The notes under the pieces are model-generated. The model was not told where the DNA came from and did not search any database. It was given only the letters and a program-made list of their open reading frames with translations. From contig CALUPM010000002.1 in the NCBI GenBank assembly GCA_944322665.1, positions 1-64,000 of the forward strand: a stretch of DNA of 64,000 nt, written 5' to 3'. Source of the stretch: Candidatus Gastranaerophilales bacterium (GTDB lineage: Bacteria > Cyanobacteriota > Vampirovibrionia > Gastranaerophilales > Gastranaerophilaceae). The position numbers and the translations under genes are program-made. This document shows, one piece after another, positions 1-64,000 of the stretch (the first letter of the stretch is position 1; each line of letters begins with the position of its first letter).

Positions 1-593
1 CCCATTGCTTTCAATAAAGTTGTAGCTAGGATTTTTCTGTTCTTGTCGATTTTTACGTAAATCAAATCGTTGGAATCTGTTTCGATTTTCAGCCATGCGC
101 CGCGGTTCGGAATCATGGTTGCGTTATATAAACGTTTTCCGGCCGGAGAAATTTCACGTTTGAAATAAACGCCCGGAGAACGGACAATTTGTGAAACTAT
201 TACACGTTCGGCGCCGTTTACGATAAATGTACCTTTGTCGGTCATCGTCGGAATATCGCCTATGTAAACTTCCTGTTCTTTAATTTCACCGCTGTCACGG
301 TTTACGAGTCTTATCATAACGCGGAGCTGTTTTGCATAAGTTGCGTCGTGAATTCTTGCTTCTTCAACCGTGTATTTTGCATTGTCGAACGTATAGTTCG
401 GCAAAAAGTGCAGTTCCAATCTGCCTGTGTAGTCTTTAATCGGAGAGAATGAAAGCAGTTCTTCTTTCAAACCTTCTTTTAAAAACCATTCAAACGATTT
501 TTTTTGCACTTCAATAAGATCCGGTAAATCGTCCAAACGGGTATGAGGAATACCCATCGGCGTTACTCTTTCTGCATATTTTGTCTTAGACAT
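1..593 (-). CDS. rpoB: RNA polymerase beta subunit, N-terminal part (cut by window edge)
   Basis: The minus strand reads open from ATG 593 to the window edge, giving about 197 residues of the N-terminus of the beta subunit of RNA polymerase. It starts [10 protein letters not shown] and contains the family stretches [15 protein letters not shown], the [20 protein letters not shown] motif and [12 protein letters not shown]. The start is supported by a GAGGTGA ribosome site at about 602-608. The upstream neighbour is divergent, so rpoB is not preceded by rplJ/rplL here. In cyanobacteria rpoB is likewise separated from the rplKAJL cluster, whereas in most bacteria it follows rplL. The identity is secure; only the N-terminal lobe is visible. 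Confidence 0.96.
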
Positions 594-766
594 CAATTCA
601 CCTCATTAATAATGGTGTACGTACTACAAAAAATATTTTAACTATCTAACTTAAGGCTGTAAACCTTTTACCTGTCTGCTTTTGCGACTGATAAACTTTA
701 TATGTAATCCGGTCGAATTTTTAATCTGGGCACAATTCTCCCGACTTTAATTTCTCATGTTACTTA

Positions 767-794
767 ATCGTAATACATCAAATTTTTTAGTCAA
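767..794 (-). promoter_or_regulatory. Candidate sigma70 promoter for rpoB
   Basis: On the minus strand TTGACT (794-789) and TACGAT (772-767) are separated by 16 nt. Transcription would begin near 760 and leave a leader of about 165 nt before the rpoB start at 593. I see no riboswitch or attenuator signature in that leader. Confidence 0.35.
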
Positions 795-942
795 GAAAAT
801 ATAATCCGTTTTTAAAATTCATGTTACAATTTCTTTACATAATGTTATAAAAAAGGTTATTCAGGGTATAAAGTTTCTTCCCGTGCCGGTTTTAGCCGCC
901 TGATGCAGATTGAGTTTTGATTAAATGTCCTGCCGCCGAAAC

Positions 943-971
943 TTGCGTCCTGCAAAACTTTCTGCTATATT
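943..971 (+). promoter_or_regulatory. Candidate sigma70 promoter for the 990-2876 paralogue cluster
   Basis: TTGCGT (943-948) and TATATT (966-971) are spaced by 17 nt. The expected transcription start is near 978, leaving only about a dozen nucleotides before the preferred ATG at 990. The GGGGGTG at 980-986 would then be the ribosome site. A leaderless start at ATG 978 cannot be excluded. Confidence 0.45.
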
Positions 972-989
972 GCTCTTATGGGGGTGTAT

Positions 990-1631
990 ATGAAAAAGTT
1001 TTTAATTTTATTGCTCGTAATTTTGACTGTTTCCTGCGGAATTGTCTGTGCGGAAGAAGAAAAAATTCAGGAAGAAAATAATAATAATATTGATATTGTT
1101 CTCAAAGGCGAGGCTGTTTTTAACTGGCTTGATATGTCGCAGATTGAACGTGATACTATTATTCAGAATTACAAAAATATAATCTTTGACGAAGATACCG
1201 TCTACAAATACAAACGCAAAGAATTCAAAAAAATGCACGACGGATTTGTGAAAGATAAAGATTTCACATATCATTACATGGAAGCAAAAAACGGAATTAC
1301 GGAAACTCCGCAATACAGACTCAGCGCATTTTTCAGCGGAAAAATTCTCATAAGTTATGCTATTCAATACAAAGAAAATCCAAGAACAGTTTATTATTAC
1401 GACGCAATGGGGCACTTAAAATACGTGGATATGATTTCGGAGAATTATCCGAACTTCCCGTACTGGTCAAAGCAATACAGAGTTAATGGCAAAATGATAA
1501 GCGCTATATATTTTGTGTCGCACGATATGCAGTATATGTACGAACCTGACGGAGAATTTCAGGGGGTATGGTTTATGGATAAAATGTACGACAGGCACGC
1601 AAAACAAACTTTAACACGTACAAACTGGTAA
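990..1631 (+). CDS. Secreted protein of unknown function, tandem paralogue 1
   Basis: A protein of 213 residues with a clear signal peptide (MKKFLILLLVILTVSCGIVC, likely cut after VCA). I chose ATG 990 over the in-frame ATG 978 because GGGGGTG sits four nucleotides upstream of 990 and the peptide then starts MKK, as in both neighbours. The second half carries tyrosine- and glycine-rich beta-type motifs, YYYDAMGHLKYVD and YMYEPDGEFQGV, repeated with variation in the next two genes. These resemble MORN-like turns, but I do not recognise the family. First of three tandem paralogues behind one promoter candidate. Probably exported to the periplasm or outer surface; function unknown. Confidence 0.75.
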   Translation: MKKFLILLLVILTVSCGIVCAEEEKIQEENNNNIDIVLKGEAVFNWLDMSQIERDTIIQNYKNIIFDEDTVYKYKRKEFKKMHDGFVKDKDFTYHYMEAKNGITETPQYRLSAFFSGKILISYAIQYKENPRTVYYYDAMGHLKYVDMISENYPNFPYWSKQYRVNGKMISAIYFVSHDMQYMYEPDGEFQGVWFMDKMYDRHAKQTLTRTNW

Positions 1632-1636
1632 TTTTT

Positions 1637-2251
1637 ATGAAAAAGTTTCTGACAATTTTCACGGTTTTATTTGCCGTAATATTCTTTTTGGTAAAGATTG
1701 AGCCTGTTTCTGCTTATGGCATCAGAGTGCAGAAGGATTACCGTTTCACGACCCAGCAGGACAGAAACAGGAGAATAAAATCTTATCAGGAATATCTTCA
1801 GAAAGAAGGGGTGTTTGAGGACGAACATTATGCAAGAAAAGAGGCTTACAAAAAGTACAAAAAAGACAAAAATTTCCGCGCTAACCTCAACCATATAAAA
1901 CATGGAAAACCTTTGCCTGAAAAAGGTTACACGGCAAAAGGAAATTACTATCAGATGGCGGATAAAATTCTTTCAGGATATTCAATAATTTATGATGATG
2001 ATCCAAATACGGAATATGTTTATAACACCCTGGGCGACCTGTATCAGGTTGTAACACTTACCGGAGAAGAACATATTCTTCCGCATTACAAAACTGTTTA
2101 TGCCTTTAACGGATATCTTCAGCGTGTGATTTTTTCGGCAATCGACGGGTACGATTATATTTTTTATCCGACAGGAAAGCTGCAGGGCGTAGTCGTTGAC
2201 GGCAAACTCTATAACAGGGTCGGCAGACCCGTAAAAATCTGGTTGAAGTAG
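1637..2251 (+). CDS. Secreted protein of unknown function, tandem paralogue 2
   Basis: A protein of 204 residues with a signal peptide (MKKFLTIFTVLFAVIFFLVK, cut probably near SAYG). It begins 5 nt after the previous gene. Shared motifs are YDDDPNTEYVYNTLGDLYQ and YIFYPTGKLQGV followed by a LYNR element, in the same order as in its neighbours. The N-terminal half is lysine- and tyrosine-rich and helical. The mature protein is basic. Function unknown; the tandem arrangement suggests gene duplication and a shared extracytoplasmic job. Confidence 0.75.
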   Translation: MKKFLTIFTVLFAVIFFLVKIEPVSAYGIRVQKDYRFTTQQDRNRRIKSYQEYLQKEGVFEDEHYARKEAYKKYKKDKNFRANLNHIKHGKPLPEKGYTAKGNYYQMADKILSGYSIIYDDDPNTEYVYNTLGDLYQVVTLTGEEHILPHYKTVYAFNGYLQRVIFSAIDGYDYIFYPTGKLQGVVVDGKLYNRVGRPVKIWLK

Positions 2252-2267
2252 TTTCAGGGAGATTTTA

Positions 2268-2876
2268 ATGAAGAAATTTTTTATACTTTTTTTGTTTTGT
2301 TTACTGCTCGTCGGAAGCCGGAATTTTTCTGCGTTTGCGGAGGAAGAAAATTCAAAACCGCCTCCGCCTGTAATTACTAATGAAAAATTGCGTGAATACA
2401 AAGATTTTATTGCTGAGCGGGGAATTAAAGAAAAAGAAATTCCGGATTTAAAACAAATTATTTCCGCTCACTCAAAGGATAAAAATTACAAAGAAAATGT
2501 TCAGCGTGCGCTTGATGAAAACACGGATTCAATAAACGGTTACAAAGTTAAGGCAAACTGCGGAAAGAAAAATGACATCAAAATTCTTCTGAATTACTCT
2601 GTAATTTACGACACCGACCCGCAAAAAGAATATATTTATAGTGTTTCGGGAAGCCTTTATCAGCTTGCCTATGTTTATCCTGAATACAGGGCTGTTTACT
2701 CAAATTTAGGGCGGCTTGCACAGATAATTTTTCCGCTGGAAAATGATTTTTCTTGCATATTCAGCGGCAAGGGTGCACTGCAGGGAATAGTCGACACGGA
2801 AGGAAATCTCTACAACAGAAGCGGTAATCAGCAAAATCTTGAAAAACCTGAGGATATAAGCCGTTTGAAAGAGTAG
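2268..2876 (+). CDS. Secreted protein of unknown function, tandem paralogue 3
   Basis: A protein of 202 residues with a signal peptide ending near SAFAEE. A GGGAG ribosome site lies ahead of ATG 2268. It repeats the paralogue core YDTDPQKEYIYSVSGSLYQ and a C-terminal LQGI...LYNRSGN element. A short proline run (KPPPPV) follows the signal peptide. It ends 11 nt before the convergent prepilin gene, with no terminator visible between them. Function unknown; same family as the two genes upstream. Confidence 0.75.
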   Translation: MKKFFILFLFCLLLVGSRNFSAFAEEENSKPPPPVITNEKLREYKDFIAERGIKEKEIPDLKQIISAHSKDKNYKENVQRALDENTDSINGYKVKANCGKKNDIKILLNYSVIYDTDPQKEYIYSVSGSLYQLAYVYPEYRAVYSNLGRLAQIIFPLENDFSCIFSGKGALQGIVDTEGNLYNRSGNQQNLEKPEDISRLKE

Positions 2877-2887
2877 CAGCAGTTAAA

Positions 2888-3595
2888 TTACCACCTGATT
2901 TTTTTCGGGTAATCTTTCGGAACTTTCCAGCCGTTTAAATATATAATTGCCGTGCAAAAGTTTGGTAATTGTCCTTCGCAGGAATAGATACTTCCTCTGT
3001 ATAATTTCTTTTTATCTCCATTCCAGGTATATAAATAAGGTTCAACTCCTTTCTGATATAAATACTTGCAGTCTTCTGAATCTACAATCGGGTAAAATTG
3101 AAACGCAAAAGCGCAAACCCCGAAACTTTCAGCCTTTGTCAATTCCATACATTTTTCGGCGCGGCTAGGATAGAAAATTATTTCTCTGTTTTCGTGAGCC
3201 TGAAACGCAAATGCGCTGCCATCACTAAGTTCATACAAGAACCGTTTTTGTCCGTCACCGTCTACAATTTCTTTCACTGTTATAATATTTAAAAATTCTT
3301 TAAAATATATGTTGAAAGTAGCATTTGTTTGCTCGCTTTTATTTACAAAATTTCCGTCCTCGTCACGGTCTTCTTCTATCCAGTAGGACCAGCCTTCAAA
3401 GTCTCCGTGTTTATTTTTTGCAAGCAGAACTGCCTGATTCATAATACTGTAAAATTTTTTCATTCTGGTTTCTACAATGTATATCCTGTATTTTTGTACA
3501 AGAGCAGGGAGTGTCATAGCTATTACAACGCCTAGAATTCCCAGAGTAATAAGAACCTCTGCCATTGTAAATCCGTTTTTTATAAATGATTTCAT
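2888..3595 (-). CDS. Prepilin-like (type IV pilin/pseudopilin) protein
   Basis: A 235-residue protein with a class III (prepilin peptidase) signal: a short basic leader MKSFIKNG, then FTMAEVLITLGILGVVIAMT with glutamate at +5 and cleavage expected between G8 and F9. The hydrophobic helix is followed by PALVQKYRIYIVETRMKKFYSIMNQA, a type of linker often seen in prepilins of this kind. The C-terminal globular part has five or more cysteines. It would be a minor pilin or pseudopilin at the cell envelope. No assembly ATPase, platform protein or peptidase gene is nearby, so the machinery must lie elsewhere. A promoter is seen at 3632-3660. Confidence 0.85.
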   Translation of the reverse strand: MKSFIKNGFTMAEVLITLGILGVVIAMTLPALVQKYRIYIVETRMKKFYSIMNQAVLLAKNKHGDFEGWSYWIEEDRDEDGNFVNKSEQTNATFNIYFKEFLNIITVKEIVDGDGQKRFLYELSDGSAFAFQAHENREIIFYPSRAEKCMELTKAESFGVCAFAFQFYPIVDSEDCKYLYQKGVEPYLYTWNGDKKKLYRGSIYSCEGQLPNFCTAIIYLNGWKVPKDYPKKIRW

Positions 3596-3609
3596 AAATC
3601 CTTCCTGAA

Positions 3610-3627
3610 ATTATAATATATTATAAT
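3610..3627. promoter_or_regulatory. 18-bp perfect AT palindrome at the prepilin transcription start
   Basis: The sequence ATTATAATATATTATAAT is its own reverse complement and overlaps the expected start of transcription of the prepilin gene. It lies between that gene and the divergent XRE-type regulator, so it could be an operator. AT-only palindromes arise easily by chance, so this is tentative. Confidence 0.25.
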
Positions 3628-3631
3628 ATAA

Positions 3632-3660
3632 ATTATATCATATTGTAATTTATTTAGCAA
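3632..3660 (-). promoter_or_regulatory. Candidate sigma70 promoter for the prepilin gene
   Basis: On the minus strand TTGCTA (3660-3655) and TATAAT (3637-3632) are spaced by exactly 17 nt. A second TATAAT lies just downstream. Confidence 0.5.
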
Positions 3661-3683
3661 TATAAGATTGTTAAAATTACATT

Positions 3684-3908
3684 ATGTTAGATAATGAATT
3701 CTTAAAAGAATTTGGATTGAATTTAAAGCATTACAGGCTGAAACGGAATTACACGCAGGCACAGCTTGGTGAAATGGTAGAAATATCTGAACATAGAATA
3801 AGTCAGATAGAAAACGGTAAATGTAATTTAACTTTAAAATCTGTAAACCGTTTATCTAATGCATTAAACATCCAGGCCGAAAAACTTTTTAGTTTTGATT
3901 TGGGGTAA
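3684..3908 (+). CDS. Small XRE-family helix-turn-helix regulator
   Basis: A 74-residue protein that is almost entirely one HTH_3/Cro-C1 domain: LKHYRLKRNYTQAQLGEMVE, the recognition segment ISEHRISQIENGKCN, then LKSVNRLSNALNIQAEKLF. No effector domain is present, so it is a single-domain DNA-binding repressor type. It is divergent from the prepilin at 2888-3595, with the AT palindrome 3610-3627 between them, which makes that gene its most obvious target. No clear ribosome site precedes the ATG, so the mRNA may be nearly leaderless. The target is inference. Confidence 0.85.
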   Translation: MLDNEFLKEFGLNLKHYRLKRNYTQAQLGEMVEISEHRISQIENGKCNLTLKSVNRLSNALNIQAEKLFSFDLG

Positions 3909-3944
3909 ATGCTAGTAATTAATGAATTAATTTTTTATATCTTA

Positions 3945-4574
3945 CATAATCAATATTATCGGGATGTTATTATGTTCATTCTTTTTGTTGCCGGTATTTT
4001 GTCCTGCGCAGACGGCGGCCGCTTTTGGTGGCAAAAGCGGCGGAAAACCAGCCACACGCTCCGTTCGCTAATAATTTGCAAAGGCTCGGCATTAAGGCGG
4101 GTAAACTCGCTTCGCTCAAACAATACCCGCCTTTGATATTTGCCTCGCCTGCAATTATTGCTCACTTCGCTATCGTGGCGTTTGGTTCTACTACAAAAAA
4201 ATAACTCTTAGCATAATAAAAACGGTAATCACTACTTAATGAAACAACAACAGAGCGGATTTTGTCTGAGCGAAGCGAGTTAATCCGCTTTAGTTGAATT
4301 TAGTAGTGATTAAACGGTTAGCGTGTTTCTCTTTCTTTGGTACATTTCTTTCTCTTTGCGCCGCAACAAAGAGAAAGAAATGTACACAAAAAAATCTTAT
4401 TTGCAACAAAATATACTATAATTTAATTAACGAACTGAGCGCAGGTCGCGGTTTGCGTCACTTTTCCGCAAAAGCGGCCCGCGTCCTGAGGACAAAATTA
4501 AAAATTTTTTCTTTTGCACTGCTACAAAAGAAAATAATGAACATAATAATAACATCCCGATAATATTGATTATG
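3945..4574. mobile_element. Non-coding element with 36/39-bp terminal inverted repeats and nested hairpins
   Basis: Bases 3945-3980 are repeated in inverted orientation at 4536-4574, identical apart from a 3-nt insertion (TAT) in the right copy. Inside the ends the two arms remain imperfectly complementary (for example around TTTTGTCCT and GGCCGCTTTTG). The middle holds stable hairpins: a 19-bp perfect stem at about 4340-4385, AAGGCGGGTA/TACCCGCCTT at about 4095-4135, and AATCACTAC/GTAGTGATT at about 4230-4315. Short ORFs in it are frame shadows of these repeats. No transposase is present, so it is best viewed as a non-autonomous (MITE-like) element or a large structured repeat. No convincing target duplication was found. 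Confidence 0.6.
4340..4385. repeat. 19-bp perfect inverted repeat inside the 3945-4574 element
   Basis: A GTACATTTCTTTCTCTTTG arm and its exact complement enclose a loop of 8 nt (CGCCGCAA). The stem lacks a following T tract on either strand, so it is not a typical terminator. Confidence 0.7.
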
Positions 4575-4580
4575 AAATAA

Positions 4581-4612
4581 ACAAATAAAAAGCCCGGTTT
4601 TATTCGGGCTTA
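4581..4612 (-). terminator. Intrinsic terminator of the M16 peptidase gene, overlapping its last codons
   Basis: On the minus strand AAGCCCG (4611-4605) pairs with CGGGCTT (4596-4590), followed by TTTTATTTG. The upstream arm codes for the last residues Lys-Pro, and the stop codon (4602-4600) lies in the loop, so terminator and coding sequence overlap. Confidence 0.7.
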
Positions 4613-7197
4613 ACTATTGATATTACGTAATTGTCATTGAAATATTTGTTTGCTGCTTCTATTATGTCGGATTCTGTGACGGAATTTATAAGCTTTATGT
4701 ATTCGTCATCAAATCCGTATCCGCGCCCTGAAACTTCATACCAGCCAAGGCTAGAAGCTTTTTCAAGATTGGTTTCGCGTGCAATTATGTAGTTCCCGAT
4801 TAACTTGTCTTTTGCCTCTTTAAGTTCTTTTGTGCCGGCAAACTCTTTTTTGAGTCTGAAAACTTCTTTGAGTAAGAGAGATTGAGCTTTATCAAGGTTT
4901 TTGGGGTTGGTGCCGATGTAGACGACAAAGGAGCCTTTCAGAATGTTCGGCGCATAACCTGAGCCAAGCTGATAAGCCAGACCTTCCTGATCGCGGAGGT
5001 TTTTGAAAAGTCTTGAACTCATACCTGAGCCTAAAAGCGAATCAATAACCTGCAATGCGGCATAATCTTTTTTGTTTTCAACCCCGCAGGTCTGCCATGC
5101 GATGAAAATCCAGTCGGATTTTGTCTGAGGCATTATTTTTACGGCTTCTTTTTTTGTCGTAAGCCGCCCGAGAATTTGTGAGTAAGTTTTGTAGTCAAAC
5201 TTTTCGCCGCCTTTTCGCCCGTCAAAGATTTTGGTGAAATCTTCAATAACTTTTTCGCTGTCAACGTCCCCGTTTATAGAAATTACAATATTTTCGGGAT
5301 TGAAAATTTTGTTGTAATAATTAACGATTTCTTCGTGGTCGATTTTCGGGTAAGTTTTTTCAAAAATTTTGCTTGTGTAAGAATACGGAGTTCCTTCAAA
5401 AATCAAATCTTTGTAGTTTTCTATTGCAACCTGAACCGGAATATCGCGGCTTTGTTTGATTTTGTTTAATTTTTCCGTTCTTGCTTTTTCGATTTCGTAG
5501 TCGTCGAAGGTTGCGTTGTTGATGACTTCGTTAAGAAGTTCAATTGTTTTGCCGTATTCGGGTTTTGTTGTCAGAACGTTTACCTGAAAAACGTCAGGTC
5601 TGACTGACGGAGCGATTTTAATTCCGTTGTCCTCTAAAATTCGGGCAAGTTCTGTCGGAGAATATTTGCTTGTGCCTTTCATCATAACGTCTGCCGTTAA
5701 AACGGAAGTTCCCGGAATTTTATCAAGGAAAGTTCCGCCTTTTGCCTGAATGCTTATTGCAACAATTTCGTTCACGTCGTTCGGTGTAATCAGTATTTCC
5801 GCACCGTTTGAAAGTTTATATTTTTTTGTTTCAGAGTTCTGGCTTTCAAGTACGGCAGGGGATGCTTCCTTAACCGGAGTTTTTGAGGAAATTTCGACTT
5901 CTTTGCAGTTTTCCGGAAGAATAATCGAAACCGCGGATTTGTCTTTTCCTAAGTATTTGTTTGCAACGCGTTTGACATCGGATGGTGTAACTTTTTCAAT
6001 ATTAGACAGGTAATTGTCATAATATTTTATATCACCTGTTACAACAATTGTGTAGCCGATTTCCTGCGCAATATTTGATACGGATTCTCTTGCATAATAC
6101 GTGTCGCGTTCTATTACGTTTTTGGCAAGTTCAACCTGTTCTTCCGTGACACCGTTCTTTTTGACGTTTTCAATTTCTTCAAAGATTGCGTTTTGAAGTT
6201 TGTCGAGATTTTGCGGGACAAAATTTGCGGAAATATAGAAAATTCCGTCATCCCTGAACCCTGCGTTTGAAGCGGATATTGAATATGCAAGCTGTTTTGA
6301 GTCTTTTATGTTTTTATAAAAAACACTGGAGCGTCCGTCGCCGAGAATTGTTGATAAAACATCAAGTGCATATCCGTCTTTTTCGTCGGCTTTTACCGCT
6401 CTGAAACCAATCAGCATATATCCTGATTGCGCCGGAAGATATTCGGTTTTTGTCTTTTGCTGTGTGAGAGGTTTTTCTGAAGGGAAAGTTAATTTAGGCG
6501 TTTTTCTGCCGTCGGAGGCAAAGTATTTGTTTATAAGCGCAATTGTTTTTTCAGCGTCAACGTCGCCTGAAATAACCGTTATCATATTCGACGGAGCGTA
6601 GAATTTGTTATAGTAATCCAGAATTTCATCGCGCTGGATTGTGCTTATGATATCTCTTGAGCCGATAACCTGACGTTTGTAAGGATGGTTTGTATAAAGC
6701 ATTTCTATTAAATTATCATACACGACACTCTGCGGTTCTGTTTCGTCTTTTGCGATTTCTTCAATAACAACTTTGCGTTCTCTTTCAAGTTCTTTTCTGG
6801 GCAGAAGCGGGTGAAGAAGCATATCGGCATGCAATTCAAGCGCAAGGTCAAAGTAATTTGACGGGATTGTTATGTAATAGTGAGTGAAATCTTTGCTTGT
6901 GGCGGCGTTAGTGACAGCACCTTTCGACTCGAGAATTTTGTCGAATTCTCCGGGCGGATGGTTTGTGGAACCTTTGAAGAACAGGTGTTCCAGAAAATGT
7001 GAAACTCCGTTGTTTGTATCGTCTTCATTGATTGAGCCTGTTTTAATCCAGGTATCAATTATCACAATCGGGTTTGTGTGAACCTCTTTTATTACAACTG
7101 TCTGCCCGTTATCAAGGTTGTAAACCGCGGCGTCCGAAGCATAGACAGAACTTCCGATTATAAACACAGTCAATATAAATAAAATTCTTTTTATCAT
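4600..7197 (-). CDS. Secreted M16 family zinc protease with two peptidase-M16 units
   Basis: An 865-residue protein. ATG 7197 was chosen because it follows AGAGGGGAT at a good distance and begins a signal peptide (MIKRILFILTVFIIGSSVYA); the longer reading frame upstream has no ribosome site. The first unit has the inverted zinc motif HFLEH (67-71) and the downstream VVIEEIAKDE segment that supplies the third ligand. The second half (from about 450) is a second M16 fold, beginning NGAEILIT, without an HxxEH motif, as in bacterial M16B-type proteins made of an active and an inactive half. Expected to degrade peptides in the periplasm. A TATAAT box lies at 7225-7230. Confidence 0.9.
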   Translation of the reverse strand: MIKRILFILTVFIIGSSVYASDAAVYNLDNGQTVVIKEVHTNPIVIIDTWIKTGSINEDDTNNGVSHFLEHLFFKGSTNHPPGEFDKILESKGAVTNAATSKDFTHYYITIPSNYFDLALELHADMLLHPLLPRKELERERKVVIEEIAKDETEPQSVVYDNLIEMLYTNHPYKRQVIGSRDIISTIQRDEILDYYNKFYAPSNMITVISGDVDAEKTIALINKYFASDGRKTPKLTFPSEKPLTQQKTKTEYLPAQSGYMLIGFRAVKADEKDGYALDVLSTILGDGRSSVFYKNIKDSKQLAYSISASNAGFRDDGIFYISANFVPQNLDKLQNAIFEEIENVKKNGVTEEQVELAKNVIERDTYYARESVSNIAQEIGYTIVVTGDIKYYDNYLSNIEKVTPSDVKRVANKYLGKDKSAVSIILPENCKEVEISSKTPVKEASPAVLESQNSETKKYKLSNGAEILITPNDVNEIVAISIQAKGGTFLDKIPGTSVLTADVMMKGTSKYSPTELARILEDNGIKIAPSVRPDVFQVNVLTTKPEYGKTIELLNEVINNATFDDYEIEKARTEKLNKIKQSRDIPVQVAIENYKDLIFEGTPYSYTSKIFEKTYPKIDHEEIVNYYNKIFNPENIVISINGDVDSEKVIEDFTKIFDGRKGGEKFDYKTYSQILGRLTTKKEAVKIMPQTKSDWIFIAWQTCGVENKKDYAALQVIDSLLGSGMSSRLFKNLRDQEGLAYQLGSGYAPNILKGSFVVYIGTNPKNLDKAQSLLLKEVFRLKKEFAGTKELKEAKDKLIGNYIIARETNLEKASSLGWYEVSGRGYGFDDEYIKLINSVTESDIIEAANKYFNDNYVISIVKPE

Positions 7198-7224
7198 ATC
7201 CCCTCTCTTTTGTTTTTCAAAATA

Positions 7225-7251
7225 ATTATAACATAATTCCGTCTTTTTCAA
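7225..7251 (-). promoter_or_regulatory. Candidate promoter for the M16 peptidase
   Basis: On the minus strand TTGAAA (7251-7246) and TATAAT (7230-7225) are separated by 15 nt, shorter than optimal. The -10 match is perfect. Confidence 0.35.
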
Positions 7252-7277
7252 AAATAAGACAGCCGGCTTAAATAAAA

Positions 7278-7556
7278 TTACCACTTCAATGCTTTTTTAA
7301 ACACAATCCACCCTCCTGAGAGTGCCGCTGCAAGAAGCGTTAATTTAACCGAAAGCGGAGTTTTTCTTTTGTCCTCGAATTTTTGGGAATGTTCTTTATC
7401 ATATATATCTTTTGCAATTTGTTTGAATTTGTAATCCGCTTCTTTATCAGAATACAAAACAGGCTTATGCAAAGCGTTGGGCGGCGTTAAGACACCGACA
7501 TTCAGAGGTTTTTGCACCTGTGTTGTATTAACATTGTTTTCTACACCGCTAACCAT
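7278..7556 (-). CDS. Small hypothetical protein with a C-terminal membrane segment
   Basis: A 92-residue reading of the open frame from ATG 7556; the frame continues upstream to 7637 but that part lies in AT-rich spacer. It has a polar N-terminal region with repeated Asn/Thr/Pro, a charged helix (DYKFKQIAKDIYDKEHSQKF) and a C-terminal hydrophobic segment (LTLLAAALSGGWIVFKKALKW) typical of a tail-anchored small membrane protein. No Shine-Dalgarno is visible at either start. Unrecognised. The C-terminal helix layout recalls the hypotheticals at 40058 and 57155. Confidence 0.5.
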   Translation of the reverse strand: MVSGVENNVNTTQVQKPLNVGVLTPPNALHKPVLYSDKEADYKFKQIAKDIYDKEHSQKFEDKRKTPLSVKLTLLAAALSGGWIVFKKALKW

Positions 7557-7630
7557 ATTTATATAAAAACACAAACCGTTTAAAAATTGCCTTTTTGTAA
7601 AGTTTTTCAAATAAAATAAAATTTCCCTTC

Positions 7631-7659
7631 TTGACAATTAAAAACAAAAATTATAAAAT
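7631..7659 (+). promoter_or_regulatory. Sigma70 promoter of the perR-rubredoxin-rubrerythrin cluster
   Basis: TTGACA (7631-7636) and TAAAAT (7654-7659) are spaced by 17 nt, a near-consensus promoter. Transcription would start near 7666, about 20 nt before ATG 7688. I did not find a clear PerR box, although the AT-rich -10 region has partial dyad symmetry. Confidence 0.6.
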
Positions 7660-7687
7660 AAGAATTACTATCAGTTATGGTGAATAT

Positions 7688-8074
7688 ATGAACTATTCAA
7701 GGCAAAGAGAAATAATTCTTAATACTTTGAAAGAGTACGTTGTCCACCCGACAGCGGAAAGTTTGTATTCAAAAATAAAAGAAAAAGATCCTAAAATCAG
7801 TCTTGCAACACTTTACAGAAACCTAAACCAGCTCGCGGATAACGGGATTATCAAAAAGATTGACGGGCTGGAAGATTCCGCACATTATGACCATAATACA
7901 GGAGAACATTACCATTTTATATGCAAAAAGTGTAAAAGGGTTTTTGATGTGAAGCCGGATGTGGCTCCTGATTTAATCCGCAAGACGGAGGACTCGACGG
8001 GATTTTTGATAGAAAATCATGATGTAGTATTTTCCGGCGTCTGCAAAGATTGCCGCGAAAGTGTGAGTAATTAA
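7688..8074 (+). CDS. perR: Fur-family peroxide-type regulator (PerR-like)
   Basis: A 128-residue Fur-superfamily repressor. ATG 7688 has GGTGA upstream and gives the usual family start ([16 protein letters not shown]). It has a winged helix with [19 protein letters not shown], then a dimerisation domain. The structural zinc site is formed by two CxxC pairs (C79/C82 and C119/C122). H20, D68, H74, H76 and D87 fit the PerR regulatory metal ligands, in which metal-catalysed oxidation of a histidine releases DNA. The genes that follow are all oxygen/peroxide defence, which supports PerR rather than Fur or Zur. It probably represses its own cluster. Confidence 0.85.
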
Positions 8075-8091
8075 CGGTAAAGGAGAAATCA

Positions 8092-8229
8092 ATGGACAAA
8101 TTTGTATGTACGGTATGCGGTTATGTTTATGATCCGGCAGAAAATGACGGTGTAGCTTTTGAAAATCTTCCGGATGATTACACCTGCCCTCTTTGCGGTG
8201 TTGGAAAAGATATGTTTGAAAAACAATAA
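8092..8229 (+). CDS. rd: Rubredoxin, short form (45 residues)
   Basis: A 45-residue redox protein. ATG 8092 follows AAGGAGAAATCA. It has the two iron-binding knuckles CTVCGY (C6, C9) and CPLCG (C32, C35) and the typical VYDPAEND and LPDDY stretches. It is shorter than usual rubredoxins (about 52-54) because the loop between VYDPAEND and GVAFENLP is reduced, as in known 45-residue rubredoxins. The usual tryptophan before the second knuckle is tyrosine here. It would pass electrons to the rubrerythrin and flavodiiron protein encoded downstream. Confidence 0.93.
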
Positions 8230-8262
8230 GCGTTTACAAAATAAAAAAGAACAGGAGTTAAG

Positions 8263-8802
8263 ATGGATTTAAAAGGAAGCAAAACAGAAAAGAATCTTCT
8301 TGAAGCGTTTGCCGGAGAATCTCAGGCGAGAAACAAATACACTTACTATGCTTCTCAGGCTAAGAAAGAAGGTTATGTTCAAATAAGCAGGATTTTTGAA
8401 GAAACCGCAAACAACGAAAAAGAACATGCCAAACTCTGGTTTAAAGCTCTTCACTGGGACAAAGTTCCCGATACCTTGACAAACCTTGAAGATGCCGCCG
8501 CAGGTGAAAATTACGAGTGGACGGATATGTATGCAAGGTTTGCCAAAGAAGCAAAAGAAGAAGGCTTCGACACAATCTCTGCTCTGTTTGAAATGGTCGG
8601 TAAAATCGAAAAAGAACACGAAGAAAGATACAGAGCACTTCTTAAAGCAGTAAAAGAAGGAACAGTTTTTGAAAAACCGGAAAAAGTCGTCTGGGAATGC
8701 GGAAACTGCGGGCATGTTTTTGAGGGCGAAAAAGCGCCGCAAATCTGTCCGGTATGCAAACATCCGCAGGCATATTTCTTTATGAAAGCAAAAAATTACT
8801 AA
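8263..8802 (+). CDS. rbr: Rubrerythrin
   Basis: A 179-residue peroxidase that reduces hydrogen peroxide to water in the anaerobe cytoplasm. An N-terminal ferritin-like four-helix domain carries all di-iron ligands: E19 in FAGESQAR, the ExxH of EKEHAKLW, the two glutamates of GENYEW, and the ExxH of [10 protein letters not shown]-terminal rubredoxin domain has CGNCG and CPVC knuckles. A ribosome site (AGGAG) precedes ATG 8263. It lies 33 nt after rubredoxin, its probable electron donor, and is followed by a strong terminator. Confidence 0.97.
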
Positions 8803-8809
8803 AAATTAA

Positions 8810-8837
8810 AAGGCTTTGCTTTTGCAAAGCCTTTTTT
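8810..8837 (+). terminator. Intrinsic terminator after rubrerythrin
   Basis: AAGGCTTTGC, a TTTT loop and GCAAAGCCTT form a perfect 10-bp stem followed directly by TTTT. This separates rbr from the second rubrerythrin-like gene. Confidence 0.85.
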
Positions 8838-8886
8838 AATGTGGTATGATGTAAATGCATGTTTTATAAATATATAAGAAGGGATT

Positions 8887-9426
8887 GTGAAAGTGAATAT
8901 ACAGGAATCGGAAACCGGAAAAAATCTGCGCAGAGCCTTTGAATTTGCCGCAAAAAGAAGAATGGAATATGATATTTACGCTCTTATTGCAGAACGACAT
9001 GGCGATATGGAATTAAGCAGACTTCTCGGGATGTTTGCGGAAATGGAAAAAGAACATTCAAAGCTCTGGTACAAATGGCTCAATGACGGCAAAACTCCGG
9101 ATTTGACAGCCTGCCTTGAAACTGCACTTGAAAAAGAACAGAAAGATATTGAAGGTAAATGCGAAGAGTTTGCACAAAAAGCCGAAGAAGAAGGTTTCGG
9201 GCACATTGCAGGGTTATTCAGAAATATTGAAAATTTTGAAATGATTCACATGGAACGCCTCAAAAAAGCCATCTGGAAATTGAAAGATGATGTTAAGCCA
9301 AATCCAGACGGAACTTTCAACTGGGTATGTTCTGTGTGCGGCGCAATGTTTCAACAGACGGAGGAACCGGATTATTGTCCGCTCTGCGTGAAGGAAAATG
9401 TGTTCTTTTACAAAAAGCCGGACTAA
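8887..9426 (+). CDS. Divergent rubrerythrin-like protein with an altered di-iron site
   Basis: It has 179 residues and the same architecture as the preceding rubrerythrin, aligning without gaps through the helical domain (offset two residues). The helix-1 ligand glutamate of AGESQAR is alanine here (FEFAAKRR), and the second glutamate of GENYE becomes aspartate (KEQKD). Both ExxH pairs (EKEH, EMIH) and the rubredoxin-type knuckles CSVCG and CPLC remain. It starts with GTG 8887; GTG 8893 is better spaced from AAGAAGGGA (8877-8884) and may be the true start. It may be a redox-sensing or electron-transfer relative rather than a peroxidase. Confidence 0.85.
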   Translation: MKVNIQESETGKNLRRAFEFAAKRRMEYDIYALIAERHGDMELSRLLGMFAEMEKEHSKLWYKWLNDGKTPDLTACLETALEKEQKDIEGKCEEFAQKAEEEGFGHIAGLFRNIENFEMIHMERLKKAIWKLKDDVKPNPDGTFNWVCSVCGAMFQQTEEPDYCPLCVKENVFFYKKPD

Positions 9427-9511
9427 AATAGCCGTACAGCTTACTGCTGCGCCGGCCGGTATTCAAATTCAATATAAAGTCTAAAATATAAATAGTAAAG
9501 GAGAAACTTAA

Positions 9512-10696
9512 ATGAAATTTCAGGAAATTAAAAACAATATTTTTTACTGCGGGCTGAACGACTGCGACAGAAGAATTTTTGACGAACTAATTCCGCTTGA
9601 ACACGGAACAAGTTACAATTCTTACCTTGTAAAAGGCAGCGAAAAAACAGCAATAATCGATACAATGTACCCGCCAAAAACCGGTGAATATTTGAAAAGA
9701 TTAGCAGAAAATCAAATCGGCAAAGTTGATTATATAATTGCAAACCACGGCGAACAGGATCACTCCGGTTCAATTCCGGCGCTGTTAGAAAAATATCCGA
9801 ATGCAATTGTTCTGACAAATTCAAAATGTGCTGAAAATATCAAAAATATGCTTCATGTTCCGGCAGAAAAAATCAGAGAAGTTGCAGACGGCGAAGAAGT
9901 TTCTCTCGGCGACAAGACTTTGAAGTTTATTTTTGCTCCAGGAGTGCACTGGCCGGATACAATGTTTACTTATATAAAAGAGGATAATGTAATTTGCACG
10001 TGTGACTTTTTAGGTGCGCATTATACTTTTTCCGATGTTTTTGCTGTTGAAAGCAAAGAGCTTGAAAAGAGTGCAAAAAGATATTATGCGGAGATAATGA
10101 TGCCCTTCAGAATGATGTGCAAAAGATATACGCAGATGATTAAAGATATGAATGTTGATATGATTTTGCCAAGCCACGGGCCTGTTTACAAAAATCCGTC
10201 GTTTATTCTTGATTTGTATGCGGATTGGACGTCAGACACTCCGAAAAACCTTGTTGTTCTTCCCTATGTTTCAATGTACAACAGCACAATGGAAATGATT
10301 GACAGACTCGCTGAAAACCTTAATGCCGAAGGTATTGAAACTTTCAAATTTGACATTGTGGATGATGATTTAGGCGATTTAGCAATGGCGTTAGTTGATG
10401 CTGCAACGATAGTAATGGGAACATCAATGGTTCTTGCAGGGCCTCACCCGATGGCAGTAAACGTTGCATATCTTGCTTCTGTATTAAGACCGAAAGCAAA
10501 ATTCGCTTCGCTCATCGGTTCTTACGGCTGGGGCGGAAAGCTTTTTGATATAATCGTAAACCTTCTGGCTCCTCTGAAACTTGATTTGATTGAACCGATA
10601 CAAATTAAAGGAAAACCTACTGAAGAAGATTTCAAAAAAGTTGACGAAATGGCCAAAACAATTCTTGAAAAACATAAATCAATCGGACTTGTTTAA
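9512..10696 (+). CDS. fprA: Flavodiiron protein (FprA-type oxygen reductase)
   Basis: A 394-residue A-type flavoprotein that reduces oxygen (and possibly nitric oxide) to water. The N-terminal metallo-beta-lactamase-like domain has the di-iron ligands HGEQDH (H79, E81, D83, H84), GVHWPDTMF, the aspartate in TCDFLGAHY and the histidine of LPSHGPVY. The C-terminal flavodoxin domain (from about 250) begins NLVVLPYVSMYNSTMEMI and includes the IGSYGWGG FMN loop. No extra rubredoxin domain is fused, so the rubredoxin at 8092 is a likely donor. ATG 9512 follows AAAGGAGAAACTT. It closes the oxygen-defence cluster. Confidence 0.95.
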   Translation: MKFQEIKNNIFYCGLNDCDRRIFDELIPLEHGTSYNSYLVKGSEKTAIIDTMYPPKTGEYLKRLAENQIGKVDYIIANHGEQDHSGSIPALLEKYPNAIVLTNSKCAENIKNMLHVPAEKIREVADGEEVSLGDKTLKFIFAPGVHWPDTMFTYIKEDNVICTCDFLGAHYTFSDVFAVESKELEKSAKRYYAEIMMPFRMMCKRYTQMIKDMNVDMILPSHGPVYKNPSFILDLYADWTSDTPKNLVVLPYVSMYNSTMEMIDRLAENLNAEGIETFKFDIVDDDLGDLAMALVDAATIVMGTSMVLAGPHPMAVNVAYLASVLRPKAKFASLIGSYGWGGKLFDIIVNLLAPLKLDLIEPIQIKGKPTEEDFKKVDEMAKTILEKHKSIGLV

Positions 10697-10718
10697 AATT
10701 TAATCAAAGAATTATAAA

Positions 10719-10759
10719 GGGCGGCGGAATTTTTAAAAATTCCGCCGCCCGATTTTTTT
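10719..10759 (+). terminator. Intrinsic terminator after the flavodiiron gene
   Basis: A perfect 16-bp inverted repeat (10719-10734 with 10735-10750, GGGCGGCGG core) is followed by GATTTTTTT. It lies between convergent genes and may also act weakly for pepA. Confidence 0.85.
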
Positions 10760-10775
10760 ATAAAAGAAACATCCG

Positions 10776-12176
10776 TTAAATATTTTTCAAATAATTAAGG
10801 AATGTTCTTACACCGGCTCCTGTTGCACCGGCAATGAATTCTTTCTGCGGTTTTTCAAGGAAGGCTGTTCCTGCAATATCAATGTGGCACCATTTCGGGC
10901 AGGATACAAATTCTTTTAAGAATACGCCGGCCGTTGAAGCGCCGCCGTAGCGGGAGCCTGTGTTTTTCATATCAGCGATGTCAGATTTTAAGCTGTCTTT
11001 GTATTCTTCAAACATCGGTAATTCCCAGTAAGTTTCGCCGCTGGATTTTGCGGTATTAATAAGGCGGTTAATCATCTCTTCATCGTTACCCATAATACCT
11101 GAAGCCGCAGTGCCCAGAGCCACCATGCACGCGCCTGTCAGGGTTGCGATGTCAATAACTTCGTCAACTCCGAGTTCGCAGGCATAGCAGAGAGCATCAG
11201 CAAGGGTTAAGCGGCCTTCCGCGTCAGTATTGTCAACTTCGATAGTCTTTCCGTTTTTAGCGGTCAGAATATCACCTGGTTTGTAAGAGCTTCCGGAGGG
11301 CATATTCTCGCACGCAGCAATAATCCCGTGAACTTCAACATCCGGTTCAAGATACTTTAAAGCGCTCATAACACCAATAATGCAGGCAGCGCCGGACATA
11401 TCATCACGCATTGTAAGCATTGATGAAGCCGGTTTTATATCAAGTCCGCCCGAGTCAAAGCAGATGCCTTTGCCGATAAGCGCGATTTTTTTCTTGACAT
11501 TTTTGCCTGTATATTTCATATGGATAAATTTCGGCGGATTAACGCTTCCCTGTCCGACAGCAAGGAATGCGCCCATTCCCATTCTATCGATTTCGTCTCT
11601 GTCGTAAATTTGAGTGGTAATTCCTTCAAGATTTTTTGCGGTATCAGCAAGTTTAGATGGTGTCATTACCTGCGCTGATTCGTTTGCAAGATCTCTTGTA
11701 AGCTTCATAGCATTTGCAAAAACAATTCCTTCATTAACTTCTTTTTCGCTGAATTTTGCAAAAGTAATTTCGTCAACTCTGTCAGCTTTTTTGTTTTTGT
11801 ATTTGTCAAAAGCGTAATCTGCAATCAAAGCGCCGATAGCTGCAGATTTTCCGTAATCTGCATTTATGTCAAAATCAAAGCAGGCGTTTTTTGCCTTAAT
11901 CTGCTGTAATTTTTTAACTGATTTTGCAACGGCTTCGCGCATTTTATTTGCGTCAAATTCTTCTTTTTTACCGAGTCCTACAATCAGGATTTTGTCTGCC
12001 GGAATTTGTCCGAGTGTGTGCATTAGATATGTTTCGCAGAACCTGCCTTCAAAATGGTCTTTGTCGACCGCATATTTATTTGCAAGTTCCACGGAAGTTT
12101 TTTCACCCTCAAACTTGCCTGTCACAAGGACTTCGCAGGGGGTGGAAGATACATTTTCTGATACTTTAATTTCCAT
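10776..12176 (-). CDS. pepA: Leucyl aminopeptidase (M17)
   Basis: A 466-residue cytosolic di-metal aminopeptidase that removes N-terminal residues from peptides. The M17 signature NTDAEGRLTLADAL is present, as are IALIGKGICFDSGGLDIKP (metal-binding Lys and Asp) and the MRDDMSGAA block. The N-terminal domain (1-150) is the family's less conserved part. ATG 12176 follows AAGGAGAG. Its own promoter candidate lies at 12200-12227. It is not linked to the oxygen-defence genes, which face it from the other strand. Confidence 0.95.
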   Translation of the reverse strand: MEIKVSENVSSTPCEVLVTGKFEGEKTSVELANKYAVDKDHFEGRFCETYLMHTLGQIPADKILIVGLGKKEEFDANKMREAVAKSVKKLQQIKAKNACFDFDINADYGKSAAIGALIADYAFDKYKNKKADRVDEITFAKFSEKEVNEGIVFANAMKLTRDLANESAQVMTPSKLADTAKNLEGITTQIYDRDEIDRMGMGAFLAVGQGSVNPPKFIHMKYTGKNVKKKIALIGKGICFDSGGLDIKPASSMLTMRDDMSGAACIIGVMSALKYLEPDVEVHGIIAACENMPSGSSYKPGDILTAKNGKTIEVDNTDAEGRLTLADALCYACELGVDEVIDIATLTGACMVALGTAASGIMGNDEEMINRLINTAKSSGETYWELPMFEEYKDSLKSDIADMKNTGSRYGGASTAGVFLKEFVSCPKWCHIDIAGTAFLEKPQKEFIAGATGAGVRTFLNYLKNI

Positions 12177-12199
12177 GGTTCTCTCCTTCTTTCGGCTTA

Positions 12200-12227
12200 A
12201 TTATACACTTTTTTTGAAGAATTGTAA
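12200..12227 (-). promoter_or_regulatory. Candidate promoter for pepA
   Basis: On the minus strand TTACAA (12227-12222) and TATAAT (12205-12200) are 16 nt apart, about 25-30 nt upstream of the start codon. Confidence 0.5.
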
Positions 12228-12302
12228 ATTTATTTTTTTAAATAACAAAATAAAACTTTCAGAGATTTTAGAAAACAACAGAAAACATTAAAAGGAGTCA
12301 AA

Positions 12303-12860
12303 ATGGATATAACAATAACACCGAATAGGATAAATCAATGCCGCAAACCGGATTTTACCGCGCAATTAAGAGGTTCTGCAATCAGAGAAGCGATTAAAAG
12401 CGCAAAAGATTCATTCCAGTTAGGTGAAGTAAACGAAATTATTCAAAACGTAAACCTTAAAGGCGACAAAGATACAATAATAGATTGTGCTTATGACGGT
12501 ATTGTAAAAGTAAAAAATTCAAAGCTTGGAGAAACCGTCTATTCTGCAAGATTAAAAAGAAATGAAAGTTCCAATAATCCATATCTGGAATTTTTGAGAG
12601 CATTTAACAGCGACAGCAATATCTATAAATACGAAAGTTCACTTATAAACAGAGTGTTCAATCACAGCAAAAATAAGCAGTTTTTATATAATTTATTAAA
12701 AACTTATGATTTTTCGCCTAAAACAAAACTTCTGATAGAATATGAGGTATCAAAGTATCCGGAGGTAAATTCGTTGAAAAATTCGGGAATGGAGTTTATT
12801 CTTCCGGATTTGGAACAGGCGAAACAGCGTTTTCTTGAACAATTTGCTTCTAGATTTTAA
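12303..12860 (+). CDS. Hypothetical protein
   Basis: A 185-residue soluble protein with a strong ribosome site (AAAGGAGTCAAA) before ATG 12303. It begins MDITITPNRINQCRKPDFTAQLRG, an unstructured N-terminus with an aromatic-plus-glycine motif, followed by helical segments. There is no signal peptide or membrane segment. The C-terminus is mostly charged helix (FILPDLEQAKQRFLEQFA). The N-terminal style recalls those of the hypotheticals at 44241 and 57155. Not recognised. Confidence 0.75.
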   Translation: MDITITPNRINQCRKPDFTAQLRGSAIREAIKSAKDSFQLGEVNEIIQNVNLKGDKDTIIDCAYDGIVKVKNSKLGETVYSARLKRNESSNNPYLEFLRAFNSDSNIYKYESSLINRVFNHSKNKQFLYNLLKTYDFSPKTKLLIEYEVSKYPEVNSLKNSGMEFILPDLEQAKQRFLEQFASRF

Positions 12861-12970
12861 TGTATCAAAAAATAAATAACTACTATACAAATCAGGATTT
12901 ACATGATATGATGTTGACAGATGTAGTAGGTAAATATTTTTTGGATATATATGCAATGAAATTCATTTAA
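12860..12970 (+). CDS. Possible 36-residue protein, translationally coupled
   Basis: An ATG overlaps the stop of the preceding gene (TAATG, 12858-12862) and opens 36 codons (starting MYQKINNYYT, ending YAMKFI). Such overlaps are typical of coupled translation. Base composition is AT-rich and no motif is recognised, so it may be a chance frame in spacer DNA. Confidence 0.22.
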   Translation: MYQKINNYYTNQDLHDMMLTDVVGKYFLDIYAMKFI

Positions 12971-13059
12971 ATATTAATTTAGTGAAAGCTCGATAGGATA
13001 TATGTATCGGGCGTTGCGTGTATTATTAAAAAATAGAAAAGGATAAGGTAAAAAACTTC

Positions 13060-14580
13060 ATGGATTTTTTATTGATTATCGCGATTATTGTGGTAATAGC
13101 ATTAGTCGCTGTGCTGATTATCCAGCAGAACAAAGTTAAGTCCGTTTTAAATGACATTGAGAAAGACAGAAATGCTTTAGAGGAGAAAGAAAAGATTCTT
13201 CTTAAAGAAGCAAAAATTAAAGCAATCGAAGAACTTCAAAATGACAGGGACAAATTAAACGAAGAAGAAAGAGAACGCAGGCAGGAAATCGCAAGGTTAG
13301 AAACAAAACTTGCAAAACGTGAGGATGTTCTTGAAGATAAAATTCAGGAATATACCGAAAAAGAAATACAGGTTCAGAAAAAACTTGATGAACTTCTTGA
13401 TAAAGAGGATTATCTGGCTGAAATTGTCCAGAAACAGACAACAGAACTTGAAAGAATTGCCGGCATGAGTGCAGAAGAAGCAAAAACAATGCTTCTGGAT
13501 CAGCTAAAACACGATTTGGCGCAGGAACAGATGCAGCTTATAAGAGAAAACGAAGCAAAAATAAAAGAAACAGCGCTTGAAAAATCAAAAGAAATTCTTT
13601 CAACAACAATGCAAAGGTGTATGATTGAGCAGGTTGTAGAAACTACGGTTTCGGTTGTAGGACTTCCGAATGATGAAATGAAAGGTCGTATAATCGGGCG
13701 TGAAGGCAGAAATATTAGAGCGTTAGAAACTTTAACAGGTGTTGATTTAATTATCGACGATACACCGGAAGCTGTTGTATTATCAAGTTTTGATCCGGTC
13801 AGACGCGAAATTGCAAAAGTTGCGCTTGAAAAACTTATTGTAGACGGGCGTATTCACCCTGTAAGAATTGAAGAAATGGTTGAAAAAGCCCGCGACGAAA
13901 TAGAAAAGAAAATCTGGTCGGAAGGTGAAAACGCAGCGCTTGAGATGGGAGTTATGGGCTTAAATAAGGAACTTATAAAAACTCTCGGTCGTCTTTATTA
14001 CAGAACAAGCTACGGGCAGAATGTTTTGAAACACTCTCTTGAAGTCGGGCATATTGCAGGCATGCTGGCAGCAGAGCTCGGCGCAAACGAAAAGATTGCA
14101 AAACGCGCAGGGCTTCTGCATGATATAGGAAAAGCCGTTGACCAGACACAGGAAGGAACCCATATTCAGCTTGGCGTTGAACTTGCTTCCCGCTACGGTG
14201 AACGACCCGAAGTTATCCATGCAATAGAGGCACACCACGATGATGTTGTTGCAAATACAATAGAAGCCGTTCTTGTAAAAGTTGCCGATGCAATATCTGC
14301 CGGTCGCCCAGGTGCAAGACGCGATACTCTTGAAATTTACATCAAACGTCTCCAAAAAATCGAGGAAATCGTCAACAGCTACGAAGGTATTAAACAATCG
14401 TTTGCAGTTCAGGCAGGACGTGAAGTCAGAATAATTGTAGAAGCCGAGAAATTCGATGATTTAGCATCTCAAAAGCTCGCCCGTGATATTGCAAAACGTA
14501 TAGAAGATGAACTTGATTATCCGGGACAAATCAGAGTAACGGTTGTAAGAGAATTCAGGACAACTGAAATAGCAAAATAG
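13060..14580 (+). CDS. rny: Ribonuclease Y
   Basis: A 506-residue membrane-anchored endoribonuclease that starts mRNA decay. It has an N-terminal membrane helix (about 3-22, [18 protein letters not shown]), a long charged coiled coil (about 25-190), a KH domain with [15 protein letters not shown], and an HD domain with the metal motif LLHDIGKA and the downstream AHHDD. The length is typical of the family. The Shine-Dalgarno is weak (AAGGATAAGG, placed upstream). It heads a co-directional run with ymdB, a pairing seen in other bacteria, where YmdB influences RNase Y activity. Confidence 0.97.
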
Positions 14581-14597
14581 GTTGAATAGTTGAAAAG

Positions 14598-14625
14598 CTG
14601 AAGGGTTGAGTTCTTAACCCTTCAG
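14598..14625 (+). terminator. Hairpin between rny and ymdB
   Basis: CTGAAGGGTT and AACCCTTCAG form a 10-bp stem with an 8-nt loop. Only TTATT follows, so it may be a weak terminator, an attenuator or an mRNA 3'-end stabiliser. Neighbouring GTTGAATAGTTGAAAAG resembles the short repeats of the islands at 53.5, 56.8 and 60.9 kb. Confidence 0.4.
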
Positions 14626-14652
14626 TTATTCCATAATAAGAAAGAAGAACAA

Positions 14653-15486
14653 ATGTCAGGTGATGATAACAAAAATTTAAAAATTCTTTTCTTCGGAGAT
14701 ATTGTCGGAAAACCCGGCAGAAATGCCGTAAAGTTTTATCTGGAGAATCTGCCGGAAGATGAAAAACCTGACTTTGTGATTGCAAATGTCGAAAATGCCT
14801 CCCACGGGTTCGGGCTTACGGAAAAAAATTATAACGAACTTTCCTCATACGGGATAGATTGTATGACTTCCGGAAACCACATCTGGGATAAAAAAGATAT
14901 TTTTAACTACATTGACACAGCCAGAAAACTTCTGCGGCCCTTGAATTATCCTCATGGAGTTCAGGGAAAAGGGAGCGCAATTTTTGAATGCGGAAACTAT
15001 AAAATCGGTGTCATAAATCTTCTCGGACGGGTTTTTATGAACCTTGTCGACGACCCTTTCAGAATTGCGGAAGAGGAAATTAAAAAAATAAAAGAAATTA
15101 CACCTGTTGTTATAGTGGATTTTCACGCGGAAGCAACAGCGGAAAAGATTTGTCTTGCAAAATTTTGTGCAGATTTAGGTGCAAGCCTGTTTTTAGGAAC
15201 GCACACTCACGTGCAGACTGCTGACGAAACTATTTTAAACAACGGAACTGGATATATTACGGATGCCGGATTTTGCGGCACGATTAATTCGGTTATCGGG
15301 ATGGAGTATCAGACATCTCTGAACCGATTTTTGAAAGGAATTCCGGAACGTTATGACGTGGCAGAAGGTGATACTGCACAAATTAATGCGGTGGAAGCGG
15401 AAATTAATCCAAATACGGGATATACTTCTGCTATAAAAAGGATTTTTTGTAGTATAGATAAGATAGAAAAGGATGAAAGTCAATGA
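14653..15486 (+). CDS. ymdB: YmdB-family (TIGR00282) metallophosphoesterase
   Basis: A 277-residue di-metal phosphodiesterase; family members hydrolyse 2',3'-cyclic nucleotides and affect RNA turnover and multicellular behaviour. The family blocks are all visible: FFGDIVGKPGRNA, ANVENASHGFGL, TSGNHIWDKK, VDFHAEATAEK and GTHTHVQTADE, followed by TDAGFCGTINSVIGM. It follows rny by 72 nt across a hairpin, and its end overlaps the next gene by 4 nt (ATGA), indicating coupled translation. Confidence 0.93.
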   Translation: MSGDDNKNLKILFFGDIVGKPGRNAVKFYLENLPEDEKPDFVIANVENASHGFGLTEKNYNELSSYGIDCMTSGNHIWDKKDIFNYIDTARKLLRPLNYPHGVQGKGSAIFECGNYKIGVINLLGRVFMNLVDDPFRIAEEEIKKIKEITPVVIVDFHAEATAEKICLAKFCADLGASLFLGTHTHVQTADETILNNGTGYITDAGFCGTINSVIGMEYQTSLNRFLKGIPERYDVAEGDTAQINAVEAEINPNTGYTSAIKRIFCSIDKIEKDESQ

Positions 15487-16337
15487 AAAGCGATTTGCAT
15501 ATTCATACATATTATTCGGATGGTGTTTTCACCCCGGAAAAAATCGTTGACACTGCACTTGATGTCGGGCTTGAAGTCATTGCTTTGACGGATCATGACA
15601 ATGTGCTTTCATACGATGTCGCAAAAAATCATTTAAAAGAGCTCGGGAAAGAGGATAAGCTTGAAATTATACAGGGAGTAGAAATCAATACTCTTTACAA
15701 AAATTATGAAGTTCATATTCTGGGGTATTTTTTCAATCCTGAGGACGGTGATTTTAAAAAGCTGTTGAAAATTCAACAGGATGCGCGTGTCGAACAAACT
15801 CATGAAATCATATCACTTCTTGCCAAAAAGGAAGGTATAAAAATTAAATACGAAGATATCGTGAAACAGGTGGCTCCGGGAGGAAGTATCGGGCGTCCGC
15901 ATATTGCAAAAGCTATTACGAATGCAGGCGGCACGTCAAGTGTTATGGAAGCTTATGCAAAATACATTCACGACGACAGCCCTGTTTATGTCCGCAGAAA
16001 AACAGTTTCTCCTCACGATGCGGTTGAAATAATTTACGATGCCGGCGGGATTCCTGTAATTGCACACCCGCATGATATTGATATTGCGGAAACTCTGATA
16101 AAAGAACTTATGAATTACGGTCTGAGAGGAATTGAAGCTTATCACAGAAAGCACTCTCCGGCATGTGTTGAGTATTTTTCATCAATGGCAGAAAGCCTCG
16201 GACTTATTGTGACAGGAGGGTCTGACTTCCACGCTCCTAATCTTGTAAACGGACAGATAATTCTCGGCAAACATTTTGTTCCGGAATGGGTTTATGACAA
16301 ACTTATCAAAGAAAAAAAATTAATGGATATGGCATAA
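15483..16337 (+). CDS. PHP-domain phosphoesterase
   Basis: A 284-residue PHP protein of the TrpH/YciV type. Metal-binding motifs: DLHIHTYYSDG at the N-terminus, ALTDHDNV, the glutamate in GVEINT, IGRPHIAKA, IAHPHD and GGSDFHAP near the C-terminus. Characterised relatives are 5'-3' exonucleases (RNase AM) or 3',5'-nucleoside bisphosphate phosphatases; which applies here cannot be told. It overlaps ymdB by 4 nt. The rny-ymdB-PHP order suggests an RNA-metabolism operon. Confidence 0.88.
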   Translation: MKSDLHIHTYYSDGVFTPEKIVDTALDVGLEVIALTDHDNVLSYDVAKNHLKELGKEDKLEIIQGVEINTLYKNYEVHILGYFFNPEDGDFKKLLKIQQDARVEQTHEIISLLAKKEGIKIKYEDIVKQVAPGGSIGRPHIAKAITNAGGTSSVMEAYAKYIHDDSPVYVRRKTVSPHDAVEIIYDAGGIPVIAHPHDIDIAETLIKELMNYGLRGIEAYHRKHSPACVEYFSSMAESLGLIVTGGSDFHAPNLVNGQIILGKHFVPEWVYDKLIKEKKLMDMA

Positions 16338-16341
16338 AAAT

Positions 16342-16977
16342 ATGGCAAAGAGAAAGCTTTTAAAACTTGAATATATGGTGACATTGTTTGTCATGATTGC
16401 TGTAATTCTTATAATTATACCGGTTGATATTGAAAGTACGGTTCAGGCAAACTTTATTTCACGCTGGAACGATAAATTTGCGCGGCTTGAGTATATGTTT
16501 GACGTCATCACAACACATGAAAAGGATGAAATTTTAAAGAGTTTTAAAAGGGCGCAAAATGCAGAAGAGCGCGAAACTATTTTAATAAACCTGATTGAGC
16601 CGTATTTTAGAATCCACAAGGAAAAACTTTCTAAGCGCTATACCGTAAAATATCTCAACAAAAATAAAGTTCCGCTGACTGACAAATACTATTTTGAAGA
16701 CTTGTACTTCAGCGAAAACGGGATGATTGTCGGAATAAAGGATATAGATTGCAAAAAATCGGACGGCCCTGCGTTTATGATGATGTTTGATATAAACGGG
16801 ATTTTGCCTCCAAACACGTGGGGCAGAGATATTTATGGCGCGGATATCAAAGATGGCAGTATAGAGCCTTTCGGGGCAGACCTTTCGATGGATGAATTGA
16901 AGAAGGATTGCTCTGAATCGGGCACCGGACTCGGGTGTTCTTATTATTACAACATAGGCGGCGGGTTTGATGATTAA
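16342..16977 (+). CDS. Membrane-anchored protein with a prepilin-like C-terminus
   Basis: A 211-residue protein with one N-terminal membrane helix (about 13-27, TLFVMIAVILIIIP) preceded by a basic segment, and an extracytoplasmic charged domain. The C-terminal part, FDINGILPPNTWGRDIYG, then two cysteines in DCSESGTGLGCSYYY, resembles the ends of some minor prepilins, yet the N-terminus lacks a recognisable prepilin peptidase site. It starts 4 nt after the PHP gene and overlaps the LOG gene. Function unknown; a pilin-derived surface protein is one reading. Confidence 0.7.
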   Translation: MAKRKLLKLEYMVTLFVMIAVILIIIPVDIESTVQANFISRWNDKFARLEYMFDVITTHEKDEILKSFKRAQNAEERETILINLIEPYFRIHKEKLSKRYTVKYLNKNKVPLTDKYYFEDLYFSENGMIVGIKDIDCKKSDGPAFMMMFDINGILPPNTWGRDIYGADIKDGSIEPFGADLSMDELKKDCSESGTGLGCSYYYNIGGGFDD

Positions 16978-17557
16978 GAAAGTATGTATTTTTGCAAGTT
17001 CAAGTTCAAAAGTTGACGGATGTTATTATGAGGCAGCACAAAAATTGGGAGCTTTGCTTGCAAAAGCGGGCTTTGATATTGTCTACGGCGGAAGTTCACT
17101 TGGTTTGATGTGGGCTTGCGCGGGTTCTGCGCAGAAATCCGGCTCAAAAATCTATGGCGTTATGCCCGAAAGACTTTATAATATGGGAGTTGCAACCGAT
17201 CATTGCGTTGAATTAACCGTTACAAAATGTATGAGAACAAGAAAAGCCGAAATGGACAGAATTTCGGATGCCGTAATTGCGCTTCCGGGCGGCTTCGGGA
17301 CATTAGAAGAATTGTCGGAAATGATTGTCCAAAAACAATTAGGCTACAATAACAAACCTGTTGTTATTTTAAATACAAACGGCTTTTATGACAAACTAAC
17401 CGGATTTTTTGATACAATCATAGAACAAAATTTCGGCAAAGGCAGCCATAGAGAGATTTATTATGTTGCAAAAACACCTGAAGATGCAATAGAATATTTG
17501 AAAAATTACAAAGCGGATTTAAAACCCGTCACAAAAGAAGACATCTACGTAAAATAG
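16970..17557 (+). CDS. LOG-family nucleoside monophosphate phosphoribohydrolase
   Basis: A 195-residue protein of the lysine-decarboxylase-like LOG family, which removes ribose 5'-phosphate from nucleotides. It has a Rossmann start (VCIFASSSSKVD), the YGGSSLGLM phosphate-binding loop, the conserved RTRKAEM segment and the signature PGGFGTLEE. ATG 16970 is preferred over TTG 16967; it overlaps the preceding stop by 8 nt, with GGCGGCGGG as a possible ribosome site. The substrate in this organism is not known. Confidence 0.9.
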   Translation: MIKKVCIFASSSSKVDGCYYEAAQKLGALLAKAGFDIVYGGSSLGLMWACAGSAQKSGSKIYGVMPERLYNMGVATDHCVELTVTKCMRTRKAEMDRISDAVIALPGGFGTLEELSEMIVQKQLGYNNKPVVILNTNGFYDKLTGFFDTIIEQNFGKGSHREIYYVAKTPEDAIEYLKNYKADLKPVTKEDIYVK

Positions 17558-17567
17558 GAAAAAGAGT

Positions 17568-18230
17568 ATGCAGTATGTTTCAATAAAAAAATCAGTAAAA
17601 GACGGCAGAGAAGTCTTTTTAGTGCCTGCGTTGAACCTTAAAAATTCAGAAGGGACGACAAAACAGCGAATCGCACATCCGCTCGGAGATGATTATCTGG
17701 AATTTCAAACTCTGGAAGAGGCAATACGTGCGGCAGAACTTTCCGGATTTAAGTATATTCTTCCGGACGGTACAAAGCAGGCTGAAACAGTAAAAATTCA
17801 AACCTCCAACAACAATATTGATGAGGCAGTTTACAATACTCTCTTAAATCAGATACGCGATATAAATCCGGCGGTTTCAGCGGCGGCGATTACGGCACTC
17901 GGGGAATTTGATGATGCGAAACTTATTGATTTATTTATTGAAAAAATGGGCGAAGACAATGATGCAATCAGAACAAGTGCGATTAATTCAGTTTTGAATT
18001 TCGGAGAACCGGCCGTTGAAAAACTTCTGACAGCATTGAAAAGCGGGAACTGGGTTAAGAGAAACTCTGCTCTTATTGCACTTTCGCGTCTTATTGACAG
18101 CGAAACAGTTAATCCGGAAAAGCTTTTTTCAGCTTTGATAGAGGCAGTGGAAGACAAAAACACCATCGTTAAGACGACAGCGGTTACGACGCTCGGCAAA
18201 GCCTACAAGCTGTACAAAAAGGAAGTTTAA
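17568..18230 (+). CDS. HEAT-repeat protein
   Basis: A 220-residue protein. The N-terminal part (1-75) is a small alpha/beta region with FQTLEEAIRAAELSGF. From about 85 to the end come helical HEAT-type repeats: NPAVSAAAITALGEF, NDAIRTSAINSVLNFGEPAVEKLLTAL, NWVKRNSALIALSRL, NTIVKTTAVTTLGKAY. Such repeats make protein-binding surfaces. The stop codon abuts the start of the next, TPR-repeat gene, so both are probably translated together. Function unknown. Confidence 0.85.
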   Translation: MQYVSIKKSVKDGREVFLVPALNLKNSEGTTKQRIAHPLGDDYLEFQTLEEAIRAAELSGFKYILPDGTKQAETVKIQTSNNNIDEAVYNTLLNQIRDINPAVSAAAITALGEFDDAKLIDLFIEKMGEDNDAIRTSAINSVLNFGEPAVEKLLTALKSGNWVKRNSALIALSRLIDSETVNPEKLFSALIEAVEDKNTIVKTTAVTTLGKAYKLYKKEV

Positions 18231-19730
18231 ATGTACAAAGACGGAAAAGAAATTGATCTGGAATATATCCAGATGCTTTATCACAGCGGAAAATACAATA
18301 AACTTTTTAAAGCTATAAAGAGGCTTGCAAAAGTTAAAGGCCGCGAAAATTCCGAGGATTACGATTATATACATTATTTTATTCTGGCTTTGATTAAAAC
18401 AAAAAATTACAAGAAAGCACTTGAATATTCTGTATATTATACAAAAAAATATTCTGATGATTACCGCTGTTATATGGACAGAGCCGAAGTTTGCACGGAA
18501 ATTGCGGGTTACAAAGAGGAGGATTGGCCAAAATGTAAACTCTGGCTTGAAAGGTCTTTGAAAAATCTGAAAAAGGCCTTTGGCTTAAACTCAAATGATG
18601 TTCGGGTTTCTAAAGAAACAGCACGAATTTACGGTGTACTCAAAATTTATGACAAAGCGATTGAGTGGTGTGACAGAACAATTCAACAAGATTCGAGTGT
18701 TTATCTTGCATACGAGATGAAGGCGGATATACTTGAGAAGTTGAATGATTTTGAAGGTGCAAATGAGGTTTATAAAAAATATATTGAAAGATTTCCGGCA
18801 AGCGCCGCTTACGGATATAGGAAAATAGGGGAAAATTATCAGGACAAAGGCGATTACAAGACTGCGGCTCAAATGTTTGAAAAAGCTCTTAATACCGGAG
18901 ATGATTTCTATTATAGTTCTTCGCTTTACAATCTTATAGACTGTTACAGAGAACTCGGTATGGAGGATAAAATCCTTGAAACTTATGAAAAAGCATTAAA
19001 AAATTGCGATAAAGATTATAAAGCTGAAATCTTTAATCGGGCGGGAATTTATTTGTATGAAAAAGGCCGTTATGACGAGGCGCTCCGCTACTTTGACATG
19101 GCAATAAATGAGCCGGGAGAACTTATTCCTGTTGCAATTGAAGCCTGCAATTCTGCTGCAGGCATTATGGAATATAAAAAAGATTATAAAAAATCACTTG
19201 AATATATACTTAAAGGCGAAAAATATATAGATTTTATGGCAAAAAAATATCCGGATTTCAAAACAGACAATCCGTCTTTAGCAGGCAATATCAAAATAAG
19301 ACGGGGCAGTGTAGAAATTCAGCTTGAAAAATTTCCGGAGGCAATAAACTCTCTAAAAGAAGCGCTTATGTATCTTGAAATTTGCAGACAAACAGTTTCT
19401 TCGGATAAAGAAGACCTTGACCGTGTTAATGAATGCGAAATCTGGATTAACAGCAATATGGTGTTTTGTTATCTTTGCTTGCGGGATAACAATAATGCCG
19501 GTAATTATATTGAAAAAATTAAAGTCGATAAAGAAGAGCCGTGGTATTATTTTAGTCTTGCAGAACTCTCATACCGTAAGGGCGATAAAAAATCCGCAAA
19601 AGAATATTTTAAAAAGTATGCCGCGGTAAATGGCAGCGATAAATTTGAACCTGATGAACAGGATTACAGATATTTTGACTTAGTAAAAGATAAAGAATTT
19701 TTATCCGATGCCGGTGCTGATAAAAATTAA
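18231..19730 (+). CDS. TPR-repeat protein
   Basis: A 499-residue protein made mostly of tetratricopeptide repeats. Examples are ALIKTKNYKKALEYSVYYTKKY, KIYDKAIEWCDRTIQQD, GDYKTAAQMFEKALNTG, GRYDEALRYFDMAINEP and GDKKSAKEYFKKYA. No signal peptide or membrane helix is seen, so it is probably cytosolic. It directly follows the HEAT protein (TAAATG). Likely a scaffold or adaptor; no enzyme motif. Confidence 0.85.
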   Translation: MYKDGKEIDLEYIQMLYHSGKYNKLFKAIKRLAKVKGRENSEDYDYIHYFILALIKTKNYKKALEYSVYYTKKYSDDYRCYMDRAEVCTEIAGYKEEDWPKCKLWLERSLKNLKKAFGLNSNDVRVSKETARIYGVLKIYDKAIEWCDRTIQQDSSVYLAYEMKADILEKLNDFEGANEVYKKYIERFPASAAYGYRKIGENYQDKGDYKTAAQMFEKALNTGDDFYYSSSLYNLIDCYRELGMEDKILETYEKALKNCDKDYKAEIFNRAGIYLYEKGRYDEALRYFDMAINEPGELIPVAIEACNSAAGIMEYKKDYKKSLEYILKGEKYIDFMAKKYPDFKTDNPSLAGNIKIRRGSVEIQLEKFPEAINSLKEALMYLEICRQTVSSDKEDLDRVNECEIWINSNMVFCYLCLRDNNNAGNYIEKIKVDKEEPWYYFSLAELSYRKGDKKSAKEYFKKYAAVNGSDKFEPDEQDYRYFDLVKDKEFLSDAGADKN

Positions 19731-19897
19731 TTATTTTTCCTTTTGGATTGTAACTAATTGTAAAGTCGTATTTTTCTTTAAAAATTGCATGTTTTAATAC
19801 TTTTTCCATTTATAATTCTTCTGACGTAATTAAAGTATTTATAAAATCGTACCGTTATACGGAATATAAATTTGTACGAGAAAAATTTAACGGAGGT

Positions 19898-21601
19898 ATG
19901 TCAATGGGCATTGGTGACAATTTTGATGTGAAGAATGCAGGACGTGTGGATTCAACCTACACAAAAAAACGAAAAGAAGATTTGCAACTTCAAAAACAGG
20001 AGAATATTGCGCTGGCAATTCAGGCAGAATTAAGAAGACTCAATCAAAACGCGCCGCAAGAGCAGAGCGGGCAAAAAGAATTTACACTTACCGGTTTGAA
20101 TATTGATGAAATAACACCTGAGCAACTCGAAAAACTTAGGCAGAAAGTCATTGAAGAAGAGTCCACTGAAGCAGATAACGCTGAAGCTGATAATGCAGAA
20201 GAAGCAGCTATAGACTCTCCTGATAGATACAAGGGTGAAAATAAACCTGCCAAAACTGCAAACTGGGCAGATTTGAACGGAAACTATTTTGAGGTAATTG
20301 ATGAGCCGGATGAAAACGGAAACGTTCCGACGCGCCCAATACGCGGAGAGATAAAAATCGAAGGTGAAGCGAAAAACGGTGAAAATCCAAAGAAATTCAC
20401 AATTACCGATAAAGATAACGGCGAAGTTTATACATTTGAACTTGACGAAACTCAAGACGGAAAAGTCGTTTACAAATGCACTTCCGGTCCGGGAGGCGCA
20501 TATAAAGAAGGTAATGAGTATGAATTAAGAACAATCAACGGTGTTCCAATGCTGGTTCAGATGAAAGAATCCGAAGGTTACGGAGTGGCCGTCGGAAAGA
20601 CTAAGGCAACAACTTCGGCTGATAATGCAGAATCGCCGGCAGATGGAGCTAATGATGTAGACGGAACGCAGCAGAAACCTCCGGCAGGCGGAAGTGAACA
20701 GGTTCAAGGTGCTCAAAAGTCACCTGCTGAACAACGGGAAGAAACAATTAATAAAGAGGCGGCAGCACTTGAAGTAGATTTGACACCTAAAAAGAAAATT
20801 GATAAAGACTTGCAGGCTAAAGCAGATAAAATTAGTAATGCCCAAAAAGAAGCTCCGCAAGTTGCACAGGATATCAAAGACGAGCTTGAAGCCTTCTGGA
20901 CTGTCAATGATGACGCAAGAGAGCTTCTATCTAAAATAACACCTGAAAATGCTGCTTATGTAATTGCTGCATATCCGAACATTGCAGAGAAAATTGATGA
21001 TGTTCTGGGGATGGACACTGACGATATCTATGAATATCTGTATAAACCTTTAAAAGCTCGTTTAGATGAACACCAGCTTCCGGATCCGTTTGGAGAAGGA
21101 AAGACACTTGGTAAAGGTGCAAGCCTGAAAGATATGCAAGACTGGATAAAGAATGCGGCTTCAGCAATAGCACAAAAAGATACCGAAATCACCAAGCAAG
21201 CTGTTAAAAATATGCAAGAAGTTTTAAATGAGACGAAAGAGCTTGAAGTTTTAAACACAAAAGCTAAACCCGTTATTGATAAAGCAAACAAAACTCTTGC
21301 AGAAGCGGCAAATGCTGAGCCAAAACTTGAGGTTAAAAAAGATGAAAGTGGTTATGAATATGTAAACCTGGCTGATGGCCGCCAGGTTGGCGTTAATCGG
21401 AACGATCAGGGAGAAATCGTAGAAGTCTTGATAAATAACAACGGCAACTATTTTGATGTATCCTATTCTCAAGACCGTTTGGATATAAATACAAATGATG
21501 ATGGTGAATATGATCATAGTATAGATAACGACAACCGTTATGACTATGATGAAATCCTTGCTCTTGCCAATCGTATCTTCGGCGAAAAACCGCAGGAATA
21601 G
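19898..21601 (+). CDS. Large acidic protein of unknown function
   Basis: A 567-residue protein, rich in Ala, Glu, Asp and Asn. GGAGG at 19892-19896 lies too close to ATG 19898 for normal spacing, so ATG 19904 (MGIGDNF) may be the true start. Regions: a charged coiled-coil-like N-terminus, a beta-type section (about 125-245, NGNYFEVIDEPDENGNVP, FTITDKDNGEVYTFELD), a low-complexity link with AQKSPAEQREE, a helical section (about 285-470), and an Asp/Asn/Tyr-rich C-terminus with VNLADGRQVGVNRNDQGEIV. No signal peptide is visible. Not recognised; the style suggests a structural or exported protein. Confidence 0.7.
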   Translation: MSMGIGDNFDVKNAGRVDSTYTKKRKEDLQLQKQENIALAIQAELRRLNQNAPQEQSGQKEFTLTGLNIDEITPEQLEKLRQKVIEEESTEADNAEADNAEEAAIDSPDRYKGENKPAKTANWADLNGNYFEVIDEPDENGNVPTRPIRGEIKIEGEAKNGENPKKFTITDKDNGEVYTFELDETQDGKVVYKCTSGPGGAYKEGNEYELRTINGVPMLVQMKESEGYGVAVGKTKATTSADNAESPADGANDVDGTQQKPPAGGSEQVQGAQKSPAEQREETINKEAAALEVDLTPKKKIDKDLQAKADKISNAQKEAPQVAQDIKDELEAFWTVNDDARELLSKITPENAAYVIAAYPNIAEKIDDVLGMDTDDIYEYLYKPLKARLDEHQLPDPFGEGKTLGKGASLKDMQDWIKNAASAIAQKDTEITKQAVKNMQEVLNETKELEVLNTKAKPVIDKANKTLAEAANAEPKLEVKKDESGYEYVNLADGRQVGVNRNDQGEIVEVLINNNGNYFDVSYSQDRLDINTNDDGEYDHSIDNDNRYDYDEILALANRIFGEKPQE

Positions 21602-21649
21602 TAAAAGGCTGAATAATTTAATAAATATTCCGCAAAATATTCAAATACA

Positions 21650-21686
21650 AACCTCTCATAAAGCATTAAACTTATTATGAGAGGTT
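21650..21686. terminator. 12-bp hairpin between convergent genes
   Basis: AACCTCTCATAA (21650-21661) and TTATGAGAGGTT (21675-21686) form a perfect stem. No strong T tract follows on either strand, so a terminator role is only probable. Confidence 0.45.
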
Positions 21687-21740
21687 GTATTATGTAAAAT
21701 CTTTATTCATCCGGCGGAAAAATTTTCGTCCAATGCAATC

Positions 21741-22274
21741 CTAATATTTAAGCATAGAAACAACCCGTCCGCAGTCTTTGAGTTTTTCGCGGCCGTTCAG
21801 GTCTTCAAGTTCTATTAAAAAAGCTATTCCGACAAGGTTTGCGCCTGTTTTTTTGACAAGCTTGCAGGCTGCCTCTGCTGTTCCTCCGGTTGCAAGAAGA
21901 TCGTCAACAATCAATACATTTGCACCTTGAGGAAGTGCGTCCTGATGAATTTCGATTTTATCTGTTCCGTATTCTAGAGCATATTCCTGAGAATAAGTTG
22001 CTGCAGGAAGTTTGTGAGGCTTTCTGATAGGTACAAAGCCCGCATCCATTTTGTATGCCATCGGCATGCCGAAAATAAAGCCTCTTGATTCAATCCCTGC
22101 AATATAATCTATTTTTACATCTTTAAACTCATCGCAGAGATAATCAATCATTACCCTTAAAGTTTCGGCGTCTTTAAGAGCTGTTGTTATATCCCTGAAA
22201 ATTATGCCTTCTTTCGGAAAATTTTCAACGCTTCTTATTTTTTCTTTAACATCCTGAATTGTTTGTGCTGTCAT
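21741..22274 (-). CDS. apt: Adenine phosphoribosyltransferase
   Basis: A 177-residue purine-salvage enzyme converting adenine and PRPP to AMP. It has the N-terminal NFPKEGIIFRDITTAL, the GIESRGFIFG block, the flexible loop RKPHKLPAATYSQEYALEYG and the PRPP-binding motif VLIVDDLLATGGTAEAA. It lies 18 nt downstream of the glycosyltransferase gene on the same strand and is probably co-transcribed. The ribosome site AAAAGGAG lies a little far (about 12 nt) from ATG. Confidence 0.96.
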   Translation of the reverse strand: MTAQTIQDVKEKIRSVENFPKEGIIFRDITTALKDAETLRVMIDYLCDEFKDVKIDYIAGIESRGFIFGMPMAYKMDAGFVPIRKPHKLPAATYSQEYALEYGTDKIEIHQDALPQGANVLIVDDLLATGGTAEAACKLVKKTGANLVGIAFLIELEDLNGREKLKDCGRVVSMLKY

Positions 22275-22292
22275 TTTAGTTGTATTCTCCTT

Positions 22293-23633
22293 TTATATTT
22301 TTGTTAAATTATTTTCTTCGTCAATATTTGCCTGTTCTTCCATAACAAGTCCGTGGGCTGTTTTCCCCCAGTTCATATCTTTTTTGCAGAATAATATTTT
22401 AAATGCAATAAACAGTACGAGCGGGAACCATATTATGAAAAGATAAATCGTTGTCTGGAGCGCTTCAAACATCGCGTCCATTCTCGGAATATTGTCGTAG
22501 CGCCTCAGTGCATATCTTGCCGCAAGGAAAAACCCAAGCCCGATTATGCACCCCAGAACTATTGATGAATAAAGCGTCTGTGTCGGTGCGTCTTTTGCAA
22601 GAATTTTAAACAGCCGGATTAGGATTTCCAGTATAAACCACCCGGGCATGATAAATTCCGACACGTAAGCCGTCATATCAAGACTTGCCCTCAAAGACAT
22701 TTTTCTTGAAAACAAAACCTGATCAAAATATTCAAGGTATCTTCTGATAGTTCCTTCAAGCCATCTTCTTCTCTGGCGGAAAAGCGGCCAGATGTAGATG
22801 ATGCCTTCTTCATAAACAATAGCATCAGCACAAAATCTGATATCCCAGCCTTTTATGTGAAGACGTGTCGACATGTCAAGGTCGTCCGTAATAGTATAAT
22901 TGTTCCATCCGCCGATGTCTTCAATCGCTTCTCTTTTAATAAGTTCGCCGTTGCCTCTGAGTTCAACAGCCCCCTTCACACAGTCACGGGTAACCTGAAA
23001 ATGGGTGTCCATTGTGTATTCATTGTTCTGGCAGCGGGTTAAAAGATTGTAATTTTTATTTCTTATAACTTTTCTTGCCTGAACCGCACCTACGTCTTTC
23101 GGCTCAAGTTCTGAAACAAGTTTTGTCAAAAAATCCGGCTCAACGGTCGCATCAGCATCAAAAACTAATATTGCCTCACCTTTTGCCATTTTAAAAGCAT
23201 CATTCAATACGGCTGATTTGCCGGGAAAAGCGTCTTTTTCTCTTATGAGCGCTGTTACCCTGCTGAATCTGTCTGCAAGTTTCTGGATAACTTTTGCAGT
23301 ATTGTCCGTACTTCTGTCATCTATCAGTATAATTTCAAAATTCGGATAATTGAGGCTCATAATATTTGCTGCAGTGTGTTCAATTACAGACTCCTCGTTG
23401 TGGCACGGAATAAGAATACTCACAAACGGTTTGTAATCCGGATTAATGATTTTCGGATGTTTTTGAAGCTGGCGTTTTTTGAGTTTGTACGCAAGGTTCA
23501 TAAACAAGACGTAAAGCGCCATTGCCGAACACAAAAACGCAAGCCCCCAGATAGTATTAAAATAGCTCTGGAATATATAAATGAATATTCCCATGCCGAA
23601 AACTATTATAAATAAAACAATCCGTTCCTTCAT
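22293..23633 (-). CDS. Membrane glycosyltransferase family 2 (polysaccharide-synthase type)
   Basis: A 446-residue processive-type GT2. Two membrane helices at the N-terminus (about 5-50), a catalytic domain with SILIPCHNEE, ILIDDRSTDNT, the DxD-type FDADA, the acceptor-site TDDLDMSTRLH and the QRRRWLEGT motif of processive synthases, then C-terminal membrane helices (about 325-425). It resembles PgaC/IcaA- and BcsA-type enzymes, which extend a polysaccharide while exporting it; the sugar cannot be deduced. AGAGGTTATT precedes ATG 23633. No accessory polysaccharide genes are adjacent. Confidence 0.9.
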   Translation of the reverse strand: MKERIVLFIIVFGMGIFIYIFQSYFNTIWGLAFLCSAMALYVLFMNLAYKLKKRQLQKHPKIINPDYKPFVSILIPCHNEESVIEHTAANIMSLNYPNFEIILIDDRSTDNTAKVIQKLADRFSRVTALIREKDAFPGKSAVLNDAFKMAKGEAILVFDADATVEPDFLTKLVSELEPKDVGAVQARKVIRNKNYNLLTRCQNNEYTMDTHFQVTRDCVKGAVELRGNGELIKREAIEDIGGWNNYTITDDLDMSTRLHIKGWDIRFCADAIVYEEGIIYIWPLFRQRRRWLEGTIRRYLEYFDQVLFSRKMSLRASLDMTAYVSEFIMPGWFILEILIRLFKILAKDAPTQTLYSSIVLGCIIGLGFFLAARYALRRYDNIPRMDAMFEALQTTIYLFIIWFPLVLFIAFKILFCKKDMNWGKTAHGLVMEEQANIDEENNLTKI

Positions 23634-23764
23634 AATAACCTCTGTATTAAGCTTTAATTCTTAAATTCCTTCTCCCCGGCTCTGTAACATCCTACAATAT
23701 TGTACCAGAAAAACATTAAAATGGGAGAAAATCGCCTTAATAATGTAAAAATTCCTTAAAATAC

Positions 23765-23792
23765 TTGCATATATTTGAGTTTTGGCTATAAT
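23765..23792 (+). promoter_or_regulatory. Sigma70 promoter of the HU gene
   Basis: TTGCAT (23765-23770) and a perfect TATAAT (23787-23792) are 16 nt apart. Transcription should start near 23799, about 26 nt before the start codon. Confidence 0.6.
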
Positions 23793-23824
23793 AAAGCATG
23801 TACATAAAGTAAAGGAGTTTGATT

Positions 23825-24103
23825 ATGAACAAAGAAGAGTTAGTACAAGAAGTTGCAAAAAAAGCTAATGTTACTCAAAAAGAAGCTGCTGAAGTAATTT
23901 CAGCATGGGTTGATACAATCCAAAAAACTGTTGCTAAAGGCAAAAAAGTAACTTTAGTAGGCTTTGGAACTTTCGAAGCACGTAAAAGAGCTGCAAGAAT
24001 AGGCCGCAACCCGCAGACCGGCAAGGAATTAAAAATCCCTGCAAAAACAGTTCCGGCTTTCTCTGCAGGTAAAAAATTCAAAACTGTTGTAAACGGCAAA
24101 TAG
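23825..24103 (+). CDS. hup: HU-type DNA-binding protein
   Basis: A 92-residue histone-like nucleoid protein that binds and bends DNA as a dimer. ATG 23825 follows AAAGGAG (23811-23817). It has the helical N-terminus MNKEELVQEVAKKANVTQKE, VTLVGFGTFEARKRAAR and the DNA-arm signature GRNPQTGKELKIPAKTVPAF. It is a single-gene unit with its own promoter and a strong terminator. Confidence 0.97.
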   Translation: MNKEELVQEVAKKANVTQKEAAEVISAWVDTIQKTVAKGKKVTLVGFGTFEARKRAARIGRNPQTGKELKIPAKTVPAFSAGKKFKTVVNGK

Positions 24104-24128
24104 TTTTAGGATTGAACTGAAAAATTTG

Positions 24129-24157
24129 GCGCCGGTCGCAAGACCGGCGCATTTTTT
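24129..24157 (+). terminator. Intrinsic terminator after HU
   Basis: GCGCCGGTC, loop GCAA, GACCGGCGC form a 9-bp GC-rich stem with a GNRA tetraloop, then ATTTTTT. It may also serve the convergent aroE operon. Confidence 0.9.
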
Positions 24158-24170
24158 ATATCCTGTTTTT

Positions 24171-25010
24171 TTACAAATTTTCCAGAGCCGCAACTTTCAT
24201 TGCGTTGAAATCGGGAGTTCTGCCAAACCATATTTCCTGAGCGCTCATTGCCTGATAAATAAGCATGTCAAGTCCGTTAATTGTTCTAAATCCAAGTTTT
24301 TCGGCGGTTTTCAGGAGTATTGTTTTTTTCGGATTGTAAATTACATCGTACACAACAGAACCTTCATTCATTGTTTTTAATACAGGCTCCTCAACAGGCG
24401 TCATGTCTGCAGATTTTCCCTGCATGCCAATCGGTGTGGTGTTTACAAGCATTTTGTATTTAGACAAATCTCTTATCTGATCAATCTGGTAGACTTCAAA
24501 GGTAATTTTGGGGAATTGTCTGCGCATGTATGCCATATAATCCATCGCATTCGGAATATTTCTTGTATAAACACCGATTTCTTTCACTCCGCATTCTGAT
24601 AAAGCAAGAACCGCAGCGCGGCTTGCGCCTCCGGTGCCGAGAAGCGCAATTGCTTCTCCGGTCAAATCAATGTCTTTCGGTATTGCTTTCTTAAACCCGG
24701 AAGCATCGGTATTAAAACCTTTAAAAGTCTTATCAGAGTTAATTTTTACGGTATTCACAGCCCCTGCAATGTCGGCGTATTTGTCGACTTCCTGCACAAA
24801 AAGCGATATCGGCAGCTTCAGAGGAATTGTGACGTTAAAGCCGGAATAGTTTTCACGCTTTAAAAATTTTACTCTGTCTACCAGATCCTCAGGGTCGGTT
24901 TCAAGAAGTTCGTAACTTGCATTAATGCCAAGACTTTCAAATCCGGCTTTATGAATAAATGCCGAAATCGAATGCCCTAAGGGAAATCCTATAAGTCCGA
25001 ACTTTTCCAT
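24171..25010 (-). CDS. aroE: Shikimate 5-dehydrogenase
   Basis: A 279-residue NADP-dependent enzyme reducing 3-dehydroshikimate to shikimate in aromatic amino acid synthesis. ATG 25010 follows AAAGGAGGTAAT and gives the family start (MEKFGLIGFPLGHSISAFIH). It has the catalytic lysine in NVTIPLKLP, GFNTDASGF, the nucleotide loop LLGTGGASRAAVLAL, NTTPIGM and YDVIYNPKKT. It is the last gene of a long minus-strand run that starts at lptC, immediately after the HEPN/MNT pair. Confidence 0.95.
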   Translation of the reverse strand: MEKFGLIGFPLGHSISAFIHKAGFESLGINASYELLETDPEDLVDRVKFLKRENYSGFNVTIPLKLPISLFVQEVDKYADIAGAVNTVKINSDKTFKGFNTDASGFKKAIPKDIDLTGEAIALLGTGGASRAAVLALSECGVKEIGVYTRNIPNAMDYMAYMRRQFPKITFEVYQIDQIRDLSKYKMLVNTTPIGMQGKSADMTPVEEPVLKTMNEGSVVYDVIYNPKKTILLKTAEKLGFRTINGLDMLIYQAMSAQEIWFGRTPDFNAMKVAALENL

Positions 25011-25011
25011 A

Positions 25012-25323
25012 TTACCTCCTTTGCTTTTTGTAAAATGTTTTGCCGGATTCGTCAATATTTTGTTTTAAATTCTCATTTTCAATTGTGTTATAGTTTACAA
25101 CATCAAACCTGTACGGAGTCGCAAGTTCATCCAGTCCTGACAGAAGATGAAGGGTAAACTTGTCATCAATTTGTCCGTAAACCGCAAAATCTATGTCGGA
25201 ATTCGGTTTGTAAGTCCCTTTTGCGCGTGAGCCGAAAATCTTTACCCTGTCTATCTCTTCAAAACCTGAAAAAAATGTTTTGATTAAGCCTCCGGTTTCG
25301 CTGTCAAGTCCGAAATTCTCCAT
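25012..25323 (-). CDS. MNT-type minimal nucleotidyltransferase (antitoxin-like)
   Basis: A 103-residue protein with the polymerase-beta nucleotidyltransferase signature: KIFGSRAKGTYKP (G31-S32) and NSDIDFAVYG (D43, D45). It begins directly after the HEPN gene's stop and ends 1 nt before aroE's start. In known HEPN/MNT modules the MNT protein neutralises the HEPN RNase by adding AMP or by binding. It sits inside a housekeeping operon, between topA and aroE. Confidence 0.9.
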   Translation of the reverse strand: MENFGLDSETGGLIKTFFSGFEEIDRVKIFGSRAKGTYKPNSDIDFAVYGQIDDKFTLHLLSGLDELATPYRFDVVNYNTIENENLKQNIDESGKTFYKKQRR

Positions 25324-25725
25324 TCAGATTTTCTCCTGCAAAATTTTTTCCAGATTTTGTAATTCTGTAAAATAATTGTTCAAGATATCATCCGCAAGCT
25401 GATTTGCAAAATCTTCCCTGTAAGTGTGAGAAGTCTTATTTCTTGCCTCCATCATCTCAATCCAGCATTTGCCGTTTTTGATTATGTTCTGGGAGAATGC
25501 GGTTTTAATGGTGTCGCGCGGGGTGTCTGTTAGTGTGCCGGTATATTCAAGATAGTCTTTCAATGTTTTCCAGCCTAATTCAAAAGCTATCTCAAAAGCC
25601 TGCACAAGCGCCATTATATAAATTTTATTCAGCCCGTGTTCTTTTATGTATTGTACGGTTTCATTAAGATTGGAAAGCGCTTTCTTATAATTTTCAAACC
25701 TTTGTATCCACCGGATTTCCTGCAT
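25324..25725 (-). CDS. HEPN-domain protein (HI0074 family, toxin-like)
   Basis: A 133-residue four-helix protein annotated in other genomes as a nucleotidyltransferase substrate-binding protein. The HEPN motif Rx4H is present as RNKTSH (R95 to H100), with helix FEIAFELGWKTLKDYLEY. It directly precedes the MNT gene, the usual order of a type II/VII-like toxin-antitoxin pair, where HEPN acts as an RNase. Whether this copy is toxic is not known. Confidence 0.88.
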   Translation of the reverse strand: MQEIRWIQRFENYKKALSNLNETVQYIKEHGLNKIYIMALVQAFEIAFELGWKTLKDYLEYTGTLTDTPRDTIKTAFSQNIIKNGKCWIEMMEARNKTSHTYREDFANQLADDILNNYFTELQNLEKILQEKI

Positions 25726-25785
25726 AAAAATTCCCCTTTTTTGTATAAGTTTATCAGAAATTTTGTAAAATGCAAATTTATATTA

Positions 25786-28119
25786 CTATTCTTCCGGCGG
25801 GATCTCAGGTAATTGTTCCGGTGCTTTGTAGCCGCATGAGCGGTTTGAACATTCAATGGTTGTTCCTTTTTTGAGAACTTTTTTGACTAATAACGCGCCG
25901 CAATCAGGGCAGGTTTCACCTGTCGGCTCATTCCAGAGTACAAAATCGCAGTCCGGATATTTGTCGCAGCCGAAAAATACTGTTCCGCGCTTTGATTTCC
26001 TTTCAACAATTGTTCCTTTGCCGCATTTCGGGCAGGTGACGCCTGTTGAGCGGCGGTATGGTTTGCGGAACTTGCATTCCTCGTTTGTGCATTCAAGATA
26101 TTTGCCGTAAGGCCCCTGTTTAAATACCATATCGGAACCGCATTTTTCGCATTTTTCTTCGCATTTGGGCGCTTCTGAGGGAGTATCTTCCATATTTTCT
26201 GTCAGAGCGTTCATTGACATAACCGTTTTGCACTCCGGATACCCGGAACAGCCGAGAAATTGCTGTCCTTTGCGGCTTGTTCTCACAAGCATCGGCCGGC
26301 CGCAGTTCGGACATTTGATGTTGCTTTCAATTCTGACACGCTCGTTATTGCCCAGAGCTTTGTTTACTTCCTGAATAAAAGGTTCGTAAAATTTTTCCAG
26401 AACTTCGTTCCAGACGGCTTTTTTCTCGGCAATTTCGTCGAGTTTACTTTCCATGCCTGCCGTAAATTTGTAATCCATAATGTCTGCAAACTGGTTTACA
26501 AGCTGTTTTGAAACGGTTCTGCCTAACAGCGTCGGAAATAATGCTTTGTCGCGTTTCTCAACATATTTGCGGGTCTGGATAACCGTAATAATTGTGGCAT
26601 ACGTTGACGGACGTCCGATTCCGTGTTCTTCAAGCGCTTTAACAAGAGAGGCTTCATTGTATCTCGGAGGCGGCTGGGTAAAGTGCTGTTTCGGATTAAT
26701 CTTTTTGCAGATTACCTTATCGCCTTTTTCAAGATCCGGAATTTTGCTGTCCGAGGCCTGTTCATCTTCTTCCGAGTCATTGTAAAGCTTTAAAAATCCG
26801 TCGAAGGTGACTTTTGAAGTGCCTGATTTCAGGAGGCAGTCGCCTGCTTTAATTTCGATTGATTTGTTTGCGATTTCTGCGTTTGCCATCTGGGAGGACA
26901 TAAATTTGTTCCAGATGAGCTTGTAGAGTTTAAACTGGTCGCTGTCCAGGTATTGTTTAATGCTTTCCGGCGTTCTTTCCGGATATGAAGGTCGGATTGC
27001 TTCGTGCGCATCCTGAACGTTTTGTTTGCCTTTTGTGTAGACGTTCGGGGCTTCCGGATAGTATTTTTCGCCGTAATTAGAGAGAATAAAATCCTTTGCC
27101 ATTGTCTGCGCATCATCGGAAACCCTGACACTGTCCGTTCTCATATATGTAATCAAACCGACCGGAGTGCCGTCTATTTCAATACCTTCGTAAAGTTTTT
27201 GGGCCACCTGCATTGTCTTTTGAACGCCGAAGCCGAGTTTTGAACTTGCCGCGCGCTGAAGGGTTGAGGTGATAAAAGGTGCGGTCGGCTTGCGCTTCAT
27301 TGTCTTTTTGGTGACTTTTTCAACTTCAAATTCTCTGTCCGGACTTTGGAGATAATCTACAATTTTTTGCGCTTCTTCCTGATTTTTAATTGTTTTTTCG
27401 ATTGCTTTATTTTTGTATTTGGAAAGTTCGGCTTCAAATATTTTGCCGTCTTTATCAAGGTCTGCGTGGATTGACCAGTATTCCTGCGGAACGAAAGCTT
27501 CTATTTCATCTTCTCTTTCACAAATCATCCTTAGAGCAACCGACTGAACGCGGCCTGCTGAAAGGTTTCTGTTGCCTATCTGTTTCCACAGTACGGGGCT
27601 GAGCTTGTAGCCTACGAGTTTGTCAAGAATCTGGCGGGTCTGCTGGGCTTTCACCATATCCATGTCGATGCCTCTGGGGTTTTCGACTGAATGCTTCACT
27701 GCTTTCGGGGTGATTTCGTTGAAAACAATCCTCAAAACCTTTTCATCAGGAACTTTCAAAAGCTGGCGGACATGCCATGCAATTGCTTCTCCTTCGCGGT
27801 CAGGGTCGGATGCAAGATAGATTTTGTCGGCTTTTTGCGCTAAATCGTTTAATTTTTTTACAACGGCCTGTTTGCCCGGAATTACTTCAAACTTCGGTTT
27901 AAAATGGTCGTTTATATCAAACCCGAGGTTTTCGGTCGAGGGGTCTTTTGTCGGAAGGTTTCTAACATGACCGAAGCTTGCTTCAATAGAATAGCCGTCG
28001 CCTAAAATCTTTCTGATTGTTTTGGATTTTGCAGGTGACTCAACTATTACAAGCGCTTTTTCTTTTTTGCCGGAGGTCTTTTTTGTACTCTTTTCCGTAT
28101 TTTCTGCAGTTTTTGCCAT
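25786..28119 (-). CDS. topA: DNA topoisomerase I
   Basis: A 777-residue type IA topoisomerase that relaxes negative supercoils. Toprim domain: ALVIVESPAKSKTI and LASDPDREGEAIAWH. The active-site tyrosine lies in GLITYMRTDSVRVS, and HEAIRP follows. C-terminal zinc fingers (from about 605) show four CxxC pairs, such as CPNCGRPM, CEKCGSDM, CPKCGKGT and CPDCGALL. The lysine-rich N-terminus (KSTKKTSGKKEK) precedes the core. It follows dprA by 8 nt, a common pairing. Confidence 0.98.
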   Translation of the reverse strand: MAKTAENTEKSTKKTSGKKEKALVIVESPAKSKTIRKILGDGYSIEASFGHVRNLPTKDPSTENLGFDINDHFKPKFEVIPGKQAVVKKLNDLAQKADKIYLASDPDREGEAIAWHVRQLLKVPDEKVLRIVFNEITPKAVKHSVENPRGIDMDMVKAQQTRQILDKLVGYKLSPVLWKQIGNRNLSAGRVQSVALRMICEREDEIEAFVPQEYWSIHADLDKDGKIFEAELSKYKNKAIEKTIKNQEEAQKIVDYLQSPDREFEVEKVTKKTMKRKPTAPFITSTLQRAASSKLGFGVQKTMQVAQKLYEGIEIDGTPVGLITYMRTDSVRVSDDAQTMAKDFILSNYGEKYYPEAPNVYTKGKQNVQDAHEAIRPSYPERTPESIKQYLDSDQFKLYKLIWNKFMSSQMANAEIANKSIEIKAGDCLLKSGTSKVTFDGFLKLYNDSEEDEQASDSKIPDLEKGDKVICKKINPKQHFTQPPPRYNEASLVKALEEHGIGRPSTYATIITVIQTRKYVEKRDKALFPTLLGRTVSKQLVNQFADIMDYKFTAGMESKLDEIAEKKAVWNEVLEKFYEPFIQEVNKALGNNERVRIESNIKCPNCGRPMLVRTSRKGQQFLGCSGYPECKTVMSMNALTENMEDTPSEAPKCEEKCEKCGSDMVFKQGPYGKYLECTNEECKFRKPYRRSTGVTCPKCGKGTIVERKSKRGTVFFGCDKYPDCDFVLWNEPTGETCPDCGALLVKKVLKKGTTIECSNRSCGYKAPEQLPEIPPEE

Positions 28120-28127
28120 TTATATTC

Positions 28128-29213
28128 TTAAACCCTCTTATATCTGTCGCCGTTGACCTGTTCTATTATGCCTTTAAGCTCCATGGTTGTCAAGTTGATT
28201 AAAAGAGTATCCAGATCCAGCCCTGTCGCTGTCATTATTTCATCAACGCCTTTATCTTCTATTTCTATGACATCCATAATTTTTGCTTCTGTTTCGTCAA
28301 GATTGGTAAGATTAATTTTTAATTGTTCAGCCGGTTTAACTTCCCAGTTCAGGGCTTCCAGAATATCATCGGCCGAAGTGACAAGTGTTGCACCGTTTTT
28401 GAGCAGTTTGTAAATCCCTTCGGTATTCGGATTTGTGATAAGTCCCGGAATACACATCAATTCTCTGCCCTGCTCAAGTGTAAGATTAGCCGTTATTAAA
28501 GCCCCGCTTTTCAACGATGCTTCCGCAACAACCGTTCCGTAAGAAAGTCCGGATACAATTCTGTTTCTTTGCGGAAACCTGAATTTTAGAGGTTCAAATG
28601 TCGGGAAGTATTCGGTAAAAATCAATCCGCTGCCATTTTCAATTTTGCGATAAAGTTCGGCGTTTGCGGACGGATAAACAAAGTCAAATCCGCTTGCAAT
28701 AACTCCGATTGTTTTTAATCCGTTGTCAAGTGCTGCCGTGTGGGCTGCCGTATCAATCCCCGAGGCAAGACCGGAAACTATACAGATATCAGTGTTTGCA
28801 AGCTGTGAAATTATCAGATTTACGGCGTCTTTTGCGTATCTGCTTGTTTTTCTTGAGCCTACAACAGCCAGAGTTCTTTCAAAATTAACTAAATCTAAAT
28901 CCCCTTTGTAATAAAGAACGGATGGCGGATTGTCAATATTTTTAAGCATAACAGGATATCTGTCATCTTCAAAAGTCAGATATTTAATCCCTCTGTTTGT
29001 GACGTCAGACAGAACTTTGTCCGGATTTATCATGTCGCGGGCTTTCAGAAAATTCTCAGCTTTTTTTACGCTGAGTCCGTCAATGTTTTTTAAATCAGAA
29101 GAAGATGCGTTGAAAGCTTTTTCAATATTTTTGAAATATTCAAAAAGTTTCAGCGTAAAAAGGCTGTCAATTTGTTCTATTGATGAGAATGCTATCCAGT
29201 ATTTACCTGTCAT
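28128..29213 (-). CDS. dprA: DNA processing protein DprA
   Basis: A 361-residue protein that loads RecA onto incoming single-stranded DNA during transformation. It has an N-terminal helical (HhH/SAM-like) region, the Rossmann-like DprA core with LAVVGSRKTSRYAKD, IVSGLASGIDTAAH, GFDFVYPSANAELY and FRFPQRNRIVSGLS, and a C-terminal winged-helix domain (about 290-361, MDVIEIEDKGVDEIM). It overlaps the upstream TPR gene by 11 nt and precedes topA. Its presence together with prepilins suggests, but does not prove, DNA uptake ability. Confidence 0.95.
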   Translation of the reverse strand: MTGKYWIAFSSIEQIDSLFTLKLFEYFKNIEKAFNASSSDLKNIDGLSVKKAENFLKARDMINPDKVLSDVTNRGIKYLTFEDDRYPVMLKNIDNPPSVLYYKGDLDLVNFERTLAVVGSRKTSRYAKDAVNLIISQLANTDICIVSGLASGIDTAAHTAALDNGLKTIGVIASGFDFVYPSANAELYRKIENGSGLIFTEYFPTFEPLKFRFPQRNRIVSGLSYGTVVAEASLKSGALITANLTLEQGRELMCIPGLITNPNTEGIYKLLKNGATLVTSADDILEALNWEVKPAEQLKINLTNLDETEAKIMDVIEIEDKGVDEIMTATGLDLDTLLINLTTMELKGIIEQVNGDRYKRV

Positions 29214-29979
29214 TTGACTGTTTCTTCTTAATTCTTTCTATCAGATTTTTTACGTTTTCTTTTTCTTCTTCAGGAATATTCATATCGCAATAGGACTCAA
29301 AATATTCGACCGCATCATCATAATCTCCGCGGGCAAGAAATAAAATCGCGGCTTTTTTGTAGGCCGGACTGCAGGCATCATTTACTGCAATTGCTTTTAA
29401 GAAATTTGAAAGCGCTTTATCTATTTCGTCGTTTGCCTCGTAGGCTTCGCCGAGGTAATAGTATATCCATTCGTTATTGTCTTTGTATTCAAGAACATTT
29501 TCAAAATTTTCGGCCGCAAGGGCATAGTTGCCGAGTTCAAAGTGGACTTTTCCTAAATCATAATATGCGTCATAATTTTCAGGCTGTTTTTCTAATATTT
29601 TTTCCAACTCATCAATTGCAAGATCAAGCCTTGCATCTTCCATATAAAACCTTGCCAGATAATGCGCAATGGTCATCTCCTCCGGCATCTCGTAAACGCC
29701 CTGCGACAAAAGCTGTATGCCGCTGTCAAAGTCGTGCGCTTTGTAATAAACATCAGCAAGGTTTATATAAACCTGCGGGAGTTTCGGGTTTAATTTAATT
29801 GCCTTCAAAAAATTATCCTCGGCTTTTTCCATATTGCCTAAATTGTAATAGCAAAGTCCGATGTTATTTCTGATTTCAGCCGTATCTTCGCCTTTTTCAA
29901 CAACTGATGAAAATACGTCCAGCGCTGTTTTATAATCCCGTTTTTTAAAAGCTTCTAAAGCCTGTTCCGTTTTTGTCAT
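29203..29979 (-). CDS. TPR-repeat protein
   Basis: A 258-residue protein of tandem tetratricopeptide repeats: RDYKTALDVFSSVVEKG, GNMEKAEDNFLKAIKLNP, LPQVYINLADVYYKA, NYDAYYDLGKVHFELGNYALAAENFENVL and GDYDDAVEYFESYCDM. No signal peptide. It starts 8 nt after the LptA-like gene and overlaps dprA by 11 nt, so it belongs to the same operon. It is a likely protein-interaction scaffold with no enzyme motif. Confidence 0.85.
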   Translation of the reverse strand: MTKTEQALEAFKKRDYKTALDVFSSVVEKGEDTAEIRNNIGLCYYNLGNMEKAEDNFLKAIKLNPKLPQVYINLADVYYKAHDFDSGIQLLSQGVYEMPEEMTIAHYLARFYMEDARLDLAIDELEKILEKQPENYDAYYDLGKVHFELGNYALAAENFENVLEYKDNNEWIYYYLGEAYEANDEIDKALSNFLKAIAVNDACSPAYKKAAILFLARGDYDDAVEYFESYCDMNIPEEEKENVKNLIERIKKKQSNDR

Positions 29980-29987
29980 TTTTTCTC

Positions 29988-30965
29988 CTACAATCCGATT
30001 GACATATCGTCATCATCTCCGCTGTCGCCGATGTTTTTGATTACGGTTCTGGTGTTGCCTTCGGCGTGGAAATCTTTCGGATTTATTATCATCCTTATTC
30101 TGTCAGCGTAAATTGTTCTCGGCCCCTGCGTTATGCTTGAGCGTCCGACAAAATAAACTTCGTTCGGTTTTTTGGTAACTTTATCCGGATACACTGCAAT
30201 CTTCGGGCCGTGTGCAAAGTAATCCTGATACCATACTCTGACATCTCCGCTGGCATTAAAAGTATTGGTATCCTGTGAATATTCCTGTATTTTGGACTTC
30301 AGAGTCAGCGTTTCTCCGTTCTCCATCATTGCATTTGATGTTGTATTGCCGGTTGCAGTCAGAATTTTTGTTGCGGCATCATAGTAAAATTTATCTGCAA
30401 AAGATTCATTTTCTTCCTGCTTAACACGTGCGTTTCCGATAAGTTCAAGATTTTTTAAATCTCCGTTTTTGGAGGTTTTTATTATTGCCTTGTTTGAGAA
30501 GGTTTCAATTTCTTTATACAAAATTGTAACAGCACCGGTTGCAGTCATAACGCCTGTTTTTGTATCGTATTCCTGAACATCTGCGTTTATTACGACAATC
30601 GGTTTTTTGCCTTCAAAGACTATTGACTGGGAATCCCCTTCGGCGCGTACAACTTTTGTGATTAGCGAAAGTTTTAGAATATTTGCTTTAACTTCGCGTT
30701 TTTTGTTTTTCGTAATCTGATATGCGTAAGGTTTGTCGTAAAAGGTTGCGGTGTCGAGTTTTTGATCCTTTGTGACCCCGACATCGGCTTTTTGTCCTTC
30801 AACTCTTACGTCTCCGACAGTTACTTTAACATCGCCGTTAAATTTAATCTTGCTGTCTTCTTCGTTGTAAGTCTGGCTTTTGGATTCAATAACAAGATCT
30901 GCCGCCTGAGTTGCCGCACCTGCAAGTAATAATATACATATTAGAGATACTAAAACTCTTTTCAT
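29988..30965 (-). CDS. lptA: LptA/OstA-like periplasmic lipopolysaccharide transport protein
   Basis: A 325-residue exported protein with a signal peptide (MKRVLVSLICILLLAGAATQ, cut near AA). Repeated OstA-type beta-jellyroll strands follow: SKSQTYNEEDSKIKFNGDVKVTV, EYDTKTGVMTATGAVTILY, YDAATKILTATGNT, EYSQDTNTFNASGDVRVWY. LptA forms the periplasmic bridge carrying LPS to the outer membrane. It is longer than the E. coli protein (185), so it may hold extra bridge units. It overlaps lptC by 4 nt, which strongly supports the assignment. Confidence 0.88.
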   Translation of the reverse strand: MKRVLVSLICILLLAGAATQAADLVIESKSQTYNEEDSKIKFNGDVKVTVGDVRVEGQKADVGVTKDQKLDTATFYDKPYAYQITKNKKREVKANILKLSLITKVVRAEGDSQSIVFEGKKPIVVINADVQEYDTKTGVMTATGAVTILYKEIETFSNKAIIKTSKNGDLKNLELIGNARVKQEENESFADKFYYDAATKILTATGNTTSNAMMENGETLTLKSKIQEYSQDTNTFNASGDVRVWYQDYFAHGPKIAVYPDKVTKKPNEVYFVGRSSITQGPRTIYADRIRMIINPKDFHAEGNTRTVIKNIGDSGDDDDMSIGL

Positions 30966-31555
30966 TTATTCTCCTTCTTGTCGTAAAGTTTGGACTGGGC
31001 ATGCCCTGAAATTTTAAATTTTTCATAATCCGGCGCAATTTCGCCTTCTTCTGCCTGTGCATAGAATTCTTTGTTTTTAATTATTCTGACGTTGCCTCTG
31101 ACTTTTACCGGTTTGTCCGAGCCGGACCATGTCAGGCGGTCAGTTAAAAGCATTGTGCCGTCTTTTATTACAATGCGTGTATCTTCATACAGTATAATCT
31201 CATTTTTCTTTGAGTTGTAAGTGCCGTGGGAGGATTCAAAACTCATTGAAACCTCTCCGTTTTCGTCATAAAAATTCCCGATTACATTGTTTAACAGTGC
31301 AATTTCATTTGTGCTGTTGTAGGTTCCTGTTTCGCCGTAAATCTCCCAGTATTTTGCGGCTTCTTTTGTTTCTGTCAGAATAAGTCCGTTAATCAGGGCT
31401 TCCTGTTTGTCCTCCTGCGTTTGAAGCTGGCTTCTGTTAAAATTGTGCGTAATTATTCCGGCTGATACAAATGCCCAGACTAAAATTCCGACAAGTGTCA
31501 GTCCTGCCAGTATATAAGCCTTCTTCTTTTTGTCTAATTTTTTCCACCAGTCCAT
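30962..31555 (-). CDS. lptC: LptC-like lipopolysaccharide export protein
   Basis: A 197-residue protein with an N-terminal cytosolic basic stretch, one membrane helix (about 13-32, YILAGLTLVGILVWAFVSAG) and a periplasmic LptC beta-jellyroll: AKYWEIYGETGTYN, LLNNVIGNFYDENGEVSMSF, GTYNSKKNEIILYED, LTWSGSDKPVKVRGNV. LptC hands LPS from the inner-membrane ABC complex to LptA. It is first in a minus-strand run through aroE. No Shine-Dalgarno precedes ATG 31555, and a weak TTGTCT/GATAAC pair close upstream hints at a very short leader. Confidence 0.88.
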   Translation of the reverse strand: MDWWKKLDKKKKAYILAGLTLVGILVWAFVSAGIITHNFNRSQLQTQEDKQEALINGLILTETKEAAKYWEIYGETGTYNSTNEIALLNNVIGNFYDENGEVSMSFESSHGTYNSKKNEIILYEDTRIVIKDGTMLLTDRLTWSGSDKPVKVRGNVRIIKNKEFYAQAEEGEIAPDYEKFKISGHAQSKLYDKKENK

Positions 31556-31699
31556 ATCAAAAATGTTATCACAAACTATTTTTTTTAGACAAAATCTAAT
31601 TAAATATCTTAATATTTCAAAAAGATTTTTTCATTTAAAATTATTTTGTAATATAATTTAGGCTATAAAGGGATATTGTTAAAAAGAAAGAGGTTTTAT

Positions 31700-32602
31700 A
31701 TGGCACTGAGATATGACGCCGGCGAAGTTGTTACAGCAATGGTTACGCCTATGAATTCAAAACGCGAGGTTGACTACGGCAAGGCTGAGGAACTGGCAAA
31801 ATATCTTGCAGGCAGCGGAAGCGAAGCGCTTCTTGTCGCCGGAACAACCGGTGAAAGCCCGACTTTGACGCATGAAGAAGAACTTGAACTTTTGAGTACG
31901 GTTAAGCGCGCCGCCGCAAATAAGGCAAAAGTGATTTTCGGTGCAGGCTCAAACTCAACAGAAACCGCGGTTAAAATGACAAAACTTGCCTGCAGGGAAG
32001 GTGTTGATGCAATTTTATCGGTTGTGCCTTATTACAACAAACCTTCTCAAAAAGGAATGATTGAACATTTTTCAGCTGTTGCCGGAGCTTCTGATGTTCC
32101 TGTTATTTTATACAACATTCCTTCCAGAACAGGTGTAAATATGCTTCCCGAAACAGTTGCCTGTCTTGCCGAAAAGTTTTCAAACATTGTTGCTTTGAAG
32201 CAAAGTTCTCCGGATATGGATTTGATATCCGAACTTAAACTTTGCTGTCCTCCGGATTTTGCGATTTATTCGGGCGACGACAGCCTGACGCTTCCGATGC
32301 TGTCACTCGGAGTGCACGGGGTAATTTCCGTTGCTTCCCACCTTTTCGGCTCGGAAATTAAATCAATGATTAGAAACTTCAAAACAGGTGACGTTATTGC
32401 TTCGCGCAATATGCACAAAACCCTGTTCCCGATATTCAAAAAACTCTTTATGGCGCCGAATCCGGTTCCAGTTAAAGCCGCTCTTGCGCATAAAGGTTTG
32501 ATTGAAGAATACTTAAGGCGTCCGCTTGTGGAGCTTGATGAAGAGCAAAAGTCGGAACTGTTTGCGGTTTTTGACAGGACTAAAGCAGAATTAGCCGGAT
32601 AG
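31700..32602 (+). CDS. dapA: 4-hydroxy-tetrahydrodipicolinate synthase
   Basis: A 300-residue TIM-barrel enzyme condensing pyruvate and aspartate semialdehyde for lysine and diaminopimelate synthesis. ATG 31700 follows GAAAGAGG; an in-frame TTG further upstream lacks a site. It has GTTGESPTLTHEEE, VPYYNKPSQKGM with the catalytic tyrosine, YNIPSRTGVN, and the Schiff-base lysine in ALKQSSPD. A TATAAT box lies at 31652-31657. It is followed by secD and secF in the same direction. Confidence 0.96.
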   Translation: MALRYDAGEVVTAMVTPMNSKREVDYGKAEELAKYLAGSGSEALLVAGTTGESPTLTHEEELELLSTVKRAAANKAKVIFGAGSNSTETAVKMTKLACREGVDAILSVVPYYNKPSQKGMIEHFSAVAGASDVPVILYNIPSRTGVNMLPETVACLAEKFSNIVALKQSSPDMDLISELKLCCPPDFAIYSGDDSLTLPMLSLGVHGVISVASHLFGSEIKSMIRNFKTGDVIASRNMHKTLFPIFKKLFMAPNPVPVKAALAHKGLIEEYLRRPLVELDEEQKSELFAVFDRTKAELAG

Positions 32603-32670
32603 GGCTTTGAATAAGTTTTATTTTCTTAATTAAAATAAGATAAAAGATACATTATAAGAGGAATAAAAAA

Positions 32671-33978
32671 GTGAAAAACAAAATTATTATGTTCTGGGTG
32701 ATTATGGCAATTGTTTTAACTGCAATTGCGGTAATCGTTATGAAACCCACAAAATTAGGACTTGACCTTGTCGGCGGCTCCCGTCTTGTTCTGGAAGCTC
32801 AGACTACGGATCAGGTCAGAGAAATTACACCTGACACCCTGAGTCATTTGCAGTTTGCAATCGAGCAGAGGGTAAACAAACTCGGGGTTGCGGAAACCGT
32901 TGTCCAGCAGGTCGGTGACAAAAGACTGCTTGTTGAAATTCCGTCAGTTACAGATTTAAAAGAAGCAAAGGCTTTTATCGGTGAAACGGCACAGCTTGAA
33001 TTCAAAAAACCCGGCAAAGAAGAAAAAGGAGTTATTACATGGGAGCCGACAGGACTTACCGGAAAAGACCTTTCAAAATCCCAGCTTACAACTGATTCTT
33101 CAGGCCAGTGGGTTGTATCTCTGGAATTTAACTCGGAAGGCGCAAAGAAATTCGCCGAACTTACCGAAGCTCTCGTAAACCAGCAAATGGCAATCTTTTT
33201 TGACGGTGAACTTCAGTCCGCTCCTGTTATCCGTGAGCCTATTTACGGCGGAAACGCCCAAATTTCAGGCGGTGACAGCGGATTTGCTTATGAAGAAGCG
33301 CAGAGAATGGTTGATTTGCTGAATGCCGGCGCCCTTCCTGTTCCTGCTGAAATCGTCGAAGAAAATACAGTCGGGCCGACTCTCGGCGCAGACAGTATTG
33401 CGGCTTCCAAAAAAGCAGGTATCATCGGGCTTTCTGCCGTTATGATATTTATGATTTTGTTCTATCACGTGCCGGGGCTTATTGCAGACATCGCGCTTGT
33501 TATTTACAGCTTAATTCTGTTTGCTCTGTTTAAAACTATCCCTGTTACCTTAACTCTTGCCGGTATTGCAGGTTTCATCCTGTCTATCGGTATGGCGGTA
33601 GATGCGAACATCCTTATCTTTGAAAGAACAAAAGAAGAATTGAGAGCCGGAAGAAATCTTTTTACGGCAATTAACTCAGGTTTTGACAGAGCCTTTACAA
33701 GTATTTTTGACTCAAATATGACAACGATAATTACCTGTGTAATCCTCTATCTTCTCGGTACAAGCGTTGTTAAAGGTTTTGCTCTGACACTGGCATTAGG
33801 TGTTATGGTGTCAATGTTTACGGCAATCACCGTTACAAAGAACTTCATGCACTTAATCTTCGGTACGGGCGAACTTAAACATCCGGGATTGTTCGGGCTT
33901 AAGAAAGAAGAAATCGGCGCAGCTTATCAGGCTGCCGAAACCCAGAGAGAAAAAGCCCGTTTCGGTATATTGGATTAG
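32671..33978 (+). CDS. secD: Protein translocase subunit SecD
   Basis: A 435-residue membrane protein that helps release exported proteins at the Sec translocon using the proton gradient. It starts with GTG 32671 after AAGAGGAAT. It has an N-terminal helix, then KLGLDLVGGSRLVLEA, a periplasmic P1 region, DGELQSAPVIREPI, and the RND-type membrane domain with VEENTVGPTLGADSI, GMAVDANILIFERTKEELR and GFALTLALGVMVSMF. It is shorter than E. coli SecD (615) because the periplasmic part is smaller. secF follows after 28 nt. Confidence 0.97.
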   Translation: MKNKIIMFWVIMAIVLTAIAVIVMKPTKLGLDLVGGSRLVLEAQTTDQVREITPDTLSHLQFAIEQRVNKLGVAETVVQQVGDKRLLVEIPSVTDLKEAKAFIGETAQLEFKKPGKEEKGVITWEPTGLTGKDLSKSQLTTDSSGQWVVSLEFNSEGAKKFAELTEALVNQQMAIFFDGELQSAPVIREPIYGGNAQISGGDSGFAYEEAQRMVDLLNAGALPVPAEIVEENTVGPTLGADSIAASKKAGIIGLSAVMIFMILFYHVPGLIADIALVIYSLILFALFKTIPVTLTLAGIAGFILSIGMAVDANILIFERTKEELRAGRNLFTAINSGFDRAFTSIFDSNMTTIITCVILYLLGTSVVKGFALTLALGVMVSMFTAITVTKNFMHLIFGTGELKHPGLFGLKKEEIGAAYQAAETQREKARFGILD

Positions 33979-34006
33979 TCAGGCAAATTTAGAAAGGTAA
34001 AATAAA

Positions 34007-34993
34007 ATGTTTAATACAGGCAGAAAACACTTGGTACATATCGTAAAATACAGATGGTGGTGGATGGCTCTGACAACACTTCTTCTGGTGCCGGGAATTA
34101 TCGCGATGATTTATTCCTGCATCCACTATCCTAACCATGCACCTTTAAAAGTCGGTATCGACTACACAGGAGGTACAATTCTTCAGTACGGTATAGAAGA
34201 AAAAATCACAAATAAAGAACTTGCCGAAACCCGTGCAAATCTTGAAAAAGAAGGTATTGAAAATCCTTATCTTCAAATTCTGAACGTAAACAGCGACCAG
34301 CAGAAAAATACAAAATCAGAAATTCAATCAATTATTTCAGTAAGAACAAAATTTATTGATAAAGATTCAAATGACACGGAAAAAATTACCGGAGTTTTGA
34401 GCGAGCAATACTCAAATCCTGAATTGATGTCCGTAAGTTCAGTCGGGCCGACAATGGGCAAAGAGTTGTTCAAAAACTCCTTTATCGCAGTAACCCTTGC
34501 GTTTTTGGGAATTGTTGCATATCTGTCATTCCGGTTCAGGTTTGATTATGCGCTTGCTGCAATCCTCGGTGTATTACACGACGTGCTGTTTGTTGTCGGA
34601 ATGTTTTCAATACTCGGACTTTTCTATGACGTACAGATTGACGGGTTGTTTATAACAGCAGTTCTGACAGTAATCGGTTTTTCAGTCCACGATACAATCG
34701 TTGTGTTCGACAGAATTCGTGAAAACTTGAGATATTACTCTAAGAAAATGTCTTTCGGCGAAATTGTGGATGCTTCGGTTAATCAGACATTAACAAGAAG
34801 TATAAATACATCACTCACAACTTTAATTACCCTTCTTGCTCTGTACTTCTGGGGCGGAGTCACAACGAAAGACTTTGTATTTGCAATGATTCTCGGTATT
34901 ATTATCGGAACTTATTCTTCAATCTTCTTCTGCTCAATGCTTGTTGACTTCTGGAACGACAGACAGCAGAAAGCAAGAGAAATTTCAGCCTGA
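34007..34993 (+). CDS. secF: Protein translocase subunit SecF
   Basis: A 328-residue partner of SecD. It has the N-terminal helix WWWMALTTLLLVPGIIAMI, the KVGIDYTGGTILQYG segment, VSSVGPTMGKEL, and the RND membrane domain with ALAAILGVLHDVLFVVGMF, VIGFSVHDTIVVFDRIREN and NTSLTTLITLLALYFWGG. Length and order match the family. It ends the dapA-secD-secF group and is followed by a hairpin terminator. Confidence 0.97.
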   Translation: MFNTGRKHLVHIVKYRWWWMALTTLLLVPGIIAMIYSCIHYPNHAPLKVGIDYTGGTILQYGIEEKITNKELAETRANLEKEGIENPYLQILNVNSDQQKNTKSEIQSIISVRTKFIDKDSNDTEKITGVLSEQYSNPELMSVSSVGPTMGKELFKNSFIAVTLAFLGIVAYLSFRFRFDYALAAILGVLHDVLFVVGMFSILGLFYDVQIDGLFITAVLTVIGFSVHDTIVVFDRIRENLRYYSKKMSFGEIVDASVNQTLTRSINTSLTTLITLLALYFWGGVTTKDFVFAMILGIIIGTYSSIFFCSMLVDFWNDRQQKAREISA

Positions 34994-35020
34994 GTCCGGA
35001 CGGGTGAAAATTGTAGATTA

Positions 35021-35055
35021 AAAAGCCCTCCTCTTAAAGAGAAGGGCTTTTATTA
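35021..35055 (+). terminator. Intrinsic terminator after secF
   Basis: AAAAGCCCT and AGGGCTTTT enclose an inner CTCTT/AAGAG pairing with one mismatch. The stem runs into TTTTATTA. Confidence 0.65.
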
Positions 35056-35130
35056 CTGAAACTTTTGTAAAAAATTCAGGATGACAAATTGGCTTATGTA
35101 ATATTATTTTGCTAAATTTTTAAGTCTTTG

Positions 35131-36045
35131 TTACAACGCGGCATTAATCGCAGCAATCATTCCGGTTTCTCTTGCAATGTTTTTGCCTGCGATATCAAAG
35201 GCTGTTCCATGTCCCGGGGACGTCCGGAGAATATCAAGCCCGATTGTCATATTAACCGTGCTGTCGCCGGCAACTGTTTTAATCGGTATTAATCCCTGAT
35301 CGTGGTAATTTGCAATATAACAGTCAAACGGAAGTTTTTTGCCTTCTCTGTAATTTTTGCCGGCCTCGACAAAAAGCGTGTCCGCCGGAAGCGGATAGGT
35401 TATATTAATCCCCTTTTTCAAAAGCGCTTTTACGGCAGGATTTAGAATTTCAAGTTCTTCTTTTCCGAGAATCCCGTCCTCTCCGGAGTGCGGGTTAAAG
35501 GCGCACAGTGCAAACTTTGGAGATGCAATCCCTAGATGTGCGGCAAAAAATTCCTGTAAATATTTCACTTTTTCAGTCAAAAGTTCTTTTGTTACTTTAA
35601 TTCTTTTAAGTGCACAGTGTCTGGTCAGCAGAAGAACCCTGAAATCTCTTGCAACAAAAAGCATTTCAGCTTTCTGTGGTTTGTGCGCCAGATATTTTTG
35701 AAGAATTTCCGTCTGACCTTTAAATTTGTGTCCGGCAAGATAAAGTGCATTTTTAGCGACAGGTGCAGTCACAATTGCATCAGGTTTGATTTCGCAGGCT
35801 TTTTTTACTGCCTGAAAAGAAAATTCTCCGCATTCTGCTGTAACTTTACCGGGTATAATCTGCGCATTGTAAGGAATTTCAATAACCTCATAATCAGTAT
35901 CCAGTTTCCCGTAAAATTTTAAAATCTTTTTATTTGATATTAAAACAATATTTTCTTTCGGTAATTTAAGTTTATTAAGCGCTTTAATCGTAACTTCTGC
36001 TCCGATACCGTTTGGATCTCCCGTTGTAACGGCAATTTTTTTCAT
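35131..36045 (-). CDS. pdxA: PdxA-family 4-phosphohydroxy-acid dehydrogenase
   Basis: A 304-residue NAD-dependent dehydrogenase. ATG 36045 follows GGAGGGGTTATT. It has MKKIAVTTGDPNGIGAEV, a substrate site with TAPVAKNALYLAGHKFKGQTE, metal-binding histidines in CAFNPHSGEDG and NYHDQGLIPIK, and TSPGHGTAFDIAG near the end. Classical PdxA makes the pyridoxine precursor from 4-phosphohydroxythreonine; PdxA2 oxidises 4-phospho-D-threonate or -erythronate. The adjacent DUF1537 kinase, 67 nt upstream in the same direction, favours a PdxA2 role, though a single copy could serve vitamin B6 synthesis. The choice is unresolved. Confidence 0.9.
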   Translation of the reverse strand: MKKIAVTTGDPNGIGAEVTIKALNKLKLPKENIVLISNKKILKFYGKLDTDYEVIEIPYNAQIIPGKVTAECGEFSFQAVKKACEIKPDAIVTAPVAKNALYLAGHKFKGQTEILQKYLAHKPQKAEMLFVARDFRVLLLTRHCALKRIKVTKELLTEKVKYLQEFFAAHLGIASPKFALCAFNPHSGEDGILGKEELEILNPAVKALLKKGINITYPLPADTLFVEAGKNYREGKKLPFDCYIANYHDQGLIPIKTVAGDSTVNMTIGLDILRTSPGHGTAFDIAGKNIARETGMIAAINAAL

Positions 36046-36112
36046 AATAACCCCTCCAAAATTAAAAGCCCATCTTTGTATTCTTCCCGTTTCTGTCAAG
36101 TTTTAAACAGAT

Positions 36113-37420
36113 TTACCCGTGGTGTTCAAAATATTTTAAAATATCAATCAAAGTGTTGAGTCCGCCGAGGTTTCCAGATTTTGTGACAATCCACTGCGCG
36201 TTGTGGTCAAGCGAAAGCGCAATCGCCGGAACTACTTCATCTATAAGCTGTAATTGAGTTGCCCCGATTGCCTGACAGCATTTGTAAGAGGTTTCTCCGC
36301 CAAGAGTAATAAGGATAAACTCTTTTTTAGAGGCAACCTGTTTTGTGAGTTCTGCAAGGTAATCGGTAATCAGACAGCTAAGACTTGATTTTGTAAGATC
36401 TGCCTCCAAAAGTTCCTCGCTGAATCCGTCAAAATCCGTAATTAAATCAGACGTATGCACGACAACCGTATTGTTTTGCCCGAGGTTGTTTATAATTCTT
36501 TCCGCTAAATCTTCAAAATTCCAGCTTATTATACTTTTAAGATCCGGTTGAATAAATAGAGTATTTTCAAACTCGTCGCATTCTTCAAGCCGCCGGATTT
36601 GTTTTGCCGTAATTTCAGTTGCGCTGCCGGAAATTACAAGCTTTGGCAGTTCAGGAATTGTTTTGTTGATATCGTGCGGTTTTAAATCGGAATACCACAA
36701 ATCACTCAACACTTGAGCTACGGCAGCCGTTCCTGCCGGCAGAATATTGAAGTCTGATTTTGTAATAGCAAGTACAACCTGTTCAATATCGGTTGTTGAC
36801 ACCGCATCGGCTACAATAAGCTTTTTGCCGGCTTTTATTAAATCGTTAAGATTTTTCAGGATAGGACCGGCGCCTTTCATAACGGTTTTCAGTTCAATAG
36901 AACCGACGAGATGTTCATAGCTTTCATCAAGCTGGCTTTTAAGAAGGGACGGAAGATGAGATTCCCTGATTGGAGAATGCGGATCTCGTGCCATTTCGGT
37001 TCTTTCTATAGGAATACCTTTCAAAAGATGATATCCGCCGATTGTAACCCTGCCTTCCGAGGGAAATGCCGGAATAATAACTGCCGCATCCCACTCTAAA
37101 ACTTCCAGCATTGCAAGAACTTCTATTGCTATATTGCCGCGTACGGTAGAGTCTATTTTTTTGAAAAAATAATCAGGTTTTATTTTGTCAATTAGAAATT
37201 TTGCGGCTTCTTTAACTGAGTGATAAGCTGTTTCGGGGTCTGCGTTTCTTGTTTCTGTTGAAAGCGCCCAGGTCTGCGTGCCTTTCATATTATACGGTTC
37301 CGAATCATAATTCAGAAGAATTTGGGTATTTGCGCCGTGAATATGAAACTGCAGTCCGGTATCATCAGCGCCGGTCAGGTCATCTGCTATAATTCCGGTT
37401 ATATTAGAATTGATTATCAT
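36113..37420 (-). CDS. DUF1537 four-carbon acid sugar kinase
   Basis: A 435-residue kinase of the OtnK/DtnK family. N-terminal substrate domain: GIIADDLTGADDTGLQF, FKKIDSTVRGNIAIE, PAFPSEGRVTIGGYH. C-terminal nucleotide domain: VISGSATEITAKQIRRLEE, VVVHTSDLI, LITLGGETSYKCCQAIGA and KSGNLGG. Characterised members phosphorylate D-threonate or D-erythronate at C4, and a PdxA2-type enzyme then oxidises the product, which decarboxylates to dihydroxyacetone phosphate. It overlaps ssb by 17 nt and precedes pdxA. Substrate by analogy only. Confidence 0.88.
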   Translation of the reverse strand: MIINSNITGIIADDLTGADDTGLQFHIHGANTQILLNYDSEPYNMKGTQTWALSTETRNADPETAYHSVKEAAKFLIDKIKPDYFFKKIDSTVRGNIAIEVLAMLEVLEWDAAVIIPAFPSEGRVTIGGYHLLKGIPIERTEMARDPHSPIRESHLPSLLKSQLDESYEHLVGSIELKTVMKGAGPILKNLNDLIKAGKKLIVADAVSTTDIEQVVLAITKSDFNILPAGTAAVAQVLSDLWYSDLKPHDINKTIPELPKLVISGSATEITAKQIRRLEECDEFENTLFIQPDLKSIISWNFEDLAERIINNLGQNNTVVVHTSDLITDFDGFSEELLEADLTKSSLSCLITDYLAELTKQVASKKEFILITLGGETSYKCCQAIGATQLQLIDEVVPAIALSLDHNAQWIVTKSGNLGGLNTLIDILKYFEHHG

Positions 37421-37748
37421 TTTCCATATCCCGTTTTGAACCTAACAATCTGATATTATTTGCAATTATAAAGAAAGATTCTCTTTCGTTGCCAGTTGTT
37501 TTGTCAGTCCATTTGTTAGTGCCGATTCTGCCGTCAACAACAACCTGCATGCCTTTTTTAATGTATTCGCCCGCAAATTCGGCAAGTTTGTCCCATACAT
37601 CAATATTAAACCAGTCTGCAACTTCTGATTTCGTCTTTGAATCCCAGCGGTTTACGGCAAGTGAAAACTGTGCTTTTACTTTGCCTGATTCAAAATATCT
37701 TATTTCCGCATCGCGTCCTACTCTGCCTACTACTGTTGCTGTGTTCAT
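37404..37748 (-). CDS. ssb: Single-stranded DNA-binding protein
   Basis: A 114-residue OB-fold protein: MNTATVVGRVGRDAEIRYFE, AQFSLAVNRWDSKTKSEVADWFNIDVW, KKGMQVVVDGRIGTNKWTD and FIIANNIRLLGS. It has almost no C-terminal tail and lacks the canonical DDDIPF tip, ending MENDNQF, a weakly acidic phenylalanine end. It overlaps the acid-sugar kinase gene by 17 nt. A possible promoter is at 37791-37819. It may be a second, non-replicative SSB; another copy elsewhere cannot be excluded. Confidence 0.93.
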   Translation of the reverse strand: MNTATVVGRVGRDAEIRYFESGKVKAQFSLAVNRWDSKTKSEVADWFNIDVWDKLAEFAGEYIKKGMQVVVDGRIGTNKWTDKTTGNERESFFIIANNIRLLGSKRDMENDNQF

Positions 37749-37790
37749 TTAAACCTCTTTTCAAAATCCCTTAATCTTTGTACATTCTAA

Positions 37791-37819
37791 ATTTTATAAC
37801 AAAAACAAAAACTTCACAA
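37791..37819 (-). promoter_or_regulatory. Candidate promoter of the ssb-kinase-pdxA group
   Basis: On the minus strand TTGTGA (37819-37814) and TAAAAT (37796-37791) are 17 nt apart. Start would be near 37784, about 35 nt before ssb. Confidence 0.45.
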
Positions 37820-37864
37820 AAACTCTATTACTTTTTGTAAATTTTCGGTGTAATGCCTTGACCC

Positions 37865-38060
37865 TTATATAGCAAATTCCGCAGATATTATAAAAGCCCG
37901 TCATTCTGAGGGCTTTAGCCCGAATAATCTCCTTACGTTTTCAGGGGCTCCTTCGCCTTCGCACCCGCGATAAACGGGTATGTCTAACGCCATTCACCCT
38001 CTGCTCGTGCGGCTCAGGATGACGCTGTTTTAAAATTGTCAGCGGAAATTGCTATATAAA
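37865..38060. repeat. Terminal-inverted-repeat element, copy A
   Basis: Ends TTATATAGCAAATTCCGC (37865-37882) and GCGGAAATTGCTATATAA (38042-38059) are complementary at 17 of 18 positions. The middle contains a GTCATTCTGAGG-type palindrome and GGCTCAGGATGACG. It does not encode a protein. Three further copies lie at 42.2, 44.1 and 44.7 kb. Confidence 0.75.
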
Positions 38061-38076
38061 TCCCAAGTTTTCAACC

Positions 38077-38105
38077 TTGTAATAATATTTTGCCGGTGGT
38101 AGAAT
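38077..38105 (+). promoter_or_regulatory. Candidate promoter of thrS
   Basis: TTGTAA (38077-38082) and TAGAAT (38100-38105) are 17 nt apart. The copy A element ends just upstream, at 38060. Confidence 0.5.
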
Positions 38106-38181
38106 ACTGTCGTGGTTAGTTAGGGGGATCCGCCCCGTTATAGGTCTATTGAACGTTGTCAACTGACCGGAAAGGATAAAA

Positions 38182-39987
38182 ATGGAAAAAAACAACGAAA
38201 CTTTACACACATTGAGGCACTCTTGCTCTCACATCATGGCACAGGCTGTTCAGAAGCTGTTTCCGTCTGCAAAGTTAGCAATCGGGCCGGCTGTCGAAAA
38301 CGGTTTTTATTACGATTTTGATTTGACTGACGGGCATGCGTTCACGCAGGACGATCTGGTTAAAATCGAAGAAGAGATGAAAAACATCATCAAACAGAAT
38401 CTTACGTTTGAAAAATACGTAATTCCGGATGTTGAAAAGCAGATTAAAGAGTTCAAAGAAGAAGGTGAAATCTACAAAGCCGAACTTCTTGAAGAGCACA
38501 AAAACGACAATCCGACACTGTATCTGACAAAAGACAAAGACGGAAATGTTCTGTTTAACGATCTTTGTGCTGGGCCTCACATTCCGAACACTTCGTTTAT
38601 CAAAGCAAACGCAATTAAATTACTGAAAGTTGCCGGCGCATACTGGAGAGGAAACGAAAAAAATAAAATGCTTCAGAGAATTTATGCAACCGCATTCTGG
38701 AATAAAGAAGATTTGCAGGGTTATCTGACATTTCTTGAAGAAGCAGAAAAGCGCGACCACAGAAAACTCGGCGCAAAACTTGATCTTTTCTCAACGAGAG
38801 AAGAACTCGGCGGAGGGCTTGTGCTGTGGCATCCGAACCTTGCAATCGTCAGGGAAGAAATCGAAAACTACTGGAGAACAGAGCACAGAAAGCGCGGTTA
38901 TGTAATCGTAAACACCCCGCACATTGCAAAATCCAAACTCTGGGAAATTTCAGGACACATGGGACACTACAAAGAAAATATGTTTTTTATTCAGAAAGAC
39001 GAGGATTCTGACGATCAGTTTGTTCTGAAACCGATGAACTGTCCTTTCCATATCCTGATTTATCAGGCAAACAGATATTCATACAGGTCTTTGCCTTTGA
39101 GAATGGCAGAACTCGGAACTGTTTACAGAAAAGAAAAGTCAGGCGCCCTGTCCGGCTTAACCCGTGTTCAAGGGTTCACGCAGGACGATGCGCATGTTTT
39201 CTGCACGCCGGAGCAGCTTGTTGATGAAATTAACGAAATTATCGACTTTGTAGCGGATACAATGGCACTGTTCAATATGTCATTTGAGGTTGAACTTTCG
39301 ACAAGACCCGAAAGCTTTGTCGGCGAGATTGAAAACTGGAACAGAGCGGAAGCCGGTTTGAAAGAAGCAATGGAAAGACGCGGAATGAAATACGACATAA
39401 ACGAAGGTGACGGAGCATTTTACGGGCCGAAAATCGACTTCAAAGTCAAAGACGCTATCGGCAGAACATGGCAGTGCGCGACAATCCAGCTTGACTTTAA
39501 CCTTCCTGAAAGATTTGACATCAAATATCAGGACAAAGACGGTTCAATGAAAACTCCTGTAATGCTTCACAGGGTAATTTTCGGCTCTATGGAACGTTTC
39601 CACGGAATCTTAATTGAACACTTTGCAGGTGCTTTCCCGACATGGCTTGCGCCGACGCAGGTCGCAATTGTTCCTATCAGTAACGAAAAACACGCGGACT
39701 TTGCCGAAAAAGTTTACAAGAAAATGCGCGCTGCGGGTATAAGAGCAAAACTCGATGACAGATCCGAAAGCATGAACTACAAAATCCGTGAAAGCCTTCA
39801 GGATAAGAAAATTCCGTATGTTGTAGTTGTCGGCGACAAAGAAATAGAGTCTGATTCGGTTGCGGTTCGTGTGCGCGGAATCGGGCAGGCGGGCACTTTC
39901 AAAGTCGATGAATTCATCACAAAAATTGAAGATGAAATCAAATCAAGAAGCATCGACTCTTTTGCAAAATCGCTCGTAAATGCTTAA
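38182..39987 (+). CDS. thrS: Threonyl-tRNA synthetase without TGS domain
   Basis: A 601-residue class II synthetase. It starts directly with the editing domain (LRHSCSHIMAQAV and LCAGPHIP carry its histidine/cysteine metal-site residues) and lacks the N-terminal TGS domain present in E. coli ThrRS. Catalytic core: motif 1 near LGGGLVLWHPN, zinc cysteine in KPMNCPFH, FTQDDAHVFC, and motif 3 GSMERFHGILIEHF. Anticodon domain from about 495 (PTQVAIVPISNEKH). A ribosome site GGAAAGGAT precedes ATG 38182. A TGS-less form is also found in cyanobacteria, consistent with the suggested lineage. Confidence 0.97.
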   Translation: MEKNNETLHTLRHSCSHIMAQAVQKLFPSAKLAIGPAVENGFYYDFDLTDGHAFTQDDLVKIEEEMKNIIKQNLTFEKYVIPDVEKQIKEFKEEGEIYKAELLEEHKNDNPTLYLTKDKDGNVLFNDLCAGPHIPNTSFIKANAIKLLKVAGAYWRGNEKNKMLQRIYATAFWNKEDLQGYLTFLEEAEKRDHRKLGAKLDLFSTREELGGGLVLWHPNLAIVREEIENYWRTEHRKRGYVIVNTPHIAKSKLWEISGHMGHYKENMFFIQKDEDSDDQFVLKPMNCPFHILIYQANRYSYRSLPLRMAELGTVYRKEKSGALSGLTRVQGFTQDDAHVFCTPEQLVDEINEIIDFVADTMALFNMSFEVELSTRPESFVGEIENWNRAEAGLKEAMERRGMKYDINEGDGAFYGPKIDFKVKDAIGRTWQCATIQLDFNLPERFDIKYQDKDGSMKTPVMLHRVIFGSMERFHGILIEHFAGAFPTWLAPTQVAIVPISNEKHADFAEKVYKKMRAAGIRAKLDDRSESMNYKIRESLQDKKIPYVVVVGDKEIESDSVAVRVRGIGQAGTFKVDEFITKIEDEIKSRSIDSFAKSLVNA

Positions 39988-40007
39988 ATATCAAGCGTTT
40001 ATATTAC

Positions 40008-40040
40008 AAAAAAGGCGGGTTTTAAAAACCTGCCTTTTTA
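40008..40040 (+). terminator. Intrinsic terminator after thrS
   Basis: AAAAAGGCGGGTTTT pairs with AAAACCTGCCTTTTT, with one G-T pair, and ends in TTTTTA. Confidence 0.7.
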
Positions 40041-40057
40041 TATAAAAATTTTTGTAT

Positions 40058-40697
40058 TTATTTATCGATTTTGTCCGGAGTGGTTTTTTTATTCTTAGCA
40101 AGAGCGGCACAAAAGCCGGCAGTTCCGATTATTACAGCTCCTATGCCTGCTCCTGTCGCGGAATTTTTCAATTTTATTTTCTTTAACAGGCTCTGGAGAA
40201 TATAATAACATGATTTTATTTCGTCATCTGCATCTTCAGGCAGTATTAATTTTTTATCTTTGATGTTAAAGTATTTCTTTATATTTGGTTTGTACTCAGC
40301 AATTTCTTCTTTTGTTGCGTTATCTATAACTTTATCAATCTCACTTTTGCTTGTAATCCCCGGATCTTCTTTGAAGCTATTTAATTTCTTTGTTGCATAA
40401 TTTTTTAACTCTTCGGAAGTAGGAGGGGTCTCAAATGCTTCAGCAATAATTTCTTTCATGCCTTTTGAGATTTTATTTGTATTTCCTGTTTTTGAAAGTA
40501 TTTCTAGATCATCTAATAATGTAACCCAGGACGCTTTTAAAGCTTGTTTTACAAAAGTATCAGTCAGATCATTGCTTTTAATCCATGGTTTCGGCACAAA
40601 ATATCCTGCGGCTCCGCCGGCAATGATACCTGTTCCAATCCCTGCTGCCGTATAATTTTTGTTCCGGCGTAATCCCGTTTATTCTATCTGCTTTCAT
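40058..40697 (-). pseudogene. Hypothetical membrane protein gene with an apparent N-terminal frameshift
   Basis: A frame open from about 40678 to 40058 encodes a 179-residue protein from GTG 40597 (VPKPWIKSNDL), but upstream in that frame lies a glycine-zipper membrane segment (NYTAAGIGTGIIAGGAAGYF) with no start. A well-placed start exists at ATG 40697 (AGGAGT 5 nt before it) and reads MKADRINGITPEQK in another frame. A one-base change near 40655, at the A5 run CAAAAATT, would join them into about 213 residues. A second C-terminal membrane helix follows (GAGIGAVIIGTAGFCAALA). This may be a true mutation, a sequence error or, less likely, programmed frameshifting. Confidence 0.6.
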
Positions 40698-40799
40698 TTA
40701 ATACTCCTAAAATTTCTAATGATATAAAACATTAAAATACAAAATAAAAATTTTTTGTTATTTTAGTTAAAATTTGTATATAAACTTAATACAACTATT

Positions 40800-42161
40800 T
40801 TAATCTTTTCCCGTCAGAAAGTTTTCAACCCCGTCGGCGATGGCTTTTGCCGCATTCAGGCGGACTTCTTCATCAAGCAGGTAAGCGTTATCCGAAGGGT
40901 TAATCAGATAGCCTGTTTCTATCAGAACGCTCAGAGCCTCCGTATTTCTCACAACCGCAAAACTACCCTGACGAACCCCGTCGTCCGCAAGCGGAAGCTG
41001 GGAGGTCATTGATTTTAAAATACTGTCAGCCAGAGGTTTTGCCTGAGGATAATAGTAGAAAACACTTGTTCCTTCGTGTTCGTTTGGATCCATATTATCA
41101 GGTAGCGCGTTTCCGTGAATGCTGATAAAAATTGACGCCTCATTCTTGTTTGTAAGTTTAACCCTGTCCGTAAGCCCGACCGTTTCATCTCCATGCCGCG
41201 TCATAATTACATTTGCACCGCGTAATTTTAATTCCGTTGCCAGCATCTTTGCGATTGAAAGGTTTATGTCTTTTTCGTTGTGCCGCAGACAGCCGGTTGC
41301 TCCATTTTCTTCTCCTCCGTGACCCGCGTCGATTACGATTTTGATATTTTTGAGCGGTCTTTTAGTGTTAATCTCCGGGAATTTTCTGATTTTTAAAATG
41401 AAACTGTTTCCGTCGAACTCTCCGCTGTAGCCGATTAATTTTTGCTTGAGCGGGAAGTTAAAGGTGAATGTGTTGTCGGGGTTCCCTTCCACATTGTAGA
41501 ATTTTACGACAAAAGGATGACTGCCTTCAATTACGTAGGGTACTTTTTTGTCAAAATCAATTTTGAAAATATAATAATTTTTGTCATTTATACCATCTTT
41601 TTTTAAGAGTTTTGCGGGTGTAAAACTGTCCGCCCAGATGACATCTTTTCTTGCAATCCAGCCGGAGGTGGTTTCGTTTAGTTGTACTTTATAAAATTCG
41701 CCTTTTTCGCCTGTCACAAGGAGCGGAATACCTTTTTGAAAATGCGATATTCTGTTGTTTCCGCTGTCAACGGGTGTCGAGCGGAGCGGAACATTGTCGT
41801 CCGCTGTTACAAAAGAGGCGGCAGACTCATAGGGAAGTTCATTGTTTGTTGTTGTGTATGGAGAAATTACGGGCGCGGGGCGGGTGATGTTGAAAATCTG
41901 TTTTTCTTCTCCCGCTTCTATCACAAACTCGTTTTTTCCTGTGTTCAGTTTGACGGCATAAGCAAATCCGCCGGATTTATGTACCGGAATTTCCTGCCCG
42001 TTGATTTTTAACGGGATTTCAGGAGCGGAATTTCCGACAAAAAAAGTTGAAGGCGAATTTATTGTTACCGCTTTTTGCTTCGGATATACAATGTCCAGCG
42101 CAAAAACTGCCTGAATATTTAAACTTAACAATAACGCTAAAACAAACAACCTGTATTTCAT
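40800..42161 (-). CDS. amiC: N-acetylmuramoyl-L-alanine amidase (amidase_3)
   Basis: A 453-residue exported cell-wall hydrolase cleaving the bond between muramic acid and the peptide stem. A signal peptide (MKYRLFVLALLLSLNIQAVF) is followed by a beta-rich region, an SH3-like segment (about 110-170, DDNVPLRSTPVDSGNNRISH, GWIARKDVIW) and a C-terminal amidase_3 domain with zinc residues in VIDAGHGGEENGATG, NEKDINLSIA, FISIHGNAL and the catalytic glutamate in VLIETGYLIN. It probably acts in the periplasm in daughter-cell separation. The symbol is by family only. Confidence 0.92.
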   Translation of the reverse strand: MKYRLFVLALLLSLNIQAVFALDIVYPKQKAVTINSPSTFFVGNSAPEIPLKINGQEIPVHKSGGFAYAVKLNTGKNEFVIEAGEEKQIFNITRPAPVISPYTTTNNELPYESAASFVTADDNVPLRSTPVDSGNNRISHFQKGIPLLVTGEKGEFYKVQLNETTSGWIARKDVIWADSFTPAKLLKKDGINDKNYYIFKIDFDKKVPYVIEGSHPFVVKFYNVEGNPDNTFTFNFPLKQKLIGYSGEFDGNSFILKIRKFPEINTKRPLKNIKIVIDAGHGGEENGATGCLRHNEKDINLSIAKMLATELKLRGANVIMTRHGDETVGLTDRVKLTNKNEASIFISIHGNALPDNMDPNEHEGTSVFYYYPQAKPLADSILKSMTSQLPLADDGVRQGSFAVVRNTEALSVLIETGYLINPSDNAYLLDEEVRLNAAKAIADGVENFLTGKD

Positions 42162-42213
42162 TCCAAAATTATAGCGCTTAAATTTTTAAAATACAATCGG
42201 ATAATTAAGAAAC

Positions 42214-42353
42214 TTATATAGCAAATTTCACAGACACTATTAAAAGCCGGTTATTCTGAGGGCTTTAGCCCGAAGAATCTCATTTATTTAGATACTTCGC
42301 TAACGCTCAGTATGACGTAGTTTTGGGAATTTTTGGTGGAATTTGCTATATAA
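42214..42353. repeat. Terminal-inverted-repeat element, copy B
   Basis: TTATATAGCAAATTTCAC (42214-42231) and GTGGAATTTGCTATATAA (42336-42353) match in 17 of 18 positions. The inside carries CGAAGAATCTC and GCTCAGTATGACG segments. The element is 140 bp and non-coding, between amidase and SulP genes. Confidence 0.8.
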
Positions 42354-42379
42354 ATCCCATAATTAAAAAAGCAGCCTTT

Positions 42380-44017
42380 TTAATTGCCATTAAGCTTTTT
42401 TCTGTTTTTTGCAATTTGTTTAAGCGAAGATTTTGCGTGCTCTATAGCCTTAATTTCGTCGTAAAAAACGTTTTCTTCACCGGTCTGGCTGATGATTGAG
42501 TGCTGTGAAAGCTGGTTTAAAACCTGTTCGTTTTTGATAACCAGAAGAATTTTTATGTGCTGTGATTTTAGCCTTACGATAATATCTTCCAGTGCAAAAA
42601 TTGCCGAAATATCAAGCAGATCGTCGGCTTCGTAATTTATAATAATGCATTTTGTTCCGAGAACATCCTCAAACTTTGAAATCATCTGGGTTGCAGAGCC
42701 GAAGAAGAACTGCCCCGTAATATGCACGACGCGGATTTTGTGTTTGTAATCGGTTTCAAGTATTTTTTCGAGTTTCATTATATCTCTGTCATAAACGGAT
42801 TTTTGTACAATGTTTGCTTTATCAGCAACACGTTTTGCATACAAAAGAGCCGCAAGCGTAATTCCTGCACCGACCGCAAAGATAAGGTTGTAAAATACGG
42901 TGAGCAAAAATACAAGCACTAGAACATACAAATCATCCTTCGGCGCAAATTTGATTACTTTCAAAAGTTTGACATCAATAATATCATAACCGATTTTAAT
43001 AAGTATCCCTGCAAGCACGGCAAGCGGAATTTCGGCAACAAACCCTGAAAATTTAAAGAGCAGAAGGCAGAGTATAACAGGATTTACAACAGCAGCAAAT
43101 TTTGTTGTAGCACCGGTATTAAGAGCCGCAACCGTCCGCATAGTAGCAGCCGTTCCGCATAATGAGCCTGTAAGCGCGCAGGCAACATTCCCTAACCCCT
43201 GCGAAAAAAGAAGGGTTTTTGGGTTGTGCCGGCTTTTGGTCAAACTGTCTGCCACAAGCCCTGTCAGCATACTTTCAGCCGACAGTACAATCGCAAGCGT
43301 CAGCGCAAACGGCAGGTATTCGGAAAGTTTGGAAAGGTTAAACACAGGCACGGCAATTTTCGGGAAGCCGACCGAAATTTCAGAAATCTTCGGAACATCA
43401 AGCCCGAGTTTTATTGAAATAATTGTGCACAGAATAAGTGCGACAATTTGCGAGGGCAGGTACTTGTTTATTTTCTTCGGAATTCCGAAAACTATCAAAA
43501 GCGTCAGAAGCCCCAGCCCGAAAGCCGGCATGTTGATTGTCTGAAGGTTCAATACAAAACTCGTAATCCCCTCAAACGTGTCGGATACAGAAGGATATCC
43601 GATTAAAGGGTTTAGCTGTAAAAGTATAATCAGTATCCCGACACCGTTCATAAAACCTGAAATCACCGGATACGGCACATATTTAACGATATCCGAAATG
43701 CTTGTGAGCGAAAAAATAAGCTGGATAATCGCAGCGAACATAATCACAACGATTACTGCCGTCATATCATATCCTAAAGCAGCCGCAACAGAAGCGACAA
43801 CAATAGTCATCGGGCCTGTCGGGCCGGAAATCATCGGGATTTTAGAACCCAGAAGACCAGCAGTAAGGCATAAAATTATCGCCCCCCAGATACCTGCAGC
43901 AGCGCCGAATCCTGTTGCGACTCCGAATGCAAGCGCCTGCGGCAAAGCAACAATTGCCGAATTTATGCCTCCGAAAATATCCCCTGTTAAAATTTGCAGT
44001 CTTGATTTAATATCCAT
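42380..44017 (-). CDS. SulP-family anion transporter with STAS domain
   Basis: A 545-residue membrane transporter for sulfate, bicarbonate or another anion. ATG 44017 is preferred over TTG 44053. About ten to twelve membrane helices show family stretches DIFGGINSAIVALPQALAFG, PMISGPTGPMTIVV, SGFMNGVGILIILLQL, ILVFGIPKKINKYLPSQI and AESMLTGLVADSLTKSRHNP. A C-terminal STAS domain (about 425-520, VVHITGQFFFGSATQMI) is cytosolic and regulatory. No sulfate-assimilation genes are adjacent, so the substrate is undecided. It sits between copies B and C of the inverted-repeat element. Confidence 0.92.
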   Translation of the reverse strand: MDIKSRLQILTGDIFGGINSAIVALPQALAFGVATGFGAAAGIWGAIILCLTAGLLGSKIPMISGPTGPMTIVVASVAAALGYDMTAVIVVIMFAAIIQLIFSLTSISDIVKYVPYPVISGFMNGVGILIILLQLNPLIGYPSVSDTFEGITSFVLNLQTINMPAFGLGLLTLLIVFGIPKKINKYLPSQIVALILCTIISIKLGLDVPKISEISVGFPKIAVPVFNLSKLSEYLPFALTLAIVLSAESMLTGLVADSLTKSRHNPKTLLFSQGLGNVACALTGSLCGTAATMRTVAALNTGATTKFAAVVNPVILCLLLFKFSGFVAEIPLAVLAGILIKIGYDIIDVKLLKVIKFAPKDDLYVLVLVFLLTVFYNLIFAVGAGITLAALLYAKRVADKANIVQKSVYDRDIMKLEKILETDYKHKIRVVHITGQFFFGSATQMISKFEDVLGTKCIIINYEADDLLDISAIFALEDIIVRLKSQHIKILLVIKNEQVLNQLSQHSIISQTGEENVFYDEIKAIEHAKSSLKQIAKNRKKLNGN

Positions 44018-44053
44018 TACGGGAAGTTTATCAAAAACAAAGCTTCTGTGCAA

Positions 44054-44235
44054 TTATATTATTCAGGAAATTCTACAGCTACTATAAAAGACTGTCATTC
44101 TGTGGGCGAAGCCCGAAGAATCTCATAAGGGTTTTTTAAGGTGATTCTCCGGCTTTTGCATTTGTAATAAACGGATATGATTTACACCTTTATAACCCTA
44201 TGTTGAGGCTTTTTTAGCGGAATTTGCTATATGAG
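44054..44235. repeat. Terminal-inverted-repeat element, copy C (left end degenerate)
   Basis: The right end (GCGGAATTTGCTATATGA) matches the family. The left end (TTATATTATTCAGGAAATTC) retains only part of the arm. The inside contains GTCATTCTGTGGG and CGAAGAATCTC units. It abuts the upstream side of the SulP gene and may have displaced its leader. Confidence 0.55.
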
Positions 44236-44240
44236 TTCCT

Positions 44241-44651
44241 TTATTTAGAATATTTGAGAAATCCCTGTTTTAAATCTTCAGCAAGTTCTACAATTCTTTT
44301 GGACAGAGGCTTTTCAGCAGAGTCGCGGCAAATGCTTATAGAGTCATTTGCGTTTGGAATATTATTTAAATTTTTTTTATGCCCGAAAATTTTAGAGAAA
44401 AAACTGCTTTTTTCGGTGTTTTGAAGCTTTGTTACATATATGTTAAACTTGTTGTATCTGACATCGTGACCGAGATTTTGTCCTGGCTTAACATAGATAT
44501 CAACGTCTTTAGCAAGATTTTCAAGCGGTTTTCTTGCTATTTCTGCCTGTTCAGCAGCATAAGTTCCGATATGTTTTGCGATTGTTTCCTTAGGTGGCAT
44601 GTGAAGAGCCATCCCGAAGGCTTGTTGACTTTGAATTTGCTGGATTTTCAT
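44241..44651 (-). CDS. Hypothetical protein
   Basis: A 136-residue basic, soluble protein with a strong ribosome site (AAGGAGGGGGATA) before ATG 44651. It starts MKIQQIQSQQAFGMALHM, a short polar N-terminus with an aromatic-glycine motif, followed by helices and a lysine-rich region (FFSKIFGHKKN). No signal peptide or known domain. It lies between copies C and D of the inverted-repeat element. Not recognised. Confidence 0.75.
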   Translation of the reverse strand: MKIQQIQSQQAFGMALHMPPKETIAKHIGTYAAEQAEIARKPLENLAKDVDIYVKPGQNLGHDVRYNKFNIYVTKLQNTEKSSFFSKIFGHKKNLNNIPNANDSISICRDSAEKPLSKRIVELAEDLKQGFLKYSK

Positions 44652-44715
44652 TATCCCCCTCCTTATTTCTAATTTAACTATATCAGAAACATTGAAAATT
44701 CAAAGAACAAAATTC

Positions 44716-44863
44716 GGGAGTTATGTAGCAAATTTCACCAAAAATTTTTAAAACAGCGTCATACTGAGCGTTAGCGAAGTATCTCAATAAAAAGATTCTT
44801 CGGACTTTAGTCCTCAGAATGACGGATTTTTATAGTATCAGTGGAATTTGCTACATAACTCCC
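44716..44863. repeat. Terminal-inverted-repeat element, copy D
   Basis: The arms at 44716-44738 (starting GGGAGTTATGTAGC) and 44841-44863 are complementary in 22 of 23 positions. Both arms differ from copies A and B at the same position (TATGTAGC/GCTACATA instead of TATATAGC/GCTATATA), a paired change. Inner units are GTCATACTGAGCG and GATTCTTCGGACT...CAGAATGACGG. Confidence 0.85.
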
Positions 44864-44879
44864 AAAAATTCCAAATAGC

Positions 44880-45704
44880 TTATTCCTTGACCCCGCCCTG
44901 CATAATGTCGTTTATAAAGTACTTTTTGCCGGCCAGAAACACCCCGATAACAGGAATTGTGCAGATAACAGAACAGGCAAGAAGTTCGCCCCAGAGGGTA
45001 ATTTCCCTGAAACTTCCCTTGAAAACCGCAAGCCCGACAGGTAAAGTTCTCATACTTTCGGTATTTGTCACAATCAGCGGCCACATAAAGCTGTTCCACG
45101 TCGTCACAAACGTAAATATAGCTAATGTTGCGACCGTCGGCAGCGCAAGCGGAAGAGCTATTTTGAAGAATGTTTGAAACAAATTGCACCCGTCGATTTT
45201 TGCTGATTCCTCTAAATCCTTCGGGAATCCGAGAAAATACTGCCTCATCAAAAATATTCCGAACCCGCCGAAAATTCCGGGCAAAATCAGCGCTGCATAG
45301 GTGTTTATTAAGTGTAATTCTCGCATTAAGAAAAACAGTGGAATAATGTTCACCTGCGGCGGTATAAGCATTGTGACAAGAATAATTAAAAACAGTGCAT
45401 TTTTAAACTTAAACTTCATTCTTGCAAAAGCGTATCCGGCAAGAGAGGCGAAAATTACCGTGAAGAATGTCGTGACCGACGCCACAATCAGACTGTTGAA
45501 AAAATACCTTGCAAGCGGAATTTCTTCAAACACATTCTTGTAATTTTCAAGTGTAAGATTTCCGTAAAAGATTTTAGAAGTCTGTGTAAAAATGGCATTT
45601 TCGTCTGCAAACGACAGGTTCACCATCGCAAAAAACGGATAGAGCATACTTATTGCAATCCCGATTAACAGTACATAACCCGAAAAAGTTCTGAATTTCC
45701 TCAT
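44880..45704 (-). CDS. ABC sugar transporter permease, MalG type (orphan)
   Basis: A 274-residue inner-membrane permease with about six helices. The binding-protein-dependent transport signature (EAA loop) is EESAKIDGCNLFQTFFKIALP, and the N-terminus is MalG/UgpE-like (SMLYPFFAMVNLSFAD). It would form the channel with a MalF-type partner, an ATPase and a binding protein, none of which lie in this window. AGGAAATT precedes nearby. A short membrane protein gene lies 36 nt upstream in the same direction. Confidence 0.9.
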   Translation of the reverse strand: MRKFRTFSGYVLLIGIAISMLYPFFAMVNLSFADENAIFTQTSKIFYGNLTLENYKNVFEEIPLARYFFNSLIVASVTTFFTVIFASLAGYAFARMKFKFKNALFLIILVTMLIPPQVNIIPLFFLMRELHLINTYAALILPGIFGGFGIFLMRQYFLGFPKDLEESAKIDGCNLFQTFFKIALPLALPTVATLAIFTFVTTWNSFMWPLIVTNTESMRTLPVGLAVFKGSFREITLWGELLACSVICTIPVIGVFLAGKKYFINDIMQGGVKE

Positions 45705-45740
45705 ACAACGGATTATATCATATAATTTAGATTTGTGTTT

Positions 45741-45875
45741 TTACACAACAAAAAACAACAATGCAAACATAAAGCAAAGCGACACAGAACTCAATAAAAA
45801 CCAGGTGTGCATTACAGGATGCTGATATTGCCAGATTTCTTTAATAGTGGATGCTGCGTTCTCAATAGTCTGCAT
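45741..45875 (-). CDS. 44-residue single-pass membrane protein
   Basis: ATG 45875 follows CGGAG at an 8-nt spacing and opens a 44-residue protein. Residues 1-24 are polar (MQTIENAASTIKEIWQYQHP) and 25-44 are hydrophobic (WFLLSSVSLCFMFALLFFVV), forming one membrane helix. The good ribosome site and the position upstream of the ABC permease on the same strand support a real gene. Function unknown; it could be a small regulator or accessory of the transporter. Confidence 0.6.
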   Translation of the reverse strand: MQTIENAASTIKEIWQYQHPVMHTWFLLSSVSLCFMFALLFFVV

Positions 45876-45950
45876 AATTTTTTCTCCGAATACTCTCTTC
45901 TTACATTATCTATTTTCAACATATTTCAAAAATTATCATCACCTAATCGG

Positions 45951-45979
45951 TTGATTATTTTAGACCTTTAGGGTATTAT
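45951..45979 (+). promoter_or_regulatory. Promoter of the U32 gene, implying a leaderless mRNA
   Basis: TTGATT (45951-45956) and TATTAT (45974-45979) are 17 nt apart. The expected transcription start, about 7 nt downstream, coincides with the ATG at 45986. No Shine-Dalgarno is present, consistent with leaderless translation. Confidence 0.55.
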
Positions 45980-45985
45980 CCGGTT

Positions 45986-47245
45986 ATGGGAAAAGTCGAA
46001 CTTTTGATGCCTGCGGGCAATATGGAAAAGCTTGAATATGCCGTACGTTACGGGGCGGACGCGGTTTATCTCGGGGTTGTAGATTTCAGCCTGAGAGCAA
46101 TGAGGAAAGGCAGCCTGATTACTCTTGAAAATCTGAAAGAGGCGGTGGAACTGGCTCATAAATTAGGCGCAAAAGCTTACGTAACGTTGAATATCTTTGC
46201 ATTTAACAGTGATATCAAACTTCTGGAAAAATGTATAGACAGATTTAAGGATGCAAATCCGGACGCTTTTATTGTGAGTGATTTCGGGATTTTTAATCTT
46301 TTGAGAAAATTTGCACCGGATGTTCCGGTTCACGTAAGCACACAGACAAATACTCTCAACTATGAAAGTGTAAAATTCTGGCAGGATTTGGGGGCAACAA
46401 GGGTAATTCTTGCACGGGAACTTCCTATTAAAGATATTGCCGAGATTAGACAGAAAGTTCCTGATATAGAACTTGAATGTTTTGTCCACGGTTCTCAGTG
46501 TGTGTCGTTTTCCGGCAGATGCCTTTTGAGCGATTATTTTACAAAGGGAGAACGTAAGGCTAATCACGGAAACTGTTCTCAGCCCTGCAGATGGAGTTAC
46601 AAGCTTGTCGAAAGCACCCGCCCTGATGAGTATTATGAAATTAATCAGGATGAAAGAGGCTCTCATATTTTAAGCCCGAAAGACCTCTGTCTTGTTGAAC
46701 ACCTCGGCGAAATGATTAACGCAGGTGTTGATTCTTTTAAGGTAGAAGGCAGAACAAAAAGCCTTTATTATGTTTCTGCCGTAGCAAAGACTTACAGACA
46801 GGCGATTGATGAAGTATTAGCAAATCCGTCGGCAGATATGAGCAAGTATTTTATTGAACTTCAAAAAGTCGGAAACAGAGGCTACACTACAGGATTTGCG
46901 CTCGGAAACAATGACAGTGAAAGCTACAGTTATGATATTTCAAAAGGTCTTGCGGGCGCTGATTTCCTGTGCGAATTTAAAGGGGATAAAGAGCCTCTAA
47001 AGCTTGAGGATGGGACTTTTTATCCTGTAAAAATCAAAAATAAAATGCTGATTGGAGATGAAGTTGAAATTATAACGCCTGATGAACAATTCAGGACAAA
47101 GCTTCTTGCAGTCAAGGATGAAAACGGAATAGATTTAGGGCTTGCAAATACAAACGATGATGTCTATCTTTTGTTTGAAACAGCCCCTCAGAATTACAAA
47201 TATGCGCTTGTGCGCACGGTTGGAGTGAAATCAAATGTTTCTTAA
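45986..47245 (+). CDS. U32 family protein (TrhP/RlhA-type)
   Basis: A 419-residue protein of the peptidase U32 family: MGKVELLMPAGNMEKLEYAV, GADAVYLGV and a cysteine cluster (CFVHGSQC, SGRCLLS, GNCSQPCRW) suited to an iron-sulfur site, and DSFKVEGRTKS. U32 members now known act in RNA hydroxylation (TrhP on tRNA U34, RlhA on 23S rRNA), using prephenate or a related metabolite; older annotation is protease. Which one it is cannot be decided. It overlaps the YqeG gene by 11 nt. Confidence 0.88.
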   Translation: MGKVELLMPAGNMEKLEYAVRYGADAVYLGVVDFSLRAMRKGSLITLENLKEAVELAHKLGAKAYVTLNIFAFNSDIKLLEKCIDRFKDANPDAFIVSDFGIFNLLRKFAPDVPVHVSTQTNTLNYESVKFWQDLGATRVILARELPIKDIAEIRQKVPDIELECFVHGSQCVSFSGRCLLSDYFTKGERKANHGNCSQPCRWSYKLVESTRPDEYYEINQDERGSHILSPKDLCLVEHLGEMINAGVDSFKVEGRTKSLYYVSAVAKTYRQAIDEVLANPSADMSKYFIELQKVGNRGYTTGFALGNNDSESYSYDISKGLAGADFLCEFKGDKEPLKLEDGTFYPVKIKNKMLIGDEVEIITPDEQFRTKLLAVKDENGIDLGLANTNDDVYLLFETAPQNYKYALVRTVGVKSNVS

Positions 47246-47714
47246 ACCTGATTACAATTTGAAAAGTATTTATGATATAGACCTTGAGGACTTGAAGAGT
47301 CAGGGTATAAAAGCATTGCTGTTTGATCTGGACAGCACGCTGATGGCGTCAAAGTCGGGTTTTTACAGCGAAAAAACCCTCGGCTGGCTGGAAAAAGTCC
47401 GTAAAGATTTTTATATCGCGGTAATTTCAAATAACAAAAACCCTGATTACATAAGAAAAGTTGAAGCAGCGAGCGATTTTCCGGTACTTTTTGATGCCGG
47501 AAAGCCGCGGACGGAAGCAGGTCGGGAGTTTTTGAGAAAAGAAGGAGTTGAACCTTCACAATCCGCTATGATAGGCGACAGGCCTTTGACGGATGTGTTG
47601 TTCGGCAAGCGGCTGGGCTGCAGGACTATTCTGGTAGATTCAATAACGGCAGATACGGAGAAAAAGTTTGTCCGTTTTGTGCGGGGGCTGGAACGGCTTT
47701 GTATCAGGCATTAA
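47235..47714 (+). CDS. YqeG-family HAD phosphatase
   Basis: A 159-residue HAD-IIIA hydrolase. The catalytic motif is FDLDSTL (DxD type), the second motif VISNNKN, the third KPRTEAG and GDRPLTDVLFGKRLG. It is related to YqeG, a phosphatase of unknown substrate found in Firmicutes and cyanobacteria. It overlaps the U32 gene by 11 nt and is probably co-transcribed. Confidence 0.88.
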   Translation: MFLKPDYNLKSIYDIDLEDLKSQGIKALLFDLDSTLMASKSGFYSEKTLGWLEKVRKDFYIAVISNNKNPDYIRKVEAASDFPVLFDAGKPRTEAGREFLRKEGVEPSQSAMIGDRPLTDVLFGKRLGCRTILVDSITADTEKKFVRFVRGLERLCIRH

Positions 47715-47732
47715 CAGCGGGCTGATGCAGGG

Positions 47733-47761
47733 TTGAATTATTTTGGATAAAGTGTTATAAT
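47733..47761 (+). promoter_or_regulatory. Promoter of the first glycine-rich prepilin gene
   Basis: TTGAAT (47733-47738) and a perfect TATAAT (47756-47761) are 17 nt apart. A start near 47768 leaves about 30 nt of leader with GAGGA before ATG 47798. Confidence 0.6.
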
Positions 47762-47797
47762 GGAATATAAACTAAATTTAGATGAGGAATTAAAATA

Positions 47798-48859
47798 ATG
47801 CGTCAAGACGATTCACCCGAAAGAATCAGGCTTGGGAGTTTAACTGCGATACGTGAAAAGAATTTTGGCGGATTTTCGATAGCGGAAATGCTTGTCGTAA
47901 TGCTTATAATGTCACTTATTGTAATAGGAATTCCTGCAATCCACTTTAAGAAAACAGAGTTAAAAACGAAGCGCAGTCTTCACGGGCGGTTCGAGTGCTA
48001 TTATGCGGGCGAAACTCTGCAGGCATATTATACAAATGAAGAAGGAGCAGATAATACACCTGCAGTAACCGGTAGTGAGTGCACGTTTACACCGCCGAAA
48101 AATGCAACATATCTGTTAGTTCATGCAGTCGGCGGCGGCGGCGGCGGTGCTCCCGGCGGCAGTATAAATATTATAAACAAGGTTGATGGCCCTAATACTT
48201 ACACAACAGCAAACGATTTTCCCGAATGGATGAAAGATGTTCAAGGATCCGGACATTTGCCTGAGTCTGAAGTTAGACCTCCGAGTTATACCGGCAAACG
48301 TCAGGGTAGTTATGCTACGATAACGTACGGCAACGCCGGCAAAGCAGGGGAAACCAAGTCAATGTTTTTCCCGAAATTAACTAATACGAAGATAATAATG
48401 AAGCCCGGTAAAGGCGGTTTAGCAGGTCATCCCGGTTTTGACACTGTAGTAGAGTTTGAGAATGCACAAACTTCAACGTTGACTGCAAAAGGAGGTGCAG
48501 CCGGATCCGGAACAGGGCAGTATCCGGTATGGCTGGACGGTGACACCCCGATGTGTACAATACTTGAACTTGAAGGTCGAAAAGGAAATCCTTCGGATTT
48601 TACAGAAAGTATCGAGATGGATGAAGATACTAAAATGATATCAAAGGTTCAAGCCAGTGCAGGCAGCGGAGGCGAAGGCTCTTACGGAAATGCGACCGGA
48701 ACCTATACGGTTAGATATACAATAAAAGGCGGGCCGTCAGCTGAAGAGGTAGATGTAAGCGATTATGTATCGAAGCCGTCCTGTGATGTATCATCTTGCG
48801 GAACGGGCAATTGTACTGCAGGAAACGGTCAAGACGGAGCGGTGGTAATATTATGGTAA
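47798..48859 (+). CDS. Prepilin-like protein with a glycine-rich domain, 1
   Basis: A 353-residue protein. A 25-residue polar leader precedes the prepilin site GG|FSIAEMLVVMLIMSLIVIG (cleavage after G25, glutamate at +5). The exported part has the family signature HGRFECYY, then CTFTPPKNATYLLVHAVGGG with six glycines, many later glycines, and the C-terminal box GQDGAVVILW. Cysteines at the end (CDVSSCGTGNCTAG) could form disulfides. It resembles glycine-rich surface domains attached to a minor pilin. Its stop overlaps the start of the next gene. The function is unknown; I infer surface adhesion or a tip protein. Confidence 0.8.
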   Translation: MRQDDSPERIRLGSLTAIREKNFGGFSIAEMLVVMLIMSLIVIGIPAIHFKKTELKTKRSLHGRFECYYAGETLQAYYTNEEGADNTPAVTGSECTFTPPKNATYLLVHAVGGGGGGAPGGSINIINKVDGPNTYTTANDFPEWMKDVQGSGHLPESEVRPPSYTGKRQGSYATITYGNAGKAGETKSMFFPKLTNTKIIMKPGKGGLAGHPGFDTVVEFENAQTSTLTAKGGAAGSGTGQYPVWLDGDTPMCTILELEGRKGNPSDFTESIEMDEDTKMISKVQASAGSGGEGSYGNATGTYTVRYTIKGGPSAEEVDVSDYVSKPSCDVSSCGTGNCTAGNGQDGAVVILW

Positions 48860-49731
48860 AAAATAATCAAAAGTCCGGATTTTCATTATTTGAAGCATGT
48901 GTTGTAATGCTTATTGTCGGAATATTTGTGGCGTTATGTGCAAATGCTTACTCAAAAAAGCACGTGACCTATCAGGAGTCAGACGGACACGGGCGGTATG
49001 AATGCTACAGGAATTCAGCAGGAACATTAATGCAGCATTACGTAGAGAACAATAACAGGAGAAGCGTAACCGGAAACTCCTGCGTATTCAGACCTCCGCG
49101 TTATGCAAAATACCTGTTTTTGAATGCAGTCGGCGGAGGTTCAAGCACGGCGCCGGGCGAGTTCAAAACGGTATTTTACAGTTCACTGGACAAACCTTTG
49201 ACAGTCGAACCCGGAGGCGTCAACGGGTCGACATCCATAAAATTGGACGGAACCGTAATTTTATCAGCGGCAGCGGGACAGGGCTCTTTAAACGCAACGA
49301 GTTCTGAAGCGACAGAAGTACGGAGCTGTACTTTTGATTATAAAAATACAGACTGCGACGGAACGCCGACATGCCAGCAAAAGGGTTCTGATTTGAAGAT
49401 ATCATTTTGTAATGAATCAGGATATGTGACAAACATTCTTTCATTGGAGTATATAAAGCAGTATAAAAGTTCATATTCCGGAAACACGCTTATATATAAA
49501 GATTTGTCGGATTTTACGAGTCACGGAATCACTCCTGAGTCTGCACTTACTCAGGTAGGAAATACCGGAACTTATAATTCATTTTATACAATAAGAGTAA
49601 CATTTAACACGGATCCTTTAGAGAAATCAGAGATGGTGCGGTATCTGGAGCAAATGGGCATAGAAGGCGGAATTGTCAGCGCGAATCCGGGAGGAAAGGG
49701 CAAGCCCGGAGGGGTTGTAATCATGTGGTAG
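48853..49731 (+). CDS. Prepilin-like protein with a glycine-rich domain, 2
   Basis: A 292-residue protein starting at ATG 48853, whose codon overlaps the stop of the preceding gene by 7 nt; GGTGGTAAT is a possible ribosome site. Prepilin site KSG|FSLFEACVVMLIVGIFVAL (cleavage after G9). Family signature HGRYECYR, CVFRPPRYAKYLFLNAVGGG, and a C-terminal GKPGGVVIMW. The glycine run is weaker than in its neighbours. It is probably made in a fixed ratio with the first protein. Function unknown. Confidence 0.8.
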   Translation: MVKNNQKSGFSLFEACVVMLIVGIFVALCANAYSKKHVTYQESDGHGRYECYRNSAGTLMQHYVENNNRRSVTGNSCVFRPPRYAKYLFLNAVGGGSSTAPGEFKTVFYSSLDKPLTVEPGGVNGSTSIKLDGTVILSAAAGQGSLNATSSEATEVRSCTFDYKNTDCDGTPTCQQKGSDLKISFCNESGYVTNILSLEYIKQYKSSYSGNTLIYKDLSDFTSHGITPESALTQVGNTGTYNSFYTIRVTFNTDPLEKSEMVRYLEQMGIEGGIVSANPGGKGKPGGVVIMW

Positions 49732-49739
49732 TCTGCAGT

Positions 49740-49768
49740 TTGCCAATCCGCACGGCGGATGATATAAT
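49740..49768 (+). promoter_or_regulatory. Promoter with a palindromic spacer, upstream of the large prepilin gene
   Basis: TTGCCA (49740-49745) and a perfect TATAAT (49763-49768) are 17 nt apart. The spacer holds a perfect inverted repeat, ATCCGC ACG GCGGAT (49746-49760), well placed as an operator. Confidence 0.55.
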
Positions 49769-50040
49769 AAAAAGAGGATAAAAAATCAAAATTCACTCTT
49801 AATAAGAGAGGAAAAATAAGGGGTAAACCCTGAACAAACAAGATATCCTGAGCACCGGCGAGGGATAAAACAATAAAGTGTTGTTATTGCGGGCCATCAG
49901 GCGAAGCAATCCAGCCAATTGACAATAAAACACAAGTCCTCCAGAGGCTTCATCAGAAGGAGCACAGAAAAAATCATGTCCTTCTGAGCAAGGCGAAGGA
50001 TTTCCCAAAAACAGGACGTCATCCTGAGCCGGAGGCGAAG

Positions 50041-50220
50041 GATCTCCCTAAAAATCAAAAGAGATTCTTCGGACATACGTCCTCAGAATGACATGCAAAC
50101 AGGAGCGTCATCCTGAGGCTTTAGCTGAAGGATCCCCCTGAAAATCAAAAGAGATTCTTCGGACATACGTCCTCAGAATGACATGCAAACAGGAGCGTCA
50201 TCCTGAGGCTTTAGCTGAAG
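50041..50220. repeat. 90-bp tandem repeat of GTCAT-type palindromes
   Basis: Two units of 90 bp (50041-50130 and 50131-50220) are almost identical and a partial third follows to about 50270. Each unit contains one ATTCTTCGGAC...CTCAGAATGAC palindrome and one CGTCATCCTGAGG...GAAGGATC palindrome. The repeat is not CRISPR-like, since there are no unique spacers. Confidence 0.85.
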
Positions 50221-50322
50221 GATCTCCCTAAAAATCCAGGGGGATTCTCCGGACATACGCATTCAGAAAGACAGAACAACAACAAACGGGTAAGACGAAC
50301 AATAAAATAAGGTGAACAGAGT

Positions 50323-53289
50323 ATGAATAAGAAAACAAAGACATATCGCGGCTTTTCAATGGTTGAAATGATGTTACTGCTGATAATAGTATCATTGATG
50401 CTGGCATCTGGAGTAACGGTTATTTCAAAGAAACACGTAAAAGTTCCGAAATTATCATCACACGGCGCGTATATATGTTATGAAAAGAACGACGTGCTTC
50501 ATCAGGAAAAGTACCTTGGCATCGGGCTTGATAACAAGATTATGGATGAAGACACGGATCAGTGTGTATTTGAACCGCCTGCAAGAGCGGCATATCTGCA
50601 TATACAGGCAACCGGCGGCGGCGGCGGCGGCGGGGCATCCGGATACAAGGGCGGAACTCTGTTCACATACGAATCCAAGACGGAAGTAATATCACCTTTC
50701 GGCTGGACTCAAGACAGGCTGGATTTAAAAGGTATGGATATTGACGAACTTAAAGATTTAGGCGGCAAAGTCTGGGCTTATGCAGACGGAACCGGCGAGT
50801 TTGGTGACGGCGGCGGAGGCGGCGACGCCTATTATATCAAACAGGATTGCGCTAACGGTGCATGTATTGTTTGGCGTTCATGGGAGTACACAGGAAATAA
50901 AGAACGTAAATGTGACTGCGGCGAACAAGTTCGTAAATACTCTAAGGTTCAAAAGTACAAATATGAGTATTACAAGAGTCATTCTTTGTCGGACACTACA
51001 GCTTGTGAAAATTATCGTTATTATGACAATTTCTATTGTAGGAGATATTATATTGATTACAGCTACAATATATCAGGAAGTTCATGTATAGGTCATGAGA
51101 TTGACTATGATTGGGGATATTATAGTGCTAGTGAACATATCGATTATAAGTCATATTGTTCAGAAAGGGACGATGAGGGTAATTGTATTGAGTACTACGG
51201 TTATGTAAAACGACAGGGCGATTGTAATGAATGGAGAAAATACTATAGTGATTGCACCAGTTGTACCTATGATACAAGACATACCGCTTACTGTACAGAT
51301 GAGTGGGATATTCCTACAAGTGCTTCCTGCAGTGAAACCGGTCTACAAAATCTGACTGTAGATGTAACAATAACTGAAGCTAAAGAAACAGAAAAAGATT
51401 CACACTACAGACTTGAAACAAGAGGTGCAGACCTGCACGACGGCGATGATGTCAAAGAACGGACAATGCTGAGAGATACCGGTGAGGCGAAAACAGTCTG
51501 CAACTACGGTAACTCTACTATATATCCGGGTACAGGTATTTTCGGCTCCTTTATGGAAGGTGAAGTTTCAGGAGTCAGCTGTGACACCTCTTCTCTGGCT
51601 GCGGCTTTCGGTGAACAGATTTATAAAATTGGGGAGGCTCAAACTTCAGTTCATTCTACAAAAACTGTCAAAGCCAGTGAGGTCTATGATGTCACGGCAG
51701 GCGGGACAGAAGAAGAATTCCCGATGTATATGCGGACAGAAGATGAGGGGGGCCTCAGCGTTTTCGGTGAGTCTTGTGTTAATACATATAACGGAGACTG
51801 CGAATCAAATGAATTTAAAGCACCTTCAGGCGGCTACAAGCCACCAAAAGGAGGTAATATTGTAAATAAGGAACCTCTTTACACAGCGTGCAGCTATTCT
51901 CCGCGTTACTGGAATGATGACGACAGCAACATGGGCTGTGATAGGGTTTATAATGCTATAAATAACAGATTTACAAAATACGGAAGCCAGACTAGTAATA
52001 CGTATTGGGTTTATGAAAGATGCGATTGTGTACAAAACAACTCATCAGATCCCGGTGAATGTGTCTATGACTACGGCGATGTAGACAATGCACCCAGTAC
52101 AGAGCTCGGTACAAAGTGTTCATATATACCTGATGTAGTCAAGGGCGGCGCAGGCGGTGTCGGCAAATTCTGTGCGCTTAATGATGTTCCTGTAACTTTA
52201 GGGCTTAACTACAAAGGGGAATCAAGTATCTTCGCCGGTATCAGAGGAAGCGACAGACTTCTGACAAACGCTGACTACAAACCTTTATATACTGAAAAAG
52301 AATGGAAGAATCAGGAGGCAACTGCTTCTGATAAGGGTGTTGGCGGTGAACACGGTACTCCTTCTCAGGGATCTGCGTCAATCAGGATTAGCGGAGGAGA
52401 AGATGGAGAATACTGGTGCGATCTCCATAAAGATAAAGTTCCGGGCAGAGGTGAAGGCGCTAGACGTTACGGTATGGATCGTACATCTGCTCCTGTTGCC
52501 GGAAGTTCAGCGCCTGTAACGGGTGCCCCTTCCAACGAAGCAGCTATCGGTAGTATCGACGGTCAGGGTTATACCGAAAACAAAGGCAGAAAATGCGGCG
52601 GCAATCACGTCGGCTATTGTCTGAGACCTAAGAACAAACCGGTCATAGCAAACGGTAAATATACTTATTCATATACATGGAACACCAACTACCTCCAGTA
52701 TGGTGAAGGCGGTGAAGCCGGTGAATACAGAGTTAAAATCATAAGAGCCATCAAAGATAAACCTATCGAAATCACCCTTGGCCGCGGCGGTGCTGCAGGT
52801 TCAGATCCGTCCGAAACTGATGAACGCTCGGTATGTGACGGCGGCGACGGCGGAGATACTATTGTCGGTGATATCCTGACAGCAGAAGGCGGCAAAGGCG
52901 GTAAAGGCTGTATCCCGACAGTTACGGAACAGCTCCCGTACTGGTATGAAGGCGGAGTTTTCGATGCTAAGCAGCCTGGTACACCGGGTAAACTTGCCAG
53001 TGTTACCAACTACAAAACAAATATTATCAACCTTGTTCTGCCGATAGATAACTCTGTTCTCGGAGCTTGGATTGAGGCTTCCGGTGCAGGCGGAAACGGC
53101 GGCGGATCTATCAATAGATGCTGGGCAAGTGAATGGCAGCGCTGGTTTAATGGTGAGCGGCTTTACAAAGCCACAGAAGGCTATCTTGATGCCGCTCAGC
53201 TTGAACGAGATGGCTGCAGAAAAGGCAAATACTGGGGTACTGAGCCGGCTCAATCCGGCACCGCAGGCGCTGTTCTCATCAAATGGTAA
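50323..53289 (+). CDS. Large prepilin-like protein with glycine-rich and Tyr/Cys-rich regions
   Basis: A 988-residue protein with the prepilin site RG|FSMVEMMLLLIIVSLMLA (cleavage after G10, glutamate at +5). The exported part has HGAYICYE, CVFEPPARAAYLHIQATGGG (C81 to the glycine run at 98-104) and the C-terminal box GTAGAVLIKW, as in the two proteins upstream. Between about 178 and 345 lies an unusual tyrosine- and cysteine-rich insertion (for example CENYRYYDNFYCRRYYIDYS). Later parts carry GGDGGDTIVGD-type glycine repeats. It is very large for a pilin and may be an adhesin displayed through the pilus system. Function unknown. Confidence 0.82.
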   Translation: MNKKTKTYRGFSMVEMMLLLIIVSLMLASGVTVISKKHVKVPKLSSHGAYICYEKNDVLHQEKYLGIGLDNKIMDEDTDQCVFEPPARAAYLHIQATGGGGGGGASGYKGGTLFTYESKTEVISPFGWTQDRLDLKGMDIDELKDLGGKVWAYADGTGEFGDGGGGGDAYYIKQDCANGACIVWRSWEYTGNKERKCDCGEQVRKYSKVQKYKYEYYKSHSLSDTTACENYRYYDNFYCRRYYIDYSYNISGSSCIGHEIDYDWGYYSASEHIDYKSYCSERDDEGNCIEYYGYVKRQGDCNEWRKYYSDCTSCTYDTRHTAYCTDEWDIPTSASCSETGLQNLTVDVTITEAKETEKDSHYRLETRGADLHDGDDVKERTMLRDTGEAKTVCNYGNSTIYPGTGIFGSFMEGEVSGVSCDTSSLAAAFGEQIYKIGEAQTSVHSTKTVKASEVYDVTAGGTEEEFPMYMRTEDEGGLSVFGESCVNTYNGDCESNEFKAPSGGYKPPKGGNIVNKEPLYTACSYSPRYWNDDDSNMGCDRVYNAINNRFTKYGSQTSNTYWVYERCDCVQNNSSDPGECVYDYGDVDNAPSTELGTKCSYIPDVVKGGAGGVGKFCALNDVPVTLGLNYKGESSIFAGIRGSDRLLTNADYKPLYTEKEWKNQEATASDKGVGGEHGTPSQGSASIRISGGEDGEYWCDLHKDKVPGRGEGARRYGMDRTSAPVAGSSAPVTGAPSNEAAIGSIDGQGYTENKGRKCGGNHVGYCLRPKNKPVIANGKYTYSYTWNTNYLQYGEGGEAGEYRVKIIRAIKDKPIEITLGRGGAAGSDPSETDERSVCDGGDGGDTIVGDILTAEGGKGGKGCIPTVTEQLPYWYEGGVFDAKQPGTPGKLASVTNYKTNIINLVLPIDNSVLGAWIEASGAGGNGGGSINRCWASEWQRWFNGERLYKATEGYLDAAQLERDGCRKGKYWGTEPAQSGTAGAVLIKW

Positions 53290-53312
53290 GCTAAATACAT
53301 AAAATAAAAAAT

Positions 53313-53341
53313 CTGACAGCCGGCTTCATGCCGGCTATCAG
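53313..53341 (+). terminator. Hairpin just after the large prepilin gene
   Basis: CTGACAGCCGGC and GCCGGCTATCAG pair with one mismatch around a TTCAT loop. No T tract follows, so this may protect the 3' end or be a weak terminator. Confidence 0.4.
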
Positions 53342-53414
53342 TCTAAATATATTGCAAATCCGTATTTGCTGCACGGGTTTGTAATAAACAAAAGCTATAT
53401 TGAGCAAAAACGAC

Positions 53415-53449
53415 CTTCCCTGCAGCGCGCGCAGGGAAGATTATTTTTG
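53415..53449 (+). terminator. Intrinsic terminator of the glycine-rich prepilin group
   Basis: CTTCCCTGC, a 7-nt GC-rich loop and GCAGGGAAG form a 9-bp stem, followed by ATTATTTTTG. Confidence 0.65.
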
Positions 53450-53459
53450 TACGCGCCGG

Positions 53460-53610
53460 CGATAGGGCGATACAATGTGAGGAGTGAAGCGTGAAGATGG
53501 TTGAAAAGTTGAATAGTGGAATGGGTGAATGGTTTGTTTCTGAATAAGATACTAAGGCGCTAGGAGATTACGTCTTGAAAGACGAAAAGGTTCTGCCCCA
53601 TTTTGTCCGT
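53460..53610 (+). repeat. Short-repeat island 1
   Basis: Runs of GTGAAG/GTGAGG, GTTGAAAA-type and GATACTAAGGCGCTAGG-type units follow in the same order as in the later islands, ending at CCCCATTTTGTCCGTCAT where palindromes begin. Confidence 0.6.
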
Positions 53611-53906
53611 CATGTCATCCTGAGTCTTTAGCCGAAGGATCCTCTGAAAATTCAGGGGGATTCTTCGGGCTCCGCCCTCAGAATGACATGAAAAAAAGTA
53701 CGTCATCCTGAGCCGAAGGCGAAGGATCTCCCTGAAAATCCAAGGGGATTCTTCGGACTGACGTCCTCAGAATGACGTGGGAAAATATCATGTCATCCTG
53801 AGTCTTTAGCCGAAGGATCCTCTGAAAATTCAGGGGGATTCTTCGGGCTCCGCCCTCAGAATGACATGAAAAAAAGTACGTCATCCTGAGCCGAAGGCGA
53901 AGGATC
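53611..53906. repeat. GTCAT-type palindromes with a 118-bp direct repeat
   Basis: The stretch 53611-53728 recurs at 53789-53906 (period 178 bp). Each unit joins a GTCATCCTGAG...GAAGGATCC palindrome to an ATTCTTCGGGC...GCCCTCAGAAT palindrome. ORFs found here arise from the repeats. Confidence 0.8.
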
Positions 53907-53971
53907 CTCTGAAAATCCAACTGGTTTTCCCTTTCACTCAAATTTTACGCTCAACTCCGGTTCCGGAAATG

Positions 53972-55351
<1,380 letters not shown>

Positions 55352-55476
55352 TTATAACGCGAATTTTAAAAATTTTCCAGTACTTCATAAATCTATATAA
55401 ATTTTTTTAATAAAAGTTTTATTTAAAAATTTGTGTTATCATGAAGTAAAGGTTTAGTTTAAAAGGAGTGTAAAAT

Positions 55477-56202
55477 ATGTTTGAAAAATTTGAGAAGCTG
55501 CAAATAGTGACTTTAGCGATAATTCTTGCAATCGGGCTTGTAGCTGCCGCAAAAATTATAACAGGAACTTTTTCCAAAGATACAATAACCGTAACAGGCT
55601 CGGCTTTTCAGATTGTAAAATCCGACAGTGCAAGACTGGAATTTAATATCACAACCAGAAAAGCTGACAGAGCTTCTGCCTACAATGAAGCGCAGAAACA
55701 GCTTCCGGTTGTTATGAAATACCTTGAAGAAAAAGGAATTTCAAAAGAAAACATAGAACTTAGTTCTTCTCACGGATATTACAATTACAAAAGAACCCCG
55801 AACGGAAATATAACAAATGCTGTTGAAGATTATGTCCACTCGCAGCCGGTAATTATTACCTCCAAAGACGTTGACAAAATTAAAGAGCTTTCAATAAGCC
55901 TTGACAGCCTTATTTCTAAAGGCATTGAAGTAAACGTAATGCCGCCTCTGTATTTTTATTCCGAAATTTCAAATTTAAAAGTTAAACTGCTTGAGGATGC
56001 AACGATTGATGCTAAAGAAAGAGCCGCTGCAATGCTCAAGGCTACAAACAACAAAGTAGGCAAAATCCAATCTGTAAGAATGGGTGTTTTCCAGATTACT
56101 CCGGCTGATTCAACAAATGTTTCCGATTATGGTATAAATGACACCTCAACTATTGATAAAAAAGTAACTTCTGTTGCTAACGTTGTTTTCAGGGTTAAAT
56201 GA
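55477..56202 (+). CDS. SIMPL-domain (DUF541) membrane-anchored protein
   Basis: A 241-residue protein with an N-terminal membrane helix (about 9-26, IVTLAIILAIGLVAAAKI) and an extracytoplasmic SIMPL domain: TITVTGSAFQIVKSDSARLEFNI, the ASAYNEAQKQLPVVMKYLEEKGI helix, LEDATIDAKERAAAMLKATNNKVGKI. Relatives occur in the periplasm of many bacteria and have been linked to stress tolerance; the molecular role is unknown. AAAAGGAGTGTAAAAT precedes ATG 55477. The next gene follows after 11 nt. Confidence 0.85.
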   Translation: MFEKFEKLQIVTLAIILAIGLVAAAKIITGTFSKDTITVTGSAFQIVKSDSARLEFNITTRKADRASAYNEAQKQLPVVMKYLEEKGISKENIELSSSHGYYNYKRTPNGNITNAVEDYVHSQPVIITSKDVDKIKELSISLDSLISKGIEVNVMPPLYFYSEISNLKVKLLEDATIDAKERAAAMLKATNNKVGKIQSVRMGVFQITPADSTNVSDYGINDTSTIDKKVTSVANVVFRVK

Positions 56203-56213
56203 GGAGGCGGATG

Positions 56214-56549
56214 ATGAAAAAGATTTATTCGGGTATATTTACACTAATGGCGGCAGCTCTTTCACTGACGGCATTTTCGAACCAGCCTGCGACAGCGGAC
56301 AGCACATTAATAAGTTTCGGCTCTACCGGCCAGACTCACGAATTCAGAATGATTGATGACTTAAAGTTCCGGTATGAAGAATACAATGACTACAAAGAAA
56401 TGGAAGAAAATAAAAAAGAGCATGAACAAAAGGAGTTTAAGCTGACAGAACCTGCGATGCAGCGGATATACGAAGGTAAGCAGCAGCCCTCGCAAAATGT
56501 ACAGTTTGTAGAACAGGACGGTCAGATTAAGATTCAGAGCATTCAATAA
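56214..56549 (+). CDS. Small secreted protein of unknown function
   Basis: A 111-residue protein from ATG 56214, chosen because GAGGAGG (56201-56207) is 6 nt upstream; ATG 56211 is a close alternative. A signal peptide (MKKIYSGIFTLMAAALSLTA, cut near SNQPATA) is followed by a glutamate- and lysine-rich helical region (EEYNDYKEMEENKKEHEQKE) and a Gln-rich C-terminus. It shares a unit with the SIMPL gene. Not recognised. Confidence 0.65.
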   Translation: MKKIYSGIFTLMAAALSLTAFSNQPATADSTLISFGSTGQTHEFRMIDDLKFRYEEYNDYKEMEENKKEHEQKEFKLTEPAMQRIYEGKQQPSQNVQFVEQDGQIKIQSIQ

Positions 56550-57154
56550 ATTAAAAGATACTAAGGCTCCAGGGCGCTAAGAGGTTACGGAATAAAGGCG
56601 ATAAGACGATAAGTTCTTATCAAAGTGAAGCGTGAATGGTGAAGAGTGAAGGGGGTTGACGGAATAAAGGCGATAAGACTGCAAGGCGATAAGGCGATAA
56701 GTTCTTATCAGAGTGAAGGGTGAAGTGTGAAGTGTGAAGGGTGAGGAGAGTTGAAAGGTTTGCTACAAAACAATCCCCTCGCCCCTTGTGGGAGAGGGTA
56801 GAATTTCTTAATGAGCGCAGCGAATTTAGAAATTCGGGTGAGAGGGAAGAAAAGTGAAGAGTGAGGAGAGTTGAAAAGTTGAAGGGGTGAATGGTTGAAA
56901 GGTTAGTTTCGGGAAAAGATACTAAGGTGCTGGGGCACTAAGGCACTAGGAGGTTACGGAACGTTAGGACGTTAAGGTATCTCCCCACTTTGTCTGTCAC
57001 TGTCATCCTGAGGCTTTAGCCGAAGGTTCTACGTTAAAAAGCGATGAGATTCTTCGCTACGCTTAACCCGCTCTTAATGTCGTGAAATTTGTTATTAGTG
57101 TGTGAGGAGGCAAAACATACAACTTCTGTTTTTGATATTCTGCGTGTTGAACTG
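56550..57154. repeat. Short-repeat island 2 (forward orientation)
   Basis: No credible gene. It is made of GTGAAG units, GTTGAAAG units, AAAGATACTAAGGC...GGTTACGGA, CGATAAGG units, a GGGAGAGGG palindromic segment (56763-56798) and, at about 57003-57060, a GTCATCCTGAGG palindrome. A 31-bp stretch at 56605-56635 recurs in reverse complement at 61421-61451. Confidence 0.65.
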
Positions 57155-57865
57155 TTAGTTGCTCTGGCCGGCTCTATATCCGCACCAGACAAAGATAAAC
57201 GGCAGAATTTTTTCCAGTTGTGACACGACAGGAATTTTCGCAACCGCAAACGCTCCGACTGCATCGTCAATATTGGCAACCGAATCCAGCAGGGTAAGTT
57301 TTCTGTCCGGAACCCTGTCATGCGGGTCGTTAATCTTGTTTGATAGCATCGCAGCACCTTTCATGCCGGCAAGAAGCGCCGCTAATATTGCGCCTATCCT
57401 TAATGGAATATTTTTTTTGTATTTTGAATTGTCTATAAGCTTTGTCACAGGGTGCACAAAAAGCAGAGGAACCGTCGCGTTCATAAATTGAAAAACCCCT
57501 TCATCCGCTTTTTCTTTCTTCTTTTTAGAACCTATCATTCCGCCGAGAACCCCGCCGATTATCCCCATACCGCTTATCGCTATCATTTCCGGAATTCCGT
57601 ATTTCAATTTAAAAATATTCATCGGATTTTTAAGCGAAAGTTTCTGCTTTCTGGCAATTATTGCGGTTGAAACCCCTACACCCGAAAGCGCACCGAGAAA
57701 AGATTTTACTTTTGTATGTCCTTCTACAGGTTCTGTTGTGTGGTTTCTGTAACTTTTTTTAGTTCGCGGAGCATAAGTATAATGCGCCTTTCCGGCAGCC
57801 GTGACGCTCTTGAACGAACTGAAAGGTCTTTTCGGGGTATTAATTATATTAACCTGTCCTGACAT
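57155..57865 (-). CDS. Hypothetical membrane protein
   Basis: A 236-residue protein starting at ATG 57865 with GGCAGGG upstream; a GTG at 57883 is an alternative. The polar, basic N-terminus (MSGQVNIINTPKRPFSSFKS) is followed by several glycine-rich hydrophobic segments: KSFLGALSGVGVSTAIIA, EMIAISGMGIIGGVLGGMIG, IPLRIGAILAALLAGMKGAA and PFIFVWCGYRAG. That suggests about four or five membrane helices. No known domain. It lies beside the efflux operon but has a separate spacer. Its last residues run up to repeat island 2. Confidence 0.7.
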   Translation of the reverse strand: MSGQVNIINTPKRPFSSFKSVTAAGKAHYTYAPRTKKSYRNHTTEPVEGHTKVKSFLGALSGVGVSTAIIARKQKLSLKNPMNIFKLKYGIPEMIAISGMGIIGGVLGGMIGSKKKKEKADEGVFQFMNATVPLLFVHPVTKLIDNSKYKKNIPLRIGAILAALLAGMKGAAMLSNKINDPHDRVPDRKLTLLDSVANIDDAVGAFAVAKIPVVSQLEKILPFIFVWCGYRAGQSN

Positions 57866-57952
57866 AATCCCTGCCTTTTCCACTACAATTATAATAAAAA
57901 AACAAAAATAATTTTGTCTTTATTATATCCTTTTCTTTACATTTTGAAATGT

Positions 57953-59506
57953 TTAAGCTGTTTTTTGAGATTTTCTCCTTCGTTTATTTTTCAGGATAAG
58001 CACAACCGGGATAACGAGCACGCACATTATCGCAAGCACCAGAAAAGCATCATAAAACGAACACAGACGCGCTTGAACAAGCATTTGATTGTAAAGGCTT
58101 CCGGCGGCTTTTCTTGCAGCCGTGTAGTGGTTAAAAAATGCCGAGAACTTTGACTGTGCCGCTATTAATCTGTAGTGAAACATTGCGTTTTCGCCGGATA
58201 AATTGTGCACAAGATAACTCTGGTGAACCTGAGAAACTCTTGCTATAAAAGTTGCCGAAACTGAAGTTGCAACCGCTGTTATAATGTTTTTGAACATCGC
58301 ATGAAGCGCCGCTGCATCATCGTTGCGTTTAGGATCAAGTGTCTGGAAAGATAGCGCCGTCAATGGTATAAATGCCGTTGGAACTCCGATACAAAGCAGA
58401 ATATTCGGAATTATAACGCTTTCCATAGAAGCTGTCAGGTTTAGATTACTCAGCCAGAACACAGACCCGCCCATTATTAAAAGCCCGATGATTGCAAGAA
58501 GTTTTGCTTCGACAAATCTTGAAACCTCTCCCATTACAAGCAGCCCGATAAAACATACAACGGCTCTCGGAAACATTGTTAAGCCCGACATTGAAGGACT
58601 GTAGCCCAGCATGCTCTGTACAAACATCGGAACAAGTAATAATGTCGAATAAAGCATTATGTTTATAAAAGAACAGGCGATTGTTCCGAATAAAAAGTTT
58701 CTGTCTTTAAAAACTCTTATATCAATAATAGGATATTTATACTCAAGTTCCCATACATAAAAAAGCACGAACGAGAATATGCAAATTCCGGTCAGCCAGC
58801 AGATCCATGTCGTATCAAACCAGTTATACTGCTGGCCTTTGTCTAAGATTACCTGCATGCAGCCCATTGCAACAACAACTGCCGTAAATCCCACTATATC
58901 AAATTTTTTGTTGTACTTTTGCTTTGGCGGGCGGTCGCTTTTTACAAACAGTTTAATCAGAGCAAACGACAGCATGCAGAGCGGAATATTAACAATGAAA
59001 ACCCACTGCCAGCTGTAATTATCCGTTAAATAACCTCCTAGAAACGGCCCTGCAAGCGGAGAAAACATTGCAGCAACCCCGAAAAGCCCCATCGCAACAC
59101 CGCGCTTTTCGACCGGAAAAACTTCCAGCAGAACAGCCTGACACAGAGGCAAAATACATCCGCTTCCAATCCCCTGCACAATACGCGCCAGAATAAGCAT
59201 CTGCAAATTCGGCGCCAGAATACACATTAAAGCCCCGAGGCAAAATCCCCAGATACTGTAATAAAACAACAATTTTTTGCCGATTAACCTGACAAGATAT
59301 CCCGTAATCGGAAGCATTATCCCGCCTGAAATGATGTATGACGTAATAACCGTATTTGCCTCATACTGCGTTGCTCCGTAGTATCCGGCTATATTCGGCT
59401 GGCATACATTCGTTGCCGACGACGCCGCAAGCGACATAAATGACGGCAGCAAAACAGCAATAGCTACTATATAGGGGTTTATTTGTTTTTCTTTAACTTC
59501 TTCCAT
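57953..59506 (-). CDS. emrB: MFS drug exporter, DHA2 (EmrB/QacA-like) type
   Basis: A 517-residue inner-membrane transporter with 14 predicted helices. ATG 59506 is preferred over TTG 59515; no Shine-Dalgarno is seen. It has SSATNVCQPNIAGYYGATQ, NTVITSYIISGGIMLPITG, ILARIVQGIGSGCILPLCQ (motif C-like), GLFGVAAMFSPLAGPFLGGYL and QWVFIVNIPLCMLSFALI. Such proteins work with an HlyD-type adaptor and a TolC channel to expel toxic compounds. The adaptor gene lies just upstream, separated by a hairpin; a TolC gene lies divergently at 61621. Confidence 0.92.
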   Translation of the reverse strand: MEEVKEKQINPYIVAIAVLLPSFMSLAASSATNVCQPNIAGYYGATQYEANTVITSYIISGGIMLPITGYLVRLIGKKLLFYYSIWGFCLGALMCILAPNLQMLILARIVQGIGSGCILPLCQAVLLEVFPVEKRGVAMGLFGVAAMFSPLAGPFLGGYLTDNYSWQWVFIVNIPLCMLSFALIKLFVKSDRPPKQKYNKKFDIVGFTAVVVAMGCMQVILDKGQQYNWFDTTWICWLTGICIFSFVLFYVWELEYKYPIIDIRVFKDRNFLFGTIACSFINIMLYSTLLLVPMFVQSMLGYSPSMSGLTMFPRAVVCFIGLLVMGEVSRFVEAKLLAIIGLLIMGGSVFWLSNLNLTASMESVIIPNILLCIGVPTAFIPLTALSFQTLDPKRNDDAAALHAMFKNIITAVATSVSATFIARVSQVHQSYLVHNLSGENAMFHYRLIAAQSKFSAFFNHYTAARKAAGSLYNQMLVQARLCSFYDAFLVLAIMCVLVIPVVLILKNKRRRKSQKTA

Positions 59507-59525
59507 ATTCGGCAATCTTTTTTAC

Positions 59526-59557
59526 TAAAAAGGCTTTACCTGTATCAGTAAAGCCTT
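59526..59557 (-). terminator. Terminator-like hairpin between the HlyD and MFS genes
   Basis: On the minus strand AAGGCTTTAC and GTAAAGCCTT form a 10-bp stem with an 8-nt loop, followed by TTTTAGT. It would cut or lower transcription into the MFS gene, so the adaptor may be made in excess. Confidence 0.6.
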
Positions 59558-59566
59558 AACTTATAA

Positions 59567-60697
59567 CTATTTAACTTTTACTCTGGGTACAACAGACATA
59601 CCAGGAACTATGTTATAACCTTCCAGATCATCGTCAAAGAGGATTTTAACAGGAACTCTCTGTACAATTTTTACGTAACTTCCGACAGCGTTTTCCGGCG
59701 GGAAAAGCGATGATTTTGCGCCGGTTGATCTTTGAATGCTGTCAACATGTCCTTTGAATTTTTTATGCGGATAAGTGTCAACCTTAATCCATACAGGCTG
59801 GTCTTTTTTCATATTTGTAAGCTGGATTTCTTTGAAGTTTGCAACAACCCAGACTCTCTGAGGAACAAGCGAAAACATCGGCTGTGCTATTTGCAGATAG
59901 TTGCCTTTTTCAACTGTTCTTGCAGAAATCATGCCGTCTTCGGGCGCGTAAATTTTTGTATAAGAAAGATTTATTTTTGCCTGATTAACTTCCGCTTCCA
60001 GCCTCTTTATTTCAGCCTGCTGGGAAGTTACCTGTGCTTTGTTGGCTTCAAGAGCGGCTTTTACTGCTTTGTTGTTTTCATCCGCTGCTTTCTGGTTTGC
60101 CTGCGCGACAGTCAGAGCATTCAAACTTTTGTCGTAATCCTGCTTTGAAACAATACCTTCTTTGTACATTTCGGCGTATCTGGTGTAATCTTTTTCCGCA
60201 AAATCCAGTTTTGACGTTGCGGAATTCAATTCCTGAACGGTAAGCCCGACTCTTGAAGTATTTTCATCAACCTGTCTTTCAATTACGCCAAGCTTTGCTT
60301 TTGCTTCTGAAAGTTTTGCCTCAGCCTGATCAAGCTTAACCTGATAATCTGTAGGATCAATCTCCACAAGGAGTTCACCCTGTTTTACTTCCTGATTATC
60401 GTCCACATAAAGGTTCACAACCTGTCCTGCAACTTTCGGTGAAACCTGAATTATATGCCCTTCAACAAATGCATCGTCCGTAGACTGATAAAATGTAGAT
60501 TCTATTGCCATAAATATTCCGATAAATATCAGTATTACCGCGCATATTGTCGGGATAATAACTCTTTTTTTCTGATATTCGGGGCGTTTTTTCTTTAACT
60601 TTTGCTTTGCTTTTTTTTCAAGTTCATTTTTGTCAATGGATTTTATTTCGTTTTCATCTTCATTTTCAAAAGGTTGGTTAGTGTTTTGTTCATCCAT
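59567..60697 (-). CDS. emrA: HlyD/EmrA-type membrane fusion protein
   Basis: A 376-residue adaptor of tripartite efflux. ATG 60697 follows AGAGAGGTTTCTT; the upstream frame is spacer. It has a charged cytosolic N-terminus (about 1-45, ELEKKAKQKLKKKRPEYQKK), one membrane helix (about 48-64, PTICAVILIFIGIF), the lipoyl half-motif VSPKVAGQVVNLYVDDNQEVKQGELL, a long coiled coil (about 130-235) and the beta-barrel LSYTKIYAPEDGMISARTVEKG. It forms the periplasmic bridge between the MFS exporter and TolC. Confidence 0.93.
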   Translation of the reverse strand: MDEQNTNQPFENEDENEIKSIDKNELEKKAKQKLKKKRPEYQKKRVIIPTICAVILIFIGIFMAIESTFYQSTDDAFVEGHIIQVSPKVAGQVVNLYVDDNQEVKQGELLVEIDPTDYQVKLDQAEAKLSEAKAKLGVIERQVDENTSRVGLTVQELNSATSKLDFAEKDYTRYAEMYKEGIVSKQDYDKSLNALTVAQANQKAADENNKAVKAALEANKAQVTSQQAEIKRLEAEVNQAKINLSYTKIYAPEDGMISARTVEKGNYLQIAQPMFSLVPQRVWVVANFKEIQLTNMKKDQPVWIKVDTYPHKKFKGHVDSIQRSTGAKSSLFPPENAVGSYVKIVQRVPVKILFDDDLEGYNIVPGMSVVPRVKVK

Positions 60698-60737
60698 AAG
60701 AAACCTCTCTAAAAATCTAATCAAATTATTATTCAAA

Positions 60738-60766
60738 ATTTTATCTCTAAATCCATAGTAACACAA
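60738..60766 (-). promoter_or_regulatory. Promoter of the HlyD-MFS group
   Basis: On the minus strand TTGTGT (60766-60761) and TAAAAT (60743-60738) are 17 nt apart. No repressor gene is adjacent. Confidence 0.5.
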
Positions 60767-60849
60767 AATAAAAAAACACAAGCCCCGCAGAAAAACCTTT
60801 GCCGCAGCCGGGTTTTGAGGAATTTATGGAAGAGCAGGAAAAGACATTA

Positions 60850-61016
60850 AAGTGAAGGGTGAAGAGTGAGGCGTGAAGAGAGTTGAACGGTTGAAAAGTT
60901 GAACGGGTGAATTGTTTGTTACGTAAAAAGATACTAAGGCGCTAAGGCACTAGGGCACTAGGAGGTTACGGAATAAAGGCGATAAGGCGATAAGTTTCCG
61001 CCCCATTTTGTCCGTC
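60850..61016 (+). repeat. Short-repeat island 3 (forward orientation)
   Basis: GTGAAGGGTGAAGAGTGAGG, GTTGAACGGTTGAAAAG, AAAGATACTAAGGCGCTAAGG and CGATAAGGCGATAAG-type runs occur in the same order as in island 2, ending at CCCCATTTTGTCCGTCAT. Confidence 0.6.
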
Positions 61017-61145
61017 ATGTCATTCTGAGGGCGAAGCCCGAAGAATCTCATTACCATCGACATGTCATTCTGATGGAATGAAACGACCGAAGAATCTACT
61101 CGGATTTTAAGGGGATCCTTCGGCTAAAGCCTCAGGATGACGTAG
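61017..61145. repeat. GTCAT-type palindrome array
   Basis: Contains GTCATTCTGAGGGC...GAAGAATCTC, a second GTCATTCTGATGG unit, and GGATCCTTCGGC...CTCAGGATGACG. It sits at the centre of the large inverted arrangement formed by islands 3 and 4. Confidence 0.65.
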
Positions 61146-61154
61146 AAATCCTGA

Positions 61155-61560
61155 AATAAACTCAATATGACAAAATGGGGCAGTGTCTTATCGTCTTGCA
61201 TTCAAAAACCTAACCTCTCAGTGCCCTAGCGCCCTAGGGCACTAGTATCTTTTTCCGAAACAAACCCTTCAACCATTCAACACTTCAACTATTCAACCCT
61301 CTTCACCCTTCACTCTTCACTCTTCACTCTTTGACCCCTCACCCGACACTTCGTGTCGCCCTCTCCCACAAGGGGAGAGGGGATTGTTTTGTAGAAAACT
61401 TTTCACCCAATCAACTCCCCTCACGCTTCACTTTGATAAGAACTTATCGTCCTATCGTCCTAACGTCCTATCGTCTTTTATTCCGAAACAAACCCTTCAA
61501 CCATTCAACACTTCAACTATTCAACCCTCTTCACCCTTCACCCTTCACTTTCCAGTGCGC
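61155..61560 (-). repeat. Short-repeat island 4 (reverse orientation)
   Basis: On the plus strand it is the complement of the other islands: GACAAAATGGGG, CTTATCGTC, CCTAGCGCCCTAGGGCACTAG, TTCAACC and TTCACCCTTCACTC runs, plus the CCCTCTCCC palindrome at 61359-61394. The last part repeats the same series (CCTATCGTCCTAACG, TTCAACCATTCAACAC, TTCACCC). It ends just upstream of the tolC promoter. Confidence 0.65.
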
Positions 61561-61566
61561 CCCCTC

Positions 61567-61595
61567 TTGTCAAAAAAAAAATTTTTATGTTAAGT
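61567..61595 (+). promoter_or_regulatory. Candidate promoter of the TolC-like gene
   Basis: TTGTCA (61567-61572) and TTAAGT (61590-61595) are 17 nt apart, including a nine-base A run in the spacer. Confidence 0.35.
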
Positions 61596-61620
61596 TAAAT
61601 TTGGAAGGAATTTTAGAGAT

Positions 61621-63012
61621 ATGAAATTACTTAGAATATTTTTTACCCTTATTTTGCTGTGCTTTTTTACGGCAGCGTACGCAAAAGATACAGCCGCAGA
61701 AAAAGATTACAGGCTTGATTATGTGAACATCAACTGGTGGAAAAACTACAACGACGAAAACCTTGTCAATCTGATGATGAGTGCTTACAACAACAATCAG
61801 GATTTGAAAATCGCGACAATTAAATCCAGACAGGCAGATCAAGCTGTTAAGGAGGCTTTTGCAAACGAACTTCCAAACTTGAGGTTCAACGGAAATCTAG
61901 GACGTGAGCTTACGGCGGCGGATACAAGATTTGGAGATGTTTTAATCCCCGATTATTCGCAGACAAGATTTCTTCTGCCTCTTACAATGACTTACGAAAT
62001 TGACATCTGGGGCGAAAACAGGTTAAAAACCAGAAGTATTGAAAAGCAGCGCGATATAATTAAGCAGAACGAGCGCGCTTCATACATAAACATCACAGGC
62101 GAAATCGCCTCAAACTACTTCAACCTTGTTAAACTTGACAAACTGATTAAAAATCAGGAGCGGCTGGTTGAAATACAGAAGAAAATAGCCGCGATGGAAG
62201 AAAAAAAATACAAAAACGGTCTTTGCTCTACGGTGGAAGTTTTAATAGAAAAGCAGGCTCTGACAGTTTTTGAAGAAGAACTTAATGATTATAAAAACAA
62301 GCAGGATACGGTTTTGAACCAGCTTATCGTACTTCTCGGCGACAGAAATATTAAGGAAATAGCAAGAAGTTCTTATGAGTATCTCGCGGTTCCGGAAATC
62401 CCAGAAAGTATATCCGCAGGTGCAATCGGAAACAGACCCGATCTTGTTAAGGCGGAAGATTACATAAAAAAAATCGGCTATGACGTAAAAACTGCCAGAC
62501 GTGATTTTTTGCCGAAGTTTGTGCTTTACGGACAGGCCGGATTTAATGCTTACAACAATTTGTCGCACCTGTTTGATTCGCACACGTTCCTGTCAAACTT
62601 CGGCATTCTGCCGTCTATTGATTTGTTTACTGGCGGGGCGAAAATGGCACATTTAAGGTTCAATAAACTTGAATACGAAAAGGCTTCCGAGATTTACGAA
62701 AAGGTTTTGCTGACGTCAATTCAGGAGCTTAATGACTCCTTAAATACCGCCAAAACTTCAAAAAACAATTACGGCAAGAGTCTGGACAGGTTGAATTTAG
62801 AAAAAGAAAAATACGGTTTGAGTGAAAAAAAACTTAATATCGGGGCTAAATCTCAGCTTGATCATTTAAAGGAAGAAGAAAACCTTATCTTAAGCGAGCG
62901 GGCCGAGATTTCAAACAAAATCAACTGCCTGATTTCAACGATTAATCTTTATAAAGCTGTCGGCGGGGTTGATTATAATAATTTACCGGCTGAAAATGAA
63001 GAACAGATTTAA
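61621..63012 (+). CDS. TolC/NodT-type outer membrane efflux protein
   Basis: A 463-residue outer-membrane channel. A signal peptide (MKLLRIFFTLILLCFFTAAY, cut near AKD) precedes two outer-membrane efflux repeats. Family stretches are VNINWWKNYNDENLVNLMMS, MTYEIDIWGENRLKTRSIEKQ, IGNRPDLVKAEDYI, FLPKFVLYGQAGFN and SIDLFTGGAKMAHLRFN. The IGNRPDL signature is typical. It completes a tripartite exporter with the adaptor and MFS protein encoded divergently. The gene is split from them by over 900 nt of repeats. The weak AGAGAT site at the start is unusual. Confidence 0.9.
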   Translation: MKLLRIFFTLILLCFFTAAYAKDTAAEKDYRLDYVNINWWKNYNDENLVNLMMSAYNNNQDLKIATIKSRQADQAVKEAFANELPNLRFNGNLGRELTAADTRFGDVLIPDYSQTRFLLPLTMTYEIDIWGENRLKTRSIEKQRDIIKQNERASYINITGEIASNYFNLVKLDKLIKNQERLVEIQKKIAAMEEKKYKNGLCSTVEVLIEKQALTVFEEELNDYKNKQDTVLNQLIVLLGDRNIKEIARSSYEYLAVPEIPESISAGAIGNRPDLVKAEDYIKKIGYDVKTARRDFLPKFVLYGQAGFNAYNNLSHLFDSHTFLSNFGILPSIDLFTGGAKMAHLRFNKLEYEKASEIYEKVLLTSIQELNDSLNTAKTSKNNYGKSLDRLNLEKEKYGLSEKKLNIGAKSQLDHLKEEENLILSERAEISNKINCLISTINLYKAVGGVDYNNLPAENEEQI

Positions 63013-63019
63013 GTAACTT

Positions 63020-63057
63020 AAAAAAGCCTCACTGATTAACAGTGAAGCTTTTTTATA
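63020..63057 (+). terminator. Intrinsic terminator after the TolC-like gene
   Basis: AAAAAAGCCTCACTG and CAGTGAAGCTTTTTT form a long stem with one mismatch and end in TTTTTTATA. It lies between convergent genes and may work in both directions. Confidence 0.8.
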
Positions 63058-63067
63058 TAAAAGACCA

Positions 63068-63676
63068 TTAACGTAATTCTCTTGTGATATTTGTATCTTT
63101 CAGGTATTGTTTTTCAAGAGTTCCATTGACATAAATTCCGCCGTCAGCTTCGACAAATATTTCAAACATGTCCGGCTTAATGCAGCTTGTTGAATTGTAT
63201 TTGCAGTTTGGTTCTTTATCACCGTTTGTGTCAACAGTAATCTTTGCGTCACCGGCAAAGTTTGAAGAAGGCAGGAAAAATGCTACATTGTCTGCCGTCG
63301 TAAAACTCGGGGTTCCAAAAGTTCCGCCGCCGCCCGGAGTGCCGGGGCAGTTGATTGCAGCATTGTCAACTACGTTCACTTTCATAGCAAAGAGTTCACA
63401 GAATTTTTCGTTGTCTTTGTATTTTTTGCCGTTTAGTTCAACTTCATTTGTGTTATCCAGTCCGACTGCATCATCCGTTTCAGAGTAAAGATAATCGTCA
63501 TTAACAAGCTCTGTTACAATTCTTTCGACTGTAGTATAAGCCTTTTTAAACATTAATTTTTGTCTGTCCGGCTGGATATTTTTAAGAGTAGGAATAAGCA
63601 TTGCCGCAATAACACCGACAATAAGTAATGTTACAAGTACCTCGCCTAAGGTGAAAGCTTTTAGTTTATTGTTCAT
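63068..63676 (-). CDS. Prepilin-like protein with alanine at the cleavage site
   Basis: A 202-residue protein with the leader MNNKLKA, then FTLGEVLVTLLIVGVIAAML: glutamate at +5, but alanine instead of glycine at -1. The exported part has a disulfide-capable set of cysteines (CELF, NCPGTPGGGG, CKYNSTSC) and ends IFVEADGGIYVNGTLEKQYL. An extended -10 (TGGTATAAT, 63714-63706) lies upstream. It is divergent to another prepilin gene at 63870. A pseudopilin role is likely; the assembly machine is not here. Confidence 0.83.
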   Translation of the reverse strand: MNNKLKAFTLGEVLVTLLIVGVIAAMLIPTLKNIQPDRQKLMFKKAYTTVERIVTELVNDDYLYSETDDAVGLDNTNEVELNGKKYKDNEKFCELFAMKVNVVDNAAINCPGTPGGGGTFGTPSFTTADNVAFFLPSSNFAGDAKITVDTNGDKEPNCKYNSTSCIKPDMFEIFVEADGGIYVNGTLEKQYLKDTNITRELR

Positions 63677-63807
63677 AAAAAATCCTCATTTAAGTTAATA
63701 ATATTATTATACCACTATTTCTTTTTTCAATATCATTATAAGAAAGTTAATTTACAAAAAAATCATCTGTATAGTTTGTTTTTATATGACTAACGAGTTT
63801 CCAATCC

Positions 63808-63836
63808 TTGACCGCAGTTTAGAGATATGTTATAAT
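63808..63836 (+). promoter_or_regulatory. Promoter of the prepilin gene at 63870
   Basis: TTGACC (63808-63813) and a perfect TATAAT (63831-63836) are 17 nt apart, a near-consensus match. A start near 63843 leaves about 27 nt of leader. Confidence 0.65.
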
Positions 63837-63869
63837 AAATATATAAATAATCAAGATTGGAGCGGAGGT

Positions 63870-64000
63870 ATGATTAAAAAATTACGGGCTGTTACAACGG
63901 CTGAAATGCTAATTGTTTTGCTGATAATCGGTATTCTTGCCGTAATGGCTTTGGTTACGATTAAACCTTATGATAAAACTTTCAAGTGGCTGTATGTGAG
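63870..64000 (+). CDS. Prepilin-like protein, N-terminal part (cut by window edge)
   Basis: An open frame from ATG 63870 to the window end gives about 43 residues. The leader MIKKLRA is followed by VTTAEMLIVLLIIGILAVMA, with glutamate at +5 and alanine at -1, the class III signal. CGGAGGT lies directly before the ATG with almost no spacer, as at 19898, so translation may use an unusual spacing. The rest is outside the window. Confidence 0.75.
   Translation, partial: MIKKLRAVTTAEMLIVLLIIGILAVMALVTIKPYDKTFKWLYV

Follow-up and report, generated by a model that had tools for sequence, protein, structure and literature searches.

A conserved triad of prepilins with glycine-rich modules of the phage tail-fibre type in Gastranaerophilales

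Layout and conservation of the gene triad

Three neighbouring genes, encoding prepilins of 353, 292 and 988 residues, lie in the window analysed here, a stretch of 64,000 nucleotides from a genome of Gastranaerophilales, which are uncultured, non-photosynthetic relatives of cyanobacteria living in animal guts. The locus is organized as follows.

47798-48859, plus strand: gene 1, modular prepilin of 353 residues at triad position 1 (open reading frame, position-1 clade)
47981-48856, plus strand: glycine-rich module of gene 1, residues 62-353 (Pfam match, AF2 model and Foldseek)
48853-49731, plus strand: gene 2, modular prepilin of 292 residues at triad position 2 (open reading frame, 32 homologues, position-2 clade)
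49732-50322, no strand: spacer of 591 bp between genes 2 and 3, with GTCATCCTGAG repeats (127 bp in a close relative)
50323-53289, plus strand: gene 3, modular prepilin of 988 residues at triad position 3 (open reading frame, position-3 clade)
50869-51477, plus strand: hypervariable segment 1 of gene 3, about residues 183-385, Tyr/Cys-rich, inside the glycine-rich scaffold (drop in identity)
51760-52122, plus strand: hypervariable segment 2 of gene 3, about residues 480-600 (conservation 0.28-0.42)
52660-53286, plus strand: C-terminal glycine-rich scaffold of gene 3, residues 780-988, ending in GAVLIKW (conserved among 15 orthologues of the genus)

Genes 1 and 2 overlap by 7 nt, at the ATG of gene 2. 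A sequence-only reading of this DNA had assigned a prepilin signal to all three proteins, and the open reading frames and the Glu at +5 in each bear this out. Every protein opens with a class III signal, comprising a short polar leader, a Gly/Ala cleavage site, Phe at +1 and Glu at +5, together with a hydrophobic helix. Cleavage of gene 1 is predicted before F26, with E30 as the Glu at +5; M1, F26 and E30 are invariant across 12 gene 1 orthologues, and a membrane helix is predicted at residues 28-52 of the model. The Pfam N_methyl scores of genes 1, 2 and 3 were 19.3, 16.1 and 12.3 (E = 8e-4, 9e-3 and 0.14). None of these reaches the curated cut-off of 21.2, which other members of the family pass (for example, with 25.3).

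The ordered motifs shared by the three proteins reflect true homology and not chance, since a search of the same genome with gene 1 retrieved gene 2 (E = 6e-17) and gene 3 (E = 2e-14) and had no other match. Two cysteines were kept in 46 and 44 of the 46 aligned homologues, in which HG, PP and GGGGGG were likewise conserved, and the terminal Gly and Trp (G347 and W353) were invariant in 70 homologues. The terminal V-x-I-x-W box is conserved as had been proposed, but it forms the domain's final strand and not a separate motif. All 22 complete triads presented the genes in one order, and each triad position corresponded to one clade, with 2 changes compared with 32.9 in shuffles. As judged from these sequences, the three genes are an ancient triad whose order has been conserved.

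Related loci were searched for using the alignment of gene 1 orthologues. Strong matches occurred only in one Gastranaerophilales family and in one genome of a sister family, in agreement with the lineage-restricted family that had been expected. A wide N-terminal alignment (A2) also gave weak matches in photosynthetic cyanobacteria, at E values of about 1e-6 and in open reading frames of 150-280 residues; the two that were read (L182 and L183) were ordinary pilin-like proteins, and these matches were not counted as members.

Identity of the glycine-rich module

The glycine-rich part is no novel domain; it belongs to, or closely resembles, Gly_rich_2 (PF21722) and the glycine-rich domain of phage tail fibres. 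A match to a phage tail-fibre family, which the sequence-only reading had named among the findings that would speak against its proposal, was obtained. Gene 1 scored 21.3 bits against Gly_rich_2 at residues 93-122, just under the curated cut-off of 24.3 bits, and genes 2 and 3 did not match this Pfam profile. The family was found in 29 of the 70 homologues (best 69.5 bits, E = 5.6e-19), whose matches reached position 225 of the 226 in the profile, at the C-terminus of the protein. The tail-fibre family PHROG 863 was matched by 16 of the 70 homologues, as well as by gene 3 at residues 788-863 (E = 2.2e-9). When profiles were compared with those of the Pfam-positive members, E values of 4e-6 for gene 1 and 1e-6 for gene 3 were obtained, while shuffled controls were no better than 0.19; the link of gene 2 was weak (E = 1e-3 over 14 columns). 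The glycine-rich modules claimed for all three proteins are present, but that of gene 2 is far less glycine-rich than those of genes 1 and 3. A search for the Gly_rich_2 family in the window's own genome found none, the members in the window being too divergent for the profile.

The AF2 model of gene 1 (mean pLDDT 85.9) presents a helix followed by strands at residues 63-80 and 94-97 that run into the glycine-rich domain, and the module holds Cys67, Cys95 and the terminal strand 348-352. With this model, the top PDB matches in Foldseek were the Pam3 fibre 7ypx and the Bxb1 tail tip 9d93 at a probability of 1.0, and 87 viral matches at E<=1e-3 were chiefly glycine-rich or minor tail proteins; the TM-scores were low, about 0.2-0.5, so the similarity of fold is local. 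Searched by itself against the PDB, gene 1 had no match. Neither tblastn in phages nor two scans of viral contigs found a relative, the first two of these tests being weak because BLAST masks low-complexity sequence. By tblastn, no viral homologue that would point to a recent phage origin of the genes was detected.

Variable segments of gene 3 and reciprocal presence of Peptidase_S74 prepilins

The model of gene 3 had a mean pLDDT of 57.5 and was confident only in the scaffold, residues 183-597 excepted, with values of 80-93 over most of the C-terminal scaffold and about 25 in segment 1. Between pairs of orthologues, residues 195-330 were 13-49% identical and their flanks 68-96%. The nucleotide identity fell from about 0.85 to about 0.40 in segment 1, and was 0.39-0.49 in segment 2 when the loci L033 and L034 were compared. 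Both hypervariable segments are sharply bounded.

Within the family, Peptidase_S74 occurred in none of the 76 triad-bearing genomes, and in 55 of the 63 genomes without the triad; none was found in the window's own genome. All 39 complete S74 open reading frames that were read are prepilins. In Gastranaerophilales they often stand three per locus, and one genome has such a prepilin a single gene away from a PilT-like gene. Both types are present in the genera g7, g8 and g24, in different species. Two genomes of the same genus, G256 with the glycine-rich type and G250 with the S74 type, have a common upstream gene (91.6% identity), and the genes between it and the pilins differ, a picture only suggestive of replacement of one type by the other at the same locus. 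Related species possess either the triad or S74 pilins and almost never both, which suggests that the pilus is an interchangeable, fast-varying attachment tool.

Export and proposed function

The genome encodes one PilC, one secretin, an adjacent PilB-like ATPase and two PilT retraction ATPases above cut-off. This complete type IV pilus motor set lies elsewhere in the genome, and based on gene content the triad is likely exported by a type IV pilus. The earlier proposal of prepilin-linked surface display is supported. We consider it probable that the three proteins are minor modular type IV pilins forming a pilus-tip adhesin with a phage-type receptor-binding head. After processing by prepilin peptidase, the N-terminal helix would anchor each protein in the pilus, and the glycine-rich module would stand in the place of an ordinary pilin head. 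The proteins would act as three partners that cannot replace one another; most likely they come together at the pilus tip, are exported via the genome's only PilB/PilC/secretin machine and are retracted by PilT. The conserved glycine-rich scaffold may then display variable loops, chiefly gene 3's two hypervariable inserts, and these could bind a gut surface such as another microbe, a host glycan or a particle. More tentatively, and with somewhat less than even confidence, we suggest that the tip in Gastranaerophilaceae is a three-subunit head of the phage-fibre type, either glycine-rich or S74 but never both, that is swapped among close relatives, and that the two gene 3 cassettes retarget binding.

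Alternatively, the modules could be structural, serving as a pilus cap or stiffener or in cell-cell cohesion or biofilm, with no specific receptor. The conserved scaffold and paired cysteines are consistent with this, as are the compact and hydrogen-bonded glycine-rich lattices (PMC9608196), but hypervariable inserts as sharply bounded as those in gene 3 fit a recognition surface better, and we regard such a role as unlikely. It also seems quite unlikely that the three proteins are the minor pseudopilins of a machine akin to type II secretion, where they would export or cap secreted substrates and display no adhesin. While GspF and GspD are the best-scoring families for the platform and secretin, a GspC-like fragment adjoins the secretin gene, and tandem minor pseudopilins are typical of type II secretion, no component reaches its equivalog cut-off, the ATPase, which has a c-di-GMP domain, obtains its best score with PilB, and two PilT retraction ATPases are present above cut-off. 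No type II minor pseudopilins are known to bear hypervariable modules of the phage type, which likewise counts against this explanation. The exposed module might instead serve chiefly as a variable decoy or an antigenic coat under phage or host immune pressure, considering that hypervariability is limited to two segments of one subunit and that the two module types are reciprocally absent. However, the module is conserved across genera and has a phage receptor-binding fold, which argues for a binding function, and direct evidence of predation is absent; we give this explanation a low probability. Diversification of the gene 3 inserts by a diversity-generating retroelement was rejected as highly improbable, for although the variable segment is Tyr-rich and lies in a putative receptor-binding protein, the genome contains no second copy or template of it, only chance matches of 17-31 bp, and the gene 3 segments differ in length.

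The pilus-tip adhesin that we favor would fall within the modular pilins, a class described in PMC8179133 as a pilin segment with a grafted functional module, exemplified there by PilB with a vWA module and PilC with a lectin module in Streptococcus sanguinis. The triad resembles modular type IV pilins in combining an N-terminal pilin segment with a large C-terminal domain that is not particular to pilus biology, and it is predicted to be likewise adhesive and tip-exposed. In contrast, the modules named in the text consulted do not include Gly_rich_2, the triad is a fixed set of three paralogues, and the gene 1 model shows no obvious globular pilin head of its own. The pilin-S74 architecture (IPR012902-IPR030392) is also listed in PMC8179133 and read there as a peptidase; Peptidase_S74 in Pfam is the endosialidase chaperone. 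These proteins are similar to the triad as prepilins fused to a phage tail-fibre-type module, often three per locus, and differ in the module itself and in never sharing a genome with the triad within the family. Variable distal loops, held by glycine-rich motifs, have been implicated in the receptor binding of Pam3 gp24 and T-even gp38 (PMC9608196, PMC12892980). The triad shares with these phage domains a rigid glycine-rich scaffold with variable loops, Pam3 gp24 being the top PDB match, whereas it has a cellular pilin anchor, paired cysteines, a far larger insert in gene 3 and no direct viral homologue that we found. Compared with the minor pilin tip complexes (GspI-J-K, PilV-W-X and the CofB trimer), a comparison drawn in part from PMC8179133, the triad is also a small co-encoded set of minor pilins likely at the tip, but no sequence similarity was found past the N-terminal helix, all three proteins keep Glu at +5, and the modules are phage-type.

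The combination had been thought to have no known parallel. The domain and the modular pilin class were already described, and only the glycine-rich triad was not found described; our literature search returned nothing on glycine-rich modular pilins, on prepilin modules of Gastranaerophilales or on mutual exclusion of the triad with S74 modular pilins. If true, a pilus tip that reuses phage receptor-binding architecture would connect two attachment machineries. The gene 3 insert and the choice between glycine-rich and S74 modules should then track host or habitat and set binding specificity, and two unrelated modules that occur reciprocally provide a natural experiment on modular replacement.

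Prepilin starts and identity of the shared domain

The three tandem prepilin-like genes (together, the triad) and the repeats near them are arranged as follows:

47798-48859, forward strand: gene 1, 353 aa
48853-49731, forward strand: gene 2, 292 aa, overlapping gene 1 by 7 nt
50323-53289, forward strand: gene 3, 988 aa
50018-50207 and 53614-53890, also 38013, 57002 and 61131: GTCATCCTGAG-type repeats, clustered on both sides of gene 3

The repeats, which start with GTCATCCTGAG, are dispersed in the window (10 exact copies in 64 kb versus 0.01 expected) and account for the long spacer between genes 2 and 3. The triad's neighbours, a TrhP-like U32 protein and a YqeG phosphatase upstream and a glutamate dehydrogenase downstream, are unrelated housekeeping genes. 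Two further prepilin-like ORFs are located at 2888-3595 and 63068-63676, both on the reverse strand. Such ORFs are unusually numerous in some Gastranaerophilaceae (100 and 45 matches at E<=1e-3 in genomes G118 and G019), mostly 220-300 aa long and conserved only in the N-terminal helix.

At their N-termini, genes 1, 2 and 3 all carry a hydrophobic helix and a class III signal of the form Gly|Phe-Ser-x-x-Glu, in line with the prepilin-borne display proposed by the sequence-only reading. The Pfam N_methyl match is under the curated cut-off in all three and exceeds it in homologues. The ordered motifs of that reading are likewise real and beyond chance, since a search of the genome with gene 1 retrieved only genes 2 and 3, and 70 homologues share the consensus prepilin helix - KK - HG.Y.CY - C.F.PP..A.Y - GGGGGG - PG.GG..G..G..T - A.GG.GG - G..GAV.I.W. 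Both cysteines are conserved almost throughout, in 46 and 44 of 46 aligned homologues.

The glycine-rich part had been taken as an unknown domain, which did not hold. Gly_rich_2 (PF21722) was matched in 29 of the 70 members (best E 5.6e-19, 69.5 bits; cut-off 24.3 bits), and the tail-fibre family PHROG 863 in 16, with gene 3 itself at 2.2e-9. Considering that in several members the Gly_rich_2 match extends, at the protein C-terminus, to position 225 of the 226 in the profile, the terminal G-x-x-G-x-V-[VL]-I-x-W box is the last strand of the domain; C.F.PP...GGGGGG is its first. When C-terminal parts were compared with Pfam-positive members by profile-profile alignment, gene 1 (E 4e-6) and gene 3 (E 1e-6) matched and gene 2 matched weakly, against a best value of 0.19 for shuffled columns. 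The top non-pilin sequence-profile match in the PDB was weak (Bxb1 gp33, E 0.03).

The AlphaFold2 model of gene 1 (37 sequences; mean pLDDT 85.9, pTM 0.74) presents a helix at residues 28-52, a flexible hinge and a well-predicted beta/glycine-rich domain up to the C-terminus. With this model, the PDB entries ranked first by Foldseek were 7ypx, a fibre of cyanophage Pam3 (E 5.5e-4), and 9d93, the tail tip of Bxb1. At E<=1e-3 it also matched 87 proteins of viruses, for the most part annotated as 'glycine-rich domain-containing' and 'minor tail protein'. As the TM-scores are low, the likeness is local and of a lattice type. The domain is, or closely resembles, a phage tail-fibre type glycine-rich domain, here carried on modular pilins; a match to a phage tail-fibre family was among the outcomes set down as refuting the sequence-only reading. 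In Pam3 gp24 and T-even gp38, glycine-rich motifs form a rigid scaffold, and its distal loops, which vary, have been implicated in the binding of receptors (PMC9608196, PMC12892980).

Hypervariable segments of gene 3

Genus orthologues of gene 3 share a conserved scaffold with two non-conserved segments. Identity between loci L033 and L034 is 96% in the flanks but 23% over aa 195-330, a stretch with 38 gap positions. DNA identity falls abruptly from ~0.85 to 0.40 in two places that are separated by conserved sequence. Over 15 orthologues, glycine conservation was 0.73 versus 0.50 for other residues; the variable insert contains 25 Tyr and 11 Cys in 136 residues, and the AlphaFold model is confident in the scaffold but not in the insert. 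Gene 3 thereby resembles phage gp38 adhesins, which combine a constant glycine-rich scaffold with variable loops (PMC12892980). A diversity-generating retroelement is unlikely as the source of the variation, because the window's genome holds no second copy of the variable segment.

Triad inheritance and the S74 prepilins

The protein family is present at 42 loci from named records, whose organism-naming titles give Gastranaerophilales, Melainabacteria or cyanobacteria, the others reading 'uncultured bacterium'. Complete triads in the same order and orientation occur at 22 of them, with lengths of 359-732, 291-394 and 549-1032 aa at positions 1, 2 and 3. In a tree of the N-terminal 125 residues of their members, each position forms a single clade (SH-aLRT 91, 90 and 97), and position labels change twice, the minimum, versus 32.9 times in shuffles. 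The three proteins are ancient, co-inherited paralogues, as expected if they were non-interchangeable partners. The proposed lineage restriction was borne out when 386 genomes of the phylum were searched with a profile: strong full-length matches are confined to Gastranaerophilaceae. One sister-family genome, G072, also has a pair of such genes, on a 3.4 kb contig. Locus L197 (genome G329; 2387-6478 and 7110-11272) carries a duplicated, head-to-head glycine-rich prepilin pair whose N-termini are nearly identical; behind each of the two lie two ordinary prepilin-like genes.

Triad-less genomes of the family carry large prepilins with Peptidase_S74 (10/10 tested by Pfam), which in phage tail spikes is the intramolecular chaperone. 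Of 40 S74 ORFs read, 37 begin as prepilins under a strict pattern and another two on inspection by eye; the last is truncated at a contig end, so that all 39 complete ones have a prepilin start. S74 prepilins often occur three per locus. At locus L175 (genome G070), a fourth large prepilin of 494 aa (8121-9602) directly follows three S74 prepilins, and at L200 (genome G250; 8375-12797) an S74 prepilin is one gene from a gene for what is, judged by eye, a PilT-like retraction ATPase. In a first sample of the family, 29 genomes had glycine-rich genes, 25 had S74 and none had both. Tested as a prediction on a second set, S74 was found in 0 of 47 genomes with strong glycine-rich matches and 30 of 33 with weak ones. 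Pooled, S74 is present in 0/76 glycine-rich genomes versus 55/63 others (Fisher p 1.7e-30, relatedness ignored). Since each of the three genera g7, g8 and g24 includes species of the one type and species of the other, the exclusion is not one single split; only G072, outside the family, has both together. Most likely, both modules serve the same function.

Pilus machine and proposed role of the triad

The window's genome encodes one PilC/GspF-like protein and a sole secretin, adjoining a PilB-like ATPase (locus L148, 13755-15767), as well as two PilT-family retraction ATPases above cut-off. Considering that the PilB-like ATPase bears a c-di-GMP-binding domain of the MshE type (48.7 bits; cut-off 38), pilus assembly may be controlled by c-di-GMP. 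Type IV pili have already been inferred for this group (PMC5877343), and the PilB/PilC/secretin machine would export the triad. We infer that the proteins are cleaved and assembled as prepilins, located at the tip as a heteromeric head, and bind a target.

Taken together, the sequence-only reading pointed the right way: the triad proteins are pilus-borne, probably adhesive, and lineage-restricted. New here are a conserved set of three genes, for which relatives substitute S74 modular pilins, and the hypervariable inserts.
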